DNA of 64,000 bases from Phocaeicola barnesiae DSM 18169 = JCM 13652 (GTDB lineage Bacteria; Bacteroidota; Bacteroidia; Bacteroidales; Bacteroidaceae): assembly GCF_000374585.1 (NCBI RefSeq), contig NZ_KB894651.1:62001-126000 (forward strand), given 5' to 3'. Positions 1 through 64,000 of the stretch are shown here, in pieces. Made by a program: the position numbers and the translations under genes. The notes under the pieces were generated by a model. It was not told where the DNA came from and searched no databases. It worked only from the letters and a program-made list of their open reading frames with translations. The stretch's first letter is position 1. Each line of letters starts with the position of its first letter.

Positions 1-332
1 CCCAACAGACTGTTGAGCACTGCCTTCCCGATGGAATCGGTTTCTCCGGCCGCCCACTTTTCCAAAGCCTGCCGCTCCGCTTCCAGACTATCGGGCGTCA
101 AAGCAATCTTATACGAAGAACGTACCAGAAAAGCCTTCATCAGTTGCGGCAGGTTCCGTTCCGCCTCCGCTTTCCGGTAAATCCCGTCCACCGCTCCGAT
201 AACCGATTCTACCAAGTCCTTCTTCTGAAGGTCTTCCACCTGCTTCCACATCGTATCGTATTGCTGGGCACATAGCCTGACAGGGAAAAGGCTTCCCAAC
301 AAGAGTAATCCAACACACAGTAATCTGATCAT
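1..332 (-). CDS. alpha-2-macroglobulin family protein, N-terminus only (partial)
   Basis: The minus frame opens with an ATG at 332 and stays open to the window edge, giving about 110 residues of a longer protein. A hydrophobic leader (about residues 1-22, ending LCAQQ) looks like a signal peptide. The following stretch (WKQVEDLQKKDL, GIYRKAEAERNLPQLMKAFL, then LTPDSLEAERQALEKWA) resembles the start of the very large secreted alpha-2-macroglobulin/MG2 proteins common in Bacteroides. Those proteins are thought to act as envelope-anchored protease traps or structural proteins. The diagnostic macroglobulin domains lie outside the window, so the family is recognised from memory of such N-termini only. 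No promoter was identified upstream. Confidence 0.55.
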   Translation of the reverse strand, partial: MIRLLCVGLLLLGSLFPVRLCAQQYDTMWKQVEDLQKKDLVESVIGAVDGIYRKAEAERNLPQLMKAFLVRSSYKIALTPDSLEAERQALEKWAAGETDSIGKAVLNSLL

Positions 333-432
333 AAGTCTAAGTTTTTGATGATAAATGACTCGTTTCTACTAATGTAAGAAAAAAACAGACAGACTACTGC
401 ATGTGGTAGTATTAAAAGAAGCAAACGGGTAT

Positions 433-470
433 AAAAAAGGAACTGCCTCCCTTCGGAAACAGTTCCTTTC
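433..470 (-). terminator. Rho-independent terminator of the pepD unit
   Basis: AAGGAACTG (437-445) pairs with CAGTTCCTT (460-468). On the minus strand the hairpin is followed by a T-rich run. It lies about 40 bases past the pepD stop codon. Confidence 0.8.
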
Positions 471-507
471 AAAGATTTATGAGAATTTCAGTTTGTTGCA
501 ACAGTCA

Positions 508-1965
508 TTATTTTTCCGGAGTATTGGCCAATGTAGCAATCAGGAAATCGTAGAACTTGGCTACTGACGGAATGTGACAGCATTCACCCGGTGTATGCGG
601 ATACTGCAACGTAGGACCGAACGAAATCATATCCAGTCCCGGTATCACCGCACCGATGATACCGCATTCCAGACCTGCATGGATAACCTTCACTTCGGGT
701 TCTGTTCCGAACTGTTCATGATAAGATTTCTTCATGGCATGCAGGATAGGCGAATTGACATTCGGCTCCCAACCGGAATAACCGCCTGAACGTTCTACAT
801 GCATACCTGCCATCGAGAAGCAGCTTTCCAAAGCCGTATTGCGGTAATCCTTCATGGACTCACGGGCACTACGGGTCAGAATCTTGATTTCGGCCTTTCC
901 TCCACCAATTTCTACAATAGCCAGGTTAGAAGAAGTCTCTACCGTATCCGGAATCGTCGGAATGTAGCGTTCTACTCCGTTCGGACAAGCATAGATGGCA
1001 TCTACCAGGTTATCACGGATTTCTTCCGGTACCATGTAAGCCGGCAATTCTACCCGTTCGGCCTTGAACTCGATGCCTTCTTCAATCGTATCAAACTCTT
1101 CCTGCCATACCTGCTGGCATTCGCCTACGTAAGCGATAACATCTTCCACTTCTGTTTCAGGCACTGTAATGATGACTTCACATTCACGCGGAATAGCGTT
1201 ACGCATGTTTCCACCTACCCACGATACCAGACAAGCCTCATCGTAAGCAATCACCTGATTCAGAAAACGAGCCATCAGCTTATTGGCATTGGCAAAGCCA
1301 CAACCGATCTGGATACCGGAATGTCCGCCATGCAATCCTTTCAAGGTCACCTTCAAAGCCACATCCGTCGGGTCGGTTTCTTCTTCCTTGTACTGCAAGG
1401 TAGCTGTCAGATCCTCACCACCGGCACAACCGATGTAGAGTTCACCTTCTTCTTCAGAATCCAGGTTCAACAGGATATCACCTTCGATAGTTCCCGGTTT
1501 CAAACCGAATGCACCGTACATGCCCGTTTCTTCATCGGCAGTAATCAGACCTACCAACGGACCGTGCTTCAAAGTCTTGTCCTCCATCACGGCCATGATG
1601 GCGGCTACCCCCATACCGTTATCGGCACCCAATGTAGTACCTTTTGTTCTTACCCATTCCCCATCGACATAGGTCTGGATAGGATCTTTTTCAAAATCAT
1701 GGCAAGTATCGTTATTCTTCTGCGGAACCATATCCATGTGTGCCTGCAGGATAACAGTCTTGCGGTTTTCCATCCCCGGAGTAGCCGGCTTACGGTAAAT
1801 GATGTTTCCGGCTTCATCCTGAAATGATTCTACACCGGCATTTTTACCGAATTCCAGCAAGAATGCCTGTACCTTGGTCAGATGTCCTGACGGACGAGGA
1901 ATCTGAGTCAATGAATAGAAATGTTTCCACACATTCTGTGGAGCTAAAGAAAGAAGTTCACTCAT
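508..1965 (-). CDS. pepD: Aminoacyl-histidine dipeptidase (Xaa-His dipeptidase, M20)
   Basis: A 485-residue cytosolic zinc peptidase that cleaves Xaa-His and other dipeptides, normal in length for M20C PepD. Visible metal-site motifs are AHMDMVP (H76, D78), GADNGMG (metal-bridging Asp), TADEETG (catalytic and metal Glu), GLECGI and a C-terminal YPHTPGE with the last His ligand. HGGHSG marks the dimerisation (lid) domain. No signal peptide is present. The ATG at 1965 overlaps the stop of the upstream flippase-like gene by four bases (ATGA), so the two are probably translationally coupled. A hairpin terminator follows. Confidence 0.95.
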   Translation of the reverse strand: MSELLSLAPQNVWKHFYSLTQIPRPSGHLTKVQAFLLEFGKNAGVESFQDEAGNIIYRKPATPGMENRKTVILQAHMDMVPQKNNDTCHDFEKDPIQTYVDGEWVRTKGTTLGADNGMGVAAIMAVMEDKTLKHGPLVGLITADEETGMYGAFGLKPGTIEGDILLNLDSEEEGELYIGCAGGEDLTATLQYKEEETDPTDVALKVTLKGLHGGHSGIQIGCGFANANKLMARFLNQVIAYDEACLVSWVGGNMRNAIPRECEVIITVPETEVEDVIAYVGECQQVWQEEFDTIEEGIEFKAERVELPAYMVPEEIRDNLVDAIYACPNGVERYIPTIPDTVETSSNLAIVEIGGGKAEIKILTRSARESMKDYRNTALESCFSMAGMHVERSGGYSGWEPNVNSPILHAMKKSYHEQFGTEPEVKVIHAGLECGIIGAVIPGLDMISFGPTLQYPHTPGECCHIPSVAKFYDFLIATLANTPEK

Positions 1966-2972
1966 AATTTTTTCTTTTTATTTGTAAGCGGCAATGCCAC
2001 CAATCCATAAATGCCTAACAAAATTAGCAAAAAGGTTTGAATTCCATGCACAAGCAGGGCAAATATTCCTGCATCTTCCCGATTTACCCCATACATCATC
2101 ATCATTGTTATGACAGCGAAATGCCACGGACCAGCTCCGTTGGGAGTAGGAACCGCTACCGCAATACTGCCTACCACGAACATGACCAGTGCCGGCATCC
2201 AACCCAAATCGGCCGAAAAATCAAAACAGAAAAAGGTCACGTAGAACTGGAAGAAATAGCAGGCCCAGATTCCCACTGTATAGAAGAGGAACAAAGGCAG
2301 ATTCTTGACATGCTTCAACGACAGACACCCTATCCAGATATTCTGCAGAATACCACGCACTTTCGTAAAGAAAGTCAGGTGGCGCAACAGATAAACAAGC
2401 AGAACAATGACTGCCAGGATACAGATCAGGGTAATGTAAAAATTGGTAGAAGTAAACAGTTCGGTGAAAAATCCGATGTTAGTACCTGTCTTCGCAAAGA
2501 AATCAGAAAACACCCGCGACTGGAGCAACAAAGTCACCCCGGTAATAAGGACGACACACAAGGTATCAATCAGACGCTCGGTGACCACTGTCCCCAACGA
2601 CTTTGAAAAGGAAACCCCGTCATACTTGGCCAGAATACCACAACGGGAAATCTCGCCGACACGGGGAATTACCAGATTGGCCGCGTATGAGACAAAAACA
2701 GCATAGACACTGTCCGACAATTTAGGATACTCGCCCAAAGGGGCCAACGTAAGGTTCCACCTCCATCCACGGAACAGGTGTCCAAAGACACCGAACACCA
2801 ACGAAAACAGCATCCAGCCGTAATTCATGCCACCGTCCAAGACCTGCCATACCCGCTGGAAATCAAAGTCATGGTAAATCCATACCAGTATCACTACGCC
2901 CAAAGCCAACGGGAAGCCAATCTGCCAGACTTTATTCAGTATTTTTTTTCTTTCAGTTCGTTCCAAAATCAA
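1962..2972 (-). CDS. Flippase-like integral membrane protein (YbhN / lysylphosphatidylglycerol synthetase TM-region family)
   Basis: A 336-residue protein with about eight hydrophobic segments and the conserved pattern of the UPF0104/YbhN family: RGWRWNLTL near residue 70, GEISRCGIL followed by a conserved region around 105-130, and VPTPNGAGPWHFA near the C-terminus. The family shares the membrane half of MprF and is proposed to move lipids or isoprenoid-linked molecules across the inner membrane; the substrate is unknown here. It is the first gene of a two-gene unit with pepD. A Bacteroides -7 box on the minus strand lies at 3010-3017, directly upstream. Confidence 0.8.
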   Translation of the reverse strand: MILERTERKKILNKVWQIGFPLALGVVILVWIYHDFDFQRVWQVLDGGMNYGWMLFSLVFGVFGHLFRGWRWNLTLAPLGEYPKLSDSVYAVFVSYAANLVIPRVGEISRCGILAKYDGVSFSKSLGTVVTERLIDTLCVVLITGVTLLLQSRVFSDFFAKTGTNIGFFTELFTSTNFYITLICILAVIVLLVYLLRHLTFFTKVRGILQNIWIGCLSLKHVKNLPLFLFYTVGIWACYFFQFYVTFFCFDFSADLGWMPALVMFVVGSIAVAVPTPNGAGPWHFAVITMMMMYGVNREDAGIFALLVHGIQTFLLILLGIYGLVALPLTNKKKKL

Positions 2973-2994
2973 TCGAAATATGAAGATTAATGCT

Positions 2995-3002
2995 TAACTT
3001 TG
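2995..3002 (+). promoter_or_regulatory. Putative -7 box for ksgA-mgtE
   Basis: TAACTTTG matches the Bacteroides sigma-AB box TAnnTTTG, 63 bases before ksgA. No good -33 TTTG is seen. Confidence 0.5.
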
Positions 3003-3009
3003 CACGTTG

Positions 3010-3017
3010 CAAAGATA
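3010..3017 (-). promoter_or_regulatory. Putative -7 box for the flippase-pepD unit
   Basis: On the minus strand this reads TATCTTTG, a match to TAnnTTTG, about 38 bases before the start codon. It sits almost back to back with the ksgA box. Confidence 0.55.
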
Positions 3018-3064
3018 ATTTTTTACCAACAAAAAGCATTCAATAACCCGAAAATATTTACTGG

Positions 3065-3874
3065 ATGAAATTAGTCAGACCCAAAAAGTTTCTAGGACAG
3101 CACTTTCTAAAAGATTTGCAGGTAGCTCAAGACATCGCCGACACGGTAGATACATGTCCGGATATCCCTATTCTGGAAGTAGGGCCGGGAATGGGTGTAC
3201 TTACCCAGTTCCTGATTCCGAAAGGTAGACCACTGAAAGTGGTGGAACTGGATTTCGAATCGGTCGCTTACCTGAAAGAAAATTTCGTTCAGTTGGGTGA
3301 CAACATCATCGAACAGGATTTCCTGAAAATGGACCTGAACAGCCTGTTCGACGGAAAACCTTTCGTGCTGACAGGCAACTATCCGTATAACATTTCCAGC
3401 CAGATATTCTTCAAGATGCTGGAATACAAAGACCTCATCCCGTGCTGTACCGGTATGATACAAAAGGAAGTGGCCGAACGCATTGCCGCCAAACCCGGCA
3501 ACAAGACCTACGGTATTCTAAGCGTATTGATACAAGCCTGGTATCGGGTAGAATACCTGTTCACCGTACACGAGCATGTATTCAATCCGCCTCCCAAAGT
3601 AAAAAGCGCGGTCATCCGCATGACACGGAATGAAACCCAGGACTTGGGATGCAACGAGAAGCTGTTCAAACAGATTGTGAAGACCACTTTCAACCAACGG
3701 CGGAAAACCCTACGGAATTCCATCTCCCCCATTCTGGACAAGAACAGCCCGCTAAGTGCCGACCCTCTATTCAACAAACGGCCGGAACAACTCTCGGTGG
3801 AAGACTTCATCGAGTTGACCAATCGGGTGGAAAAGGCTTTGGCCGATACCCCCTCTGAGGTAAAACGGGAATAA
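3065..3874 (+). CDS. rsmA: 16S rRNA (adenine1518/1519-N6)-dimethyltransferase KsgA/RsmA
   Basis: A 269-residue SAM-dependent enzyme that dimethylates two adjacent adenines near the 3' end of 16S rRNA in the maturing small subunit. The SAM loop EVGPGMG is at residues 38-44 and the catalytic motif NYPY (the NLPY motif of the family) at 105-108. FLGQHFL near the N-terminus is the usual family opening, and the C-terminal region (about 190-260) is the small helical rRNA-binding domain. Length is typical. mgtE starts 42 bases downstream on the same strand with no terminator between, so the two are likely cotranscribed. Confidence 0.97.
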   Translation: MKLVRPKKFLGQHFLKDLQVAQDIADTVDTCPDIPILEVGPGMGVLTQFLIPKGRPLKVVELDFESVAYLKENFVQLGDNIIEQDFLKMDLNSLFDGKPFVLTGNYPYNISSQIFFKMLEYKDLIPCCTGMIQKEVAERIAAKPGNKTYGILSVLIQAWYRVEYLFTVHEHVFNPPPKVKSAVIRMTRNETQDLGCNEKLFKQIVKTTFNQRRKTLRNSISPILDKNSPLSADPLFNKRPEQLSVEDFIELTNRVEKALADTPSEVKRE

Positions 3875-3916
3875 CTACTATACTTTAAACAAACTCTTCT
3901 AATCTCATTTACCAGG

Positions 3917-5257
3917 ATGAACAACGACGAATTAAAGCATGTTTCCGAACTGATAGAAAGCAAAGAATCGGAACAACTGAAAGAATACCTGAGCGGACTG
4001 CATCCTGCCGACATCGCTGAACTCTGCAACGAACTGGATGCAGAGGAAGCACGTTTCATCTACCTGCTGCTGGACAACGAAACCGCAGCCGATGTATTGA
4101 TTGAAATGGACGAAGACGCCCGAAAGCGTTTTCTGGAAATCCTTCCTTCTGAAACCATCGCCAAGCGCTTCGTAGACTACATGGACTCGGACGATGCCGT
4201 CGACATCATCCGTGAAATGGACGAAGACAAACAGGAAGAAGTCCTTTCACACATCGAAGACATTGAACAGGCGGGCGATATCGTCGACCTGTTGAAATAC
4301 GACGAGGATACTGCCGGTGGTCTGATGGGTACCGAAATGGTAGTAGTGAACGAGAACTGGAGTATGCCGGAATGCCTGCGTGAAATGCGGACACAGGCAG
4401 AAGACATGGACGAAATCTACTATGTCTATGTAGTAGACGACGATGAACGGCTGCGCGGCGTATTCCCGTTGAAGAAAATGATTTCAAGCCCGTCTGTATC
4501 GAAAGTGAAACACGTCATGAAGAAAGACCCTGTTTCTGTCCATGTAGATACCCCTATCGAAGAAGTCGTACAAATCATCGAAAAATACAACCTGGTAGCT
4601 GTACCTGTAATAGACAGCATCGGACGTCTGGTAGGACGTATCACTGTAGACGACGTCATGGACGAAGTTCGTGAACAGGCAGAACGTGACTATCAGTTGG
4701 CTTCCGGTTTGTCACAGGATGTAGAATCGGACGATAACGTCTTCCGTCAGACGACAGCCCGCCTGCCCTGGTTGCTCATCGGTATGTTAGGCGGTATCGG
4801 TAACTCCATGATTCTGGGAAATTTCGATTCCACTTTTGCCGCTCATCCCGAAATGGCTCTTTACATTCCGCTTATCGGTGGTACCGGAGGAAATGTGGGT
4901 ACCCAATCCTCCGCATTGGTTGTGCAAGGTCTGGCCAACAGTTCCCTGAACGCCGAAAACACCCTGAAGCAAGTCATGAAGGAATCGGTTGTAGCCCTCA
5001 TCAACGCTACCATCATCTCCATGCTGGTATATATCTACAACTTCATCCGTTTCGGAGCCAGTGCAACAGTCAGCTATTCCGTATCCATCAGCCTGTTTGC
5101 TGTCGTGATGTTCGCTTCTATCTTCGGTACCTTGGTTCCTATGACGCTGGAGAAACTGAAAATAGACCCGGCCATTGCTACCGGTCCGTTCATCTCCATT
5201 ACGAACGACATTATCGGCATGTTGCTCTACATGGGAATCACCGTCATGCTTTCCTGA
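3917..5257 (+). CDS. mgtE: Magnesium transporter MgtE
   Basis: A 446-residue inner-membrane Mg2+ channel/transporter. Domains in order: an acidic N-terminal superhelical MgtE_N domain (about 10-130) containing LHPADIAEL; a CBS pair (about 140-255), the cytosolic Mg2+ sensor that gates the pore; and five C-terminal membrane segments (about 280-446). The pore signature GGTGGNVGTQSSALVVQGLA lies in the membrane domain. The many Asp/Glu residues in the first two domains fit gating by cytosolic Mg2+, known for the family. It probably shares a transcript with ksgA and is followed by a hairpin terminator. Confidence 0.95.
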   Translation: MNNDELKHVSELIESKESEQLKEYLSGLHPADIAELCNELDAEEARFIYLLLDNETAADVLIEMDEDARKRFLEILPSETIAKRFVDYMDSDDAVDIIREMDEDKQEEVLSHIEDIEQAGDIVDLLKYDEDTAGGLMGTEMVVVNENWSMPECLREMRTQAEDMDEIYYVYVVDDDERLRGVFPLKKMISSPSVSKVKHVMKKDPVSVHVDTPIEEVVQIIEKYNLVAVPVIDSIGRLVGRITVDDVMDEVREQAERDYQLASGLSQDVESDDNVFRQTTARLPWLLIGMLGGIGNSMILGNFDSTFAAHPEMALYIPLIGGTGGNVGTQSSALVVQGLANSSLNAENTLKQVMKESVVALINATIISMLVYIYNFIRFGASATVSYSVSISLFAVVMFASIFGTLVPMTLEKLKIDPAIATGPFISITNDIIGMLLYMGITVMLS

Positions 5258-5283
5258 TACACCATATTAATATATACAACTTG

Positions 5284-5320
5284 ACCGCTGGAAACAGGAA
5301 CCTGCTTTTCCAGCGGTTTC
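5284..5320 (+). terminator. Terminator after mgtE
   Basis: ACCGCTGGAAA (5284-5294) pairs perfectly with TTTCCAGCGGT (5307-5317), followed by a short T-rich tract. The remainder of the gap to 5547 shows no gene; a TTATTTTG near 5498-5505 could be an imperfect -7 box for the next gene. Confidence 0.8.
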
Positions 5321-5547
5321 TGTTTCATGAATATCCGAAGTACCCATACGTCATACAGACACACAACTCCCCCTCTACGATGAAATACTTTCACAGAAAA
5401 GGGCTATTTGAATAGCATTTCGTAAAAAAAGGAAGGAAAAACAGGGATAAGACCAAAAATAACTTGCAAAAAAATATGAAAATCAGATTTAATTTGTTTA
5501 TTTTGTAATGATACTTCAAGTAAGCATATACTTAAAATCTACTCACG

Positions 5548-7350
5548 ATGGAATTAAATGATACTAACCGCCCGTTAACTGAAACTCCGGTGGAAAACAC
5601 ACCTTCCGTTTCGGTTCCCCCTATCGAAGAAACTGAGAATGTAACACTTCCCTCCAAACTAACAAAAGAAGAAGTCATACAGCGCCTGAAAGAAATAGAC
5701 GAAGACGCCTGCAATGCAGATAAACAGGAAATCGATGCCTTAAAACAGAATTTCTATAAACTACATAAAGCCGAACAAGAAGCTGCCCGCAAAGCCTTCA
5801 TCGAAGGAGGCGGGAAAGCCGAAGAATTCACCCCTACCCCAGACCCGCAAGAAGCCGAATTCAAGCAGGTTATGGGCTCTATCAAAGAAAAACGGAATAC
5901 GCTGACAGCTGCACAGGAGCAGGAAAAAGAAGAGAATCTGGCTAAGAAACTGGCTATTCTGGACAAGATGAAGGAATTCACTGAAACCCCTGAAGACACA
6001 GGCAAACGTTACAACGAATTCAAGCAACTGCAACAGGAATGGAACGAAATCAAACAGGTTCCGGCAGCCAAAGTCAACGAACTATGGAAAAGCTATCAGC
6101 TTTATACCGAGAAATTCTACGACATGCTGAAACTGAACAACGAATTCCGCGAATATGACTTCAAGAAAAACCTGGAAGCCAAACTGCATCTGTGCGAAGC
6201 CGCCGAAAAACTGGCGACCGAACCCGATGTGGTATCAGCATTCCATCAACTGCAGAAACTGCACCAGGAATTCCGTAGCATCGGCCCGGTAGCCAAAGAA
6301 CTGCGCGAAAACATCTGGGCACGCTTCAAGGCTGCATCTACTACGGTAAACCGCCGTCACCAGCAGCATTTCGAAGAATTGAAAGAAAAGGAACAGAATA
6401 ACTTGGACCAGAAGACTGTTATCTGCGAAATCGTCGAATCAATGGAATATGATACATTCAAGACATTCGCAGATTGGGAAGACAAGACCCAGGAAATTCT
6501 GGCACTACAGGCTAAATGGAAAACTATCGGCTATGCCCCTCAGAAAATGAACGTGAAGATTTTCGAACGTTTCCGCGCTGCCTGTGACGAATTTTTCCGC
6601 CGCAAAGCCGCTTTCTTCAAATCCATCAAAGAGAGTATGGCCGAGAATCTGGAAAAGAAAAAAGCCTTGTGCGAGAAAGCCGAATCACTGAAAGACAGTA
6701 CAGACTGGAAGGAAACAGCCGAAATCCTGACTAAGTTACAGAAAGAATGGAAAACCATCGGTCCGGTTGCCAAAAAGCACTCAGATGCCGTATGGAAACG
6801 CTTCATAGGAGCCTGCGATTATTTCTTCGAACAAAAGAACAAAGCCACTTCTTCTCAGCGAAGCATTGAATCGGAAAACCAAGCCAAGAAGGAAGCTGTC
6901 ATCAGCCAGCTCAAGGCCCTGGATGAAGCCGGAACGACTGACGAAGCAACTGCGGACAAGACCCGTGCCCTCATGAAGGAATGGAACAGCATCGGTTTCG
7001 TACCTTTCAAGGAAAAAGACCGGCTGTACAAGGAATATCATGCCGTAGTAGACCGCCTGTTCGACAAGCTGCATCTTTCCGCAACTGAAAAGAAACTGAG
7101 CAACTTCAAGTCTGGACTGAACAAGGAAGGTAATTTGTATAGAGACCGCGAGAAACTGGTCCGTACTTACGAAGGGCTGAAAAACGATATCCAGACCTAT
7201 GAAAACAACCTGGGTTTCCTTAATTCTTCATCGAAGAAAGGGAATTCGCTGGTATCAGAAATCAACCGGAAAATAGAACGGCTGAAAGCAGATATGGAGC
7301 TGGTACAGAAAAAGATAGCTGCCATCGATGAAGCCTTGAGCAAAGAATAA
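5548..7350 (+). CDS. DUF349 domain-containing protein with five repeats
   Basis: A 600-residue, highly charged, helical protein without signal peptide or membrane segment. After a low-complexity acidic start (about 1-45) it carries successive DUF349 modules recognisable by the W-x-x-I-x-x-(V/A)-P/V pattern: EWNEIKQVP, EFRSIGPVA, KWKTIGYAP, EWKTIGPVA and EWNSIGFVP, each followed by an aromatic-rich helix such as RFRAACDEFFRRK. A coiled-coil segment fills the last 80 residues. The biochemical role of DUF349 proteins in Bacteroidota is not known to me. The gene stands alone, with terminators on both sides. Confidence 0.85.
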   Translation: MELNDTNRPLTETPVENTPSVSVPPIEETENVTLPSKLTKEEVIQRLKEIDEDACNADKQEIDALKQNFYKLHKAEQEAARKAFIEGGGKAEEFTPTPDPQEAEFKQVMGSIKEKRNTLTAAQEQEKEENLAKKLAILDKMKEFTETPEDTGKRYNEFKQLQQEWNEIKQVPAAKVNELWKSYQLYTEKFYDMLKLNNEFREYDFKKNLEAKLHLCEAAEKLATEPDVVSAFHQLQKLHQEFRSIGPVAKELRENIWARFKAASTTVNRRHQQHFEELKEKEQNNLDQKTVICEIVESMEYDTFKTFADWEDKTQEILALQAKWKTIGYAPQKMNVKIFERFRAACDEFFRRKAAFFKSIKESMAENLEKKKALCEKAESLKDSTDWKETAEILTKLQKEWKTIGPVAKKHSDAVWKRFIGACDYFFEQKNKATSSQRSIESENQAKKEAVISQLKALDEAGTTDEATADKTRALMKEWNSIGFVPFKEKDRLYKEYHAVVDRLFDKLHLSATEKKLSNFKSGLNKEGNLYRDREKLVRTYEGLKNDIQTYENNLGFLNSSSKKGNSLVSEINRKIERLKADMELVQKKIAAIDEALSKE

Positions 7351-7374
7351 AAAAACATTGTTCTCATATCATGA

Positions 7375-7417
7375 AAGCCTGTACAAAAGGAAGTCAATTC
7401 CTTAGTACAGGCTTTTT
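7375..7417 (+). terminator. Terminator after the DUF349 gene
   Basis: AAGCCTGTAC (7375-7384) pairs with GTACAGGCTT (7405-7414), followed by TTTTT. Confidence 0.9.
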
Positions 7418-7467
7418 TCATGGACAGAAAACGTCTCTACTCTAACAGAAGTATCCCCAAATAAGAA

Positions 7468-7507
7468 AGAGGAAATCTGCCTGATATCAGGTATGCAGAT
7501 TTCCTCT
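7468..7507 (-). terminator. Terminator at the end of locus A
   Basis: AGAGGAAATCTGC (7468-7480) pairs with GCAGATTTCCTCT (7495-7507), a 13-bp stem about 35 bases after the last stop codon of the glycosidase operon. The T-tract on the minus strand is interrupted (TTCTTATTT). Confidence 0.75.
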
Positions 7508-7542
7508 TCACGCTTATCAGCTAAGTACTATTCTAAGAATAG

Positions 7543-10029
7543 TCATTTATTAGGAGTGTCCCACTTCTTTGTCTGTGAACATGCGACTCCAACCACTTGG
7601 TCACCAACCTGCATGCGGAAGTCTCCTTCTTCAAGTATCCACTTGCCATCGTACCCTACAAAAGCCAAATCTGAACCTTTAACTTTCAAGGTAACAGTCT
7701 TGGTCTCTCCAGGCTGTAATTCCACCTTATCAAATGCGCGCAAACGACGGTTGTCCGGAGTAAGCGAAGCTACCAAATCACTGCTGAAGAGCAGTACACT
7801 CTCTTTACCAACCCGATTGCCGGTATTCTTCACATCGACGGTGAAAGTAAGTACATCATCGGCTGTAAAGCTGGTCTTATCGACCTTCAAGTTACTGTAA
7901 GCAAAAGTCGTATAACTCAATCCATAGCCGAATGCCCACTGTACATTGACTACTGCATCGTAATTGTAGGCACCTTCCATCTGTTTACCTATATGCTCAC
8001 AAGGCTTATAGTCATAAGTAATCAGTGAATTGATTTCTTTCGGATAAGTATAAGGCATCTTACCACTGAAATTGGAATCACCGGCTACCAGATTAGCCAA
8101 AGCATCTCCACCGTAGTTTCCCGGTAACATAACATTCACAACAGCCTTACTCAACGGTTCGATATCAGCAATGATACGCGGACGACCTTCGTTGAGCACA
8201 AGAATGATAGGCTTACCGGTTTTAGCCAGTGCCTTCACCAGATTACGCTGATTCTCAGAAAGCGTCAAATCAGTCAGGTTTCCCGGAGTTTCACAATAAG
8301 AATTTTCACCGATACAAGCCACGATGTAATCAGCCTGGGCAGCTGCTGCTACAGCTTTCTCAATTTCAGGAGCATTTTCATCCCACCAATTTCCTTTTTC
8401 ATTGTAAGTCACTCCAGCCTCATAGATAATATTTTCAGCCCCAAACTTATTGGTAAAGGCTTCCAATATCGTATTATAAGGTTCTGAACAATCTTCAGCA
8501 TTACTACCTTGCCAAGTGTATGACCAACCACCATTCAAGCTACGCATAGAATTGGCATTCGGACCTGTCAACAAAATCTTCTTACCTTTTGCCAGCGGAA
8601 GTATGCCATCTGTATTCTTTAACAGAACCAAGGATTCTTCGGCAGCTTTCAAAGCTGCTGCTGCGTGCTCAGCACTACCGAAAAGAGGAAAATCCTTCAG
8701 GTCATAATAAGGCTTCTCAAACAGGTTCAACCGATATTTCAGACGCAAGACACGGCGCACAGCATCGTCAATACGGCTCATCGGAACTTCTCCTTCTTCC
8801 ACCAGCTCTTTCAATAATGTACAGAACTTCCAGTCGTAAGGATCCATAGACATATCGATACCGGCATTGATAGCAAGCTTAATGGCTTCCTTCTTGTCTT
8901 TAGCAATATGGTCACGGCTGTAAAGGTTATTGATGTCCGCCCAGTCTGTTACAATCATACCATCCCAATTCAGGTCATTCTTCAACCACTCCGTAAGCAG
9001 TTCATAATTTGCATGGAACGGCAACCCATTGTTCATGGCAGAATTCACCATTACAGACAAGGCACCGTTTTTCACCATTTCCAGGTAAGGTGCAAAATGC
9101 TTTTCACGCATGTCCTGTTCAGTAATGGAAGAAGGCGTACGGTCCTTTCCGGAAACAGGAACACCATATCCCATATAGTGCTTCATACAAGCGGCTACCG
9201 AATTATCGCCAATATGGTTCGGATCATTTCCCTGGTAACCAAGTACAGCTTCACGTCCCATTTCAGCGTTCAGATAACAATCTTCTCCGTAATTCTCCCA
9301 CATACGTGGCCAACGTGGATCACGACCCAAATCGGTTACCGGAGCATAAGTCCAAGGAATACTTCCTGCCTTTGTCTCATAAGCAGAGATTTCGGCTCCT
9401 CTGCGTGTCAGTTCACGGTTGAAAGTAGCTCCCATATTGACACCCTGTGGAAAGAAAGTTCCCCCCAGCGTATAGGTCGTTCCATGAATCTGGTCAACGC
9501 CATAAATACAAGGAATCCCTATCTCCTCCATCGATTTTTCCTGAATACGCTTGATGATTTCCTGCCATTTCTGTACAGTCTGAGCCTTACCGTTCGGGAC
9601 ATTCAGGATAGAACCTACTTTGTATTTACCAATGACAGAGTCCAGCATAGCTTCGCTGAGTTGGAAACCTTTCTGACTTTCTATTCCCTGGATACGCATG
9701 TAGATTTTCATCATCACATCCTTATCAGGAATTCCACCTGAGAGATCGAATTCTTTTTCTATTCCATATTTCTTGAGAATCTTCTGCAGATCAGCAACTT
9801 TCAGATTCTCCATATTCAGGCCTTCAAACGGATTGGTACGCTGTTGCAAAACATCGATAGTCAGTTCACACATCTGCCCGATTTTCTCTTCGAGCGTCAT
9901 CTTCTGTAACCATGCTTCTACCTGCTGTTCTATCTTTTCATCCCGAGGAATGGCCGGCGCTACCTGTTGAGCAGTAGCCGTAAACATACTTGTCGCCAAG
10001 GCCAGCGATAAAAAAACTTTCTTGTTCAT
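7543..10029 (-). CDS. GH3 beta-glucosidase (BglX-like), periplasmic
   Basis: An 828-residue glycoside hydrolase family 3 enzyme expected to release single beta-linked sugars from non-reducing ends. A Sec signal peptide (1-21, ending TATAQ) without a lipobox points to the periplasm. The GH3 N-domain contains [15 protein letters not shown], the substrate-binding pair in [10 protein letters not shown], and the nucleophile in MIVTDWAD (D362). The GH3 C-domain follows at about 485-690, and a fibronectin III-like domain closes the protein ([31 protein letters not shown]). It is the last gene of locus A, 98 bases after the previous GH3 gene. Exact sugar specificity (glucose versus xylose) cannot be read from sequence. 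Confidence 0.93.
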
Positions 10030-10127
10030 GTTATTCTATTGATAAATATATAAGGTTATAAAAAGAAAGCCCCGGCAAAATCCAGTTCGGTATTCACCGG
10101 GTCTTTCCCAATTCTACAAATAGCCAG

Positions 10128-12455
10128 TTATCTCTTCAATTCCTGAATAGCTTCTTGAGGTTTCAAAATATCATTGACCTTCTGAGAAGAAGCAGCGACT
10201 TCAGCCTGAAGTGTAGCTTTGATATCGCGTGAGGAAGCACCGATAAGGAAGTTATATGTACCGGCATCTACAACCCAAGATGAAGAAGCTTCATTAAACC
10301 AAGCCAAATCAGCAGCATTTACCTTCAAGGTTACAGTTGCTTTTTCGTTCGGTTTCAGTTCGGCTGTTTTAGCAAAAGCCTTCAGTTCCTTTTCAGGCTT
10401 ATTGCATTTGGCTGCATCCGGAGCCGCAACATAAAGCTGAACCACTTCTTTACCTGCTGTCTTACCTGTATTCTGTACATCTACCGTAACAGTATAAACA
10501 CCGTTATCAGACTTCACTGCAGGATTGCTGTAGCTGAAAGAGGTATAAGACAAACCGTAACCGAAAGGATAAGATACTTCTTTATTGAAGCTGTCGAAAT
10601 AACGATAGCCGACATAGATTCCTTCTTCATAGTTGGTATAATCTACATTCTTGACATTTCCTTTCTGTTGTTCCTTGTTTGTAATGTCAATGTTAGCTTT
10701 CAAGTTAATCGGGAAGTTAGCAGAAGAAGCGGCATCTTCGAATTTAACCGGGAAGGTCATTGTCAAACGTCCAGAAGGAGAAGCCTTACCGCTCAATACA
10801 TCGGCTACGCTGTTACCACCTTCCTGACCAGCCTGCCAAGCACAAAGAATAGCATCCGGCAGAGATTTCCAAGAAGCAGTTTCTATTACACCACCGATAT
10901 TCAGTACGACTACCACTTTCTTACCGGCTGCATGAAATGCATTGCATACAGACTTCAGCAAATCCATTTCTTCTTTATTCAAGTTGAAATCTGCACGTTG
11001 ACGGTCAAGGAATTCACCCGATGTACGACCGATTGTCACCAATGCAACATCAGCCTTGGCTGCTAACTGACTTACTTCTGAAGCATCAAGTTTCATTTCA
11101 GTTGGACGAGACAATGGCATGAACCATTCTCTCTTGGCTTCCTGCAAGCGCTTGTTCTCTGCAGCGACATATTGTTCATAGGTATTCTTCAGATTTTCAT
11201 CGACAGTATAACCGGCATTCTTCAAACCGTCAAGCAATGATACCGTATAAGCACGGTTCACGTTACCAGAACCTGTTCCTCCGGCAATGAAATCATACGA
11301 AGTGCAACCGAACAAAGCCACATTCTTGACTGTAGAAGCCAAAGGCAATGTTTCCTTATCATTTTTCAACAATACCATACCTTCTGTAGCAGACTGGCGA
11401 GTTACAGCTGCATGAGCCTTCAAGTCCGGTTTATTGGAATAGTTATACCCTTTGAAACGCGGGGTCTGTACAATCATCTCCAAGATGCGTTTTACATTCC
11501 GGTCGAGCACTGCCATATCCAGTTTCCCATTGTTCACACCTTCTATAATAGCCTCATACTGCTTATCGGTACCCGGCTGCAACATATCATTACCTGCTTT
11601 CATCTGAGCAATAGCATCCTTACCACCGAACCAGTCTGTCATGACCATACCTTTGAATCCCCATTCATCGCGCAACAAAGTAGTCTGCAATTCCGGATTT
11701 TCTGAAGTATAGGTTCCATTCAAGTAATTATAAGAAGACATCACAGTCCAAGGAGAAGATTCCTTTACTGCAATTTCGAAACCTTTCAGATAAATTTCAC
11801 GTAACGCACGTGGAGAGACACGGGCATCATTTCCTGTACGGTTCGTTTCCTGGTTGTTTGCTGCATAATGCTTGATAGATGTACCTACTCCATTACTCTG
11901 TACACCCCGTACATACGCAGCGGCGATCTTACCTGCAACAACAGGGTCTTCAGAATAATACTCAAAGTTACGTCCACAAAGCGGATTACGGTGAATATTC
12001 AAAGCCGGAGCCAACAAGACATCTGCACCATACTCCAACACTTCGTTACCAATAGCCTGACCTACCTGCTCTACCAACTCCTGGTTCCAAGTAGATGCCA
12101 ACAGTGTACCGATAGGGAAATGTGTACAATAATAGGTAGCTGAATCTCCTTCACGAATCGGATCGATACGTAATCCGGCAGGACCATCTGCCAAAACGAC
12201 TGCAGGAATTCCCAGACGTTCAATCGGATAAGTTGTTCCTGCAGCACCAGGCACCAATGTTTTCGTAGTACCTATCACAGCACTGTCTCCCGAAAAGCCT
12301 TTCATACCTGTACCTACTACCAGGTGAGCCTTTTCTTCCAAAGTCATGGCTCCAATCACCTCATCGATGGAATTTTTCCCCAATTGCGGTGTACTCGAAC
12401 CGCAAGCACATAATGTAGCAGCAACTACTGCCATTGAAAAAAGTTGTTTTTTCAT
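10128..12455 (-). CDS. GH3 beta-glycosidase, predicted lipoprotein
   Basis: A 775-residue GH3 enzyme. The leader ends in LCAC, an acceptable lipobox with Cys18, so it is probably membrane anchored. N-domain landmarks are RNPLCGRNFEYYSEDP, SIKHYAANNQETNR and the nucleophile in VMTDWFGG (D274). The C-domain contains TIGRTSGEFLDRQ and a later YEEGIYVGYRYFDSF, with a C-terminal fibronectin III-like domain (VDVQNTGKTAGKEVVQLYV). It is a clear paralogue of the GH3 protein at 45521-47881 in locus B: KHYAANNQETNR against KHFAVNNQETNR, and near-identical YEEGIYVGYRYFD motifs. The two loci therefore probably act on related substrates. It lies 31 bases after the upstream esterase. Confidence 0.93.
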   Translation of the reverse strand: MKKQLFSMAVVAATLCACGSSTPQLGKNSIDEVIGAMTLEEKAHLVVGTGMKGFSGDSAVIGTTKTLVPGAAGTTYPIERLGIPAVVLADGPAGLRIDPIREGDSATYYCTHFPIGTLLASTWNQELVEQVGQAIGNEVLEYGADVLLAPALNIHRNPLCGRNFEYYSEDPVVAGKIAAAYVRGVQSNGVGTSIKHYAANNQETNRTGNDARVSPRALREIYLKGFEIAVKESSPWTVMSSYNYLNGTYTSENPELQTTLLRDEWGFKGMVMTDWFGGKDAIAQMKAGNDMLQPGTDKQYEAIIEGVNNGKLDMAVLDRNVKRILEMIVQTPRFKGYNYSNKPDLKAHAAVTRQSATEGMVLLKNDKETLPLASTVKNVALFGCTSYDFIAGGTGSGNVNRAYTVSLLDGLKNAGYTVDENLKNTYEQYVAAENKRLQEAKREWFMPLSRPTEMKLDASEVSQLAAKADVALVTIGRTSGEFLDRQRADFNLNKEEMDLLKSVCNAFHAAGKKVVVVLNIGGVIETASWKSLPDAILCAWQAGQEGGNSVADVLSGKASPSGRLTMTFPVKFEDAASSANFPINLKANIDITNKEQQKGNVKNVDYTNYEEGIYVGYRYFDSFNKEVSYPFGYGLSYTSFSYSNPAVKSDNGVYTVTVDVQNTGKTAGKEVVQLYVAAPDAAKCNKPEKELKAFAKTAELKPNEKATVTLKVNAADLAWFNEASSSWVVDAGTYNFLIGASSRDIKATLQAEVAASSQKVNDILKPQEAIQELKR

Positions 12456-12486
12456 ATTATTAAATTTACAAAATATCGATTTCTAA

Positions 12487-13695
12487 CTATTTAAATAATT
12501 TGGGAGCAAACTCTGTCAGATAGATACGCCAGTTACGCCAGATATGGCCGCCGTCACTTTCATAATATTCATACTTATATCCGTTCTCATCCAACATCTT
12601 ACGATAGTCAGTTACACTTTTGAATACGAAATCCGTATTACCGCAAGCGATATAATATAACAAAGGTGTTTTAGAGAACTGAACCTTCAGTTTAGCATCG
12701 AAATCGGCATATACCGGACTGGTTGATTTCTCATTCTTCGAAGTAGCACCTGAAAACAAACCTACATATCCGAACATATCCGGATAATAACGGGATATGT
12801 TAGCAGAATGGAAACTTCCCATTGAAAGTCCGGCAATCGCACGGTTAGCACGGCCTTTCTTTGTACGGAAGTTCTTTTCCACAAACTTCACGACATCAGG
12901 GAAAGCCAGTTCAAAAGCACCTTCCACCGTATTTTTAGCCTCATCAGGACGCATAGAAGGTACGGTATATCCCTTTGAAGACTCGCCTGGAGCAGCTTCC
13001 TGCCAAGCATTTCCATTGGTCATTACTACAATCATCGGCTCAGCTTTGCCTTCTGCAATCAGGTTGTCCAGTATCTGTGAAGTACGTCCCAGATTTATCC
13101 AGGCCTCCTCATCGCCTCCTGCTCCATGAAGCAGATAAAACACCGGATAACGTTTTCCGCTCGTTTCATAACCTGCAGGAGTATATACTGTAATCCGTCT
13201 GTCCATCCCTAATGTAGGACTATTATACCACATACGGCTTACTGTTCCATGAGGTACATCGTTCACTTTATACAAGTCAGCGCGTCCGCCACCAATAATA
13301 AAAACATTAGTGACTGTGGCCACATCGCGAATCATATACACATTACTCGGGTCCATGATCTTCAGCCCGTCTACAATGAAAGAATAGCTATAAAGTTCCG
13401 GTTTCAGCGGAGCAGTGGTTGTAAATTCCCAAACACCATCTTTACCTTCCTTCAGATCAGCTATTCCCGGTGCTTCCCATACTCCTCTAGGTGTCTCTAT
13501 CGGACGTGCGGGAAGAAAATCTCCGGTAACCTGTACACTGACCGCTTTAGGTGCCTTCAGACGGAAAGTTACTGTATTATCATCATGAATATCTGGAGAA
13601 ACTACTGGAGCTGTTCCCCACAAGGCCTGTTGTGCCCATGTTGCAGCACTCATCAAAAGGACTGCAGCTACCACAAATAATCGTTTCATCTGCAT
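12487..13695 (-). CDS. CE1-type esterase with N-terminal E-set domain (feruloyl/acetyl esterase-like)
   Basis: A 402-residue secreted alpha/beta hydrolase. A signal peptide (ending ATWAQQ) is followed by an immunoglobulin-like E-set domain (about 25-130, TVTFRLKAPKAVSVQVTGDF) and a CE1/esterase-D catalytic domain. Catalytic features are [13 protein letters not shown] (oxyanion region), AGLSMGS with nucleophile Ser291, and the His in GGHIWRNWR. This architecture is known from Bacteroidetes feruloyl and acetylxylan esterases. It is a paralogue of 42867-44093. ATG codons at 13695 and 13689 both fit; the second (MKRLF) may be the real start. It lies 20 bases after the neighbouring esterase, in the same operon. 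Confidence 0.88.
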   Translation of the reverse strand: MQMKRLFVVAAVLLMSAATWAQQALWGTAPVVSPDIHDDNTVTFRLKAPKAVSVQVTGDFLPARPIETPRGVWEAPGIADLKEGKDGVWEFTTTAPLKPELYSYSFIVDGLKIMDPSNVYMIRDVATVTNVFIIGGGRADLYKVNDVPHGTVSRMWYNSPTLGMDRRITVYTPAGYETSGKRYPVFYLLHGAGGDEEAWINLGRTSQILDNLIAEGKAEPMIVVMTNGNAWQEAAPGESSKGYTVPSMRPDEAKNTVEGAFELAFPDVVKFVEKNFRTKKGRANRAIAGLSMGSFHSANISRYYPDMFGYVGLFSGATSKNEKSTSPVYADFDAKLKVQFSKTPLLYYIACGNTDFVFKSVTDYRKMLDENGYKYEYYESDGGHIWRNWRIYLTEFAPKLFK

Positions 13696-13715
13696 ACATT
13701 TATAGTTTTAAATGA

Positions 13716-14594
13716 TTATTTTCCAAAACAACGACTGACAAAAGGTAAACAGGTATAGAGTGCCGAATGCCAATATTCATTGACATGTCCTCCATCGCGT
13801 ACCCTGAACTGAAGAGGTATCTGTGCCTGACGCATCGCCTGGAAAAATTCGATATTACGGTCAAGCAAAAAATCATCGTCTCCACAATCTACAAACCATT
13901 GTACCGAACGAATCTTCTCTTTCGTTGCGTCATCGGCATTAAGTACATATTTGATACAACTATGCTCCTGCACTGATTTCGTAAGGATAGCCATCTTATC
14001 ATCAGGACTCTGAGAAGGCATAGCTCCTACCTCCGGAATATCCATCAAAGCACTGATAGCATAAGCAGCACAATACATATCAGGATGACGCTGTGCATAA
14101 CTAGCTGTTCCACCGCCTCCCATTGACAATCCGGCTATGGCACGATGCTCTTTGTCTGCTTTTACACGGTAAGTCTTTTCGATGTAGGGGAGAAATTCCT
14201 GATAAAAGAAATCCTCATAAGCCCATCCCGGCATATTGAAATAACCGTTCCAATCACCTTTATAAGGATTTCCACCCGCATTAGGACTGACGATTATCAT
14301 TTCGCAAGCCTCACCGGAAGCCATCAGCAAGTCGGCAACCTCTCCCGCACGCTGGTCAGTGAACCAACTGGTATTCACCCCCATCACCCCATGCAACAAA
14401 TAAAGAATCGGATAACTGCGTGTCTTATCTACTTCATAACTCTTCGGCAGATAAATGGTATAAGCCCTCTCTGCTTTCAATATCTTACTATAGATAGTAT
14501 CAGTCACTACCTTACTTTGCGGTCCCCAAGGAGCTTGGGCATGTATCGATAAAGCCATACCCACAACAAGAAGGAAAAATAAAATTCGTTTCAT
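13716..14594 (-). CDS. Secreted CE1-type esterase, single domain
   Basis: A 292-residue alpha/beta hydrolase consisting of the catalytic domain only, without the E-set module of its neighbours. A signal peptide (ending LSIHAQ) starts at the ATG at 14594; the open frame runs 11 codons further upstream, but MKRILFF is the natural leader. Motifs: LYLLHGVMGVNTSW, IVSPNAGGNP, AGLSMGGGG with Ser157 as nucleophile, VDCGDDDFLLDRN (acidic residue) and GGHVNEYW (His). It probably removes ester-linked groups (acetyl, feruloyl or other acyl) from plant glycosides in the periplasm. The sequence does not reveal which acyl group. Confidence 0.87.
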   Translation of the reverse strand: MKRILFFLLVVGMALSIHAQAPWGPQSKVVTDTIYSKILKAERAYTIYLPKSYEVDKTRSYPILYLLHGVMGVNTSWFTDQRAGEVADLLMASGEACEMIIVSPNAGGNPYKGDWNGYFNMPGWAYEDFFYQEFLPYIEKTYRVKADKEHRAIAGLSMGGGGTASYAQRHPDMYCAAYAISALMDIPEVGAMPSQSPDDKMAILTKSVQEHSCIKYVLNADDATKEKIRSVQWFVDCGDDDFLLDRNIEFFQAMRQAQIPLQFRVRDGGHVNEYWHSALYTCLPFVSRCFGK

Positions 14595-14680
14595 AACTCT
14601 ATTATTTTTCATAATATAAATATACATTTCCCAATACCGTCACTGCTTTATTATCAATTTCCGGCAGTAAGTGATATCGT

Positions 14681-15511
14681 TCACTTTTCTTTATCTGTCA
14701 CATTGGTGAGGTCATACACTATTTTGCAATATCCATCAGAAATACTACGAGTCGTAGATGGCTGAGGTATGGATGGATTAGTATAAGGTTTAGCTCCATC
14801 CTGATTACCATCAGCCAACCTCCGGGACAGTTTCATCATAGTCTGGATGTAACTCAAAGGCAAATAATTCTTCAAATAAGGATAATGTCCACACCATATT
14901 TTACTGATACCTTCCTCCAGCATCAACTTTTCCATGCGACAACAAGAACGATAAAATGTTTCAATAGGCAACATCGGTCTACATTGCAGCCAAACTTCAC
15001 CTGAGCCAAAAGCGTCACCCGAATAACAATCTCCCCGTTTCCGGTCAAGAAGTACCACAGACCCTGGAGTATGCCCAGGCATTAACTTCACTTCCAACTG
15101 ACGTTCTCCCAAATCAAAGATTTGTCCGTCCTGCAAATAACGAACTTTTCCTTTATAATCTTTGGTACGTTCCTGAATCAATACACTATCATTCCGATGC
15201 ATCCAGACCTCATCAAAATAACCGATACAACCAGCATGATCAGGATGAGCATGAGTAATAACGACATCATAAGGTTTATCAGTAATACTTTCCACTATCT
15301 TATCCAAACCAGCACATCGAGTTCCTGCGTCAATCAACATCGCTCTTTCTGTGCCTTCCAACAAATACATAGTGGTATAATCCCAAGTCTCGAAGACCCA
15401 TGTCTTCTCTGACAATTCAGATACAGTCACCTCATCATTCTTAAATACAACCTGTGCCCACCCTTCCATCAAAGAGAGCAATGCCAATATGACCAATACA
15501 GACTTTTTCAT
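14681..15511 (-). CDS. Secreted metallo-beta-lactamase-fold hydrolase
   Basis: A 276-residue protein with a signal peptide (1-20, ending EGWAQ) and a binuclear metal site: ITHAHPDHAG (H87, H89, D91, H92), MPGHTPGSV, SGDAFGSG and WCGHYPY. This is the standard metallo-beta-lactamase fold, which covers lactamases, lactonases, thioesterases and glyoxalase II-like enzymes. Nothing indicates antibiotic hydrolysis. As the first gene of an operon of esterases and glycosidases it more plausibly opens a lactone or thioester, or cleaves another ester-like bond, in the substrate (inference). A -7 box lies at 15534-15541 and the direct-repeat array further upstream. Confidence 0.88.
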   Translation of the reverse strand: MKKSVLVILALLSLMEGWAQVVFKNDEVTVSELSEKTWVFETWDYTTMYLLEGTERAMLIDAGTRCAGLDKIVESITDKPYDVVITHAHPDHAGCIGYFDEVWMHRNDSVLIQERTKDYKGKVRYLQDGQIFDLGERQLEVKLMPGHTPGSVVLLDRKRGDCYSGDAFGSGEVWLQCRPMLPIETFYRSCCRMEKLMLEEGISKIWCGHYPYLKNYLPLSYIQTMMKLSRRLADGNQDGAKPYTNPSIPQPSTTRSISDGYCKIVYDLTNVTDKEK

Positions 15512-15533
15512 GACTTATCTTCTTTTTGAAATA

Positions 15534-15541
15534 CAAACATA
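15534..15541 (-). promoter_or_regulatory. Putative -7 box of the locus A operon
   Basis: On the minus strand this reads TATGTTTG (TAnnTTTG), 23 bases before the first start codon. No -33 TTTG is seen at the right distance, as expected for an activator-dependent promoter. Confidence 0.5.
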
Positions 15542-15674
15542 ATCCACCATAAGCTATCCGATGGCTCATTCAGAATCATCATTCGAAATCTAATTTTAAC
15601 CGGCCCATCGGAACCTTCAAAAATCATCTTCCAAAGACAGCTTATTTCCGCATACAATATTAATCCAATTAATC

Positions 15675-15764
15675 GTCAAAGAGTGTCCGGTTTATTCAAA
15701 AGGATAGCATCGATGTTCAAAAGGACTTATCCGGTTGTTCAAAAAATAGCATGCTTGTTCAAAA
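15675..15764 (-). repeat. Direct-repeat array, TTCAAAA every 20-22 bp (putative operator A)
   Basis: Heptamers start at 15675 (GTCAAAG), 15695, 15716, 15738 and 15758 (the last four TTCAAAA), at steps of 20, 21, 22 and 20 bases, about two helical turns each. Flanking bases are partly shared (GTTCAAAA in three). AraC-family regulators bind direct half-sites 21 bp apart, so this looks like an activator array for the adjacent operon. Confidence 0.6.
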
Positions 15765-16030
15765 AATGCCCAAAAACATAAATACTAACGATTTCCGAGA
15801 ATAAAAGGTAGATGATGACAGAACCAATCGATCTGTTTTACGAGCACCATCCGGACTTTTCAGCCCCTACCGGAACATAAGCTTAACAGATTACCCATGG
15901 AAACATGGGTGGAAATAAAATAGAAAGAAAAAAAATAGAAACTCAGGAAAAAGACTTTTAACCTAATCCCCCCAATTCTCAAACTGAGCCCAATTAATGT
16001 AAAAACGAATATCAATAGGAAATATAAAAT

Positions 16031-16062
16031 AAAAAAAGCAACCCTGTTCAGGATTGCTTTTT
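16031..16062 (-). terminator. Terminator after the tRNA-Gln pair
   Basis: AAAGCAACCCTG pairs with CAGGATTGCTTT (one G-U) and the minus strand ends in seven T. It lies immediately past the second tRNA gene. Confidence 0.85.
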
Positions 16063-16066
16063 CAAG

Positions 16067-16137
16067 TTGGGCTACCTGGATTCGAACCAAGAAAAACAGG
16101 ACCAGAATCTGTTGTGTTACCATTACACCATAGCCCA
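16067..16137 (-). tRNA. tRNA-Gln (CTG)
   Basis: The 71-base minus-strand cloverleaf has acceptor TGGGCTA/TAGCCCA with discriminator A, D arm GTG-TAATGGTAA-CAC, anticodon loop TTCTGGT (anticodon CTG) and T arm CTTGG-TTCGAAT-CCAGG. CCA is not encoded. It is identical to the copy 47 bases upstream. Confidence 0.95.
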
Positions 16138-16184
16138 AGCAAATTTCGATATCCTCTCCGTGAGGACCTCTACTTGTGAATGTG

Positions 16185-16255
16185 TTGGGCTACCTGGATT
16201 CGAACCAAGAAAAACAGGACCAGAATCTGTTGTGTTACCATTACACCATAGCCCA
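16185..16255 (-). tRNA. tRNA-Gln (CTG), second identical copy
   Basis: Same 71-base sequence as 16067-16137, separated by a 47-base spacer. This is the promoter-proximal copy of a two-gene tRNA transcript. Confidence 0.95.
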
Positions 16256-16292
16256 AAGTCACATGAACGCTGTCATTTTTCGTTTGACGCTG

Positions 16293-16322
16293 CAAAGGTA
16301 CAACTTTTTTTTTATACGCAAA
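16293..16322 (-). promoter_or_regulatory. Promoter of the tRNA-Gln pair
   Basis: On the minus strand TTTG (16322-16319), 18 bases, then TACCTTTG (16300-16293). This is a near-consensus Bacteroides promoter (TTTG-N19-TAnnTTTG), 38 bases before the first tRNA. Confidence 0.75.
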
Positions 16323-16467
16323 CATTTTCGGCGTTTTTTTTCGAAGAAATGTTGTTTTTAACGGAAAAAGCGCCCGATATCACTGGATTTTCAGTTCATT
16401 GCATCCAAAAAAATACAAAAACAATGAGAAATAGCAGACTTTCTTTCGTGATATTAGGAAAACCAAG

Positions 16468-16475
16468 TATATTTG
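16468..16475 (+). promoter_or_regulatory. Putative -7 box for rsfS-ftsH
   Basis: TATATTTG fits TAnnTTTG, 50 bases before the rsfS start codon. Confidence 0.5.
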
Positions 16476-16524
16476 TCAGACGTTATATAAATAGAATTCA
16501 AATATTAAAGAAATACAAAGTAGA

Positions 16525-16884
16525 ATGAGCGATACAAAAAAATTGATTGAGAAAATAACCGAAGGTATCCAAGAAAAGAAAGGTAAGAATATTGTTATCG
16601 CCGATTTGACCGGCATCGAAGAAACCATCTGCAAATATTTTATCATCTGCCAGGGAAACTCTCCCAGCCAAGTGATTGCCATCGTAGATTCAGTGAAAGA
16701 ATATGTCCGCAAACATGCCGGTGAAAAAGTATATGGCATTGACGGATTAAGAAATGCACAATGGGTAGCAATGGATTACGGGGATATTCTGGTACATGTA
16801 TTCCTCCCGGAAGTAAGAGAATTCTATAATCTGGAGCATTTGTGGGCTGACGCACAATTGACCCGCATTCCCGATTTGGATTGA
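16525..16884 (+). CDS. rsfS: Ribosomal silencing factor RsfS
   Basis: A 119-residue protein of the Iojap/RsfS family, which binds uL14 on the large subunit and blocks subunit joining when nutrients are scarce. Recognisable family stretches are DLTGIEETICKYFIICQGNSPSQV (about 26-50) and a C-terminal WVAMDYGDILVHVFLPEVREFYNLEHLW (split by the catalytic-like Tyr/Asp positions typical of the fold). ftsH begins 23 bases downstream, so both are likely on one transcript, a pairing common in Bacteroidales. Confidence 0.95.
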   Translation: MSDTKKLIEKITEGIQEKKGKNIVIADLTGIEETICKYFIICQGNSPSQVIAIVDSVKEYVRKHAGEKVYGIDGLRNAQWVAMDYGDILVHVFLPEVREFYNLEHLWADAQLTRIPDLD

Positions 16885-16907
16885 CAACATTGATATAAAA
16901 AACGACT

Positions 16908-18917
16908 ATGAGTGACAACAACAATAAACCTAAAATGAACGTACCACGTTTCAGTCTGACGTGGTTATACGTAGTCATTGCCATTGTTTTTGCCTACCTT
17001 TGGCTTTCCAGTGATGAAGGAAGCGCCTCGAAAGAAGTGACTTATACCGAATTCAAGGAGATGGTAAGCAAAGGATATGCCAGCAAAATCATAGCATACG
17101 ACAACAATACGGTCGAGATGTTCATCAAACCGGAGAACATCGTCGATGTATTCAAGAAAGATGCCAGCAAAGTAGGGCGAAGTCCGTCTATACATGTACA
17201 GGTAGGTTCCATGGAATCATTGGATAAATTCCTGGACGAACAACAGAGCAGTGGAAACTTTACCGGTTCCATCAGTTACGAAAAAAAGAGTGATTACTTC
17301 GGACTCATTTTCTGGAATGTAGTACCTATCGTATTCCTTATCGGTCTCTGGTTTTTCCTTATGCGCCGCATGAGTGGCGGTGGCGGTCCAGGTGGAGGCG
17401 GAAATGTCTTCAGCGTAGGAAAAAGCAAGGCGCAGTTATTTGAAAAAGGAGCAAACCGAATCACTTTCAAAGACGTAGCAGGACAAGAAGCCGCCAAGCA
17501 GGAAGTACAGGAAATCGTAGATTTCTTGAAACAACCACAGAAATATACCGAATTGGGAGGTAAAATACCCAAAGGAGCACTGCTGGTAGGCCCTCCGGGA
17601 ACCGGTAAGACTCTTTTAGCCAAAGCGGTAGCCGGTGAAGCCGATGTCCCGTTCTTCTCGATTTCGGGTTCAGATTTCGTCGAAATGTTTGTCGGGGTAG
17701 GTGCTTCCCGTGTACGCGACCTGTTCCGCCAGGCCAAAGAGAAATCACCTTGTATTATCTTCATCGATGAAATTGATGCCGTAGGCCGTGCCCGTGGAAA
17801 GAATCCGAACATGGGTGGAAACGATGAACGCGAAAATACCTTGAACCAGTTGCTGACAGAAATGGACGGTTTCGGTTCAAACAGCGGTATCATCATCCTG
17901 GCTGCAACCAACCGTGTAGATATTCTGGATAAGGCCTTGCTGCGTGCCGGACGTTTCGACCGACAGATTTATGTAGACCTACCGGATTTGAATGAACGGA
18001 AGGAAGTATTCGGTGTCCATCTGAAACCGCTGAAATTAGACCCAAGTGTTGACGTCGACCTGCTGGCCCGCCAGACTCCAGGATTCAGTGGAGCAGACAT
18101 CGCCAACGTATGTAACGAAGCCGCCCTGATTGCGGCCCGCCATAAAAAGAATGCAGTAGATAAAGACGACTTCCTGGCTGCCATCGACCGTATTGTCGGT
18201 GGTCTGGAGAAGAAGACCAAAGTCATGACCGTAGCCGAGAAGAAAGCCATTGCGTTACACGAAGCCGGACATGCCACCATCTCCTGGTTCCTGGAACATG
18301 CCAATCCACTGATTAAAGTAACCATCGTACCACGAGGAAGAGCTTTAGGTGCCGCATGGTACCTGCCGGAAGAGCGTCAGATAACAACCAAGGAACAGAT
18401 GCTGGACGAAATGTGTGCCACCTTGGGAGGACGTGCTGCCGAAGAAGTCTTTATCGGACACATCTCTACCGGTGCCATGAACGATCTGGAGAAAGTCACC
18501 AAGCAAGCATACGGCATGATAGCCTATGCCGGTATGAGTGACAAGATGCCGAACTTGTGTTATTACAACAACGATGACTATAGCTTCAGCAAACCTTACA
18601 GCGAACATACGGCTGAATTGATTGACCGAGAGGTCCAAAACATGATCAACGAGCAATATGCCCGTGCCAAGGCCCTGTTGGAAAAGCACAAGGAAGGCCA
18701 TAATCAATTGGCTCAGTTGCTGATTGAAAGAGAAGTCATCTTTGCAGAAGATGTAGAAAAGATCTTCGGTAAACGTCCATGGACTTCCCGCTCGGAAGAA
18801 ATCATGGCAATCGAAGCTCCGGAAGAGAAACCGGCTCCAGACGCCCCGGCCGAAGGGACAGAGAATGAACAGCCTGCTCTTCCAGCAGAATCTGCGTCGA
18901 ATACTACGGAGGCTTAA
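16908..18917 (+). CDS. ftsH: ATP-dependent zinc metalloprotease FtsH
   Basis: A 669-residue inner-membrane AAA+ protease that degrades unfolded and regulatory membrane proteins. Two N-terminal membrane segments (about 16-33 and 131-151) flank a small periplasmic domain. A Gly-rich linker (156-165) leads to the AAA module with Walker A GPPGTGKT at 228-235, Walker [12 protein letters not shown] and the second region of homology [19 protein letters not shown]. The zinc motif HEAGH is near 451-455, with a downstream conserved Asp in MNDLEKVT. A disordered acidic and Pro-rich tail follows the peptidase domain, as in relatives. A hairpin terminator lies shortly after the stop codon. Confidence 0.98.
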
Positions 18918-18930
18918 AACCCTGCATCAT

Positions 18931-18988
18931 AGTCTGTCATATCCTACCACCCTATCAGGTTCAGGATATGACAGACTTATAGTTTTTT
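18931..18988 (+). terminator. Terminator after ftsH
   Basis: A perfect 15-bp stem (18931-18945 with 18963-18977) is followed by TTATAG and six T. It probably attenuates rather than fully blocks reading into cdsA, since no separate cdsA promoter was found. Confidence 0.85.
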
Positions 18989-19021
18989 GATACTGAGTAT
19001 AACCTATAAACAGTCCATATC

Positions 19022-19861
19022 GTGAAAAATAACCTTATCCAGCGAAGCATTACCGGAATCATCTTTGTAGCATGCCTTGTAGGCTGCATCCTGACCGGTC
19101 CTATTCCGTTCACCATCCTGTTCGCTCTTATCACAGCGATGAGCATCTATGAATTCGGAACCATTGTAAACCGTACCGGTCATGTACAGATGAACCGGAA
19201 TATTTCAGCACTGGCAGGTGTTTTCCTTTTCCTGTGTTTCGGCTACATCGGTGTAGCGCCGGGCAGCAATGAAATCTTTATCCCTTATCTGTTGCTAATC
19301 ATTTACCTGCTAATCAGCGAGCTGTACAAAAAGCAACCGAATCCGGTCAACAACTGGGCCTACAGCATGATGAGCCAGATATACATCGCACTCTCCTTTT
19401 CTTTGCTGAACGTTCTAGCCTATCACAGCGATGCGACAACCAGTGTATCGCAATACAACCCGATTCTTCCGCTCTCCATCTTCATTTTCAATTGGGTAAA
19501 TGATACGGGAGCTTACTGTACGGGAATGCTGTTCGGCAAGCACAGATTATTCGAACGTATCTCACCAAAGAAATCATGGGAAGGTTCAATCGGCGGAGCA
19601 GTATTCAGTATGATAGCAGCTTACGTACTCTCACTCTACTTCCCGTTCCTAAGTACCATGCAATGGCTGGGATTGGGACTGGTAGTAGTAGTATTCGGGA
19701 CCTGGGGCGACCTGACCGAATCCCTCTTGAAGCGCACTTTGGGAATCAAAGATTCCGGTAACATCTTACCCGGACACGGAGGGATGCTCGACCGGTTCGA
19801 CAGCAGCATTCTGGCTATTCCGGCAGCAGTCTGCTACCTGTATTTCATCAGCCTAATCTAA
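19022..19861 (+). CDS. cdsA: Phosphatidate cytidylyltransferase CdsA
   Basis: A 279-residue integral membrane enzyme making CDP-diacylglycerol from phosphatidate and CTP, the branch point of phospholipid synthesis. About eight hydrophobic segments are visible. The C-terminal family signature occupies about residues 235-265, with GDLTESLLKR, GIKDSGNILPGHGG and MLDRFDS. KKSWEGSIGG near 180 is also conserved. The start appears to be GTG at 19022 (KNNLIQRSITGI), because no ATG precedes the conserved N-terminus. The gene converges on lpxB across a shared bidirectional terminator. Confidence 0.96.
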   Translation: MKNNLIQRSITGIIFVACLVGCILTGPIPFTILFALITAMSIYEFGTIVNRTGHVQMNRNISALAGVFLFLCFGYIGVAPGSNEIFIPYLLLIIYLLISELYKKQPNPVNNWAYSMMSQIYIALSFSLLNVLAYHSDATTSVSQYNPILPLSIFIFNWVNDTGAYCTGMLFGKHRLFERISPKKSWEGSIGGAVFSMIAAYVLSLYFPFLSTMQWLGLGLVVVVFGTWGDLTESLLKRTLGIKDSGNILPGHGGMLDRFDSSILAIPAAVCYLYFISLI

Positions 19862-19882
19862 GCCCCCGCTACGAGGCACCAT

Positions 19883-19940
19883 CAACAAACAACAATCCCC
19901 TTTGCCTGACTAGACAAGCAAAGGGGATTGTTGTTTGTTG
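19883..19940. terminator. Bidirectional terminator between cdsA and lpxB
   Basis: A perfect 23-bp stem: 19883-19905 pairs with 19918-19940 around a 12-base loop. The outer part is rich in AAC/GTT, giving T-rich ends on both strands, suited to the convergent genes on either side. Confidence 0.9.
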
Positions 19941-19942
19941 TA

Positions 19943-21079
19943 CTATTTCCGTTCTCTCAACAACTGTACAATCTGTCCTGCAGCCCGGCCGGAAGCACCA
20001 GGCTCACCCAGTATGGCAATCAACCTGTCATAATCCTCCAGCATCCGTGTACGTTGCATTCCGGAAGGAAGAATAGCTCTCAATTCCTTCCGTATATTTG
20101 GAATCGTCATTCCATCTGCTACCAGCTCTGTCACCACTTCTTTTCCGGCAATCAGATTGACTAACGAAATGTATTTCACTTTCAGGATATGCCTGCGGAG
20201 GAAAGAGACCAGTTTTCCTGCAGCCGTATAATAACAGACAACCTGAGGTACCCGGAACAACGCCGTTTCCAATGTAGCGGTACCCGAAGTCACCAAAGCA
20301 GCCGTAGCATGCTGGAGCAACGGATAAGTTTCACCGAATACAATTTGTGTATGCTCATCCATATAGTTCCGATAAAATTCCGGTTCGATACCCGGCGCAC
20401 CCGCTACCACAAACTGATAGTCCGGAAATTCCTTCGAGGCGGCAATCATCCGAGTCAGGTTATCCTTGATTTCCTGCTTACGGCTACCTGCCAACAGAGC
20501 GACGATAGGTTTATCCGTTAACCCGTGTTTACGGACAAATCCCTGGGAATCTGTTTTCTTTGAATCAAGAAAAGCCGAAACAGCATCTACACATGGATTT
20601 CCCACATAATGTATAGGATATTGATGCTTCCGGTAAAAATCCACTTCAAACGGAAGAATAGAGAACAGTTCATCCACATCACGTTTGATATTCTTGATGC
20701 GGTATTCCTTCCAGGCCCAGATTTTCGGAGATATGTAATAATAGATAGGGATACGCGTATGTGCGCGGATATATTCGGCTATTTTCAGGTTGAATCCCGG
20801 GTAGTCAACCAGAATCAGTACATCCGGATTCCAGGATACAATATCCCCCTTGCAGTAATCCATGTTACGGAAGATGGTCCGCAAATGAAGTAAAACCGGG
20901 ATAAAGCCCATGTAAGCCATATCCTTGTACGATTTCACACAGGTTCCTCCTACCGCCGCCATCAGGTCACCTCCAACAAAGCGGAACTCGGCCGAAGCAT
21001 CCGCTTCCTTCAGTGCCTTCATCAGATTGGATGCATGCAAATCTCCCGAGGCCTCTCCAACTATCAGATAATATTTCAT
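19943..21079 (-). CDS. lpxB: Lipid-A-disaccharide synthase LpxB
   Basis: A 378-residue glycosyltransferase (GT19) that joins UDP-2,3-diacylglucosamine and lipid X to form the lipid A disaccharide at the inner face of the inner membrane. Family motifs: GEASGDLHASNL at the N-terminus, GGDLMAAVGG, VDYPGFNLKIA near 130, PKIWAWKEYRI, and GTATLETALFRVPQVVCY near 285. The start overlaps the surE stop by four bases (ATGA), indicating a coupled surE-lpxB unit. The stop lies two bases beyond the shared terminator stem, so the hairpin begins immediately after the coding region. Confidence 0.97.
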   Translation of the reverse strand: MKYYLIVGEASGDLHASNLMKALKEADASAEFRFVGGDLMAAVGGTCVKSYKDMAYMGFIPVLLHLRTIFRNMDYCKGDIVSWNPDVLILVDYPGFNLKIAEYIRAHTRIPIYYYISPKIWAWKEYRIKNIKRDVDELFSILPFEVDFYRKHQYPIHYVGNPCVDAVSAFLDSKKTDSQGFVRKHGLTDKPIVALLAGSRKQEIKDNLTRMIAASKEFPDYQFVVAGAPGIEPEFYRNYMDEHTQIVFGETYPLLQHATAALVTSGTATLETALFRVPQVVCYYTAAGKLVSFLRRHILKVKYISLVNLIAGKEVVTELVADGMTIPNIRKELRAILPSGMQRTRMLEDYDRLIAILGEPGASGRAAGQIVQLLRERK

Positions 21080-21852
21080 ACGTGTAAGTTCCAGGATTCT
21101 ATCTGCTTCTTCAACTCGTAATCCGTTACATCGATTTTAGTCGGTGTAATAGCCACATAGCCATGGTCAAGCGCCCAATGGTCTGTATCCTCCGCTTCCG
21201 GTTCGTCATTCTGGTAAACACCGGTCATCCAGAAATAAGCCCCGCCACGCGGATGATTACAAGGGACATACTCCTGCGTCCATACCCCGTCGGTCTGCCG
21301 ACACACACGGACACCTTTCAGCTTCGGTGTATCCGGGAAATTCACATTCAGACAGGTTCCTTTCGGCAATCCCTTCTCCAGAACTTCCTCTACAATCCGC
21401 CGAATATAAGGGTATGCAGGCTTAAAATCAGCATCCGCATCATGATTGCACAGCGAGAATCCTACGGAAGGTATTCCTTTCAGACATCCTTCGATAACCA
21501 CTCCCATCGTACCGGAGTAATGGACATTTACCGAAGAATTGTCACCGTGATTGATACCTCCTATCACCATATCCGGTACTCTTGGAACAAAGGAATGCAG
21601 GGCTATCTTGACACAGTCTGTCGGCGTTCCGCTACAACTGTACAGTTTCAACCCGTCTCCCTCTGTCAGGCATTTCACCTGAATAGGACAGATGGAAGTA
21701 ATGGCTGCGGAACTTCCGGAACGAGGTCCGTCAGGCGCAACCACAATCAAATCGGCAATCGGCCGCAAAGTTTCTATAAGACATTGGATTCCTTTTGCTT
21801 GAAAGCCGTCATCATTCGACAGCAACAATAAAGGTCTACTTGTTTCAGTCAT
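21076..21852 (-). CDS. surE: 5'/3'-nucleotidase SurE
   Basis: A 258-residue metal-dependent phosphatase acting on nucleoside monophosphates. The N-terminal LLLSNDDGFQAKGI carries the paired Asp metal ligands; the conserved Ser/Asn positions are in PRSGSSAAIT and GGINHGDNSSVNVHYSGTMG. The open frame extends 11 codons upstream of the ATG at 21852, but MTETSRPLLLL is the natural start: the -7 box at 21875-21882 places the transcript start inside the extension. It is cotranscribed with lpxB. Confidence 0.95.
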   Translation of the reverse strand: MTETSRPLLLLSNDDGFQAKGIQCLIETLRPIADLIVVAPDGPRSGSSAAITSICPIQVKCLTEGDGLKLYSCSGTPTDCVKIALHSFVPRVPDMVIGGINHGDNSSVNVHYSGTMGVVIEGCLKGIPSVGFSLCNHDADADFKPAYPYIRRIVEEVLEKGLPKGTCLNVNFPDTPKLKGVRVCRQTDGVWTQEYVPCNHPRGGAYFWMTGVYQNDEPEAEDTDHWALDHGYVAITPTKIDVTDYELKKQIESWNLHV

Positions 21853-21874
21853 GTTTCTTTCATTTTTACAGTTA

Positions 21875-21882
21875 CAAAGGTA
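21875..21882 (-). promoter_or_regulatory. Putative -7 box for surE-lpxB
   Basis: On the minus strand TACCTTTG (TAnnTTTG), 22 bases before the chosen surE start. It supports that start over the longer frame. Confidence 0.6.
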
Positions 21883-21977
21883 CAACCTTTCCGCTGATAC
21901 GGCAAAGAAAAGACCGTGACAATCCGTTTACAAATCTTAATCTTATCAAAGCATTCCCGATATTTAGGAGATTTATG

Positions 21978-21985
21978 TATCTTTG
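21978..21985 (+). promoter_or_regulatory. Putative -7 box for parA-parB
   Basis: TATCTTTG fits TAnnTTTG and is followed by a leader of about 110 bases before parA. It also rules out the 63-codon N-terminal extension that the open frame would allow. Confidence 0.55.
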
Positions 21986-22104
21986 CCCTGCCGAAGTTAT
22001 TAACAAAAGCGGTAAGTTATCAACACTTTGAAAAAAGTAGCCGTTTTTTAATAGGTACTGTCACCGATTATTCGTTACTTCGCACGTTGAATAAACTGAT
22101 GAAT

Positions 22105-22869
22105 ATGGGAAAAATTATTGCTTTAGCCAACCAAAAAGGTGGCGTAGGTAAAACGACAACAACTATTAACTTGGCTGCATCCTTAGCTACTCTCGAGAAG
22201 AAAGTACTGGTAATAGACGCTGACCCCCAAGCAAATGCATCATCGGGCCTGGGAGTGGACCTGAAAGATATTGACAGTTCTGTATATGAATGTCTGATAA
22301 AACAGGCCGATATCCGGGAAGCCATTTATACAACCGATATTGACGGATTAGACATCATTCCTTCTCACATAGACCTAGTAGGTGCAGAAATAGAAATGCT
22401 GAACCTGGAGAACCGTGAGAAAATATTAAGACATGCGCTAGAATCCATCAAAAGCGAATACGATTACATCCTGATAGACTGCTCGCCTTCATTGGGACTG
22501 ATTACCATCAATGCCCTGACAGCGGCAGACTCGGTTATCATTCCGGTGCAATGTGAATACTTCGCATTGGAAGGAATCAGCAAACTGCTGAACACAATCA
22601 AAATCATCAAAACGAAGCTGAACCCGTCACTGGAAATAGAAGGTTTCCTGCTGACAATGTTCGATTCCCGCCTCCGTCTGGCCAACCAGATCTATGACGA
22701 GGTGAAACGGCATTTCCAGGAACTGGTATTCAAGACCATCATCCAGCGGAATGTAAAACTGAGCGAAGCTCCGAGCCACGGTATACCGGCCATCTTGTAC
22801 GATGCGGAATCTACCGGCGCCAAAAACCACCTGGCCTTGGCCAACGAAATTATTAACAAGAATAAATAA
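22105..22869 (+). CDS. parA: Chromosome partitioning ATPase ParA (Soj)
   Basis: A 254-residue Walker-type ATPase that moves origin-proximal DNA together with ParB-parS complexes. The deviant Walker A KGGVGKTTTTINLA is at about 10-23, Walker A' VIDADPQANASSGLG near 38-50, and Walker B YILIDCSPSLGLITINAL near 115. ATG codons at 22099 and 22105 are both possible; MGKIIALANQKGG is the standard start. parB follows 91 bases downstream on the same strand, the usual arrangement of a chromosomal par locus. Confidence 0.97.
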   Translation: MGKIIALANQKGGVGKTTTTINLAASLATLEKKVLVIDADPQANASSGLGVDLKDIDSSVYECLIKQADIREAIYTTDIDGLDIIPSHIDLVGAEIEMLNLENREKILRHALESIKSEYDYILIDCSPSLGLITINALTAADSVIIPVQCEYFALEGISKLLNTIKIIKTKLNPSLEIEGFLLTMFDSRLRLANQIYDEVKRHFQELVFKTIIQRNVKLSEAPSHGIPAILYDAESTGAKNHLALANEIINKNK

Positions 22870-22960
22870 AAGCCGTACAGAGAATCTCCGGTACACAGAC
22901 TCCCGTACCCCGGGAAAGTTCTGGAATTCCCTGTATCTGCTTGAAACATAAAAAACAAAT

Positions 22961-23857
22961 ATGGCAGTACAGAAAAAATTTGCATTAGGCCGAGGGCTTG
23001 ACGCGCTGATATCCAACGATGAGGTCAAGACGTCAGGTTCTTCTTCTATCAACGAGATAGAGCTGAGCAAGATTTCGGTCAATCCGAACCAGCCCCGCCG
23101 TGAATTTGATCCCATCGCCTTACAGGAACTGGCTGATTCCATCGCAGAAATCGGGATTATCCAACCGATTACCCTGCGGCAGATGAGCGAAGACTCCTAT
23201 CAGATTATTGCCGGTGAACGCCGTTACAGAGCCTCTATTCTGGCAGGACTGCAAAGCATCCCGGCCTATATACGCACGGCCAATGATGAGCACGTCATGG
23301 AAATGGCTCTGATAGAAAACATCCAGCGGGAAGACCTGAACTCACTGGAAATCGCATTGGCCTACCAGCATCTGATTGAACAATATGACCTGACCCAAGA
23401 GCGTCTGAGTGAACGGGTCGGTAAAAAACGAGCTACCATTGCCAACTATATCCGCCTGTTGAAGTTGCCTGCTCCCATCCAGATGGCCTTGAAAAACAAG
23501 GAAATCGACATGGGACACGCCAGAGCCTTGTTGGCACTGGATGACCCGAAGGCCCAGATCCGGATTTTCAATGAAATCATCACCCAAGGATATTCTGTAA
23601 GAAAAGTAGAAGAAATCGTCAAATCGCTTTCGGCGGGTGAAACGATTGAATCCGGAGGAAAAAAGATTTCCCCTAAAGGGTGCAAGCTCTCCGAAGAATA
23701 TACGTTGTTGCAGGATCACCTGTGCAACTTTTTCGGAACAAAGGTACAATTGTCATGCAGCCCGAAGGGAAAAGGAAAAATCAGTATTCCTTTCGATAAC
23801 GAAACAGATCTGGAACGTATCATGGAGATTCTGGATTCCTTGAAATCAACCGAATAA
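22961..23857 (+). CDS. parB: Chromosome partitioning protein ParB (Spo0J)
   Basis: A 298-residue parS-binding CTP-dependent clamp. The N-terminal sequence ALGRGLDALIS is the ParA-stimulating region. NPNQPRREFD opens the ParB/Srx nuclease-like domain with the GERRYRAS CTP-binding box (near 85) and ENIQREDLNSLE (near 125). A helix-turn-helix with RVGKKRATIANYIRLLKLP follows (near 150), and a C-terminal dimerisation domain ends the protein. No parS palindrome was noticed within the window by eye. Confidence 0.97.
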   Translation: MAVQKKFALGRGLDALISNDEVKTSGSSSINEIELSKISVNPNQPRREFDPIALQELADSIAEIGIIQPITLRQMSEDSYQIIAGERRYRASILAGLQSIPAYIRTANDEHVMEMALIENIQREDLNSLEIALAYQHLIEQYDLTQERLSERVGKKRATIANYIRLLKLPAPIQMALKNKEIDMGHARALLALDDPKAQIRIFNEIITQGYSVRKVEEIVKSLSAGETIESGGKKISPKGCKLSEEYTLLQDHLCNFFGTKVQLSCSPKGKGKISIPFDNETDLERIMEILDSLKSTE

Positions 23858-23870
23858 ATAAAGGACAACA

Positions 23871-24665
23871 TTGAAACAGCATAAATATACATACATCTTA
23901 TATTTGTTCCTGGCCTTCAGTGTCATCTTATGCAGCCATACCGAGGTATCCGCACAAAGGGCACGAAAACATCGGGCAGGTCTGCTAGACGCAGATTCTA
24001 TCCGCCAGCAGCACATCGCCGACAGCCTGGCCTTAATGGACAGTATCGACATCAATCGCGAAGCCATCCTCCGGTCCATGGAAGCACCGGTCGATACTGC
24101 TTTACTGGCTCACAAGAACGATTCCCTCCAGCAGCAGGCAGCCATGGAAGTTCCTAAAAAGCGTTGGATACCTAATTCCAACAAATCTGTCTGGCTGGCA
24201 ATGGTACTCCCCGGAGCAGGCCAAATCTACAACCGTAAATACTGGAAACTTCCCATCATTTACGGAGGATTTGTAGGATGTGCCTATGCCCTGACCTGGA
24301 ACTCCCAGATGTACAAAGACTATTCACAAGCCTATCAGGATATCATGAGTAACAACCCCAGTCAGGACAGTTACCTGGATTTCCTTCCACCCGGCTATAC
24401 CGTAGAAGATGTCAATCGGCAACTGGAATACTTCCAATCTACCTTCAAAAGGAAAAAAGACGCTTACCGGCGACAGCGCGACTTAAGTGTCTTCGTATTC
24501 ATAGGTGTCTATCTGCTTTCAGTCATCGATGCCTATGTAGATGCCGAGTTGTCCGACTTCGATATCTCCAAAGATTTGAGTATGACATTCGAACCTGCAG
24601 TGTTTAACGATGTACACCGTGGTTATCCCGAAGCTATCGGTATACGGTGTAGTATCAAATTTTAA
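23871..24665 (+). CDS. DUF5683 domain-containing membrane protein
   Basis: A 264-residue protein with an N-terminal hydrophobic leader (ending TEVSAQ) and a polar linker. The DUF5683 core is about 95-264: KSVWLAMVLPGAGQIYNRKYWKLPIIYGGFVG, broken by a membrane helix, and later VFIGVYLLSVIDAYVDAELSDFDIS. The function of DUF5683 is unknown to me; the Gly/Pro-rich PGAGQIYN motif also occurs in small membrane-anchored proteins. The start appears to be TTG at 23871, 13 bases after parB, because no ATG precedes the leader. It lies between parB and a lytic transglycosylase, an order often kept in Bacteroidales. Confidence 0.8.
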   Translation: MKQHKYTYILYLFLAFSVILCSHTEVSAQRARKHRAGLLDADSIRQQHIADSLALMDSIDINREAILRSMEAPVDTALLAHKNDSLQQQAAMEVPKKRWIPNSNKSVWLAMVLPGAGQIYNRKYWKLPIIYGGFVGCAYALTWNSQMYKDYSQAYQDIMSNNPSQDSYLDFLPPGYTVEDVNRQLEYFQSTFKRKKDAYRRQRDLSVFVFIGVYLLSVIDAYVDAELSDFDISKDLSMTFEPAVFNDVHRGYPEAIGIRCSIKF

Positions 24666-24670
24666 AGACC

Positions 24671-25939
24671 ATGAAAAAACTAGTCATCAGCCTTCTGACA
24701 TTCATCAGTGCTTCTACACTTTGTGCACAACAAAATGAGAAAAGCATTACTGTACGCACAGAAACAGGAGAAGAGGAAATCATAGACCTTCCGGCAGGTA
24801 TGCTTTCGGAAACAGACAGCCTGTACCTGGACTGGATTTCCAAGCATTATATCAATCCTGCTGAAAACTGTACCATGACACAGGACAATCCGGAAGTAAG
24901 CGACTCCGCCTACATCGCCCGGTTACAACGTATTCCAGCCATCATCGAAATGCCCTACAACGATATTGTACGGAAATTCATCGACATGTATGCCATTCGC
25001 TTGCGCCAGAAAGTAGCATTCATGTTGAGCGCCAACAATTTCTACATGCCCATCTTTGAGGAAGCACTCGACCTGAATGACCTCCCGCTGGAGTTGAAAT
25101 ACCTCCCGGTCATCGAATCAGCGCTAAACCCGATAGCGACTTCACGCCAGGGAGCGGTAGGACTCTGGCAGTTCATGCTACGTACCGGACAACTTTACGG
25201 ACTGACAGTCAACAGCCTGGTAGATGAACGAAGAGACCCTATCAAATCGACCTATGCGGCAGCCCGCTACCTGAAAGACCTGTATGAAATCTATCACGAC
25301 TGGAACCTTGTCCTGGCGGCCTATAACTGCGGACCGGGTACCATCAACAAGGCTATCCGTCGGGCAGGAGGAGAAACCGATTTCTGGAAAATCTACAACT
25401 ATCTGCCCAGTGAAACCCGGGGATATGTTCCGGCCTTCATCGCCGCCAATTATATCATGAACTATTACTGTGAACATAATATCAGCCCACTGGAAATGCG
25501 GTTGCCCGAAGGAACCGATACCATCCATATCACCCGCAACCTGAACCTGAACCAAGTGGCCGATGTCTGCAAAATCAACATCGATGAGCTGCGTTCACTG
25601 AATCCGGAGTTCAAGAAAGACATCATTCCGCTCAGCACAGAGCCTTACGCGCTCCGTCTGCCGAACAGCATCATCAGCAGGTTCCTCGAAAACGAAGATT
25701 CCATTTACAACTATAAACCGGAAATCTACCAGACCCGCCGTGTCACGGTCAAAGCGGAAACACAAAGCACGTCCGCCAAAAAGGGTAAAAGCGGAAAGGC
25801 CGTTTACTACCGCATCCGCCAAGGTGACACCTTGGGAGGCATAGCCGCCAAATACGGTGTCAGTGTAAGCCAGTTACGCCGGTTGAACGGCCTCAGAGGA
25901 AACAACATCCGGGCCGGAAAATCCCTCAGAATCCGATAG
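24671..25939 (+). CDS. Membrane-bound lytic murein transglycosylase (MltD-like) with LysM
   Basis: A 422-residue exported peptidoglycan-cleaving enzyme. A signal peptide (ending STLCAQQ) is followed by an SLT/GH23 domain at about 125-290: VIESALNPIATS with the catalytic Glu, GAVGLWQFM, the GTINKAIRRAGG stretch after LAAYNCGPG, and YVPAFIAANYIMNYY. A linker with a LysM-like segment (NLNLNQVADVCKINIDELRSLNP divided by its usual turn) precedes a clear C-terminal LysM (about 378-421, RIRQGDTLGGIAAKYGVS). LysM domains bind peptidoglycan. It starts six bases after the DUF5683 stop, so cotranscription is likely. A strong hairpin follows. Confidence 0.92.
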   Translation: MKKLVISLLTFISASTLCAQQNEKSITVRTETGEEEIIDLPAGMLSETDSLYLDWISKHYINPAENCTMTQDNPEVSDSAYIARLQRIPAIIEMPYNDIVRKFIDMYAIRLRQKVAFMLSANNFYMPIFEEALDLNDLPLELKYLPVIESALNPIATSRQGAVGLWQFMLRTGQLYGLTVNSLVDERRDPIKSTYAAARYLKDLYEIYHDWNLVLAAYNCGPGTINKAIRRAGGETDFWKIYNYLPSETRGYVPAFIAANYIMNYYCEHNISPLEMRLPEGTDTIHITRNLNLNQVADVCKINIDELRSLNPEFKKDIIPLSTEPYALRLPNSIISRFLENEDSIYNYKPEIYQTRRVTVKAETQSTSAKKGKSGKAVYYRIRQGDTLGGIAAKYGVSVSQLRRLNGLRGNNIRAGKSLRIR

Positions 25940-25950
25940 GAAAAAAAATT

Positions 25951-25999
25951 ATGCAAGTGTTTCCGATTGTCTTCGTGAAACACTTGCATAATTATTTAT
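25951..25999 (+). terminator. Terminator of the parA-transglycosylase unit
   Basis: ATGCAAGTGTTTC (25951-25963) pairs perfectly with GAAACACTTGCAT (25977-25989), followed by an A/T-rich tract. Confidence 0.8.
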
Positions 26000-26005
26000 T
26001 TTCCT

Positions 26006-26013
26006 TATTTTTG
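26006..26013 (+). promoter_or_regulatory. Putative -7 box for the RelA/SpoT gene
   Basis: TATTTTTG fits TAnnTTTG. It places transcription start near 26020, so translation should begin at the ATG at 26043 and not at the TTG at 26019 that the frame would allow. Confidence 0.6.
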
Positions 26014-26042
26014 CATTATTGATAGAATGGAGAGTAAGCACT

Positions 26043-28331
26043 ATGACGGATGATACATTAATGCAAGAACAAAACGATGAGAAACAAATCAATGCGGCCT
26101 TTAATGAGCTGCTTGACAGATACCTGGAAAGTAGACATCGGAAGAAAGTAGAAATCATAACCAAAGCATTCAACTTCGCCAAACAGGCACACAAAGGGGT
26201 GAGACGCCGTTCGGGCGAACCTTATATCCTGCATCCTCTGGCAGTAGCCCGTATCGCATGCGTAGAAATCGGACTGGGCTCTACTTCCATCTGTGCAGCC
26301 TTACTGCATGACGTTGTCGAAGATACAGACTATACCGTAGAAGACATCGAGAACCTGTTCGGCCCGAAAATCGCACAGATTGTAGACGGACTGACCAAGA
26401 TTTCCGGTGGTATCTTTGGTGACCGCGCTTCTGCCCAAGCCGAAAACTTCAAGAAGCTGCTGCTGACCATGAATGATGACATCCGCGTCATTCTGATTAA
26501 GATTGCCGACCGTCTGCATAACATGCGTACCTTAGGGTCCATGCTGCCAAGCAAGCAGTATAAGATTGCAGGAGAAACCCTATACATCTATGCACCGTTG
26601 GCCAACCGACTGGGCCTGAACCGCATCAAGACCGAGTTGGAAGACCTGAGCTTCAAGTACGAACATCCTGAAACCTATCACCAGATAGAAGAAAAACTGA
26701 AAGCCACACAGGCCGAACGTGACACCTTGTTCGAAGAGTTCACAGCCCCTATCCGTGCGCAACTGGACAAGATGGGAATCCCCTACCGGATTCTGGCACG
26801 CATCAAGTCACCTTATTCCATCTGGAACAAGATGCAGGCCAAGCATATCACCTTCGAAGAAATATACGACATTCTGGCTGTCCGAATCATCTTCACACCA
26901 CGCTCTGAAGAGGAAGAACTGAACGACTGCTTCAACATCTACGTATCCATTTCAAAAATCTACAAGCCACATCCGGACCGCCTGCGCGACTGGGTAAGCC
27001 ATCCGAAAGCCAACGGATATCAGGCACTGCATGTCACCCTGATGAGCAACAAGGGACAATGGATTGAAGTGCAGATACGTAGCGAGCGCATGAACGACGT
27101 AGCCGAACAAGGCTTCGCCGCCCACTGGAAATACAAGGAAGGAGGCGGAAGCGAAGATGAAGGCGAACTGTCCAAATGGCTGAAGACCATCAAAGAAATT
27201 CTGGACGACCCCCAACCGGATGCCCTGGATTTCCTGGATACCATCAAGCTGAATCTGTTTGCTTCAGAAATCTTTGTATTTACACCGAAGGGTGAAATCA
27301 AGACCATGCCTCAGAACAGTACGGCACTTGACTTCGCCTTTTCTATCCATACTTTCCTGGGAAGCCACTGTATCGGAGCCAAAGTCAATCACAAGCTGGT
27401 TCCGCTAAGCCATAAACTGCAAAGCGGAGACCAGGTGGAAATTCTGACTTCCAAGTCGCAGAAAGTACAACCTTCGTGGATTAACTTCGCTACGACAGCC
27501 AAAGCCAAAGCCAAGATTCTGGCCATCCTGAAGCGGGAAAACAAGGAACTGCAGATGCAGGGAGAAGACATGCTGCACGACTTCTTCAAGAAGGAAGGAC
27601 TGGAATGGAACGAAACCAACATCTCGAAACTATGCGCCATGCACAGCGTGAAAGATGTGGATGAGCTGGCACTGAAAATCGGAAAAAAGATTATCCTGCT
27701 GGGCAACAACGAAGTCAATGAACTGAAAGAGAGACCTACCCAGAACAACTGGAAGAAATACATTTCTTTCGCCTTTGGCGGCAACAAGAACAAGGGGAAC
27801 GGAACGTCGAGCGAAAAACAGGCAGAAGAGAAACCTGCCCAACTGGATATAGACAAGAAGAAAATCATCAAGCTGACTCCGGATGCCATTCAGAAGAACT
27901 ATATCATAGCCGACTGCTGTAAACCGATTCCGGGGGATGACGTCCTGGGATATATCGATGACAACAACCGGATTATCATCCATAAACGCCAATGCCCGAT
28001 TGCTTCACAGCTGAAGACCAGCTTCGGGAACCGGCTGCTGGCCGTACAATGGGAAATCGGGAAAGCACTGAACTTCCCTGTAAACGTATATATAAAAGGT
28101 ATTGATGCCATCGGTGTGCTGAATCAGGTTACACAGATTATTTCACAGCAACTGAACGTAAACATCCACAAGCTGTACATCGAATCAAACGATGGTATCT
28201 TCGAAGGAAGAATCCAGCTTTTCGTACACGATGTAGACGATGTGAACACCATCTGCGAAAACCTGAAGAAGGTGGAAAACATCAAGCGGGTAACCCGTAT
28301 CGAGAACTTCGACGGACAACTGACCGACTGA
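26043..28331 (+). CDS. Bifunctional (p)ppGpp synthetase/hydrolase (RelA/SpoT family)
   Basis: A 762-residue long RSH enzyme. Domains in order: HD hydrolase (about 40-200, LLHDVVEDTDYT and the later KIADRLHNMRTL), synthetase (about 235-390, SPYSIWNKMQ and RIIFTPR, with GYQALHVTLM), TGS (about 410-475, FVFTPKGEIKTMPQNSTALDFAF), a conserved Cys region (IADCCKPIPGDDVLGYI) and an ACT domain at the end. Both HD residues are present, so hydrolysis as well as synthesis is expected. Bacteroidales usually carry this and a second RSH, so I do not choose between relA and spoT as the name. An independent terminator lies inside the convergent merR gene. Confidence 0.95.
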   Translation: MTDDTLMQEQNDEKQINAAFNELLDRYLESRHRKKVEIITKAFNFAKQAHKGVRRRSGEPYILHPLAVARIACVEIGLGSTSICAALLHDVVEDTDYTVEDIENLFGPKIAQIVDGLTKISGGIFGDRASAQAENFKKLLLTMNDDIRVILIKIADRLHNMRTLGSMLPSKQYKIAGETLYIYAPLANRLGLNRIKTELEDLSFKYEHPETYHQIEEKLKATQAERDTLFEEFTAPIRAQLDKMGIPYRILARIKSPYSIWNKMQAKHITFEEIYDILAVRIIFTPRSEEEELNDCFNIYVSISKIYKPHPDRLRDWVSHPKANGYQALHVTLMSNKGQWIEVQIRSERMNDVAEQGFAAHWKYKEGGGSEDEGELSKWLKTIKEILDDPQPDALDFLDTIKLNLFASEIFVFTPKGEIKTMPQNSTALDFAFSIHTFLGSHCIGAKVNHKLVPLSHKLQSGDQVEILTSKSQKVQPSWINFATTAKAKAKILAILKRENKELQMQGEDMLHDFFKKEGLEWNETNISKLCAMHSVKDVDELALKIGKKIILLGNNEVNELKERPTQNNWKKYISFAFGGNKNKGNGTSSEKQAEEKPAQLDIDKKKIIKLTPDAIQKNYIIADCCKPIPGDDVLGYIDDNNRIIIHKRQCPIASQLKTSFGNRLLAVQWEIGKALNFPVNVYIKGIDAIGVLNQVTQIISQQLNVNIHKLYIESNDGIFEGRIQLFVHDVDDVNTICENLKKVENIKRVTRIENFDGQLTD

Positions 28332-28341
28332 AAAAGCTATC

Positions 28342-28689
28342 TCAAGTCAAATAATCGAGCTCCTTGCGCATGCTGAGGAGCTCTTTTTTTATCTCCTTCA
28401 GACGTTCCAGAATTTCAGCCGTATTCATGGTAGTTTCCTTGTTCATCTTCAGACGCTGTTTGGCACCCGCCAGCGTCATTCCTTTCTCTTTCACCAGATG
28501 ATATACCAGCCGGATATTCTCGATGTCTTCCTTCCGGTACTGGCGTATATTCCCACCGGCCTTTTTGGGAGCAATCATGGGAAATTCCTTTTCCCAATAC
28601 CGGAGCAACGACTCGTTTACTCCGAACATTTTCGCTACCTCGCTGATGGAATAATACAACTTCAGTTCTTTATCTGCCTTCAATGCCAT
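28342..28689 (-). CDS. MerR family transcriptional regulator
   Basis: A 115-residue DNA-binding protein. The N-terminal winged helix-turn-helix (about 10-80) shows YYSISEVAKMFGVNESLLRYWE, with the interrupted consensus of MerR helix 2, and GNIRQYRKEDIENIRLV in the wing. It is followed by a short coiled-coil (about 85-115). No effector-binding domain or metal-binding Cys is present, so the inducer is unknown. This small MerR next to an M23 peptidase is a recurring pair in Bacteroidales. It lies 14 bases after the M23 gene on the same strand, and its 3' end carries the terminator of the convergent gene. Confidence 0.9.
   Translation of the reverse strand: MALKADKELKLYYSISEVAKMFGVNESLLRYWEKEFPMIAPKKAGGNIRQYRKEDIENIRLVYHLVKEKGMTLAGAKQRLKMNKETTMNTAEILERLKEIKKELLSMRKELDYLT
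28357..28390 (+). terminator. Terminator of the RelA/SpoT gene, inside the merR coding region
   Basis: GAGCTCC (28357-28363) pairs with GGAGCTC (28377-28383), followed by seven T on the plus strand. The hairpin overlaps the last codons of the convergent merR gene (28342-28689). Confidence 0.75.
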
Positions 28690-28703
28690 AATTACCTACA
28701 AGA

Positions 28704-29672
28704 TTAATCGAACACCTTACCATGGTTGGCCGCGATTTCCACCATCTTGTCATAATCGTCGGCACTCAAATCCATAAAATAATAGTTCACCGGATTCACA
28801 ATCTGTCCCTTCACATGCACTTCATAATGCAAATGCGGACCTGTACTCTTTCCTGTACTGCCCACCTCACCGATTATCTCTCCTCGCATCACCTGCTGTC
28901 CCGCCCTTACCTTAATCTTACTCAGGTGAGCATATTTGGTGACGTAACCGAAACCGTGGTCAATGTCAATACAGTTTCCATAAAGTCCTTCCCAACCGGC
29001 TTTCACTACCTTTCCGTTTCCGGTGGCATAGACAGGCGTCCCGACATTCGCCGAAAAATCCATTCCGGCATGGAATTTCACTGTCTTGTAGATAGGGTCG
29101 ATACGGGTACCATACCCCGAAGCGGTCTGCTTCAGGTTCTTGTTAGACACCGGCTGGATGGCGGGGATACTGGCCAACATGTCATCGTGCTTTTTACAAA
29201 GTTCCACCACCTCATCAAAAGATTTTGACTGGATATAGATTTCTCGCGACAGACGGTCCATCTGTTGGGTGGTATTGATGACCAGGTCGGCACTGGCCAA
29301 ATCCTGAAGTTCCTCGTAACGGTTGGTACGCCGGTAACTGGCCGAACGCAATTCTTCAGGCACCGGGTCGGCCTGCATCATGACACGATACAGGTTATCA
29401 TCACGCTGCTGCAAGCGCAGCATCACACTCTGGGCTTCATCCAAACGGGAGGAAAGAATCTGATACTGAGACAGCAGACGCGAATTTTCCACTCTCAGGT
29501 CCTTCTCCGAAGGAGAACCGAAGACCCACAGCAGCAGAAGAAAGCTGCCGGCTCCCAGCCCCATTCCCACAAACAAGCGGCGCAGGTAACTCAAGACCCG
29601 CTGACGCATCGTCGGATAAATCCGGTCATACGTACGTGTTTTCGGATTATAAATGTAATAAACTTTACGCAT
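28704..29672 (-). CDS. M23 family metallopeptidase (murein DD-endopeptidase-like)
   Basis: A 322-residue envelope protein. A short cytoplasmic start (KVYYIYNPKTRTYDRIYP) precedes one membrane helix (about 35-53), a coiled-coil region (about 58-190) and the LytM/M23 domain (about 195-305). Zinc ligands are in KFHAGMDFSANVG (H..D) and GPHLHYEVHVKG (HxH). The coiled coil plus M23 layout resembles regulators and endopeptidases of cell-wall growth such as MepM or EnvC; the full set of zinc ligands suggests it is catalytically active. It is cotranscribed with merR. Confidence 0.92.
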   Translation of the reverse strand: MRKVYYIYNPKTRTYDRIYPTMRQRVLSYLRRLFVGMGLGAGSFLLLLWVFGSPSEKDLRVENSRLLSQYQILSSRLDEAQSVMLRLQQRDDNLYRVMMQADPVPEELRSASYRRTNRYEELQDLASADLVINTTQQMDRLSREIYIQSKSFDEVVELCKKHDDMLASIPAIQPVSNKNLKQTASGYGTRIDPIYKTVKFHAGMDFSANVGTPVYATGNGKVVKAGWEGLYGNCIDIDHGFGYVTKYAHLSKIKVRAGQQVMRGEIIGEVGSTGKSTGPHLHYEVHVKGQIVNPVNYYFMDLSADDYDKMVEIAANHGKVFD

Positions 29673-29722
29673 TCAAACCTGATTTGGATTTTTTTAAGGC
29701 ACAAAATCCCAAGTTTTTGAGC

Positions 29723-29730
29723 CAAACATA
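29723..29730 (-). promoter_or_regulatory. Putative -7 box for the M23-merR unit
   Basis: On the minus strand TATGTTTG (TAnnTTTG), 51 bases before the start codon. Confidence 0.4.
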
Positions 29731-29753
29731 CGGACAAAAATAATAAAACAGAT

Positions 29754-29761
29754 TATCTTTG
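29754..29761 (+). promoter_or_regulatory. Putative -7 box for alaS
   Basis: TATCTTTG fits TAnnTTTG, 45 bases before the start codon. Confidence 0.6.
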
Positions 29762-29805
29762 CAAATCAATTTTCAGAATATTAACTACAAGACATTATAA
29801 GAAGT

Positions 29806-32427
29806 ATGTTGACAGCAAATGAAATCCGCGACTCATTCGTCAAATTCTTTGAGTCGAAAGGACATCAGATTGTGCCTTCTGCACCGATGGTCATCAAAGA
29901 CGACCCGACCCTGATGTTCACCAACGCAGGTATGAACCAGTTCAAGGACATTATCCTGGGTAACCATCCTGCCAAATACAAACGTGTAACCGACTCGCAG
30001 AAATGTCTGCGCGTCAGCGGAAAGCACAATGACCTGGAAGAAGTAGGTCACGATACATACCACCATACCATGTTCGAAATGCTGGGTAACTGGTCATTCG
30101 GCGATTATTTCAAGAAAGAAGCCATCAGCTGGGCATGGGAATTCCTGGTAGATGTACTGAAAATCGACCCGAAAGACCTGTATGCTACCGTATTCGAAGG
30201 CAGTCCTGAGGAAGGCCTGGAACGCGACAACGAAGCAGCATCCTACTGGGAACAGTTCATGCCGGCCGACCACATCATCAACGGAAACAAGCATGACAAC
30301 TTCTGGGAAATGGGTGATACAGGTCCATGCGGTCCGTGTTCGGAAATCCACATCGACTCCCGCTCGGAAGAAGAAAAGGCCAAAGTTCCCGGACGCGAAC
30401 TGGTGAACAAGGACCATCCGCAGGTTATCGAAATCTGGAACCTGGTATTCATGCAATACAACCGTAAGGCAGACGGCAGCCTGGAACCGCTTCCAGCCAG
30501 AGTAATCGATACCGGTATGGGATTCGAACGTCTGGTACGTACCATGCAGGGAAAGACTTCCAACTATGATACCGATGTATTCCAGCCCATCATCAAGGCC
30601 ATCGGTGACCTTTCCGGCAAGAAATACGGTGACGATCCGAAAATCGATGTCGCCATGCGTGTGGTTGCCGACCATATCCGTACCATCGCCTTCTCCATCA
30701 CCGACGGTCAGTTGCCGTCTAATGCCAAGGCCGGTTACGTAATCCGTCGTATCCTGCGCCGTGCCGTACGTTATGCCTATACCTTCCTCGACCAGAAACA
30801 GGCTTTCATGTACAAGCTGATTCCTGTACTGATTGAAAATATGGGTGGCGCATATCCGGAACTGAAAGCACAGCAAGGACTGATTGAAAAGGTCATCAAG
30901 GAAGAAGAAGAAGCCTTCCTGCGTACGTTGGAAACAGGTATACGTCTGCTGGACAAGGTCATGGCTGATACCAAAGCTGCCGGAAAGACCGAAATCAGCG
31001 GTGTAGACGCCTTTACCTTGTACGATACCTTCGGTTTCCCGTTCGACTTGACCGAACTGATTCTGCGTGAAAACGGTCTGACTGCCGATGTAGCTGGTTT
31101 TGAAGCCGAAATGCAGAAACAGAAACAGCGTGCCCGTAACGCAGCCGCTGTAGAAACCGGCGACTGGGTGGTACTGAAAGAAGGTGAAACCGAATTTGTA
31201 GGTTATGACTATACCGAGTACGAAACCAGCATCCTGCGCTACCGCCAGATCAAGCAGAAAAACCAGACGCTGTATCAGATTGTACTCGACAAGACTCCGT
31301 TCTATGCAGAAAGCGGAGGTCAGGTGGGCGATACCGGTGTCATCGTCAGTGAATTCGAAACCATCGACATCATCGATACGAAGAAAGAAAACAACCTGCC
31401 GATCCACATCGCCAAGAAATTGCCGGAACATCTGGATGCTCCGATGATGGCCTGTGTAGATACCGACAAACGTGCAGCCTGTGCAGCCAACCACTCTTGT
31501 ACACACTTGCTGGATGAAGCGTTGCGCGAAGTGCTGGGCGACCATGTAGAACAGAAAGGTTCATTGGTTACTCCGAACTCACTCCGTTTCGACTTCTCAC
31601 ACTTCCAGAAAGTGACCGACGAAGAAATACGTCAGGTAGAACACCTTGTCAACGCCAAGATTCGTGCCAACATTCCACTGAAGGAATACCGTAACATTCC
31701 TATCGAGGAAGCGAAGGAACTGGGCGCCATCGCCTTGTTCGGCGAAAAGTACGGCGACCATGTCCGTGTCATCCAGTTCGGTTCGTCCATCGAATTCTGT
31801 GGTGGTACCCATGTAGCCGCTACCGGAAACATCGGTATGGTGAAAATCTTGTCTGAAAGTTCTGTCGCAGCCGGTGTACGCCGTATCGAAGCCATTACAG
31901 GTGCCCGCGTAGAAGAAATGCTGGACGGATTCCAGGATACCCTGCGTGAATTGAAGTCCCTGTTCAACAATGCTCCCGACCTGGCCAATTCCATCCGCAA
32001 GGCCATCGACGAGAATACCGGTCTGAAGAAACAGATGGAAGAATTCAAGAAAGAAAAGCAGGCACAGATGAAGGAAAGACTCTTGAGCAACATCAAGGAA
32101 GTGAACGGAGTCAAACTTATCAAACTCTGCGCATTGATGACTAGCCCTGAAGCAGTCAAGAACATCGCATTCCAACTGAGAGGTGAAATCACGGAAAACC
32201 TTTTCTTCGTTGCCGGAACCCAGTTCGAAGGAAAACCGACATTGACCGTCATGCTGAGCGACAATCTTGTGGCTGGAGGTCTGAAAGCCGGTGCTCTGGT
32301 GAAAGAAGCCGCCAAACTGATTCAAGGTGGTGGTGGAGGACAACCTCACTTTGCGACTGCCGGTGGTAAGAACATCGACGGTCTGAATGCTGCAGTCGAC
32401 AAGATCATCGAACTTGCCGGATTATAA
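29806..32427 (+). CDS. alaS: Alanine-tRNA ligase AlaS
   Basis: An 873-residue class II synthetase charging tRNA-Ala. The aminoacylation core (about 1-240) opens with [14 protein letters not shown] and contains [12 protein letters not shown] and [13 protein letters not shown]. The editing domain (about 560-720) carries the zinc motif HSCTHLL with the partner CGGTHV near 666. The C-terminal DHHA1 domain ends with [16 protein letters not shown]. Length is normal. A long antisense open frame over this gene is a codon-use artefact. A strong terminator lies 59 bases after the stop codon. Confidence 0.98.
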
Positions 32428-32485
32428 TCGTATTCTTCATGTACCGTGAACAACCGTTTACGGCACATGACCGATAAAACCTTAC

Positions 32486-32526
32486 AACGGCCCTGCCTTT
32501 CCGAAAGACAGGGCCGTTACTTTTTA
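32486..32526 (+). terminator. Terminator after alaS
   Basis: AACGGCCCTG (32486-32495) pairs with CAGGGCCGTT (32509-32518); an inner CTTTC/GAAAG extends the stem, and five T follow. Flanking CCGATAAAA (32471-32479) and TTTTATCGG (32522-32530) can pair as well. Confidence 0.9.
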
Positions 32527-32558
32527 TCGGATTTCAGTCAAGCATCCGTCTCTTCCAA

Positions 32559-32646
32559 AACGAACGGACGCATTCCACAAAACAAACGGACGTATTCATT
32601 GAAACGAACGGGCGTTCTTAGTCAAACGAACGGGCAAATTCATCCG
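32559..32646. repeat. Four tandem 22-bp repeats
   Basis: Units begin at 32559, 32581, 32603 and 32625, exactly 22 bases apart. Each starts with AACRAACGGRC followed by a variable half usually containing ATTC. The array lies between the alaS terminator and the 3' end of the convergent helicase gene and encodes nothing evident. No spacers are present, so it is not CRISPR. Confidence 0.85.
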
Positions 32647-32664
32647 GACACGAGTTCGTTTTCT

Positions 32665-34092
32665 TCATTCGGCTTCTTCCGTCTGCGCCTTCGGCCAGTT
32701 CACCAGATACAAGACCTCGGTAGCACGGGTAAAGGCCGTATAAAGCCAACGGTAATAATCCGGAGTCAGCATCTCCTCGGTCATATATCCCTGATCCAGG
32801 AAAACCCGCTGCCACTGTCCGCCCTGAGCCTTATGACAGGTTACCGCATAAGCATATTTTACCTGCAAGGCATTGTAATGAGAGTCTTCCTTCATCTTCT
32901 TCATCCGCTCGCGTTTGGTCGGCAAATCGGCGTAATCCTCCAGGATGGTATAAAACAGCTTGTCGTTCTGTTCTTTAGGAAACGAAGGGGCATCCGAGTG
33001 TAAAGTATCCAGCAGAATCTTCACCTCCAGTTCCAGGTTCTCGTAATCCGGAAATTCGAGCACCACGTCGGCGAAACGACAGCCATACATCTCGCGCACA
33101 CGACGCACACGACGAACTACCGCAATGTCACCGTTGGCTATGAAGTCCACCTCCTTGCAATCCTTTCCCCAGAAATAGTTGTTCTTAGCCACCATAAGCA
33201 GCTCGCCCGTATTCAGTTCATCCTCCCGGTAAAGAATGGTATTCCGGATACCGTTATTATAAAGGTTAGCCCGTTTATTCGAACGGCAGATAATCATGGT
33301 TTCATCCATCCCTACCTTATCGTAACACTCATTGATGGCTTCTATCAGTTCACTTCCCGGCAAAATCCGGATATCCGGAAAACCGCCTAACCGGATACGA
33401 GGCAAATCAAAGCCGAAATCTTCCGTAATGTAACGGCGCAACAAAGTCGCATTGTAAAGGATGCCTGAGTCGTTCATCTGACGCACCACCTGCGTCAGCA
33501 CACATTCCGTCGGCACGAGCCCGTATCCTTGTAATATTTCCTTCATCAAGGCCGGACTCTCTTCTTCACCTACCGGAGGAAGCTGGGCCGTATCTCCCAC
33601 CAGCATCAGCCGGCACCCCTGTCCGCCGTAAATGTACTGAATCAAATCATCCAGCAACCGCCCGGTTCCGAACGACATTCCGGAAAGACCGTCGTTCGAA
33701 ATCATGGAAGCCTCGTCGACGATAAACAAGGTATGCTGGTACAAATTCTGATTGAGCGTAAAATTGTCTGTCTCATTCGAGAAAGTCCGCTGCCGGTAGA
33801 TACGTTTATGGATGGTATAGGCAGGGTGTTGCGCATAGCGGGAAAAGACTTTGGCCGCCCGCCCGGTAGGTGCCAGCAGCACACACTTCCACTTCAGCAG
33901 GTCAAGGGTCTTTACCAATGCGCCGATTAGGGTTGTTTTTCCGGTACCTGCATACCCTTTCAGCAAGAATATTCCCTCCTGATTTCCTGAAAAGAGAAAT
34001 TCTGCAAAAGATTTCATTGCAAATTCTTGCTCATCTGTTGGTTTATACAAAAAATTTCGCTTAATTTGCTGCGTCAAATCATCAATTAACAT
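32665..34092 (-). CDS. RecD-like ATP-dependent DNA helicase
   Basis: A 475-residue superfamily 1 helicase of the short RecD2-like type. Motif I is LKGYAGTGKTTLIGAL (about 42-57), motif II FIVDEASMISN, motif III LMLVGDTAQLPPVG, and the C-terminal UvrD_C_2 block has TCHKAQGGQW and YRWLYTAFTRATEVLYLV. No RecB/RecC partners are nearby, and such stand-alone proteins are annotated as exodeoxyribonuclease V-like or AAA ATPases. The role is probably in DNA repair or replication restart (inference). It diverges from the pilin-like gene at 34186. Confidence 0.9.
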   Translation of the reverse strand: MLIDDLTQQIKRNFLYKPTDEQEFAMKSFAEFLFSGNQEGIFLLKGYAGTGKTTLIGALVKTLDLLKWKCVLLAPTGRAAKVFSRYAQHPAYTIHKRIYRQRTFSNETDNFTLNQNLYQHTLFIVDEASMISNDGLSGMSFGTGRLLDDLIQYIYGGQGCRLMLVGDTAQLPPVGEEESPALMKEILQGYGLVPTECVLTQVVRQMNDSGILYNATLLRRYITEDFGFDLPRIRLGGFPDIRILPGSELIEAINECYDKVGMDETMIICRSNKRANLYNNGIRNTILYREDELNTGELLMVAKNNYFWGKDCKEVDFIANGDIAVVRRVRRVREMYGCRFADVVLEFPDYENLELEVKILLDTLHSDAPSFPKEQNDKLFYTILEDYADLPTKRERMKKMKEDSHYNALQVKYAYAVTCHKAQGGQWQRVFLDQGYMTEEMLTPDYYRWLYTAFTRATEVLYLVNWPKAQTEEAE

Positions 34093-34143
34093 AATGCTGT
34101 AGAAAAAGTTTACATAAGTTTGACGTGAATAAATTTATTTATT

Positions 34144-34151
34144 TATTTTTG
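34144..34151 (+). promoter_or_regulatory. Putative -7 box for the pilin-like/DUF3822/rsmD unit
   Basis: TATTTTTG fits TAnnTTTG, 34 bases before the start codon of the first gene. Confidence 0.55.
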
Positions 34152-34185
34152 CGATACGAATATAAACTAAAAAAATAATATTATC

Positions 34186-34869
34186 ATGAAAACAGTTATT
34201 AATCTTGTATTAGCCGTCTGCGTAATCTGCTTAGTGTATATCTGCTACGGCAGTATCATGGGCCCTATCAACTTCACTAAAGAAAAAGACATCCGAGAAA
34301 AAGCGATTATCGCTCGTTTGATCGATATTCGTAAAGCACAACAAGAATATCGTACAGCACACCGATGCTATACAGACAACTGGGATACCTTGATTACTTT
34401 CGTTAAAACAGCCAAGGTACCGTTCATCATGAAGGAAGGTTCTTTGACAGACGACCAATTGAATGGTGGTATGACTGAAAAGAAAGCTATGGAAATGATC
34501 CAGAAGGCAAAACGTACCGGTAAATGGGACGAAGTAAAGGCTGCCGGTCTGGAAAACTTCCGTCGTGATACTGTATGGGTAGCCGTTATGGATACTATCT
34601 TCCCGAAAGGATTCGTTGCAGACTCTCTGCCGTTCGTTCCTTACGGAAATGGCAACAAGTTTGAACTGGCTATCCGCAAAGATACTACAGAAACAGGTGC
34701 TCCTCTGAACTTGTTCCAGGCTCAGGTTCCTTACGAAACTTATTTGAGCGGAATCAACGAACAGGAATTGCTTAATCTGAAAGACTTGCAGACTAAGTTG
34801 AACAAGTACTGCGGTTTGAGAGTCGGTGATATCGAACAGCCGAACAACAACGCAGGTAACTGGGAATAA
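34186..34869 (+). CDS. Hypothetical single-pass protein, pilin-like in outline
   Basis: A 227-residue protein I do not assign to a named family. One N-terminal hydrophobic helix (about 4-25) is followed by an amphipathic helix and the stretch RKAQQEYRTAHRCYTDNWDTLI (two parts, about 50-71), which recalls the helix-to-YT-loop transition of type IV pilins and pseudopilins. There is no prepilin peptidase motif (Gly followed by a Phe-rich helix with Glu5), so processing as a pilin is not supported. The rest is globular, with a long K/E-rich middle. It is 20 bases upstream of the DUF3822 gene and likely cotranscribed. Confidence 0.7.
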   Translation: MKTVINLVLAVCVICLVYICYGSIMGPINFTKEKDIREKAIIARLIDIRKAQQEYRTAHRCYTDNWDTLITFVKTAKVPFIMKEGSLTDDQLNGGMTEKKAMEMIQKAKRTGKWDEVKAAGLENFRRDTVWVAVMDTIFPKGFVADSLPFVPYGNGNKFELAIRKDTTETGAPLNLFQAQVPYETYLSGINEQELLNLKDLQTKLNKYCGLRVGDIEQPNNNAGNWE

Positions 34870-34889
34870 TCTCCTCTATTACATAAAAA

Positions 34890-35705
34890 ATGACTGAACG
34901 TATCGATTTAAGCAAATCGGACCAATATACATTATCCATCCGCCTGAGCGCGGATGGATTTTCTTTTTCTATCTACAATCCCTTGAGTGGCAGCGACTTC
35001 TATTTCCAGCCATACCCCATCCATACCCAGCATTCACTGGCGGCCAACGTGAAGTCTTTTCTGGCAGAGACCGAAGAACTTTCACTTCCTTACCGCCAGA
35101 CCAACCTGCTGATACATTCGTCGCGATATACTCCTGTTCCCCTGGAGCTGTACGAGGACGAACAGATGGATACACTTTTCTATCAGAACCTGCCCAGACA
35201 AAATAACGAAGTCATTCTGTGCAATATATTGGGAAGAAGCAATTCAGTGGTCCTCTTTTCGCTTGACAAACTGACTCACGTGTTCCTGTCAGAGAAATTT
35301 CCGGAAGCACGTTTCTTTGCAGCCATCAGTCCGCAGATAGAATACCTGGCTGCCCGAAGCAAGCAAGGGAACAACCGGAAACTCTTTGCCAACCTCCATC
35401 CCGCCTCCATCGACGTGTTGGCCTTCGACAAAGGGAAACCGTTACTGCTGAACACTTATTCCATCAGAGAAACGGCCGACCAATGTTACTACATACTCAA
35501 CGTATGGAAAGAACTGGGCTACGACCAGGAACGGGACGAACTGCATCTGGCCGGAAACCAGCCCAAGAAAGAACTGCAGCAAATGCTGCAGCCTTACCTG
35601 AGACACGTATACATTATTAACCCCCAGGCGGAATTCAACGACTCGGAAGCCAGCCGTATCGAAGAGATTCCGTTTGACATGCAATCCTTGATATCATGCG
35701 AGTAA
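34890..35705 (+). CDS. DUF3822 family protein
   Basis: A 271-residue soluble protein of a Bacteroidota-restricted family. It has no signal peptide. Visible stretches include LSIRLSADGFSFSIY at the start, NEVILCNILGRSNSVVLFSLDK in the middle and LFANLHPASIDVLAFDKGKPLLLNTY, an alternation of strands that resembles two actin-like (ASKHA) half-folds as in PilM. This fold idea is inference. Its stop overlaps the rsmD start by ten bases, so the two are translated from one message; the function is unknown. Confidence 0.8.
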   Translation: MTERIDLSKSDQYTLSIRLSADGFSFSIYNPLSGSDFYFQPYPIHTQHSLAANVKSFLAETEELSLPYRQTNLLIHSSRYTPVPLELYEDEQMDTLFYQNLPRQNNEVILCNILGRSNSVVLFSLDKLTHVFLSEKFPEARFFAAISPQIEYLAARSKQGNNRKLFANLHPASIDVLAFDKGKPLLLNTYSIRETADQCYYILNVWKELGYDQERDELHLAGNQPKKELQQMLQPYLRHVYIINPQAEFNDSEASRIEEIPFDMQSLISCE

Positions 35706-36262
35706 TCAGCGGTATTTATAAACGGAGACGTTTTGATGTTCCCCATACATTCAAAGCACGTCCGACAACAGACTTTGCCAAAGAAAACCTGTTCAATGTA
35801 CTGAACAATTACCTGGATTTTGAAGATCATGTAACGGCCCTCGACTTGTTTGCCGGCACAGGCAGCATCAGCATCGAACTGGTTTCACGTGGATGCGACC
35901 GGGTCATATCAGTAGAAAAAGACCCGCAACACTATGCCTTCATCTGCAAGGTCATGAAAGAAGTGAAGACCGACAAATGCCTTCCGATACGCGGAGACGT
36001 ATTCAAGTACATGGAACGGTGCGGAGAACAGTTCGATTTCATCTTCGCCGACCCGCCCTATGCCTTGAAAGAGCTGAAAACAATCCCTTCACTGGTCTTC
36101 CGCTATAACCTGTTGAAACCCGACGGACTTTTCGTCCTGGAACACGGGAAAGACCTCAGTTTCGAAAATGACCCTCATTTTATAGAACACCGGCACTATG
36201 GCAGTGTAAACTTCTCATTCTTCAGAGAAGCGGAGCCAGCAGCCGAACCACAGACTCTGTAA
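35696..36262 (+). CDS. rsmD: 16S rRNA (guanine966-N2)-methyltransferase RsmD
   Basis: A 188-residue SAM-dependent methyltransferase modifying G966 of 16S rRNA. Family landmarks are the N-terminal MRVISGIYKRRR, RPTTDFAKENLFNVL, the SAM loop LDLFAGTGSISIE (about 50-62) and the catalytic FADPPYAL near 121. Length matches the family. It begins within the end of the DUF3822 gene, and its last 41 bases overlap the convergent cardiolipin synthase gene. Confidence 0.95.
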   Translation: MRVISGIYKRRRFDVPHTFKARPTTDFAKENLFNVLNNYLDFEDHVTALDLFAGTGSISIELVSRGCDRVISVEKDPQHYAFICKVMKEVKTDKCLPIRGDVFKYMERCGEQFDFIFADPPYALKELKTIPSLVFRYNLLKPDGLFVLEHGKDLSFENDPHFIEHRHYGSVNFSFFREAEPAAEPQTL

Positions 36263-37664
36263 AACGATTGCTCCAGGAACGGGCCGCCCACATTTTCGGT
36301 ACCAGAAACATGCATTTCTTCTGGTCTTCCAGAAAGATATTTTTCAAAGCCAATGCTGTCTCCTTGTCATAGAAGAAAGCATTGGCTTCAAAATTATGTT
36401 CGAAACTCCGGAAATCCATGTTGGTCGAACCGACCGTACTCCACCGGTCGTCCGATACCATCAGCTTGGAATGCAGGAATCCTTTCCGGTACAGGTAAAT
36501 CCGTACACCGGCCTTCATCAACATATCCAGGTAAGAAAAAGATCCCTTATGAGTCAACCAGGTATCGGCCTTCTTGGGTATCATGATCCTGACGTCGATT
36601 CCGGCCAAGGCCGCAGTCTGCAGTGCGGTCAATATCTGCTCTGTAGGAAGCAGGTATGGTGTCTGCACATAGAAATACTTCCGTGCACTGCTGATTGCCA
36701 TCATAATGCCCTGCATCATCTCCCGCCATTCCCCTACCGGGTCTGAAGTCACAATCTGGGCAACTACCGTTCCTTTTTCCCGCATTTTCGGATAATACAC
36801 CTCACCAGTCAACAATGTCCGGTCCACTACATACCAGTCGGTAAGAAAAGCCGTCTGAAGTCCATACACGGCTTTACCGGACAGTTTCACATGGGTGTCC
36901 CTCCAAGGGCCCCACGAAGTCCCTTTGATGTAACGGTCGGCAATGTTCATTCCACCGATAAAACCTACCTTACCGTCGATGACAACAATCTTCCGGTGAT
37001 TCCGGTAATTCACTTTACTGGTGAACTGCGGGAAACGTACCTTCAGAAAACTCTGGGCATCGATACCTTCGAAAAGCATCTGTTCATAAAAGGCACGATC
37101 CACTTTCCAGCAGCCCACATCGTCGTAGAGCACACGTATCTTCACCCCCTCACGTGCCTTGTCATTCAGAATATCCCGCAACAATCTGCCGGTAGCATCG
37201 TTCTCGAATATATAGAATTCCAGATGAATGTGGTGGCGCGCCTTCGATACCTCACGTATCAGATCCAGCAACATGGAAGCTCCATCCGTATGGATAGCCA
37301 GGGCATTCCCCTCAAACGTCAGTGCATTACAAGTACGCCTGAAGAATCCCATCAGGATATGCTGGTCTTTCGAAACCGGAAGAGAAAGCTGCGCCTGGAA
37401 TTCAGCCATCGGACGTTTCCGTAACCTGCTGTACCCTTTCCGGCTGATGAGACGTTCCTTACGCGTGCTACGCCCAAAGAAGAAATAAAAGACAAGACCG
37501 ACAACCGGCAAAAAGAAAAGCACAAGAATCCAAGCCATTGTCTTGACCGGATTCCGGTTATCGAGAATAATGACCAGAGCTATACTGAAAATCAAGCTGA
37601 AATATAAAATGTAGAAAACTACATAAGCAGCTTCACCAAGTAAGGAGAAATCAGTCATAGGCAT
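36222..37664 (-). CDS. cls: Cardiolipin synthase (phospholipase D superfamily)
   Basis: A 480-residue inner-membrane enzyme condensing phosphatidylglycerol into cardiolipin. Two N-terminal membrane helices (about 10-32 and 41-62) precede two PLD motifs: NHRKIVVIDGKVGFIGG near 225 and LHSKLMVSDDRWSTVGS near 400, each with HxKxxxxD. ATG codons at 37664 and 37658 are both possible; a -7 box at 37675-37682 puts the transcript start so close that the second (MTDFSLL) is plausible. The 3' end overlaps rsmD by 41 bases in opposite orientation. Confidence 0.95.
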   Translation of the reverse strand: MPMTDFSLLGEAAYVVFYILYFSLIFSIALVIILDNRNPVKTMAWILVLFFLPVVGLVFYFFFGRSTRKERLISRKGYSRLRKRPMAEFQAQLSLPVSKDQHILMGFFRRTCNALTFEGNALAIHTDGASMLLDLIREVSKARHHIHLEFYIFENDATGRLLRDILNDKAREGVKIRVLYDDVGCWKVDRAFYEQMLFEGIDAQSFLKVRFPQFTSKVNYRNHRKIVVIDGKVGFIGGMNIADRYIKGTSWGPWRDTHVKLSGKAVYGLQTAFLTDWYVVDRTLLTGEVYYPKMREKGTVVAQIVTSDPVGEWREMMQGIMMAISSARKYFYVQTPYLLPTEQILTALQTAALAGIDVRIMIPKKADTWLTHKGSFSYLDMLMKAGVRIYLYRKGFLHSKLMVSDDRWSTVGSTNMDFRSFEHNFEANAFFYDKETALALKNIFLEDQKKCMFLVPKMWAARSWSNRFTESVVRLLAPLL

Positions 37665-37674
37665 TGCTTTTCAA

Positions 37675-37682
37675 CAAAATTA
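37675..37682 (-). promoter_or_regulatory. Putative -7 box for cls
   Basis: On the minus strand TAATTTTG (TAnnTTTG), 11-17 bases from the possible start codons. Confidence 0.45.
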
Positions 37683-37714
37683 CGACTATTTTCCGAAACT
37701 CGTCTATACCGGCA

Positions 37715-37755
37715 CAAAAAAAGGTTCACCCGGCCTTAAAAGCCAAGTAAACCTT
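37715..37755 (-). terminator. Terminator after the outer-membrane barrel gene
   Basis: AAGGTTCAC (37721-37729) pairs with GTAAACCTT (37747-37755) with one mismatch, plus an inner GGC/GCC. The minus strand continues into a run of T. Confidence 0.7.
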
Positions 37756-37779
37756 CTATGAACAAAAGCAGTATTATTG

Positions 37780-40665
37780 TCAGAAACGACGACGGCCAGG
37801 ACCACCAAAGCCACCCGGGCCTCCGAATCCTCCACGGCCACCAGGTCCCATCTCCGGACGGGCACCCTTCCCACCGAAAAGATTCAAGCGGTAAATGAAG
37901 TGAACCATACAATAGCTGTAGATTGCATTATACTCTGTATCCTGACGCATGGCAGCACTGATGGTACGGCTTACGTTGCTCTGATTCTTCAGAATATCAT
38001 AGAACTGGATACTTACAGTTGCCGCATTCCCTTTCAGGAAATTCTGCGAAATCTGTGCATTCCAAATCAGTTCGTCACGGTTCATGCTGGCATCTGCATA
38101 TCCCCGACGTGAGTTCTGAGAGATATCTGTAGAAATGGACATGTTCCACGGCAGATTCACATTGGTACTGGCACCGTAAGAGAACTGATAGGTATCCATG
38201 TTATTTTCTTTCTGGAAGTTGTTACGTGTACGCGTATAGTTCAACGATCCGTTCAAAGAGAACTCCCACCAGTCACCGCGATACGTTCCGCGCAGACGCT
38301 CGGACAAAGTCAGCTGACGAGTCTTGTTCTTGTCGGCCTGATTCATCAGGTCCTCATCACTGATATAGCTGACGATATTGTTGAAACGTGACATCGTAAA
38401 GGTATTGATGGTAAATTTCTTGTTGCGCAATGCGGTATTCGTTCCCAATATACCGAACAGGTTCCAGTTTCCGTTGATATTTTCCGGCATCGTAACGTAT
38501 CCACCGGTTTCTTCGTTATACTGACGGCGGTTACTGATGCTGTTCAATACATTCTGGAAACGCAAATGGGTCATGACCCCCCGTTGCTTTTCCGGGTTGA
38601 ACATGTTATAGAATACCATCAACGAGTTGGTGAAGGAAGGCTTCAATCCTGAATTTCCCACACGGATATCCAAGGGGTCTGTATCGTCTACAATCGGCAA
38701 CATGTCTGTCATGCTCGGCTGTGAACTTCTTCCCCGGTAATTCACACGCAACTGACTGGTCTTTGAAAAATTATACCGGAAGTCCAGGGTCGGTGTAAAA
38801 TTGAAGACCTTTCTGACTACCGCTGTATCCAAATCTCCCTGCTTGTAAGACAATTTGGTATTCTGAGGCTGGAAAGAACCTCCGACATTCAACTGCATCT
38901 TTTCACGAATCCAACGCAACTGCACATCTGCCTGGTGGTTATAGTAATCGTATTCTGCCGTCTTACTTAAATCCGGATTGAACACAGCCACATCAGTCAG
39001 ATACCCTTCAGGGATAGTCCAGCCATTCGGCATATCGTAGGTCGAATTGTCTGTCTTCGACTTGCTATACTGGAAATTATAACTGAACTGAAGGAAACCA
39101 CCTTTAAAAATCGGTTCACTGTAAGTGAAACGCAACGAATAATTATACGACTTTGTCGGTGTTGTGATATATCGGTTCAAGATTTCCAACTGCTCTTCAA
39201 GCGTCTGTTGATAATATTCTGTCGTTGATGTAGAGAACTGTTCGCTTTCGCTGTTGGTATAATTATAAGTACCACGGAAGTTGATGTTACGGCCGGGTTT
39301 ACCCAAACGACGGTTAAGCATCAAGGAACCTCCCGCTGATACATCATCACTCTTACTCAAAGAATTACGGACAATGGTATTGATGATGTTTTCTTCCGGA
39401 ACCAAGGATGTCAAATCCTCAGCATTCATCAGTTCATCGGTATCGTGTTCGGGGTCTGCATTGAACGTATACGATTTCGAATCACTGGCATTGTTTGTTT
39501 TTCCGTAGGTCAACCGTGGACGGACAAGTACGGTAGTCAAAGTATCCGGATTCCATTCGATACGGAAATCGGCTGTCAAGTTCGTGGTCTTGTTCCGGTT
39601 CGCAGTCAGGGCATTCTTGAATGAACTGGTTTCGCTGGAAATAAACGTTTCTGAATTCGTCTTGCTCTGGATATCGGCATCCCTATAATTAAAGTTCACA
39701 CTACCACCTGTTTCCAGTTTTTCACTTTTGGTCGCAAAATTGAAACCACCCATTTTCACGGCATTCAGTCCGTTCTGACCACCCCATCGGCCGCCACCGC
39801 CGCCGCCAGGAAAGCCGTTGTCATTCACATTGTTCATTGATCCGATAACCGTAAACTGATTGTCTCCCCAGAAACGGTTCACCATCAGTTTACCGCTATA
39901 ACGGTCTTCTGTACCGGCTGCCACATCGGCATTTCCCAGCCAGCCATGATTCATACCGGGCTTCACACTCAGGTCAAGTACGGTTTCTTCTTCACCGTCG
40001 TCAATGCCTGTCACCCGGGCCATATCCGATTTCTTATCGTAGGCACGTATCTTGTCGATGATGTTTACGGGAAGGTTCTTCATGGCAATGTTCGGGTCGT
40101 CCGCAAAGAATTCCTTGCCGTCTATCATGATTTTCTTGATTTCCTTGCCGTTGATGGTAATGGTACCGTTTTCATCCACCTCGGCTCCCGGCAATTTCTT
40201 TACCAGCTCTTCCAGTGCCGAACCTTCCGGTACACGATAGGCCGAACTGGTGTACACCAAGGTATCTTCCGAAGCCGTTACCTCCGGAGCCTGCGCTACA
40301 ATCACAGCTCCTTCCAGCATGATGGCATCCGAATTCAACTCGATTTCACCCACATTCAAACGCTGACGGGCACTTGTCAGTTTTACCGATTTCAATACCG
40401 GCTTATACCCGACAAAAGAAATTTTCAGTAAATAGTCTCCCGGCCTGGCAGACAAAGAAAACTTTCCGTCCAGATTGGTCACATTTCCTACCACCATGGA
40501 ACTGTCTTTCGGTGCAAGGAGCTGTACCGTCGCCTGCATGACAGGCGATTTGTCGTCTCCATCAAGTACTGTACCCGACACCGTCACTCTCCTGCTACCG
40601 CTTTGTGCAAAAGCAGACATCACCATCAGTGACATCAGCAGTATACCCATTACCCACTTTTTCAT
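37780..40665 (-). CDS. TonB-dependent-type outer-membrane beta-barrel protein
   Basis: A 961-residue exported protein. A signal peptide (ending MSAFAQ) is followed by a carboxypeptidase-regulatory-like domain (about 25-110, VSGTVLDGDDKSPVMQATVQL), a plug-like domain (about 125-240, LVKKLPGAEVDENGTITINGKEIKK split by its turn) and a C-terminal barrel of the OMP_b-brl_3 type (about 370-930). No SusD partner is adjacent, so it is not a SusC. The substrate is unknown. Odd features are a Gly-run inside the protein (GGGGGGRWGG) and a Gly/Pro/Arg-rich tail ending RRRF after the barrel. The gene follows a small membrane protein. Confidence 0.85.
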   Translation of the reverse strand: MKKWVMGILLMSLMVMSAFAQSGSRRVTVSGTVLDGDDKSPVMQATVQLLAPKDSSMVVGNVTNLDGKFSLSARPGDYLLKISFVGYKPVLKSVKLTSARQRLNVGEIELNSDAIMLEGAVIVAQAPEVTASEDTLVYTSSAYRVPEGSALEELVKKLPGAEVDENGTITINGKEIKKIMIDGKEFFADDPNIAMKNLPVNIIDKIRAYDKKSDMARVTGIDDGEEETVLDLSVKPGMNHGWLGNADVAAGTEDRYSGKLMVNRFWGDNQFTVIGSMNNVNDNGFPGGGGGGRWGGQNGLNAVKMGGFNFATKSEKLETGGSVNFNYRDADIQSKTNSETFISSETSSFKNALTANRNKTTNLTADFRIEWNPDTLTTVLVRPRLTYGKTNNASDSKSYTFNADPEHDTDELMNAEDLTSLVPEENIINTIVRNSLSKSDDVSAGGSLMLNRRLGKPGRNINFRGTYNYTNSESEQFSTSTTEYYQQTLEEQLEILNRYITTPTKSYNYSLRFTYSEPIFKGGFLQFSYNFQYSKSKTDNSTYDMPNGWTIPEGYLTDVAVFNPDLSKTAEYDYYNHQADVQLRWIREKMQLNVGGSFQPQNTKLSYKQGDLDTAVVRKVFNFTPTLDFRYNFSKTSQLRVNYRGRSSQPSMTDMLPIVDDTDPLDIRVGNSGLKPSFTNSLMVFYNMFNPEKQRGVMTHLRFQNVLNSISNRRQYNEETGGYVTMPENINGNWNLFGILGTNTALRNKKFTINTFTMSRFNNIVSYISDEDLMNQADKNKTRQLTLSERLRGTYRGDWWEFSLNGSLNYTRTRNNFQKENNMDTYQFSYGASTNVNLPWNMSISTDISQNSRRGYADASMNRDELIWNAQISQNFLKGNAATVSIQFYDILKNQSNVSRTISAAMRQDTEYNAIYSYCMVHFIYRLNLFGGKGARPEMGPGGRGGFGGPGGFGGPGRRRF

Positions 40666-40748
40666 CGTCGTTGCTTCATTTTTTTATTTCAGTTGTCCGT
40701 TTGACACCTATCCGCCGAAAAGGTTTAACAGGCGTATCTTAAAAAAAG

Positions 40749-41156
40749 TTATTTACGACGGAATGTTCTTTCCATCCGCTGTTTCTGCAACTGAAATTCC
40801 CAACAGATGACATTAATCACCATATATACGATACCGATTGAATTGTCGGCCTCCTGCATATCATTATCAATAGCAGCCTTCACCAGAACCACCACATAAT
40901 AGATACCCCACACATAAAGCGCATATTTCATCGCTTTCAGACGCAAACTTCCTGTCACTTCATTCTCATCCTTGGTCTTTGCCAGAAAGACCATGAATAA
41001 AGATACCCAAATAACCAGTTTCATTCCCAGTTTGACAAGCACCAGATTGCCATCGTGCACCATACCAAACATATACATCAACATCGGCACAAAAACAGCC
41101 AGCAGCAGAAGTGCATAGCCTGCCACTCTGCACGGAACAGGTAAAATTCCTTTCAT
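40749..41156 (-). CDS. Small inner-membrane protein, function unknown
   Basis: A 135-residue protein with four hydrophobic segments (about 12-30, 40-59, 74-95 and 104-120) and a basic C-terminal end (KQRMERTFRRK). I do not recognise a family. A minus-strand -7 box at 41183-41190 (TATTTTTG) supports expression. It is 83 bases upstream of the barrel gene on the same strand and may be cotranscribed. Confidence 0.65.
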   Translation of the reverse strand: MKGILPVPCRVAGYALLLLAVFVPMLMYMFGMVHDGNLVLVKLGMKLVIWVSLFMVFLAKTKDENEVTGSLRLKAMKYALYVWGIYYVVVLVKAAIDNDMQEADNSIGIVYMVINVICWEFQLQKQRMERTFRRK

Positions 41157-41182
41157 AATTACATTTCATTAAAATTTGTCCA

Positions 41183-41190
41183 CAAAAATA
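41183..41190 (-). promoter_or_regulatory. Putative -7 box for the small membrane protein gene
   Basis: On the minus strand TATTTTTG, 27 bases before the start codon; divergent from the aroB box. Confidence 0.45.
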
Positions 41191-41232
41191 ATTAAATGTT
41201 ATCTTTCTGACATCCTCATCTGACTTTTTTTC

Positions 41233-41240
41233 TATTTTTG
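41233..41240 (+). promoter_or_regulatory. Putative -7 box for aroB
   Basis: TATTTTTG, 25 bases before the ATG at 41265. It excludes the nine-codon extension starting at TTG 41238. Confidence 0.55.
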
Positions 41241-41264
41241 CGCAATAAAACATGCATTCATCTT

Positions 41265-42326
41265 ATGAGCAAACAAGAAGTCATTATCTGTACGGACCTG
41301 CGGCAGGATCTGGAGAAAGCTGTCACCTCCCACTCGTTCGACAAACTTTTCGTCCTCACCGACGAACACACGCGCAAAATGTGTTATCCCCTCATAGCCT
41401 CTTTCCCCTGCATACAGGGAGCCGAACTGCTCTGTATCGGCGTAGAAGACATCCACAAGAACCTGGAAACACTGGCCTATGTCTGGACTCAGTTGAGTAC
41501 CCGAGGCGCTACCCGGCATTCTCTACTGATTAATCTGGGAGGCGGTATGGTTACCGATTTGGGTGGTTTTGCGGCTGCAACCTTCAAACGGGGCATCTCA
41601 TACATCAACATTCCTACGACCTTACTCTCCATGGTAGATGCTGCCGTAGGAGGAAAAACCGGAATCAACTTCAACGGGCTGAAAAATGAAATCGGTGCTT
41701 TCGCTCCGGCCGATCAGGTACTGATAGACTGTGAATTTCTGCGGACACTCGATCACGCAAATATCCTGTCCGGCTATGCAGAGATGCTGAAACACGGACT
41801 CATCAGCAATACCACTCATTGGGCTGAACTGCTGAACTTCGACCTTACCAACATTGATTATGCGCGTCTGCAACAACTGGTAGGACGCTCGGTACATGTA
41901 AAAGAAGACATCGTAGCACAAGACCCGTTCGAAAAAGGTATCCGGAAAGCCCTGAATCTGGGACATACTATCGGCCATGCTTTCGAAAGCTTTGCCTTGA
42001 AACGGGAACATCCGGTACTGCACGGTTACGCTGTAGCCTGGGGAATCGTATGCGAACTGTATCTGTCGGCTCTGAAGACAGGTTTTCCCAAAGACAAGAT
42101 GCACCAGACACTTTATTTCATCAAGGAAAATTACGGGAAATTCCCCTTTACCTGCAACGATTACGAATGCCTGTATGAATATATGAAGCATGACAAGAAA
42201 AATGCGGCTGCAGGAAGCATCAATTTTACTCTCTTGGGAGAAATAGGAGATATCCGCATCAATCAGACGGCCAGCCAGGAGGAAATTTACGAACTGCTGG
42301 ACTTCTATAGCGAAACGATGGGATAA
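41265..42326 (+). CDS. aroB: 3-dehydroquinate synthase AroB
   Basis: A 353-residue NAD- and metal-dependent enzyme converting DAHP to 3-dehydroquinate in the shikimate pathway. Conserved blocks are INLGGGMVTDLGGFAAATFKRG (split across the nucleotide loop), PTTLLSMVDAAVGGKTGINF, KNEIGAFAPADQVLID, and the metal His in LNLGHTIGHAFES and REHPVLHGYAVAWG. The ATG at 41265 (MSKQEV) is preferred to the upstream TTG. The gene is monocistronic; no hairpin is obvious before the tRNA promoter. Confidence 0.96.
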   Translation: MSKQEVIICTDLRQDLEKAVTSHSFDKLFVLTDEHTRKMCYPLIASFPCIQGAELLCIGVEDIHKNLETLAYVWTQLSTRGATRHSLLINLGGGMVTDLGGFAAATFKRGISYINIPTTLLSMVDAAVGGKTGINFNGLKNEIGAFAPADQVLIDCEFLRTLDHANILSGYAEMLKHGLISNTTHWAELLNFDLTNIDYARLQQLVGRSVHVKEDIVAQDPFEKGIRKALNLGHTIGHAFESFALKREHPVLHGYAVAWGIVCELYLSALKTGFPKDKMHQTLYFIKENYGKFPFTCNDYECLYEYMKHDKKNAAAGSINFTLLGEIGDIRINQTASQEEIYELLDFYSETMG

Positions 42327-42426
42327 CCGGCTGGCCTTCATTCTGTAAAAGCATACTTTCACTCTTTCCAACGAGTATGCCTTTACAGAAAGTAAGACAC
42401 GTAACGTAACAATTCCTGAAAATTCA

Positions 42427-42457
42427 TTTGGATATTCAAAATAAAGCGTTACCTTTG
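42427..42457 (+). promoter_or_regulatory. Promoter of tRNA-Pro (full consensus)
   Basis: TTTG (42427-42430), 19 bases, TACCTTTG (42450-42457): an exact match to the Bacteroides -33/-7 pattern, 12 bases before the tRNA. Confidence 0.85.
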
Positions 42458-42468
42458 CACTCGCAATT

Positions 42469-42543
42469 CGGGGTGTAGCTCAGCCCGGTTAGAGTACGCG
42501 TCTGGGGGGCGTGTGGTCGCTGGTTCGAATCCAGTCACCCCGA
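42469..42543 (+). tRNA. tRNA-Pro (GGG)
   Basis: The 75-base cloverleaf has acceptor CGGGGTG/CACCCCG with discriminator A, anticodon loop CTGGGGG (anticodon GGG) and T arm GCTGG-TTCGAAT-CCAGT. CCA is not encoded. It marks the border between core genes and locus B. Confidence 0.95.
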
Positions 42544-42546
42544 CTG

Positions 42547-42652
42547 GTGAAAATGAACGAACATTGCTAGAAATGTGCTTTCACAGTGAAACATCGTCTT
42601 TCACCCCAAAAACCTATATAACAAGCAGTTAAATTTACGTGAAAGCGTGAAA
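42547..42652. repeat. Cluster of GTGAAA/TTTCAC motifs beside tRNA-Pro
   Basis: Six copies of GTGAAA or its complement lie within 106 bases (42547, 42579, 42586, 42599, 42639, 42647), including the palindrome TTTCACAGTGAAA at 42579-42591. The rest of the 42544-42866 gap holds only the hairpin at 42727-42770. Arm-type integrase or regulator sites are possible; no integrase is present. Confidence 0.5.
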
Positions 42653-42726
42653 CTGATAATCCGAAACATATCTGTAAAGAAAAGAGACGCACAGGATAAC
42701 CAATGTCTTCTGCCCTGAACATAAAA

Positions 42727-42770
42727 AGAGACTGCTTTCAGAATATCAATCCGATACCCAAGCAGTCTCT
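42727..42770 (-). terminator. Terminator at the end of locus B
   Basis: AGAGACTGCTT (42727-42737) pairs with AAGCAGTCTCT (42760-42770); the minus strand continues TTTTTA. It lies about 97 bases past the last esterase stop. Confidence 0.85.
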
Positions 42771-42866
42771 CCGCAAATAAACCTAATGTAAAATTTCACA
42801 AAGAAAGAAAACGTATCTTCCAAGGCCATCAAATCAGGATAAAACGATGAAGGCCCCAGACACTTT

Positions 42867-44114
<1,248 letters not shown>

Positions 44115-44123
44115 TTATCTCAA

Positions 44124-45524
44124 TTATTTTACATTCAAATCCTGTATATAGGTATTTGCCTGCGTACAAGGTTTCCATTCCGGCAAATCATCTCCATTGG
44201 GATTACCCGTCTTGGCAAAATTTGTCCAGTAAGAAACCATGCGGTCGCTAAGTTCATAATCAGCAGCCTCCATAGGTCTCCAGCATTTATCTAATGTACC
44301 AAACATATACCACAACTCACTGGAATGGAACGCACCTTTCATAGCTCCAAAACCGCCCTTGGGGTCAGGCATATCCTCACCCGGTAAATCACGGCTGAAG
44401 CAATAGACATAAGCCGGCATGCGTCCTTGACGTTCAAGCAAAAGACTCCAATCAACAGCAGCTTGCTTCATTCTGTCCGGTGCGATATCTTCCGAGGTAT
44501 ACCCTATCATATAAGGGATATCCAGTTCCTTGTTCTGTTGTGCCACCTCATAGACCGATTGCTCCAACAGCTGTCCATCCACACAAGGACCATAAGGTAA
44601 TCCACTGAAGGTTTTCTGCTGTTTCATATAATTCATCATTATTTCCTGGAACCGGGCAGCCGGGCAGTTGCGCATTTGTTCCAAAGTTGTACAGCCTGAC
44701 ATGCTCCACATAGCCTTTCCCTTTTCTTCAGCATTTTGCAGAGAGTCTGTAGAAATAATACCTCCTAATCCACCTCCACTCTGTATGATGGCACGTTGTA
44801 TATAACCTTTTGCCATCGGGGAAGAGATTAAAGCCTGTACACTTCCGGCCCCTGCACTTTGTCCGAAAAGTGTCACATTATCCGGATCGCCTCCAAAAGC
44901 AGCGATGTTACGTTTCACCCACTTCAAAGCAGCCAACTGATCGAACAATCCGTAATTACCGGAACCTTTCCCGGCATTTTCGGCTGTCAATAACGGATGA
45001 GCCAAGAAACCGCACATGCCTAACCGGTAGTTCAATGTGACCAAAATAACCCCTTTTTTTGCATACGCATCACCATCAAACTCAATTTCATGTCCGAAGC
45101 CATTCTGGAAAGCACCACCGTGAATCCACACCATCACCGGAAGTCTGCTATCCTTCTTGCCGGCAGCCGGTGTCCATACATTCAGATATAGACAGTCTTC
45201 ACTCATTTCCGGATTACCGTCCTGATAGAATTCTTTCCAATAAAAAGAACCTTCGGTCTGTCCCCCCTGCAATGAAGCGGCGCCGAAACGATCACATTTC
45301 TTCACTCCTTCCCATGGTTGTACCGGTTGTGGTTGCTTCCAGCGTAAATCACCAACTGGAGGAGCTGCATAAGGAATACCTTTATAAACCATCACTCCTT
45401 CTTCATCTATCACTCCTTCAATCTGTCCGCCATCCACTTCAAGTACAAGATTTCGAGTGCACGAAGCCATCAGTGCTCCCCAAAGGAAAGCACAGATGGC
45501 AGTATGAAACAAACGCTTCTTCAT
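44124..45524 (-). CDS. Type-B carboxylesterase, predicted lipoprotein
   Basis: A 466-residue alpha/beta hydrolase of the carboxylesterase/para-nitrobenzyl esterase family. The leader ends in LMASC (Cys22), a good lipobox. Landmarks: GIPYAAPPVGDLRWK, EDCLYLNVWTP, VWIHGGAF (oxyanion hole), LFGQSAGAGS (nucleophile Ser223), and a C-terminal catalytic His probably in GAFHSSELWYMFG. It is somewhat short for the family (often about 500-550). Its ATG overlaps the GH3 stop by four bases (ATGA), so the two are coupled. A second, frameshifted member lies at 56836-58491. Confidence 0.88.
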   Translation of the reverse strand: MKKRLFHTAICAFLWGALMASCTRNLVLEVDGGQIEGVIDEEGVMVYKGIPYAAPPVGDLRWKQPQPVQPWEGVKKCDRFGAASLQGGQTEGSFYWKEFYQDGNPEMSEDCLYLNVWTPAAGKKDSRLPVMVWIHGGAFQNGFGHEIEFDGDAYAKKGVILVTLNYRLGMCGFLAHPLLTAENAGKGSGNYGLFDQLAALKWVKRNIAAFGGDPDNVTLFGQSAGAGSVQALISSPMAKGYIQRAIIQSGGGLGGIISTDSLQNAEEKGKAMWSMSGCTTLEQMRNCPAARFQEIMMNYMKQQKTFSGLPYGPCVDGQLLEQSVYEVAQQNKELDIPYMIGYTSEDIAPDRMKQAAVDWSLLLERQGRMPAYVYCFSRDLPGEDMPDPKGGFGAMKGAFHSSELWYMFGTLDKCWRPMEAADYELSDRMVSYWTNFAKTGNPNGDDLPEWKPCTQANTYIQDLNVK

Positions 45525-47881
45525 CGTTTTACCATATCATTTTCAGCAATCTTATAAAGAGGTCTCATGGCATCGTGTACTTTTACTTTCTGAGACTTGG
45601 TCACTTTCTGTTCTACCGTACACCGGACATCAGCCGAAGAAGTGGCAGCCATCCACTGATATGTACCTTTAGCCAATTCCCAAGAACTGTTCTTCTCATT
45701 AAACGAAGCCATATCCATCAGTTTCCAGGACAATGTTACAACTTCCGTTTCGCCCGGCTGTAACAACTTGGTCTTTGCAAAAGCCTTCAGTTCCTTGGCA
45801 GGTTTCTCGAGACCACCTTCCGGAGCCTTTACATAAAGTTGTACAGACTCTTTACCCGCACATTTACCTGTATTGGTCACAGCCACCTTCATTTCGCAAT
45901 CTTCGGCATCCATATCCGATGATACTACTTCAAAACCAAATGTTGTATATGACAAGCCATGTCCAAACGGATAAGAGACTTCCTTACCGAAAGTATCGAA
46001 ATAACGATACCCTACATAAATGCCTTCTTCATAATCAGTAAAATCGACATTACGTTCCGGTTCCTTCGGTTTTTCTTCCTTCTCTTTCGATTTGAAATTC
46101 ATGCCACTGCCCATAGCGAAGGAAGGCATCTTGAACTCGTAATCATACGGGAAGTTAGCGTCAGACGGCGCATCACCATACTTCACAGCAAAAGTCATAG
46201 GTAAGTGTCCTGAAGGATTTACCTTACCAGTCAACACATCAGCAACACAATTGCCGACTTCCTGACCAGGCTGGAAAGCACATAAGACTGCATCTACCTG
46301 GTTTTTCCATGAAGCGGTCTCAACCGGGCTACAGATATTCAGGACAACCACGACCTTCTTGCCTGCAGCATGATAAGCCTCAGCCACCTGCTTGATGAGG
46401 GCTGTTTCATTCTCCTTCATGTAGAATTCCTCTACACGTCTATCCGAAGCCTCACCACTAGTACGTCCAAAAGTAAGGATAGCCACATCGTTGTTCTTCA
46501 CCTGAGCCGCCAATTCCTCTGCTGTAGGAACAAATTCTTCTGCACGCTTAAGAGGGGTCAACGAGAACGGAGGTCTGCCATTCGGGTAAAGACGTTTCTG
46601 TTCATCGGCCAGATGCTTTTTATACTGCTTAATCAAATCAGCATCTACAGTATAGCCGGCATTACGCATACCTTCTACCAGCGAAACAGTATAATAACCT
46701 ACTCCTGTGCTGCCGAAGCCCATTCCGGCAGGTACCATATCATAGGAAGTAGTTCCATACAAAGCTACATTCTTAATACCGGATGCCAGCGGTAAAACAT
46801 CACGGTTATCCAACAGGACAATACCTTCTGCTCCTATGGTACGGTCAACTTGTGCATGAGCCTTCAAATCGGTTTCATTGGCATATTCATAATCGGCGAA
46901 TGTATGACACTTCACCACCAGTTCCAAAACACGTTTTACATTCCGGTCCAGAACAGCCTCATCCAACGTACCGTTCTGTACAGCTTCCAGGATAGCCTTA
47001 TACTGACGATCCTGCCCCGGCTGCAACATGTCATTTCCTGCTTTCATGGAAGTTACAGCATCCTTACCGGCATTCCAGTCGGACATTACAACTCCCTTGA
47101 AACCCCATTCATCACGCAGGATGTTCTGAGTCAAATCAATATCCTCACAGGTATATTTACCATTCACCTTATTATATGAAGTCATAATGCTCCACGGTTG
47201 TGATTCTTTAACAGCGATTTCAAAACCTTTCAGATAAAGCTCACGCAACGGACGTTGTGCTACTCTTGAATCGTTGTTGTTACGGTTCGTTTCCTGATTA
47301 TTTACAGCAAAATGCTTCAAGCAAGTCCCTGTCCCTTGACTTTGAACACCGTTAATGTAACCTGCCGCTATTTTTCCCGTAACTACCGGGTCTTCTGAAT
47401 AATATTCATGATTACGTCCACACAACGCATTACGCATCAAGTTTGCCCCTGGAGCCAACAGGACATCCATACCATAATCCTTCACTTCTTCTCCCAGTGC
47501 AGCTCCTACCTGAAATGCGGCATTAGGGTCGAAGGTCGCGGCTACTGTTGTACCTGAAGGGAACTCTGTAGCATAATAAAACCGGCTGTCAAAATCACGT
47601 TTTACACTCATGGCCAAGCGATGCGGCCCGTCAGCCAAATAAACTGAAGGGATTCCTAGACGAGGAATATCGTAGGTACGTCCCGCTGTACCCGGAAACT
47701 TGACTCCATCGCCCATAGACATTCCACAGCCGATTACCATGCGTACCTTTTCTTCCAAAGTCATCTGACCGATCACTTCATCAATGTTACCGGCATTCAG
47801 TTTCACCTGTGCCTGTGCGGCAGGGACAGCCATGCATAAGGCTGCAATACCAATGCCTACCATTCTAGTAATGCTTTTCAT
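45521..47881 (-). CDS. GH3 beta-glycosidase (locus B, second operon)
   Basis: A 786-residue exported GH3 enzyme with signal peptide (ending VPAAQA). N-domain: RNALCGRNHEYYSEDP, LKHFAVNNQETNR and the nucleophile in VVMSDWNAG (D268). C-domain: LTFGRTSGEASDRRVEEF and later YEEGIYVGYRYFDTF; a fibronectin III-like domain follows (VTNTGKCAGKESVQLYV). It is the paralogue of 10128-12455, but lacks that protein's lipobox, so it is probably soluble in the periplasm. It is the first gene of its operon, behind a 296-base gap with a leader hairpin and a direct-repeat array. Confidence 0.93.
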   Translation of the reverse strand: MKSITRMVGIGIAALCMAVPAAQAQVKLNAGNIDEVIGQMTLEEKVRMVIGCGMSMGDGVKFPGTAGRTYDIPRLGIPSVYLADGPHRLAMSVKRDFDSRFYYATEFPSGTTVAATFDPNAAFQVGAALGEEVKDYGMDVLLAPGANLMRNALCGRNHEYYSEDPVVTGKIAAGYINGVQSQGTGTCLKHFAVNNQETNRNNNDSRVAQRPLRELYLKGFEIAVKESQPWSIMTSYNKVNGKYTCEDIDLTQNILRDEWGFKGVVMSDWNAGKDAVTSMKAGNDMLQPGQDRQYKAILEAVQNGTLDEAVLDRNVKRVLELVVKCHTFADYEYANETDLKAHAQVDRTIGAEGIVLLDNRDVLPLASGIKNVALYGTTSYDMVPAGMGFGSTGVGYYTVSLVEGMRNAGYTVDADLIKQYKKHLADEQKRLYPNGRPPFSLTPLKRAEEFVPTAEELAAQVKNNDVAILTFGRTSGEASDRRVEEFYMKENETALIKQVAEAYHAAGKKVVVVLNICSPVETASWKNQVDAVLCAFQPGQEVGNCVADVLTGKVNPSGHLPMTFAVKYGDAPSDANFPYDYEFKMPSFAMGSGMNFKSKEKEEKPKEPERNVDFTDYEEGIYVGYRYFDTFGKEVSYPFGHGLSYTTFGFEVVSSDMDAEDCEMKVAVTNTGKCAGKESVQLYVKAPEGGLEKPAKELKAFAKTKLLQPGETEVVTLSWKLMDMASFNEKNSSWELAKGTYQWMAATSSADVRCTVEQKVTKSQKVKVHDAMRPLYKIAENDMVKR

Positions 47882-47922
47882 TTTCGTAACAGATTTATGT
47901 AATTCATATAAATTTTATCACC

Positions 47923-47992
47923 CCACTGCCTCGGAAAGCAAACCGGTTCCTGTCCAGTTTACCTCTACGTCCCTTGACAGGGAAAGCAGTGG
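47923..47992 (-). promoter_or_regulatory. Nested hairpin in the leader of the second locus B operon
   Basis: CCACTGC (47923-47929) pairs with GCAGTGG (47986-47992); inside, CCTGTC (47949-47954) pairs with GACAGG (47976-47981). It lies 42-111 bases before the start codon. It could structure the 5' leader; no riboswitch class is recognised. Confidence 0.4.
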
Positions 47993-48056
47993 CGGAACCA
48001 TCCGATTCCGATAGCGTAAAATTAGCGGAAACGGCCGGCATAGATTATCCGATTTG

Positions 48057-48125
48057 TGCAAAAAACTAACACAGATGTTCAAACGGCCGGCTCATTCACT
48101 GAAATGTAGAACCTGCCATTCAAAA
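48057..48125 (-). repeat. Direct-repeat array with 20-21 bp steps (putative operator B)
   Basis: Heptamers start at 48057 (TGCAAAA), 48078 (TTCAAAC), 48099 (CTGAAAT) and 48119 (TTCAAAA), at steps of 21, 21 and 20. They are more degenerate than in the array upstream of locus A but have the same period and the same distance from the start codon (176-244 bases). No -7 box was found in this gap. Confidence 0.5.
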
Positions 48126-48177
48126 AATACAGTTATGGCAAACATCATTCACAAGTTGTCATAACTGTACTGTTCAT

Positions 48178-49293
48178 TTAATCTTTAAATAGCTTTTGCG
48201 CCAAATTGTATAAATCATTACGCCAGGTATGCCACGTATGTCCGCCCGGAGCTTCCGAATATTGATACTTAATGCCCGCCGCATCAAACAGCTTCAGCAT
48301 AGCTTTACAATTCTTATAAGCAATATCCTCCGGACCTCCCTGAGTAAAATGTAATACACGGACCGTCTTATTGAAATCAGCTGCAATTTTCTTCAGATAT
48401 GCACCTCGTTCCGCATACATTTCCGTATCGTCTTCAAACCAGCCTGAGCTCAAGACCCACAGGTAACCGAACTGATGATAATGATTCAATCCTGCTTCCA
48501 ATGTCTCCATTCCTCCCATAGACAAACCGGCTAATGCACGATGATCTTTATCTGTCAGCACCCGATAATTCGCCTCAATAAAAGGAATAATATCATTCAT
48601 CAAATCTTCAGCAAACAAAGGGACCTCGTCCATCAAATTTTCCGACGGAATAGTCCCGTTCGGCATTACTACAATCATCGGCTTGATTTTACCTTCAGCC
48701 AATAAATTGTCCAATATATTGCCAGCACATCCTACAGTGGGCCAGGAATTATCTGTATCACCCCCACCATGAATCAGATACAAAACAGGCAGATTATCCG
48801 AACCTTTTTCATATCCAGCCGGGGTCCATACATGTAAACGACGAGTAGTCTTCAAAGATTTGGAATAGTAATAGCGTTGGGCAATCGCGCCATGAGGTAC
48901 CTGCTTCATTGCAAAGAAATCATTCCCATCAGATTTTACACTCATCAACGCCGATGTTTCACTTGCCTCTGGAGATTTGGGATCAAACACCTTTATCCCA
49001 TCAACTAAAAAATGATAACGGTAAACACCGGCTTTCACTTCCGGTACCTTTATAGACCAAACGCCGGCGTCCGATTTCACGACTTTCAACTCTTTTCCCC
49101 ATGGAACAATATCACCGCCTATACGAACATTCTGCGCCTGAGGCGCATAGATACTTAGCACCACACTACCATCCTTTTCAATCCGAACAGATTGAAGCGT
49201 ATCGTTAGGTGTAGGAGCCATTCGCCATTGTGCCTTCAACGGAAAGCATAAAAAAGCCCCCAGTGTCCAAACCAATATTTTTTTGTATTTCAT
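48178..49293 (-). CDS. CE1-type esterase with N-terminal E-set domain (SusCD operon)
   Basis: A 371-residue secreted esterase, more distant from the other two E-set esterases. A signal peptide (about 1-22, LCFPLKAQ) leads to an E-set domain (about 35-120, VVLSIYAPQAQNVRIGGDI) and a catalytic domain with YLIHGGGDTDNSW, AGLSMGG (nucleophile Ser258), GGPEDIAYKN and the His in GGHTWHTWR. It is the last gene before the 296-base gap, 81 bases after the GH3 gene, and so probably ends the SusC-SusD operon. It likely deacylates a periplasmic oligosaccharide or glycoside. Confidence 0.87.
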   Translation of the reverse strand: MKYKKILVWTLGAFLCFPLKAQWRMAPTPNDTLQSVRIEKDGSVVLSIYAPQAQNVRIGGDIVPWGKELKVVKSDAGVWSIKVPEVKAGVYRYHFLVDGIKVFDPKSPEASETSALMSVKSDGNDFFAMKQVPHGAIAQRYYYSKSLKTTRRLHVWTPAGYEKGSDNLPVLYLIHGGGDTDNSWPTVGCAGNILDNLLAEGKIKPMIVVMPNGTIPSENLMDEVPLFAEDLMNDIIPFIEANYRVLTDKDHRALAGLSMGGMETLEAGLNHYHQFGYLWVLSSGWFEDDTEMYAERGAYLKKIAADFNKTVRVLHFTQGGPEDIAYKNCKAMLKLFDAAGIKYQYSEAPGGHTWHTWRNDLYNLAQKLFKD

Positions 49294-49374
49294 AACCTTC
49301 TACTTTCTTTTAATACAGGAATTGTATAGAAATCCAGTCCGAAGACCAAATTTCCATACAATTCTTTACGGCAA

Positions 49375-51567
49375 TCATTTATCACCAGTCAATTGTACTT
49401 CTCCTTCCAGACGAATGTCTGCGGAAGAAGCGCCTACCAATAACCTAACCTTACCAGGTTCAACAACAAATTTATCTTGTGCTTCATTCCAGTATCCGAA
49501 ATCAATCTTAGGAATCGTGAGAACAACTTCTTTCACTTCGCCGGCAGTAATCGGGACACGAGTAAAAGCACGTAACTGCTTCATCGGTCGTTCAACCTTA
49601 GAATCCGGGTAACTGGCATAAAGCTGCACGACCTCTTCGCCGTCGCGTGAACCTGTATTTTTCACCAGGACTTTCACTGTAACATGCTCATCATCTTGTT
49701 GGATGGATTCTATCTTCTGATAATCAAAGGTAGTATAGCTCAAACCATATCCAAACGGATAAAGTACATCACCTTTATAATACATGTATGTACGTCCGTT
49801 CCTAATATTATAATCCATCATATCAGGCAAATCAGTAATATCTTTCACCCAGGTCTGTACTGTCCGTCCGGCAGGATTTACCTTACCAAAAAGAACATCG
49901 GCCAAGCCATTACCCTGTTCCTGGCTGCAGTGAGTTATATGTACAATGGCAGGAAGATGTTCCTGACTCCAATTGATGGTGTACGGGAAACTACTAACCA
50001 ATACCAATACCGTATTTGGATTCACCTTAAAAACCTGCTTTACCAAATCTTCATCGGGCAACATCAATGACTTTCTGTCTACTGCTTCACGCCCATCGCT
50101 CGGAACCGGACAAAAGAACCAGTCCGGACGCGTACCGAATGGATGGTTACCCACACATACCAAAGCAACATCAGCCGCAGCCGCAGCTTTTACAGCCTGG
50201 TCAATCCCGTTATTGGGCGCATAAATAACTTCAGTATCCTTATTTACGGCCTCACGTATACCTTTCAATATGGTAGTCTCGTATTCAGGAGTTCCACTGT
50301 ACCAATCCTGTACAATTTTACCGGCGTATGGTCCAATGACTGCAATCTTTTTCAGTTTCGAAGCATCAAGCGGCAACAAACCTTGACTGTTCTTTAGAAG
50401 AACGACCGATTTGGCAGTAACCTCACGTGCCAATTGGCGGGCATCTTCCTGTTGATATGGAGGTATTTCATTCGGGTCCGTTCCAATCGTACGATAAGGG
50501 TCCTTGGAATCTTTTCCATCCAACAAGCCCAGTTTCAATGCGACATACAAATTACCTCGGATAGCCTTATCAATATCGGCCTCAGTCAAATAACCTTTTT
50601 CTAAAGCCTCCTTAATATATGGAAGATACTCATCCAAGAATTGTCCTGTAGTAGCCTTCACCACCGCTGCAGCCCCTTCTGCCAAGGTCGGAAAAGCGTG
50701 ATGAGAGTTTACCAGCAGCTTCAATGCGCCACCATCGGTACAAATGATACCGTTGTTCCCCCATTTCTTACGGGTAATCTCCTCCAGGCAAGGATGAATA
50801 CACATCGCGATGCCATTCCATCCATTATACGCTGCCATAAATGCCCTGCTACCGGCTTCCGTAATACCTTTATAAAAAGGATACGCATAATATTCATAGA
50901 ACAAGCGCATATCGAAATCACTTGAAGTACTGTCTCGTCTATCTTCATTGCTGTTAGCCAAGAAGTGTTTCATCAAAGCAGCAGTACGCCAGTAGCGCGG
51001 ATTATCTCCCTGTAAACCTTCAATGTTGGCCACGGTCAGACGAGCAGTCAGAAACGGGTCCTCACCAAAACTTTCTTCCGTACGTCCCCACCGTGGATCG
51101 CGTGCCAGATTGGCGTTTGGAGCACGCATAACCAATGCTGTCCGCTTGTTTTCGGGACGCTGCATATAATAACGTGCCTCGATTGAAGCCTGCTCCCCTA
51201 CTTTCTTCACCAAATCAACGTCCCAAGTAGAACCGAGTCCATAAGATTGAGGGAAAATGGTAGTCGGACAATCCTTAGGAATCATACGTCCGTTTTCTCC
51301 CTTCTCACGTCCTCCCCAAGCTGCCGGTCCCCCCAAGGCCAAGCCATGCAAACCCTCATGATGTCTGCAGGGGAGAATTCCTAAACGGGGAACAGCCAAA
51401 TCACTTCCCAACAGGGTTATCTTCTCATCAAGCGTAAGTTCCTTGAGTAGAAGATCAATGCGCTTCTCATCCGGAAGTTTCATATTCTGAAACTTATAGG
51501 CATCTTGTGCATAAGAGGATAAACATACCATTACGCACGATACCAAGAAAAATGATTTTATCTTCAT
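49375..51567 (-). CDS. GH3 glycosidase, beta-xylosidase-like (SusCD operon)
   Basis: A 730-residue GH3 enzyme. The frame is open 34 codons further upstream, but the ATG at 51567 begins a proper signal peptide (MKIKSFFLVSC, ending LSSYAQ). N-domain: NANLARDPRWGRTEESFGEDP, LMKHFLANSNEDRR and the nucleophile in IICTDGGA (D278). This CTDGGA form is typical of the beta-xylosidase-like GH3 branch rather than the TDW form of the other three GH3 proteins in the window. A C-domain and a fibronectin III-like domain (LVKNTGSRDGEEVVQLYASYP) follow. Activity on xylosides is inference. Confidence 0.92.
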   Translation of the reverse strand: MKIKSFFLVSCVMVCLSSYAQDAYKFQNMKLPDEKRIDLLLKELTLDEKITLLGSDLAVPRLGILPCRHHEGLHGLALGGPAAWGGREKGENGRMIPKDCPTTIFPQSYGLGSTWDVDLVKKVGEQASIEARYYMQRPENKRTALVMRAPNANLARDPRWGRTEESFGEDPFLTARLTVANIEGLQGDNPRYWRTAALMKHFLANSNEDRRDSTSSDFDMRLFYEYYAYPFYKGITEAGSRAFMAAYNGWNGIAMCIHPCLEEITRKKWGNNGIICTDGGALKLLVNSHHAFPTLAEGAAAVVKATTGQFLDEYLPYIKEALEKGYLTEADIDKAIRGNLYVALKLGLLDGKDSKDPYRTIGTDPNEIPPYQQEDARQLAREVTAKSVVLLKNSQGLLPLDASKLKKIAVIGPYAGKIVQDWYSGTPEYETTILKGIREAVNKDTEVIYAPNNGIDQAVKAAAAADVALVCVGNHPFGTRPDWFFCPVPSDGREAVDRKSLMLPDEDLVKQVFKVNPNTVLVLVSSFPYTINWSQEHLPAIVHITHCSQEQGNGLADVLFGKVNPAGRTVQTWVKDITDLPDMMDYNIRNGRTYMYYKGDVLYPFGYGLSYTTFDYQKIESIQQDDEHVTVKVLVKNTGSRDGEEVVQLYASYPDSKVERPMKQLRAFTRVPITAGEVKEVVLTIPKIDFGYWNEAQDKFVVEPGKVRLLVGASSADIRLEGEVQLTGDK

Positions 51568-51836
51568 GCTGACTTGAATTAAATTTGTAAACCACATCAA
51601 CAGGAGCCAGTCGCCCCAATTCCGTTGATATACTCCATAATCATATATCTTTACTTCATCCAATCTCACTTACCCCATGAATCAGAGAAGTCAAAAATAC
51701 GATTTATTATCCAGAGTCCAGGTCGCCTTTACCTGTCAGCCTTGACGGAACAGGCTATTATCACTCCAGGCCAATCAGGTAAAAGCAACACAAGAAATCC
51801 TTTCAAACCATTCAGGAACAAGTACCTGACAGCGCC
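51568..51836 (-). other. Intra-operon gap between susD and GH3
   Basis: No gene is seen. TCAGG/CCTGA at 51812-51829 and a longer TTACCTG/CAGGTAA pair near 51732-51786 can fold just after the SusD stop. Such hairpins often reduce expression of genes behind susCD (inference). Confidence 0.4.
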
Positions 51837-53522
51837 TTAATCCCAACCTGGATTCTGTTTCAATACACCATTGGAAAGCGTTATCTGTGTTTCAGAAATC
51901 ATGGAAAGGCCTTTTTTATCAATAATATCTTGAGCATTAATTGTTATTTCCGCAGGGGCACCTGCCGTCAAGACCGGAACATTCTGAACCGCCAGTTTAT
52001 TGGCTGCATATTCAATACCTTGACGTAGCAAGTCCCAATAATTGATTCCTTCAAAAGCGAACTCAAAACGACGTTCCTCCATGATATTCTCCTTTGTGGC
52101 AGCTTTGGCAACATACAACGGGGACAAACTTCCGTCTTTACCTTTGAAAGCACGTTCACGAACTTTATCGAAATAAGTCTGAGCATTAGGGCTTCCCAGT
52201 TCGGCAGCCATCAGCAAGACATCAGCATATCGTACCAGTACATAATCCTGATGATTGCTAATCATAAGATTTCCTGTACCGTCTTCTTTGGCCGCGCTCT
52301 GGCCGTTAGTGAAGGCAAGCGGAGCATATTTCTTGATATAATAACCTGTATATTCCTGCGATCCGCTGATACATACGCCAAAATTCGGATTGTCTTCCAG
52401 TCCTTCTCCCTTCGCATCAATGATTGAAGCCTCACGACGGGTATCCCCTTCTTCATATTCCTCAACGAACAGCGGATTTACCGGAGCATACCCCCATCCG
52501 TACATATAGGGAGCAATTCCAGTGGTCGTACGCATCGCAATATTTACTTGCCAGGTATTTCCATCGTTGTTACCTGCATAGTCTCCCGTAGCTGTACACT
52601 TTACAGCCAGAACGGTCTCACTATTTCCATCGCCTATATAATCACCGTAAAGGGTTTCCACATCGCCTACTTCAGCCTTCCCTGCACAGGCAGCCGGCCA
52701 TAGACGTCTGTATTCCGGTACCAGTTCGAACTCGCCGGAAGCAATGATATCTTCTACAGCAGCCAAGGCCTCTGCCTTAGTCACATCGGCAGGCTCAGTA
52801 CCATAATAACCGGTATAATACAGATAGGCACGTGCCAGTATGGCTTCAGCCGCATATTTAGTAATATGCCCATCGTTGGTAGATGCCTGACTCTTAGGAT
52901 AGGCATCGGCCGGAATATTTTCAATCGCATATTTCAAATCACTAAATATCAATGCATACACATCGGCCGGGTCTGCCTGAGGAACATTTTCATTAGTAGG
53001 CTCTACCACCAAAGGTATATTTCCGAACTGCCGCACAATATCGAAATACAGGATAGCACGGATGGCACGGATGGCACGACATTCACCCATGTATAAATTA
53101 CGCTTGCTGTCCGACTCGTTCCACTGTATTCCTTCTTCACGGGTTATCAATTCATTACAACGGTAAATACCTGAATAATAACCAGCCCAACTGCTACCGG
53201 TCGAAGATGGGTTCTGTGACAAGTCGAAACGGTCTATCAGCCGCATGCCGTTACCGTCAGCAGCCCCTGATCCTCCAAAACATTCATAACCCATAATCTC
53301 CGACATGACCAGGAAATTAACCGGTGAATTACAGGTTGCCAATCTGAAACCGTCGTAACAGCCCAACAAAGCCCGATAAGCATCCTTTTCCGTCTTATAG
53401 AAATTACCGGTAGTAGATTCTGTCTTGGATTCTACATCCAAGAAACTTTGAGTGCAAGATGTCATTCCCAGGCCTAAGCATAAAAAACTTGCCCCTACTA
53501 TATTGAAATTTATCTTTTTCAT
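51837..53522 (-). CDS. SusD/RagB-family nutrient-binding outer-membrane lipoprotein
   Basis: A 561-residue surface lipoprotein that forms the lid of the SusC transporter and binds glycans at the cell surface. Lipobox MTSC (Cys23) is followed by FLDVESKTESTTGNFYKTEKDA (in two parts), the usual SusD opening. TPR-like helices (ECRAIRAIRAILYFDIVRQFGNIPLV) and the C-terminal SusD/RagB signature EERRFEFAFEGINYWDLLRQG (in two parts) confirm the family. It lies 20 bases after the SusC stop on the same strand. Confidence 0.97.
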   Translation of the reverse strand: MKKINFNIVGASFLCLGLGMTSCTQSFLDVESKTESTTGNFYKTEKDAYRALLGCYDGFRLATCNSPVNFLVMSEIMGYECFGGSGAADGNGMRLIDRFDLSQNPSSTGSSWAGYYSGIYRCNELITREEGIQWNESDSKRNLYMGECRAIRAIRAILYFDIVRQFGNIPLVVEPTNENVPQADPADVYALIFSDLKYAIENIPADAYPKSQASTNDGHITKYAAEAILARAYLYYTGYYGTEPADVTKAEALAAVEDIIASGEFELVPEYRRLWPAACAGKAEVGDVETLYGDYIGDGNSETVLAVKCTATGDYAGNNDGNTWQVNIAMRTTTGIAPYMYGWGYAPVNPLFVEEYEEGDTRREASIIDAKGEGLEDNPNFGVCISGSQEYTGYYIKKYAPLAFTNGQSAAKEDGTGNLMISNHQDYVLVRYADVLLMAAELGSPNAQTYFDKVRERAFKGKDGSLSPLYVAKAATKENIMEERRFEFAFEGINYWDLLRQGIEYAANKLAVQNVPVLTAGAPAEITINAQDIIDKKGLSMISETQITLSNGVLKQNPGWD

Positions 53523-53542
53523 ACCTCTTTTACTTTTACAAA

Positions 53543-56500
53543 TTAGAATTTAAGATTAACACCTACCAGCACAGTACGTGGACGTGGATAATATCCGAGG
53601 TCCACACCTGATACCCATGCATTCGAATCGGCACCATAACCGACTTCCGGGTCCATACCGTTATATTTGGTAATAGTCAGCAAATTCTGAACCTGGAAAT
53701 ACAAGCGAGCCTGTTTGAACGCTTTGAAACGGAACAGTTTAGAGAAATCATATCCCAAGGTCAAAGTACTGAGACGCAAATAATTGCCATTGTGTATATA
53801 CAAATCAGAGAATTCCCAGTTAATGTTAGAATCAGTTACACGAGGTATCCTGTTGCTGGTTCCTTCACCATGCCATCTTTCCAGAATTTCCACTGTATAA
53901 TTAGATTGAGGACGAGTGTGGTTACGATAAGACTGGACAATCTGATGTCCGAAAGCGCCATTGGCAACCAACGACAGATCAAATCCTTTGTATTCAAAAC
54001 CGATATTGAAACCAAGGGTAAAATCAGGGATACCATTACCCAGATTCACCTTATCGTCATCATTAATAACTCCATTGTGATCGACATCTACATAACGTAC
54101 ATCACCGGGTTGAGGGTCAGCCTGAAGAATGCCATTACCCGCAGCACGCCATTCTTCGATTTCTCTTTCATTCTGGAATATTCCAGCAGTCTGATATCCC
54201 CAGAAATAACCGATAGGTTCTCCATTCTCGGCACGGTAAAACTCAGCAGCATTGTTATACAATTCGTTACTACTACCATGAATGATACCGTCTTCGGTCG
54301 GGATTTTGCCCACCTTATTCTTATTGAACGCTCCATTCAGACTGATGTTGTATGAAAAGTCTTTACCGATATTATCATTCCAGGTCAAGGCAAGTTCTAC
54401 ACCTGTATTCTTCACATCTCCTCCATTGATGTAAGGAGCACCGGTACCGGTTGTATTCAGAATAGGAGCCTGGAGCAACCAGTCTTTTGTACTTTTGATA
54501 TAAAAATCGAAGTTTATGCCCAAACGGCTAGCAAAAAAGCGGGCATCAAATCCGATATTAGTCTGTTCTGAAGTTTCCCAGGTAAGTGCTTCATTCGACA
54601 AACGACTAGGATAAGCTCCCCAGTTAGTACCCAAAGCGCTGGCTTCTACCGCAGTACTGTTTCCTGAAATACCATAAAAATAATGCACATTTGTCATCTT
54701 GATAGGAGCCAGATACTGATAATTGTCAATATTCTGATTACCTACCTGTCCCCAGCTGACACGCAGTTTCAAGTAATCCAGCCAACTGCTCGTATTTTTC
54801 ATAAACTTTTCATTCGTCAGAATCCAACCGGCAGATATGGAAGGGAAGAATCCGTAACGGTGTCCACGTGCAAAACGGGAAGAACCGTCCGTGCGCACCG
54901 TAGCATTCAACATATAAGTTTCTTTCCAGTTCCAACCCAAACGGGCAAAATAAGATACTGTACGTGTTTCGTCCAACGGATAACCGCTAACGCTCATACC
55001 TTCAGCTGTAGAAGAACCGGTAGCATTTGTAATGAAAGCATGGTCCCAATTGTCAAAACCTTCTCTTAAACCACCGTTGGAACCGCTTAAATAAGTACCG
55101 CCATACTGATAGGACTCCATACCAATCAAAGCGTTGAAAGCATGGTCCTCTATATTCCAGTCATAAGTAGCCGTATTTGTCCAGGTCAGTTCCAGTGTAT
55201 GCCGCATATTCTGAGTCACACTGGTACGTGTATTACGACTTTGTGAACCGAACTGATACAGCGGTGAGAAACTACGATATTCGTTTGTATAGTAATTGGC
55301 ACCAAATACTGTTCTGATTTTCAAATTCTTAATCGGTTGTAACTCTGCATATACGTTTCCAGCAAAGAAAGCATTCTTATTTTCATTGTTGGTTGCGGTC
55401 ATCATAGAACCGTATGGGTTACCGTCTTCCGGGTTCCAGTCAGAATTAGATGTATCATTATAAGGTGAATCGTAAATATTGTTGTCACTGTAAATCGGAA
55501 CAAAAGGAGCAGCACTGTAAGCACCACGCAAGGTATTGTTATACTGGCCTCCTACTCCGATACCTGTATTTCTTCTGTAAACGAAGCTCACCTGTTCACC
55601 GACCTTCAGCAAGTCCTTAAACAGATTATGCTCTGAATTTACACGGAAATTATAGCGGGAATAGTTGGACACATCTTCACCGCCGATGATACCTTCCTGA
55701 GACATATATCCCATCGAAATAGAATACTTGGAAGTAGATGATCCTCCTGACACACCTAACGTATAGCTCTGTAATTTAGCATTATCCTTAAACATCGCTC
55801 CCAGCCAGTCAGTATCATACAGATTTCCATTGGCATCATAGATTGATTTATAGCTACTCCAATCATATGGAGTTGAGTTACCGCTGTTGAGGCGTTGTTC
55901 ATCCATAATCATCATGTATTGCTCTGTATTCAGCAGCTCGGCCTTCTTTACGACATTCTGGACACCATAATATGCATCGAAAGAAACTTCGGCCTTTCCC
56001 TCTTTACCGCTCTTGGTCGTTACCAATACAACACCGTTAGCAGCCTGAGCACCATAGATTGCGGCAGAAGCTGCATCTTTCAGGATATCAATACTTTCAA
56101 TATCGGCAGGATTCAAGTTAGAGATATCGCCACGCACTCCATCAATCAAATATAGAGGTTCTGCATTACCGACGGTTCCAAGTCCACGAATACTGACTTT
56201 CAGTTCAGAGCCAGGTTGCCCTGAAATAGAAGCGATATTCACACCAGGGGTCTGTCCTTGCATGGCCTGTAAAGGATTCGTTGTATTCAACTTAGCGATA
56301 TTCTCACCTTTCACCTGAACGGTAGCTCCTGTCACCAGTTTTTTCTTCTGTACTCCATAACCGACAACTACTACCTCATCAAGTACCTCATTATCTTCCT
56401 CCAATACGACATTAATTGTAGAGGAAGTACCGACTTTGACAGACTGAGTCTTGAAGCCAATGTATGAGAAGACCAGTGTTTCTCCCGCATTGACATCCAA

Positions 56501-56725
56501 AGAATACTTACCGTCCAAATCCGTAATGGTTCCCATAGAAGATCCTTGTACTTGTACACTAACACCAATCAACAGAGAACCATCAGTAGCAGAAGTAACT
56601 TCACCTGTTACCTTTTTTGCCTGAAGTGTTGCGGCCTGTAAACCGGTAACCGCCAAAACAAACAATAACCATACAACACAGCATAAACGCATACCTGTGT
56701 TGCTTTTCTTACATGTTTCTCTCAT
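53543..56725 (-). CDS. SusC/RagA-family TonB-linked outer-membrane transporter
   Basis: A 1060-residue importer. The ATG at 56725 is preferred to an in-frame TTG two codons upstream. Order: signal peptide (about 12-34), carboxypeptidase-regulatory-like domain (about 38-115), a TonB box with DEVVVVGYGVQKK, the plug (about 135-245, with LNPADIESIDILKDAASAAIYG divided by its turn and GVVLVTTKSG), then a 22-strand barrel with the C-terminal aromatic end. No STN domain is present, so sensing through an anti-sigma factor is unlikely and control by the neighbouring HTCS fits better. It forms a transport complex with the SusD protein downstream. Confidence 0.97.
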   Translation of the reverse strand: MRETCKKSNTGMRLCCVVWLLFVLAVTGLQAATLQAKKVTGEVTSATDGSLLIGVSVQVQGSSMGTITDLDGKYSLDVNAGETLVFSYIGFKTQSVKVGTSSTINVVLEEDNEVLDEVVVVGYGVQKKKLVTGATVQVKGENIAKLNTTNPLQAMQGQTPGVNIASISGQPGSELKVSIRGLGTVGNAEPLYLIDGVRGDISNLNPADIESIDILKDAASAAIYGAQAANGVVLVTTKSGKEGKAEVSFDAYYGVQNVVKKAELLNTEQYMMIMDEQRLNSGNSTPYDWSSYKSIYDANGNLYDTDWLGAMFKDNAKLQSYTLGVSGGSSTSKYSISMGYMSQEGIIGGEDVSNYSRYNFRVNSEHNLFKDLLKVGEQVSFVYRRNTGIGVGGQYNNTLRGAYSAAPFVPIYSDNNIYDSPYNDTSNSDWNPEDGNPYGSMMTATNNENKNAFFAGNVYAELQPIKNLKIRTVFGANYYTNEYRSFSPLYQFGSQSRNTRTSVTQNMRHTLELTWTNTATYDWNIEDHAFNALIGMESYQYGGTYLSGSNGGLREGFDNWDHAFITNATGSSTAEGMSVSGYPLDETRTVSYFARLGWNWKETYMLNATVRTDGSSRFARGHRYGFFPSISAGWILTNEKFMKNTSSWLDYLKLRVSWGQVGNQNIDNYQYLAPIKMTNVHYFYGISGNSTAVEASALGTNWGAYPSRLSNEALTWETSEQTNIGFDARFFASRLGINFDFYIKSTKDWLLQAPILNTTGTGAPYINGGDVKNTGVELALTWNDNIGKDFSYNISLNGAFNKNKVGKIPTEDGIIHGSSNELYNNAAEFYRAENGEPIGYFWGYQTAGIFQNEREIEEWRAAGNGILQADPQPGDVRYVDVDHNGVINDDDKVNLGNGIPDFTLGFNIGFEYKGFDLSLVANGAFGHQIVQSYRNHTRPQSNYTVEILERWHGEGTSNRIPRVTDSNINWEFSDLYIHNGNYLRLSTLTLGYDFSKLFRFKAFKQARLYFQVQNLLTITKYNGMDPEVGYGADSNAWVSGVDLGYYPRPRTVLVGVNLKF

Positions 56726-56835
56726 ACTCAATTAGTTAAGGTTAATAATATCCAAAGTAATGTATCTCAAATCCGTTTCATGGCCTGGCTTCAACCAGTC
56801 AGACCATGAAACAAAAAGACTGATAGAAAAGCATC

Positions 56836-58491
56836 TTATTCGGAAAGAGACTTACGGGCCTCTCTATCCGGATCGTATACTACCTTACATTCATCATTCA
56901 GCATCATTGTGGCCCCCTTCTCGGCTGTATATTCAGGCCATTCCGGAAGACTTGCACAACTAGGATTACCGGTACGCATGAAACTTAACAAGGCATCGGT
57001 CATCTTGATAGAAAGATCGCGCGGACGTTTACCACCGCCGGTATGAGTCAGCATCAAATCTGTATTCTTCAGCCAAAAACAGATATCCAGACAATGGAAC
57101 GCACGCATACGTCCATCAAACAAAGGAGGATTCCACCCGAACCATGCGAGATAAACAGGAGCAGCCTGAGTCGCTTTGGCATTGGCAGTAGCTATCACCT
57201 TATCACGGGCGCTCATAATCAAGCCTAACCGTTCAATAGGCTTTTTGTCTGGAAACGCCTTTTCATAAGCAGCAACAATCCCCTCTCCATTACCGCCTTT
57301 CAGTTTGTTCACCCATTCTACCAGCTGTTTCCGGTCTATTTTCTCCAATTCAGCATTGTCACGGCTTATAGAGAACTCACACGTTGTGGTACAGAACAGC
57401 ATAGGAACCTTACTGGACGGAGCCTGTGCATCCGAATAAAAAATATCCATCGGAACATGGAAACCATCACCCACCGGTCCAAAGGCTCCACGCATCATTC
57501 CATTTCCTCCGTTCTGTTCGTTATACTTAGCCGCTGCACGATTAGCCAAAGCAATATAACCCAGCCATGGCATCTCTTGAAGTTTGTTCATTTCAGAGGG
57601 TTTCAAGCCCGCTTCTTTCAATATAAATTTCCCCAAAGAAGAACTGTAGTTCTTATCAATGGCTCCCGTGGTATTCCCACTTAATGCAACTGCCTTATGC
57701 ACAAGCCCTTTTGTTTCAGCCATAGCCACTAAAGACTTTGGCGCCACCACCAGACTGTCCCATGATAGTTACATTATTCGGATCGCCTCCGAATTGTTCT
57801 ATATTTTCGTGTACCCATTTCAAACCTGCTACCAAATCCAATATACCGACGTTACCGGACTCGGCAAATTTCTTGTTATCCACCCCTGAAAAATCACTGA
57901 AACCGATAGGACCCAGCCGATGATTCATTGATACAAACACAATATCGCCATAACGGCTGATATTTTCCCCTTTATAACCGTCCTGTTCAATAGCATTCCC
58001 ATTTGTAAAGCCTCCGCCATGAAGCCATACCAACACCGGACGTTTCTTTCCGTCGGTCAATCCTGGTGTCCATACATTCAACATCAGGCAATCCTCACTT
58101 ACGTCATAATAATTCCAATGGTCTGTAAACGTACTGTAACTGTTACGGTATTTTCCTTCCGTAATCTGAGGTGCCGTGTCACCCCAAAATACAGCCGGTC
58201 GGATTCCCTCCCAAGGTTCCGGTTCTTTAGGTGGCATAAAGCGGTTCTCACCGGCAGTACTGGCTCCATAAGGAATTCCACAAAAGGTATATACACCTCT
58301 TAATATATACCCTTTACCTTTCCGTACTTGGTTTGCGCAATCGCAATGGAATCACCGATGAATAACTGTTGCTCATCCTGTACATCCACCTTCTGTTCGG
58401 CCTTTCCCGAACATCCAGTAAGCCCACACAACAAGGTGCCCAAACAAAGTAAGGAAACACCTTTCGTCAAACTTAAAATGCTTGTTTTCAT
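56836..58491 (-). pseudogene. Type-B carboxylesterase lipoprotein, two frameshifts
   Basis: Three consecutive frames together give one carboxylesterase of about 550 residues. The ATG at 58491 opens a leader with lipobox LTGC (Cys27). The first frame stops at 58300 after KYGKVKG; the family's next residues (YILRGVYTFCGIPYGAS) continue in another frame, as if one base were lost near 58310-58314. The second frame carries EDCLMLNVWTP, VWLHGGGF and the nucleophile motif GQSGGGAK, and fails near 57735-57742 (one base gained or two lost). The third frame resumes with SLVAMAETKG and runs to the end. Without repair no active enzyme is made. It is the first gene of the SusCD operon, divergent from the HTCS. 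Confidence 0.85.
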
Positions 58492-58498
58492 AGTTTTC

Positions 58499-58712
58499 CC
58501 CCTTTTAATTAACACTTATAAAGGTAGGAAATAAAGGAGAAAAAAGCTTTTCATCTTCTTGACGGCTCTTATCAACAATTACAAATGCACTTGTCAATTT
58601 CTTTATAATAGTTTTCAAAATCTTCATTTTCTCCTTAAATGCATTTTTACTGGTACTTTTCTTGGAAAATTTACCTATTCTACCTAAACTTGCAATTGAA
58701 AAACACACCGAC
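58499..58712. other. Divergent intergenic region between the carboxylesterase and the HTCS
   Basis: It holds no clear -7 box on either strand. A weak series of TCAA-like heptamers at 58571, 58593, 58614 (TTCAAAA) and 58634 shows steps of 22, 21 and 20. A 10-bp inverted repeat AAGGAGAAAA/TTTTCTCCTT lies at 58534-58543 and 58627-58636. Confidence 0.35.
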
Positions 58713-61700
58713 ATGAGAAGCTTCCTTTATTTGATATTCTACGCCTGCATAACATTACTGGCTACGCCAAAATCCAGTCTGTATGCCCAAGCATTTTTGT
58801 TTGGGAACATCTCAAGTAACTTCATCACTTCCTTTGCTGAAGACTCCCAAGGATATATCTGGATAGGAACCAATCATGGTCTCAACCGGTACAACGTTCC
58901 AATTATGCCATCTTCTATGCGCAAAAAGATTCAACGGCCTTAAACAGTGACTATACTTCAAATCTATTGTTTGATTCTGACCAGCGGTTATGGATGTCGA
59001 ACGAATGTGGCTTATGCGTTTGGGAGAACAACAGGTTCAGGCATCTCCAGCAGGTAGGATTCAATCCCATCGGCCGTATTCTGGATCTGGACAGAAACTC
59101 ACTCATCATCACAGACCGGAAAGGTATTGCCAAAGTCAACAAGCACACCCTAAAAGAAGAAGTCTACTTTTCCAAGGAAGGAATGGGTATCATACGGCCA
59201 ATCATCATTTCTTCCGAGCAACAGATATGGACAGCCAATACACAGATTCATGCAAACAAAATAAATATCCTCAATAAGGATTTGAAGCTATTGCAGACCA
59301 TCAGTTGCCCCCCTGATGTCAGCATCCAGCATCTTATGGAGGACAAACAGAAAAGAATGTGGGTAACAACAGACCAAGGACTATTGTGCTACGATGTCCG
59401 TTCCAAGAAACGATTGGAAATTCCTTTCTCCCTGAACCAACTAAGCAGACAGAAGAGAATACATTTCCTGCAGCCTTATCAGCAAGGCGGATTACTTATC
59501 GGTATAGCCAATGAAGGAATCTATTATTACAACAACCAACAGGACAGCCTGCTCCATATCCATACCCATCAGAAATTAAAAGACAAGACCTATGTATGCT
59601 ATATCGATTCACATAACGGGATATGGCTGTCTAATCAAAAGGATGACTTCCAATATTATCCGGCCCAATTGACATACAGCAATCTTTCCTCCGTACAGGA
59701 ATCCATGAAAGACCCTTTCATCAAAGACCTTGCTTTCGATCAGGAGGGCTTTCTATGGATACGCAGCAGTAAAGACATCATCTGTTACAATATACAGTCC
59801 GATCAGATTGTGTCTCATTGGAAAACAGATCTCTTTTTTGGAAATCTGTTCATAGACAGCCGCAACGATATCTGGATTATAAATAATTATTTAGAAGTTC
59901 GACAGTATTCCACCCAACAGGGAAAACTAAACCTGAAACGGACCTATTCATTTCCGAACAATGTGTTTTCTATCAGTGAAGACAAATCGGGAAGAATATG
60001 GGCAACCCTATCAGACCGCTTTGCCATCCTGACCCCTAATGGAGACTTTACCTATCAGTATGTCCCTAACGGAATCTCTTTCTCTCAACTGAGGACCTTG
60101 AAACCGACACGGAGCATGATCCTGTTCACAATCTCCAACGGTATCTATAAGTTCGGAGACGACCAGCAGTTCATACCTCTGGACAGTTTGTTCGTAGCTA
60201 ATCCCAATACAATCACGGTAGACCCCAAAGGTACCTATTGGATTGGTACCTACAACACGGGATTCATCAAATATATCCCTCAGACCCATGAAATCAAACG
60301 ATTTGACACAACATCCGGACTGATTGAAAACAATATAAAATCAGTCATCGAAGATAAGAACGGAAACATCTGGTTCAGTACTTCCACCCATATCACTAAA
60401 TATGATGTACAAAACGACATTTTCTCCTGCGTTTATGACAAACGTTTCACAAAAGGTAACCTTTATGGAATAAACTGTTGTGCCATAGCCCCTAACGGTG
60501 CCATTTACTTTGGAGGTTCTGGAGGTATTACCGTTGTATATCCTGACAAGCAAGCCGAAGAAGCCGAAGAAATTCCACTCAACCTGGACCTTGTCATCGT
60601 AGGCAATCAGGTTATCCGAAATCTTCCGGATCGTCTTCTGCTTGACTATCGTGACAACATGATTACATTCTGGTACTCTGGACTGGATTTCAAATATGGA
60701 GCCTCACTAAACTATGCCTATCAATTGGAAGGATTCGATAAAAAATGGATCAATGCAGGGACAAACAAGCGGGTGACGTATTCCAACCTACCCTCAGGGA
60801 ACTACACGTTCAAAGTAAAAGTCAGAAAGCTCAACGGAGAATGGGGGAAAAACGAGCTGAGCATGAATATACATATCCAGCCCGCACCTTGGAAAAGCCC
60901 ATGGGCCATTACGTCCTATTGGCTGTTGGGTATCGCACTTACCGGGCTGTCCATCTGGATTATTGTACGCTGGAGGGTACAGCAGGAAAGACTTGCACTC
61001 GCTGAACGGCAGAAAGAAATGAACCAGGAACACATCGATTTCGTAACAAACATTTCACACGAGTTCCGTACTCCGCTGTCACTCACCTATGCTCCCCTCA
61101 AGGAATTAGTACACAACGTTTGGACGAAAGCAGCCGCCAACTGCTGAACACCATGCAGCGGAATGCCGAACGGCTACTTCAACTATCACGACAGATTGTC
61201 GATTCAAACAAGAGTGAGAAAGAAGAAAAAGAACTACACGTAACATCCGGAAACATCGGAACATTCATCTGTTCTTTGACCGAAAATTTCCAGTTCATTG
61301 TCCACCAAAGAGACATCACGCTGGAAGTCCGGCATGAAGAAGTAGAGGACGGATATTTTGATGCGGAAAAGATAGAAAAAATACTCTATAACCTGATCAG
61401 TAATGCCATCAAATATACGCCTGATGGTGGACACATCACTGTATACATTCATACCGACAAGCAACATGCGTACATCGAGGTCAAAGATACCGGCATAGGT
61501 ATCCCACCCGAAAAAAAAGAAAACATCTTCAAACGTTTCAACCGACTCGATACCAAAATGAATGTGGCCGGATCGGGTATCGGCCTACACTATGCACAAC
61601 AGTTGGCTCATCTACATAAAGGAAGCTTTACATATAAGCCCAATGTGCCACAAGGTTCCTGTTTTATCGTAGAGTTTCCTATCCACCGGGAAGCATACCA

Positions 61701-62550
61701 CAAAGACGAGTTCGCCGATAATACATCTTTTTTTACTACAACTTCAATACTCCCTAATCCGTCCAGTACCGACCAGTCCTCCAAAGAGAAAAAGGCAACT
61801 CTGGTAATAGCTGAGGACAATATGGAGGTACGCAATTACTTGCAGAGATTGTTAAATCAGGATTACCATATCATGGCGGTATCCAATGGAGAAGAAGTGC
61901 TGGAATGCCTGGCTTTGAATGTGCCGGACCTCATACTAAGCGATATAGTGATGCCTCATAAAGACGGCTACGAATTATGCCGGATCATCAAAGCAAGTAC
62001 TGAATGGGGACACATTCCAGTCGTTCTGCTCACAGCTAAAAGTGACACCCAAAGCAACATTCAAGGATTAGATTGTGGCCCAGACGCTTATGTAGGTAAA
62101 CCTTTCGACCCGTTTTACCTGAAAGCGGTAGTAGAAAACCTTTTAGCCAACCGGCAAAAAATACAGCGAATCATCCAGAATCTCACTTCCGGACATATTT
62201 CCCAAGAAAAGATACACGAAACCATGCTGAATGAGCATGACCATACTTTTCTGGAGAAACTTCATGCACAGCTGGATCAGCACCTGGACGATGAGGAGTT
62301 CAGTATCAATCTACTGGCCAAGGAACTGGGGATGAGTTACAGTAGCCTGTATGCCAGAATCAAATCACTCACCGGACAGACACCGCAGAATTTCCTCATC
62401 ACTTACCGGATGAATACAGCCATGCAGCTACTCAAGTCCGGCAATTATACAGTAAGCGAAGTATGTTACAAGGTAGGGGCTTCCTCACTGGCTAACTTCT
62501 CACGGAGCTTTAAACGGCAATTCGGTATTCCACCGAGTGAGGTTCAATGA
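58713..62550 (+). pseudogene. Hybrid two-component system regulator (HTCS), two frameshifts
   Basis: Three frames together encode one HTCS of 1279 residues: 3838 bases plus two missing bases make exactly 1280 codons. Order: signal peptide (MRSFLYL, ending LYAQ), periplasmic Reg_prop propellers, a Y_Y_Y domain (YAYQLEGFDKKWINAG), a membrane helix, a histidine kinase (SHEFRTP phospho-His, NLISNAIKYTPDGG, GIGLHYAQQLA), a receiver domain (phospho-Asp in LILSDIVMP) and a C-terminal AraC-type HTH. Frame breaks lie at 58891-58898 (NRYN before the expected GSNYAIFYAQKDS) and 61113-61120 (LKELVHN before LDESSRQLLNTM), both inside ACAACGTT. The domains otherwise look intact, so errors in the assembly are possible. 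It would sense the imported sugar and activate the local operons. Confidence 0.88.
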
Positions 62551-62686
62551 CAAAAGAGGTTGACTCTATCCCATTTGGTATCAGGCAATCTTCAAGCCAA
62601 GTGAAGAAATCGATCAAATGAACGGACAATCTCCATAGAACATGAATCTTAAATCATGGAAACTTGTTTCATTCCCTAACAATAAT

Positions 62687-62694
62687 TATCTTTG
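62687..62694 (+). promoter_or_regulatory. Putative -7 box for the DUF418 gene
   Basis: TATCTTTG (TAnnTTTG), 20 bases before the start codon, with a near -33 CTTG at 62663-62666, 20 bases further upstream. Confidence 0.6.
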
Positions 62695-62713
62695 CGCCCA
62701 AACTATCTGAACT

Positions 62714-63925
62714 ATGGAACAACAACTAAAGACAAACATTCAACAACCGACATCTTCTACCGGAATCCGGAAAAACGAGCGTCTGGAAGTGGTGGACGCC
62801 CTGCGTGGAATCGCCCTCTGTGCCATCGTCATCATCCACTGCCTAGAACATTACAATCTCTACTTCATACCGGAAAATGCTCCCCAATGGCTGACCACAA
62901 TCGATAAAGGTATCTGGCAGACTACCTGGTTTCTGTTGGCAGGGAAAGCATTCTCGGCCTTCTCACTGCTTTTCGGATTCAGTTTCTTCATCCAATATGA
63001 CAATGCGCAACGCAGGGGGATTCCTTTCCGTGGACGCTTCGCCTGGCGAATGCTACTGCTGGTGATGTTCTCGCAATTGCACTCCCTATTCTACAACGGC
63101 GATATCCTGTTCCTGTATGCCGTCATGGGATTACTCCTCATTGCCGTATGCCGTTGTCAGACACGGACCGTTTTAGCTTTGGCTATCCTGCTGATTCTGC
63201 AACCGTTGGAATGGATACGTCTGCTACTTACAGCCAACGGAATTCCTTTCATCGAATACGGGAATCACTGGATGAAGTTCGCCAGCCTGGCCAAACCGGT
63301 CATGGAAAGCGGAAGTTTTCTGGAAGTAGTACAGTCGAACATCACTTACGGACAACTCTACGGTAACCTGTGGCAGATAGAGAACGGACGTATCTGTCAG
63401 ATAGGCGGTCTTTTCTTGTTCGGTCTGGTAGCAGGCAGACTACAACTGTTCGTGAAAAGCCAACAGTCGATTATGTGGTGGAAAAGACTGATTGGAGGAG
63501 CCGTCCTGCTATTTATACCTTTCTATCTGCTCAAGATTTCCTATCCAGACTGGACCGGAGGCAATGCCGCCCTCAATATGCCGTTGGAAATCGCGACCTC
63601 GTCCATCTCCAATTTCCTACTGATGACCGTACTGGCCGGATGTTTCGTTCTTGCCTGGTTCAGCAAGGAAAAAGGCTATGGCTTCCAACGTCTGTTCATT
63701 CCTTACGGACGGATGAGTCTGACCAATTACATCACTCAGTCCATCATTGGAATTACCCTGTTCTATGGTTTCGGACTAGGCCTCTACCGATATACCGGGG
63801 CTACTGTCTGTCTGCTTATCGGAATAGTAATTGTCATCATTCAAATGTTGTTCAGCCGTTTCTGGCTCTCCAGCCATAAGCAGGGACCGTTGGAACGAAT
63901 CTGGAAGAAACTCACCTGGATTTGA
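62714..63925 (+). CDS. DUF418 domain-containing membrane protein
   Basis: A 403-residue inner-membrane protein with about ten hydrophobic segments. RLEVVDALRGIALCAIVIIH near residue 25 (in two parts) is the heparan-alpha-glucosaminide acetyltransferase/DUF1624-like opening shared by DUF418 proteins. The C-terminal half (RLFIPYGRMSLTNYITQSIIG) is the DUF418 domain itself. An acyl-transfer role has been suggested for this superfamily, but the substrate is unknown. It has its own promoter and is not obviously part of locus B. The remaining 75 bases of the window show no feature. Confidence 0.85.
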   Translation: MEQQLKTNIQQPTSSTGIRKNERLEVVDALRGIALCAIVIIHCLEHYNLYFIPENAPQWLTTIDKGIWQTTWFLLAGKAFSAFSLLFGFSFFIQYDNAQRRGIPFRGRFAWRMLLLVMFSQLHSLFYNGDILFLYAVMGLLLIAVCRCQTRTVLALAILLILQPLEWIRLLLTANGIPFIEYGNHWMKFASLAKPVMESGSFLEVVQSNITYGQLYGNLWQIENGRICQIGGLFLFGLVAGRLQLFVKSQQSIMWWKRLIGGAVLLFIPFYLLKISYPDWTGGNAALNMPLEIATSSISNFLLMTVLAGCFVLAWFSKEKGYGFQRLFIPYGRMSLTNYITQSIIGITLFYGFGLGLYRYTGATVCLLIGIVIVIIQMLFSRFWLSSHKQGPLERIWKKLTWI

Positions 63926-64000
63926 AGCCCTTCGGCCGATTTTGACACAGGGCAAATGCCAGAACCCACAGAGTTCCTATCTTTAAGGTATTCTAAGCAA

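Follow-up and report, generated by a model that had tools for sequence, protein, structure and literature searches.

The 64-kb stretch of the gut bacterium Phocaeicola barnesiae DSM 18169 analyzed here (64,000 nucleotides, referred to as the window) carries two groups of GH3 and CE1 genes, locus A and locus B, each of which contains a repeat array on the minus strand (Table 1).

Table 1. Features of loci A and B in the window
Feature	Position	Strand	Description	Evidence
Array A	15673..15764	minus	four strong units, fifth weaker	
-7 box TAATATTG of locus A	15655..15662	minus	102 bp from unit 1	
Locus A operon	7543..15511	minus	MBL-fold protein, CE1, CE1, GH3, GH3	
Array B	48057..48125	minus	four units of TTTTGAACA-type HTCS operator, one degenerate	matrix, shuffles, genome profile
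-7 box TAATTTTA of locus B	48017..48024	minus	101 bp from unit 1	
GH3 (B6)	45521..47881	minus	first gene behind array B	
Carboxylesterase (B7)	44124..45524	minus		
CE1 esterase (B8)	42867..44093	minus		
Hairpin and T run	48123..48174	minus	after upstream CE1, terminator-like; T run merges with unit 1	
Proximal locus B	48178..58497	minus	carboxylesterase (broken frame), SusC, SusD, GH3, CE1; outside array-B unit	
ACTGACAAGCG-type array	58555..58619	minus	divergent promoter of window HTCS and proximal locus B; different operator	
Window HTCS	58714..62550	plus	frame breaks near 58896 and 61108-61120; improbable as regulator of arrays A and B	

The strong units of array A start at 15764, 15744, 15722, and 15701, with steps of 20, 22, and 21 that are common to this array and to most arrays of relatives. 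The weaker fifth unit at 15681 agrees with the extent of 164-253 bases before the start given in an initial annotation of the window. Two tandem tRNA-Gln genes lie directly upstream of locus A (16066-16255). Four congeners have retained the tRNA pair together with rsfS and ftsH, but the locus A genes and those beyond them were not found there within ~10 kb. Locus A sits at a variable boundary, possibly an insertion site. The MBL-fold protein of this locus matches part of an open frame of 818 residues in relatives (L191:9821-12277 and L193:10013-12469), which could be a fusion.

Array B consists of the minus-strand heptamers TTTTGAA (48125-48119), ATTTCAG (48105-48099), GTTTGAA (48084-48078), and TTTTGCA (48063-48057). 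The second (ATTTCAGTG) is degenerate, with 4/7 letters matching, so the array has three good units and one poor one. The initial annotation had placed it exactly, with its units 176-244 bases ahead of the GH3 ATG at 47881. Its steps of 20, 21, and 21 give the average spacing of ~21 bp that characterizes HTCS direct repeats. A unit matrix of nine bases, made from the four strong units of locus A only and thus blind to array B, gave the four units 28.4 bits. This was rank 2 on both strands of the 64 kb, where locus A alone scored higher and the best unrelated site had 19.9 bits. None of 3000 dinucleotide shuffles of the array-B intergenic region matched its score, and none of 2501 single-base shuffles gave a strong array whose box was correctly spaced. 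The array at 48057-48125 is therefore real and more than chance, and a chance T-rich rhythm as its source was ruled out by the blind matrix, the shuffles, and the genome search described below, in which it took third rank.

The promoters behind the two arrays are built alike. Box TAATATTG resembles the published -7 consensus TAnnTTTG (PMC7366714), and TAATTTTA is one base away from it, its final letter being A. Array B thus lies upstream of the GH3 start at 47881 and close to a TAnnTTTG-type box, as is expected of an HTCS operator. The distance of 102 bp between unit 1 and the box in locus A recurred in B. rodentium, in two promoters of B. muris, and in L089, L044, and L049; it was 101 bp in locus B and 100 bp in C3, the contig with a third site (see below). 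In three-unit arrays the box lies at 81-82 from unit 1, that is, nearer by one unit. These data support the view that arrays A and B are the same type of operator with the same promoter geometry. A simple promoter and terminator scan of the window, built for E. coli-type promoters and short loops, listed nothing.

The hairpin ahead of array B (fold z-score -2.85) is missing from that scan because its loop is long. Its terminator-like form and its T run leading into unit 1 suggest that array B probably starts a three-gene unit, GH3-carboxylesterase-CE1. The carboxylesterase-SusC-SusD-GH3-CE1 genes of locus B have their own, different promoter. It had been proposed that the array is the operator of the whole locus B operon; with a terminator-like hairpin before it and only GH3-carboxylesterase-CE1 behind it, this does not hold, and array B probably does not govern the SusC-SusD genes of locus B.

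To search the complete genome (3.62 Mb), we used a sequence-only promoter profile of nine aligned promoters, all taken from other genomes. Exactly three sites were found at E<0.01: locus A (7e-13), contig C3 (3e-7), and locus B (0.0036). The fourth-best site, C1:276971 (E=0.2), was left out; it had no relative of the reference set nearby and matched without the -7 part. The same operator is therefore present at separate loci: contig C9 has two of the sites, separated by ~32 kb, and C3 has one. The site on C3, which was outside the view of the initial annotation, lies between an intact HTCS gene (261726-265775; 1349 residues, with the full HTCS domain set) and a divergent carboxylesterase-SusC-SusD-CE1 operon. 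With the unit matrix the C3 array was at noise level (16.2 bits), and it was distinct only under the full profile.

In a family search of 301 genomes, matches at E<=0.01 occurred in 47. The surroundings were read for all matches at E<1e-5 outside this genome; the weaker ones may include chance matches. Every match at E<1e-5 adjoins a C3-type HTCS, in a recurrent layout HTCS-array-(carboxylesterase)-SusC-SusD-CE1-GH3. Relatives of the GH3 were also fetched and then scanned for arrays, and several carry TTTTGAACA arrays. In B. muris the contiguous order is HTCS-array-SusC-SusD-MBL-HTCS-array-COest-SusC-SusD-GH3-CE1s-GH3(A4)-GH3(A5). One cluster thus unites the genes of locus A, the MBL-fold gene among them, with the GH3 of locus B (78% to B6), and it has two arrays as well as two HTCS genes. 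The gene order of B. rodentium is similar, and in two congeners, one of them P. coprocola, HTCS-array-carboxylesterase-SusC-SusD-CE1(s)-GH3 is contiguous. In one genome (G350; L193, L194, L038), a single stretch with several arrays carries orthologues of genes of all three loci (locus A, C3, and locus B). In two others (G075 and G330), a GH3(B6)-CE1(B8) operon lies apart from the main cluster, at ~15 and ~69 kb, and has a promoter match of its own.

Two variants were noted among these sequences. In P. coprocola (L122:9966-13027, genome G154) the B6 orthologue is cut at its start (the match begins at residue 231, or the earlier residues are missing) and is followed by a carboxylesterase; it looks like a remnant without a promoter. 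At L192:2419-2481, within the same cluster, a CE1 gene is preceded by an array TTTTGAAGG/TTTTGAAGG/TTTTGAAGA, which is a variant form of the operator.

No array was found before the GH3 in the syntenic locus-B orthologues L036 and L037, nor before the same GH3 in L039, and array B was rejected as a conserved feature of locus B. The genomes of L036 and L037 hold C3-type HTCSs and arrays at other places. The placement of array B is thus lineage-specific. As for the conservation of the heptamers, the lack of which the initial annotation had named as refuting its reading, the outcome is mixed: the operator is kept before orthologous genes in many genomes and is missing at the exact spot in L036 and L037 and before the same GH3 in L039. 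These array-less orthologues, together with the poor second unit and the lowest score of the three genome sites, could mean that array B is a decayed, non-functional remnant of an operator, or a fortuitous look-alike. We consider this unlikely: its -7 box lies at the expected distance, a terminator-like hairpin directly precedes it, and only two sites in the 3.6 Mb score better under a profile blind to this genome.

The identity of the regulator was approached through the DNA-binding domains. The C3 HTCS shares 63-78% identity in this domain with HTCSs that adjoin TTTTGAACA arrays, and the operator lies in its own divergent promoter, so that this operator goes with one group of HTCSs. The window HTCS is the nearest one to locus B, its protein is of the right regulator class, and the initial annotation had named it as the regulator of the arrays. 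Its DNA-binding domain, however, is only 34-41% identical to those of array-linked HTCSs and about 74-77% identical to that of the L039 HTCS. A ACTGACAAGCG motif learned from arrays in L036 and L037 had its best match in the window at 58619-58555, in the divergent promoter of the window HTCS (28.0 bits; the next had 16.1), and a strong match in the divergent HTCS promoter of L039. The promoter of the window HTCS and those of its kind in relatives thus carry ACTGACAAGCG, and its frame is broken twice. Control of arrays A and B by the window HTCS is accordingly highly improbable, and the matching regulator is most likely the intact HTCS predicted on C3. Stretch 48125-48063 was not among the best window sites for the ACTGACAAGCG motif, by which array B does not rank as a ACTGACAAGCG operator. 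Stretch 58548-58620 had early been suspected as a further TTTTGAACA array from the unit matrix; the ACTGACAAGCG motif explains it better. With two classes of domains and two motifs, two HTCS classes appear to meet in locus B.

Around this promoter, four frame breaks fall within 3.4 kb (57734-61120) in two divergent genes, the carboxylesterase and the HTCS. Those of the carboxylesterase are near 58309-58330 and 57734, and most of this gene is 80-90% identical to a relative. The breaks reflect either recent inactivation or a local assembly error.

Both HTCSs might act on the locus-B GH3, the C3 HTCS at the array and the window HTCS by read-through from its own promoter, since the genes are on the same strand with a gap of 297 bp and the hairpin may fail to stop transcription. 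This is doubtful, as the window HTCS appears broken and a hairpin with a T run intervenes. Somewhat less doubtful, though still tentative, is a reading of locus B as a hybrid caught in rewiring, with the proximal genes under the local broken HTCS and the distal GH3-carboxylesterase-CE1 with the operator of the HTCS on the other contig. The distal genes are found elsewhere behind ACTGACAAGCG (L036, L037, and L039) and behind TTTTGAACA arrays (L038, in G350). If this were true, two HTCS regulons would have exchanged promoters, and part of a PUL would thereby stay under control while its own sensor decays.

Our preferred reading is that the arrays are operators of one HTCS regulon that probably extends over C3, locus A, and distal locus B, with the C3 HTCS as its most likely regulator. 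The array would serve as operator for a hybrid two-component regulator (HTCS) of the type known from Bacteroides polysaccharide utilization. Each ~21-bp unit would comprise TTTGAACA and a weaker block ~10 bp on, and the two helix-turn-helix motifs of a single AraC-type DNA-binding domain would contact it. Several HTCS monomers, aligned on one face of the DNA, would then activate a promoter with a -7 box ~100 bp from the first unit. The regulator would be the intact C3 HTCS, which adjoins its own copy of the operator and the divergent carboxylesterase-SusC-SusD-CE1 operon. The regulon would have at least three units: C3 (sensor, uptake, and esterases), locus A (MBL, CE1, CE1, GH3, and GH3), and distal locus B (GH3, carboxylesterase, and CE1), whose co-induction by an inducer would be predicted.

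Arrays A and B match because both were apparently once in one gene cluster. Since the counterparts are contiguous in relatives, the present layout would most likely have arisen from a split ancestral cluster, the parts of which kept or gained the operator, and the three present loci most likely descend from that one cluster. The relatives that keep the genes in one cluster with the same arrays make one split regulon, as proposed in the initial annotation, the best reading. Of that proposal, the common operator, the geometry, and the clustering of the genes in relatives stand; the window HTCS as regulator and the whole of locus B as the operon do not. The sequence comparisons lend good support to a regulon that is divided among several loci.

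With respect to function, comparison with solved structures related the GH3 proteins to beta-glucosidases and one CE1 protein to ferulic acid esterases; a reasonable guess is that glucose would be freed from phenolic or esterified glucosides. The MBL-fold protein had no solved relative at E<=1e-8, and keyword searches for the substrate found no paper on the GH3/CE1/carboxylesterase gene set.

PUL regulators are usually assigned by nearest neighbor. In this case that choice is probably wrong: both the operator sequence and the DNA-binding domain indicate a sensor encoded on a different contig. A blind promoter profile, which finds the operator in front of orthologous genes in many Bacteroidaceae, offers a concrete means of mapping scattered HTCS regulons. 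The most interesting part is the possible mixing of two sensors within locus B, where the sharing of a single PUL by two sensors could be put to the test.

Direct-repeat HTCS motifs, distant regulon members, and the control of a second locus have already been published (PMC3878776, PMC4855328). In B. thetaiotaomicron, HTCS motifs are direct repeats of 21 bp on average, their grouping follows that of the DNA-binding domains, and several regulons have members far from the rest (HTCS_Hep with BT4675, HTCS_Rgu-1 with BT4187-85; PMC3878776). The regulon proposed here resembles these in its ~21-bp direct-repeat operator, in similar domains going with similar motifs, and in its far-off members. The likeness of TTTTGAACA to the 16 motifs described there is one of repeat type and spacing (PMC3878776). 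Whereas those repeats have two sites (PMC3878776), the arrays described here have three to five units at a fixed distance from the -7 box. In B. xylanisolvens XB1A, an HTCS mutant on xylan showed that one HTCS controls PUL 43 and part of rPUL 70 elsewhere (PMC4855328). The control of its own locus and of part of a second one is what is predicted here for distal locus B; unlike that system, ours comprises GH3/CE1/carboxylesterase genes at three loci and is predicted from sequence. Also close are the clusters of B. muris, B. rodentium, and other Bacteroidaceae (L085, L087-L089, L152-L162), with orthologous genes, the same operator, the same -7 spacing, and a C3-type HTCS; there the cluster is mostly contiguous, whereas in P. 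barnesiae it is split over three places.
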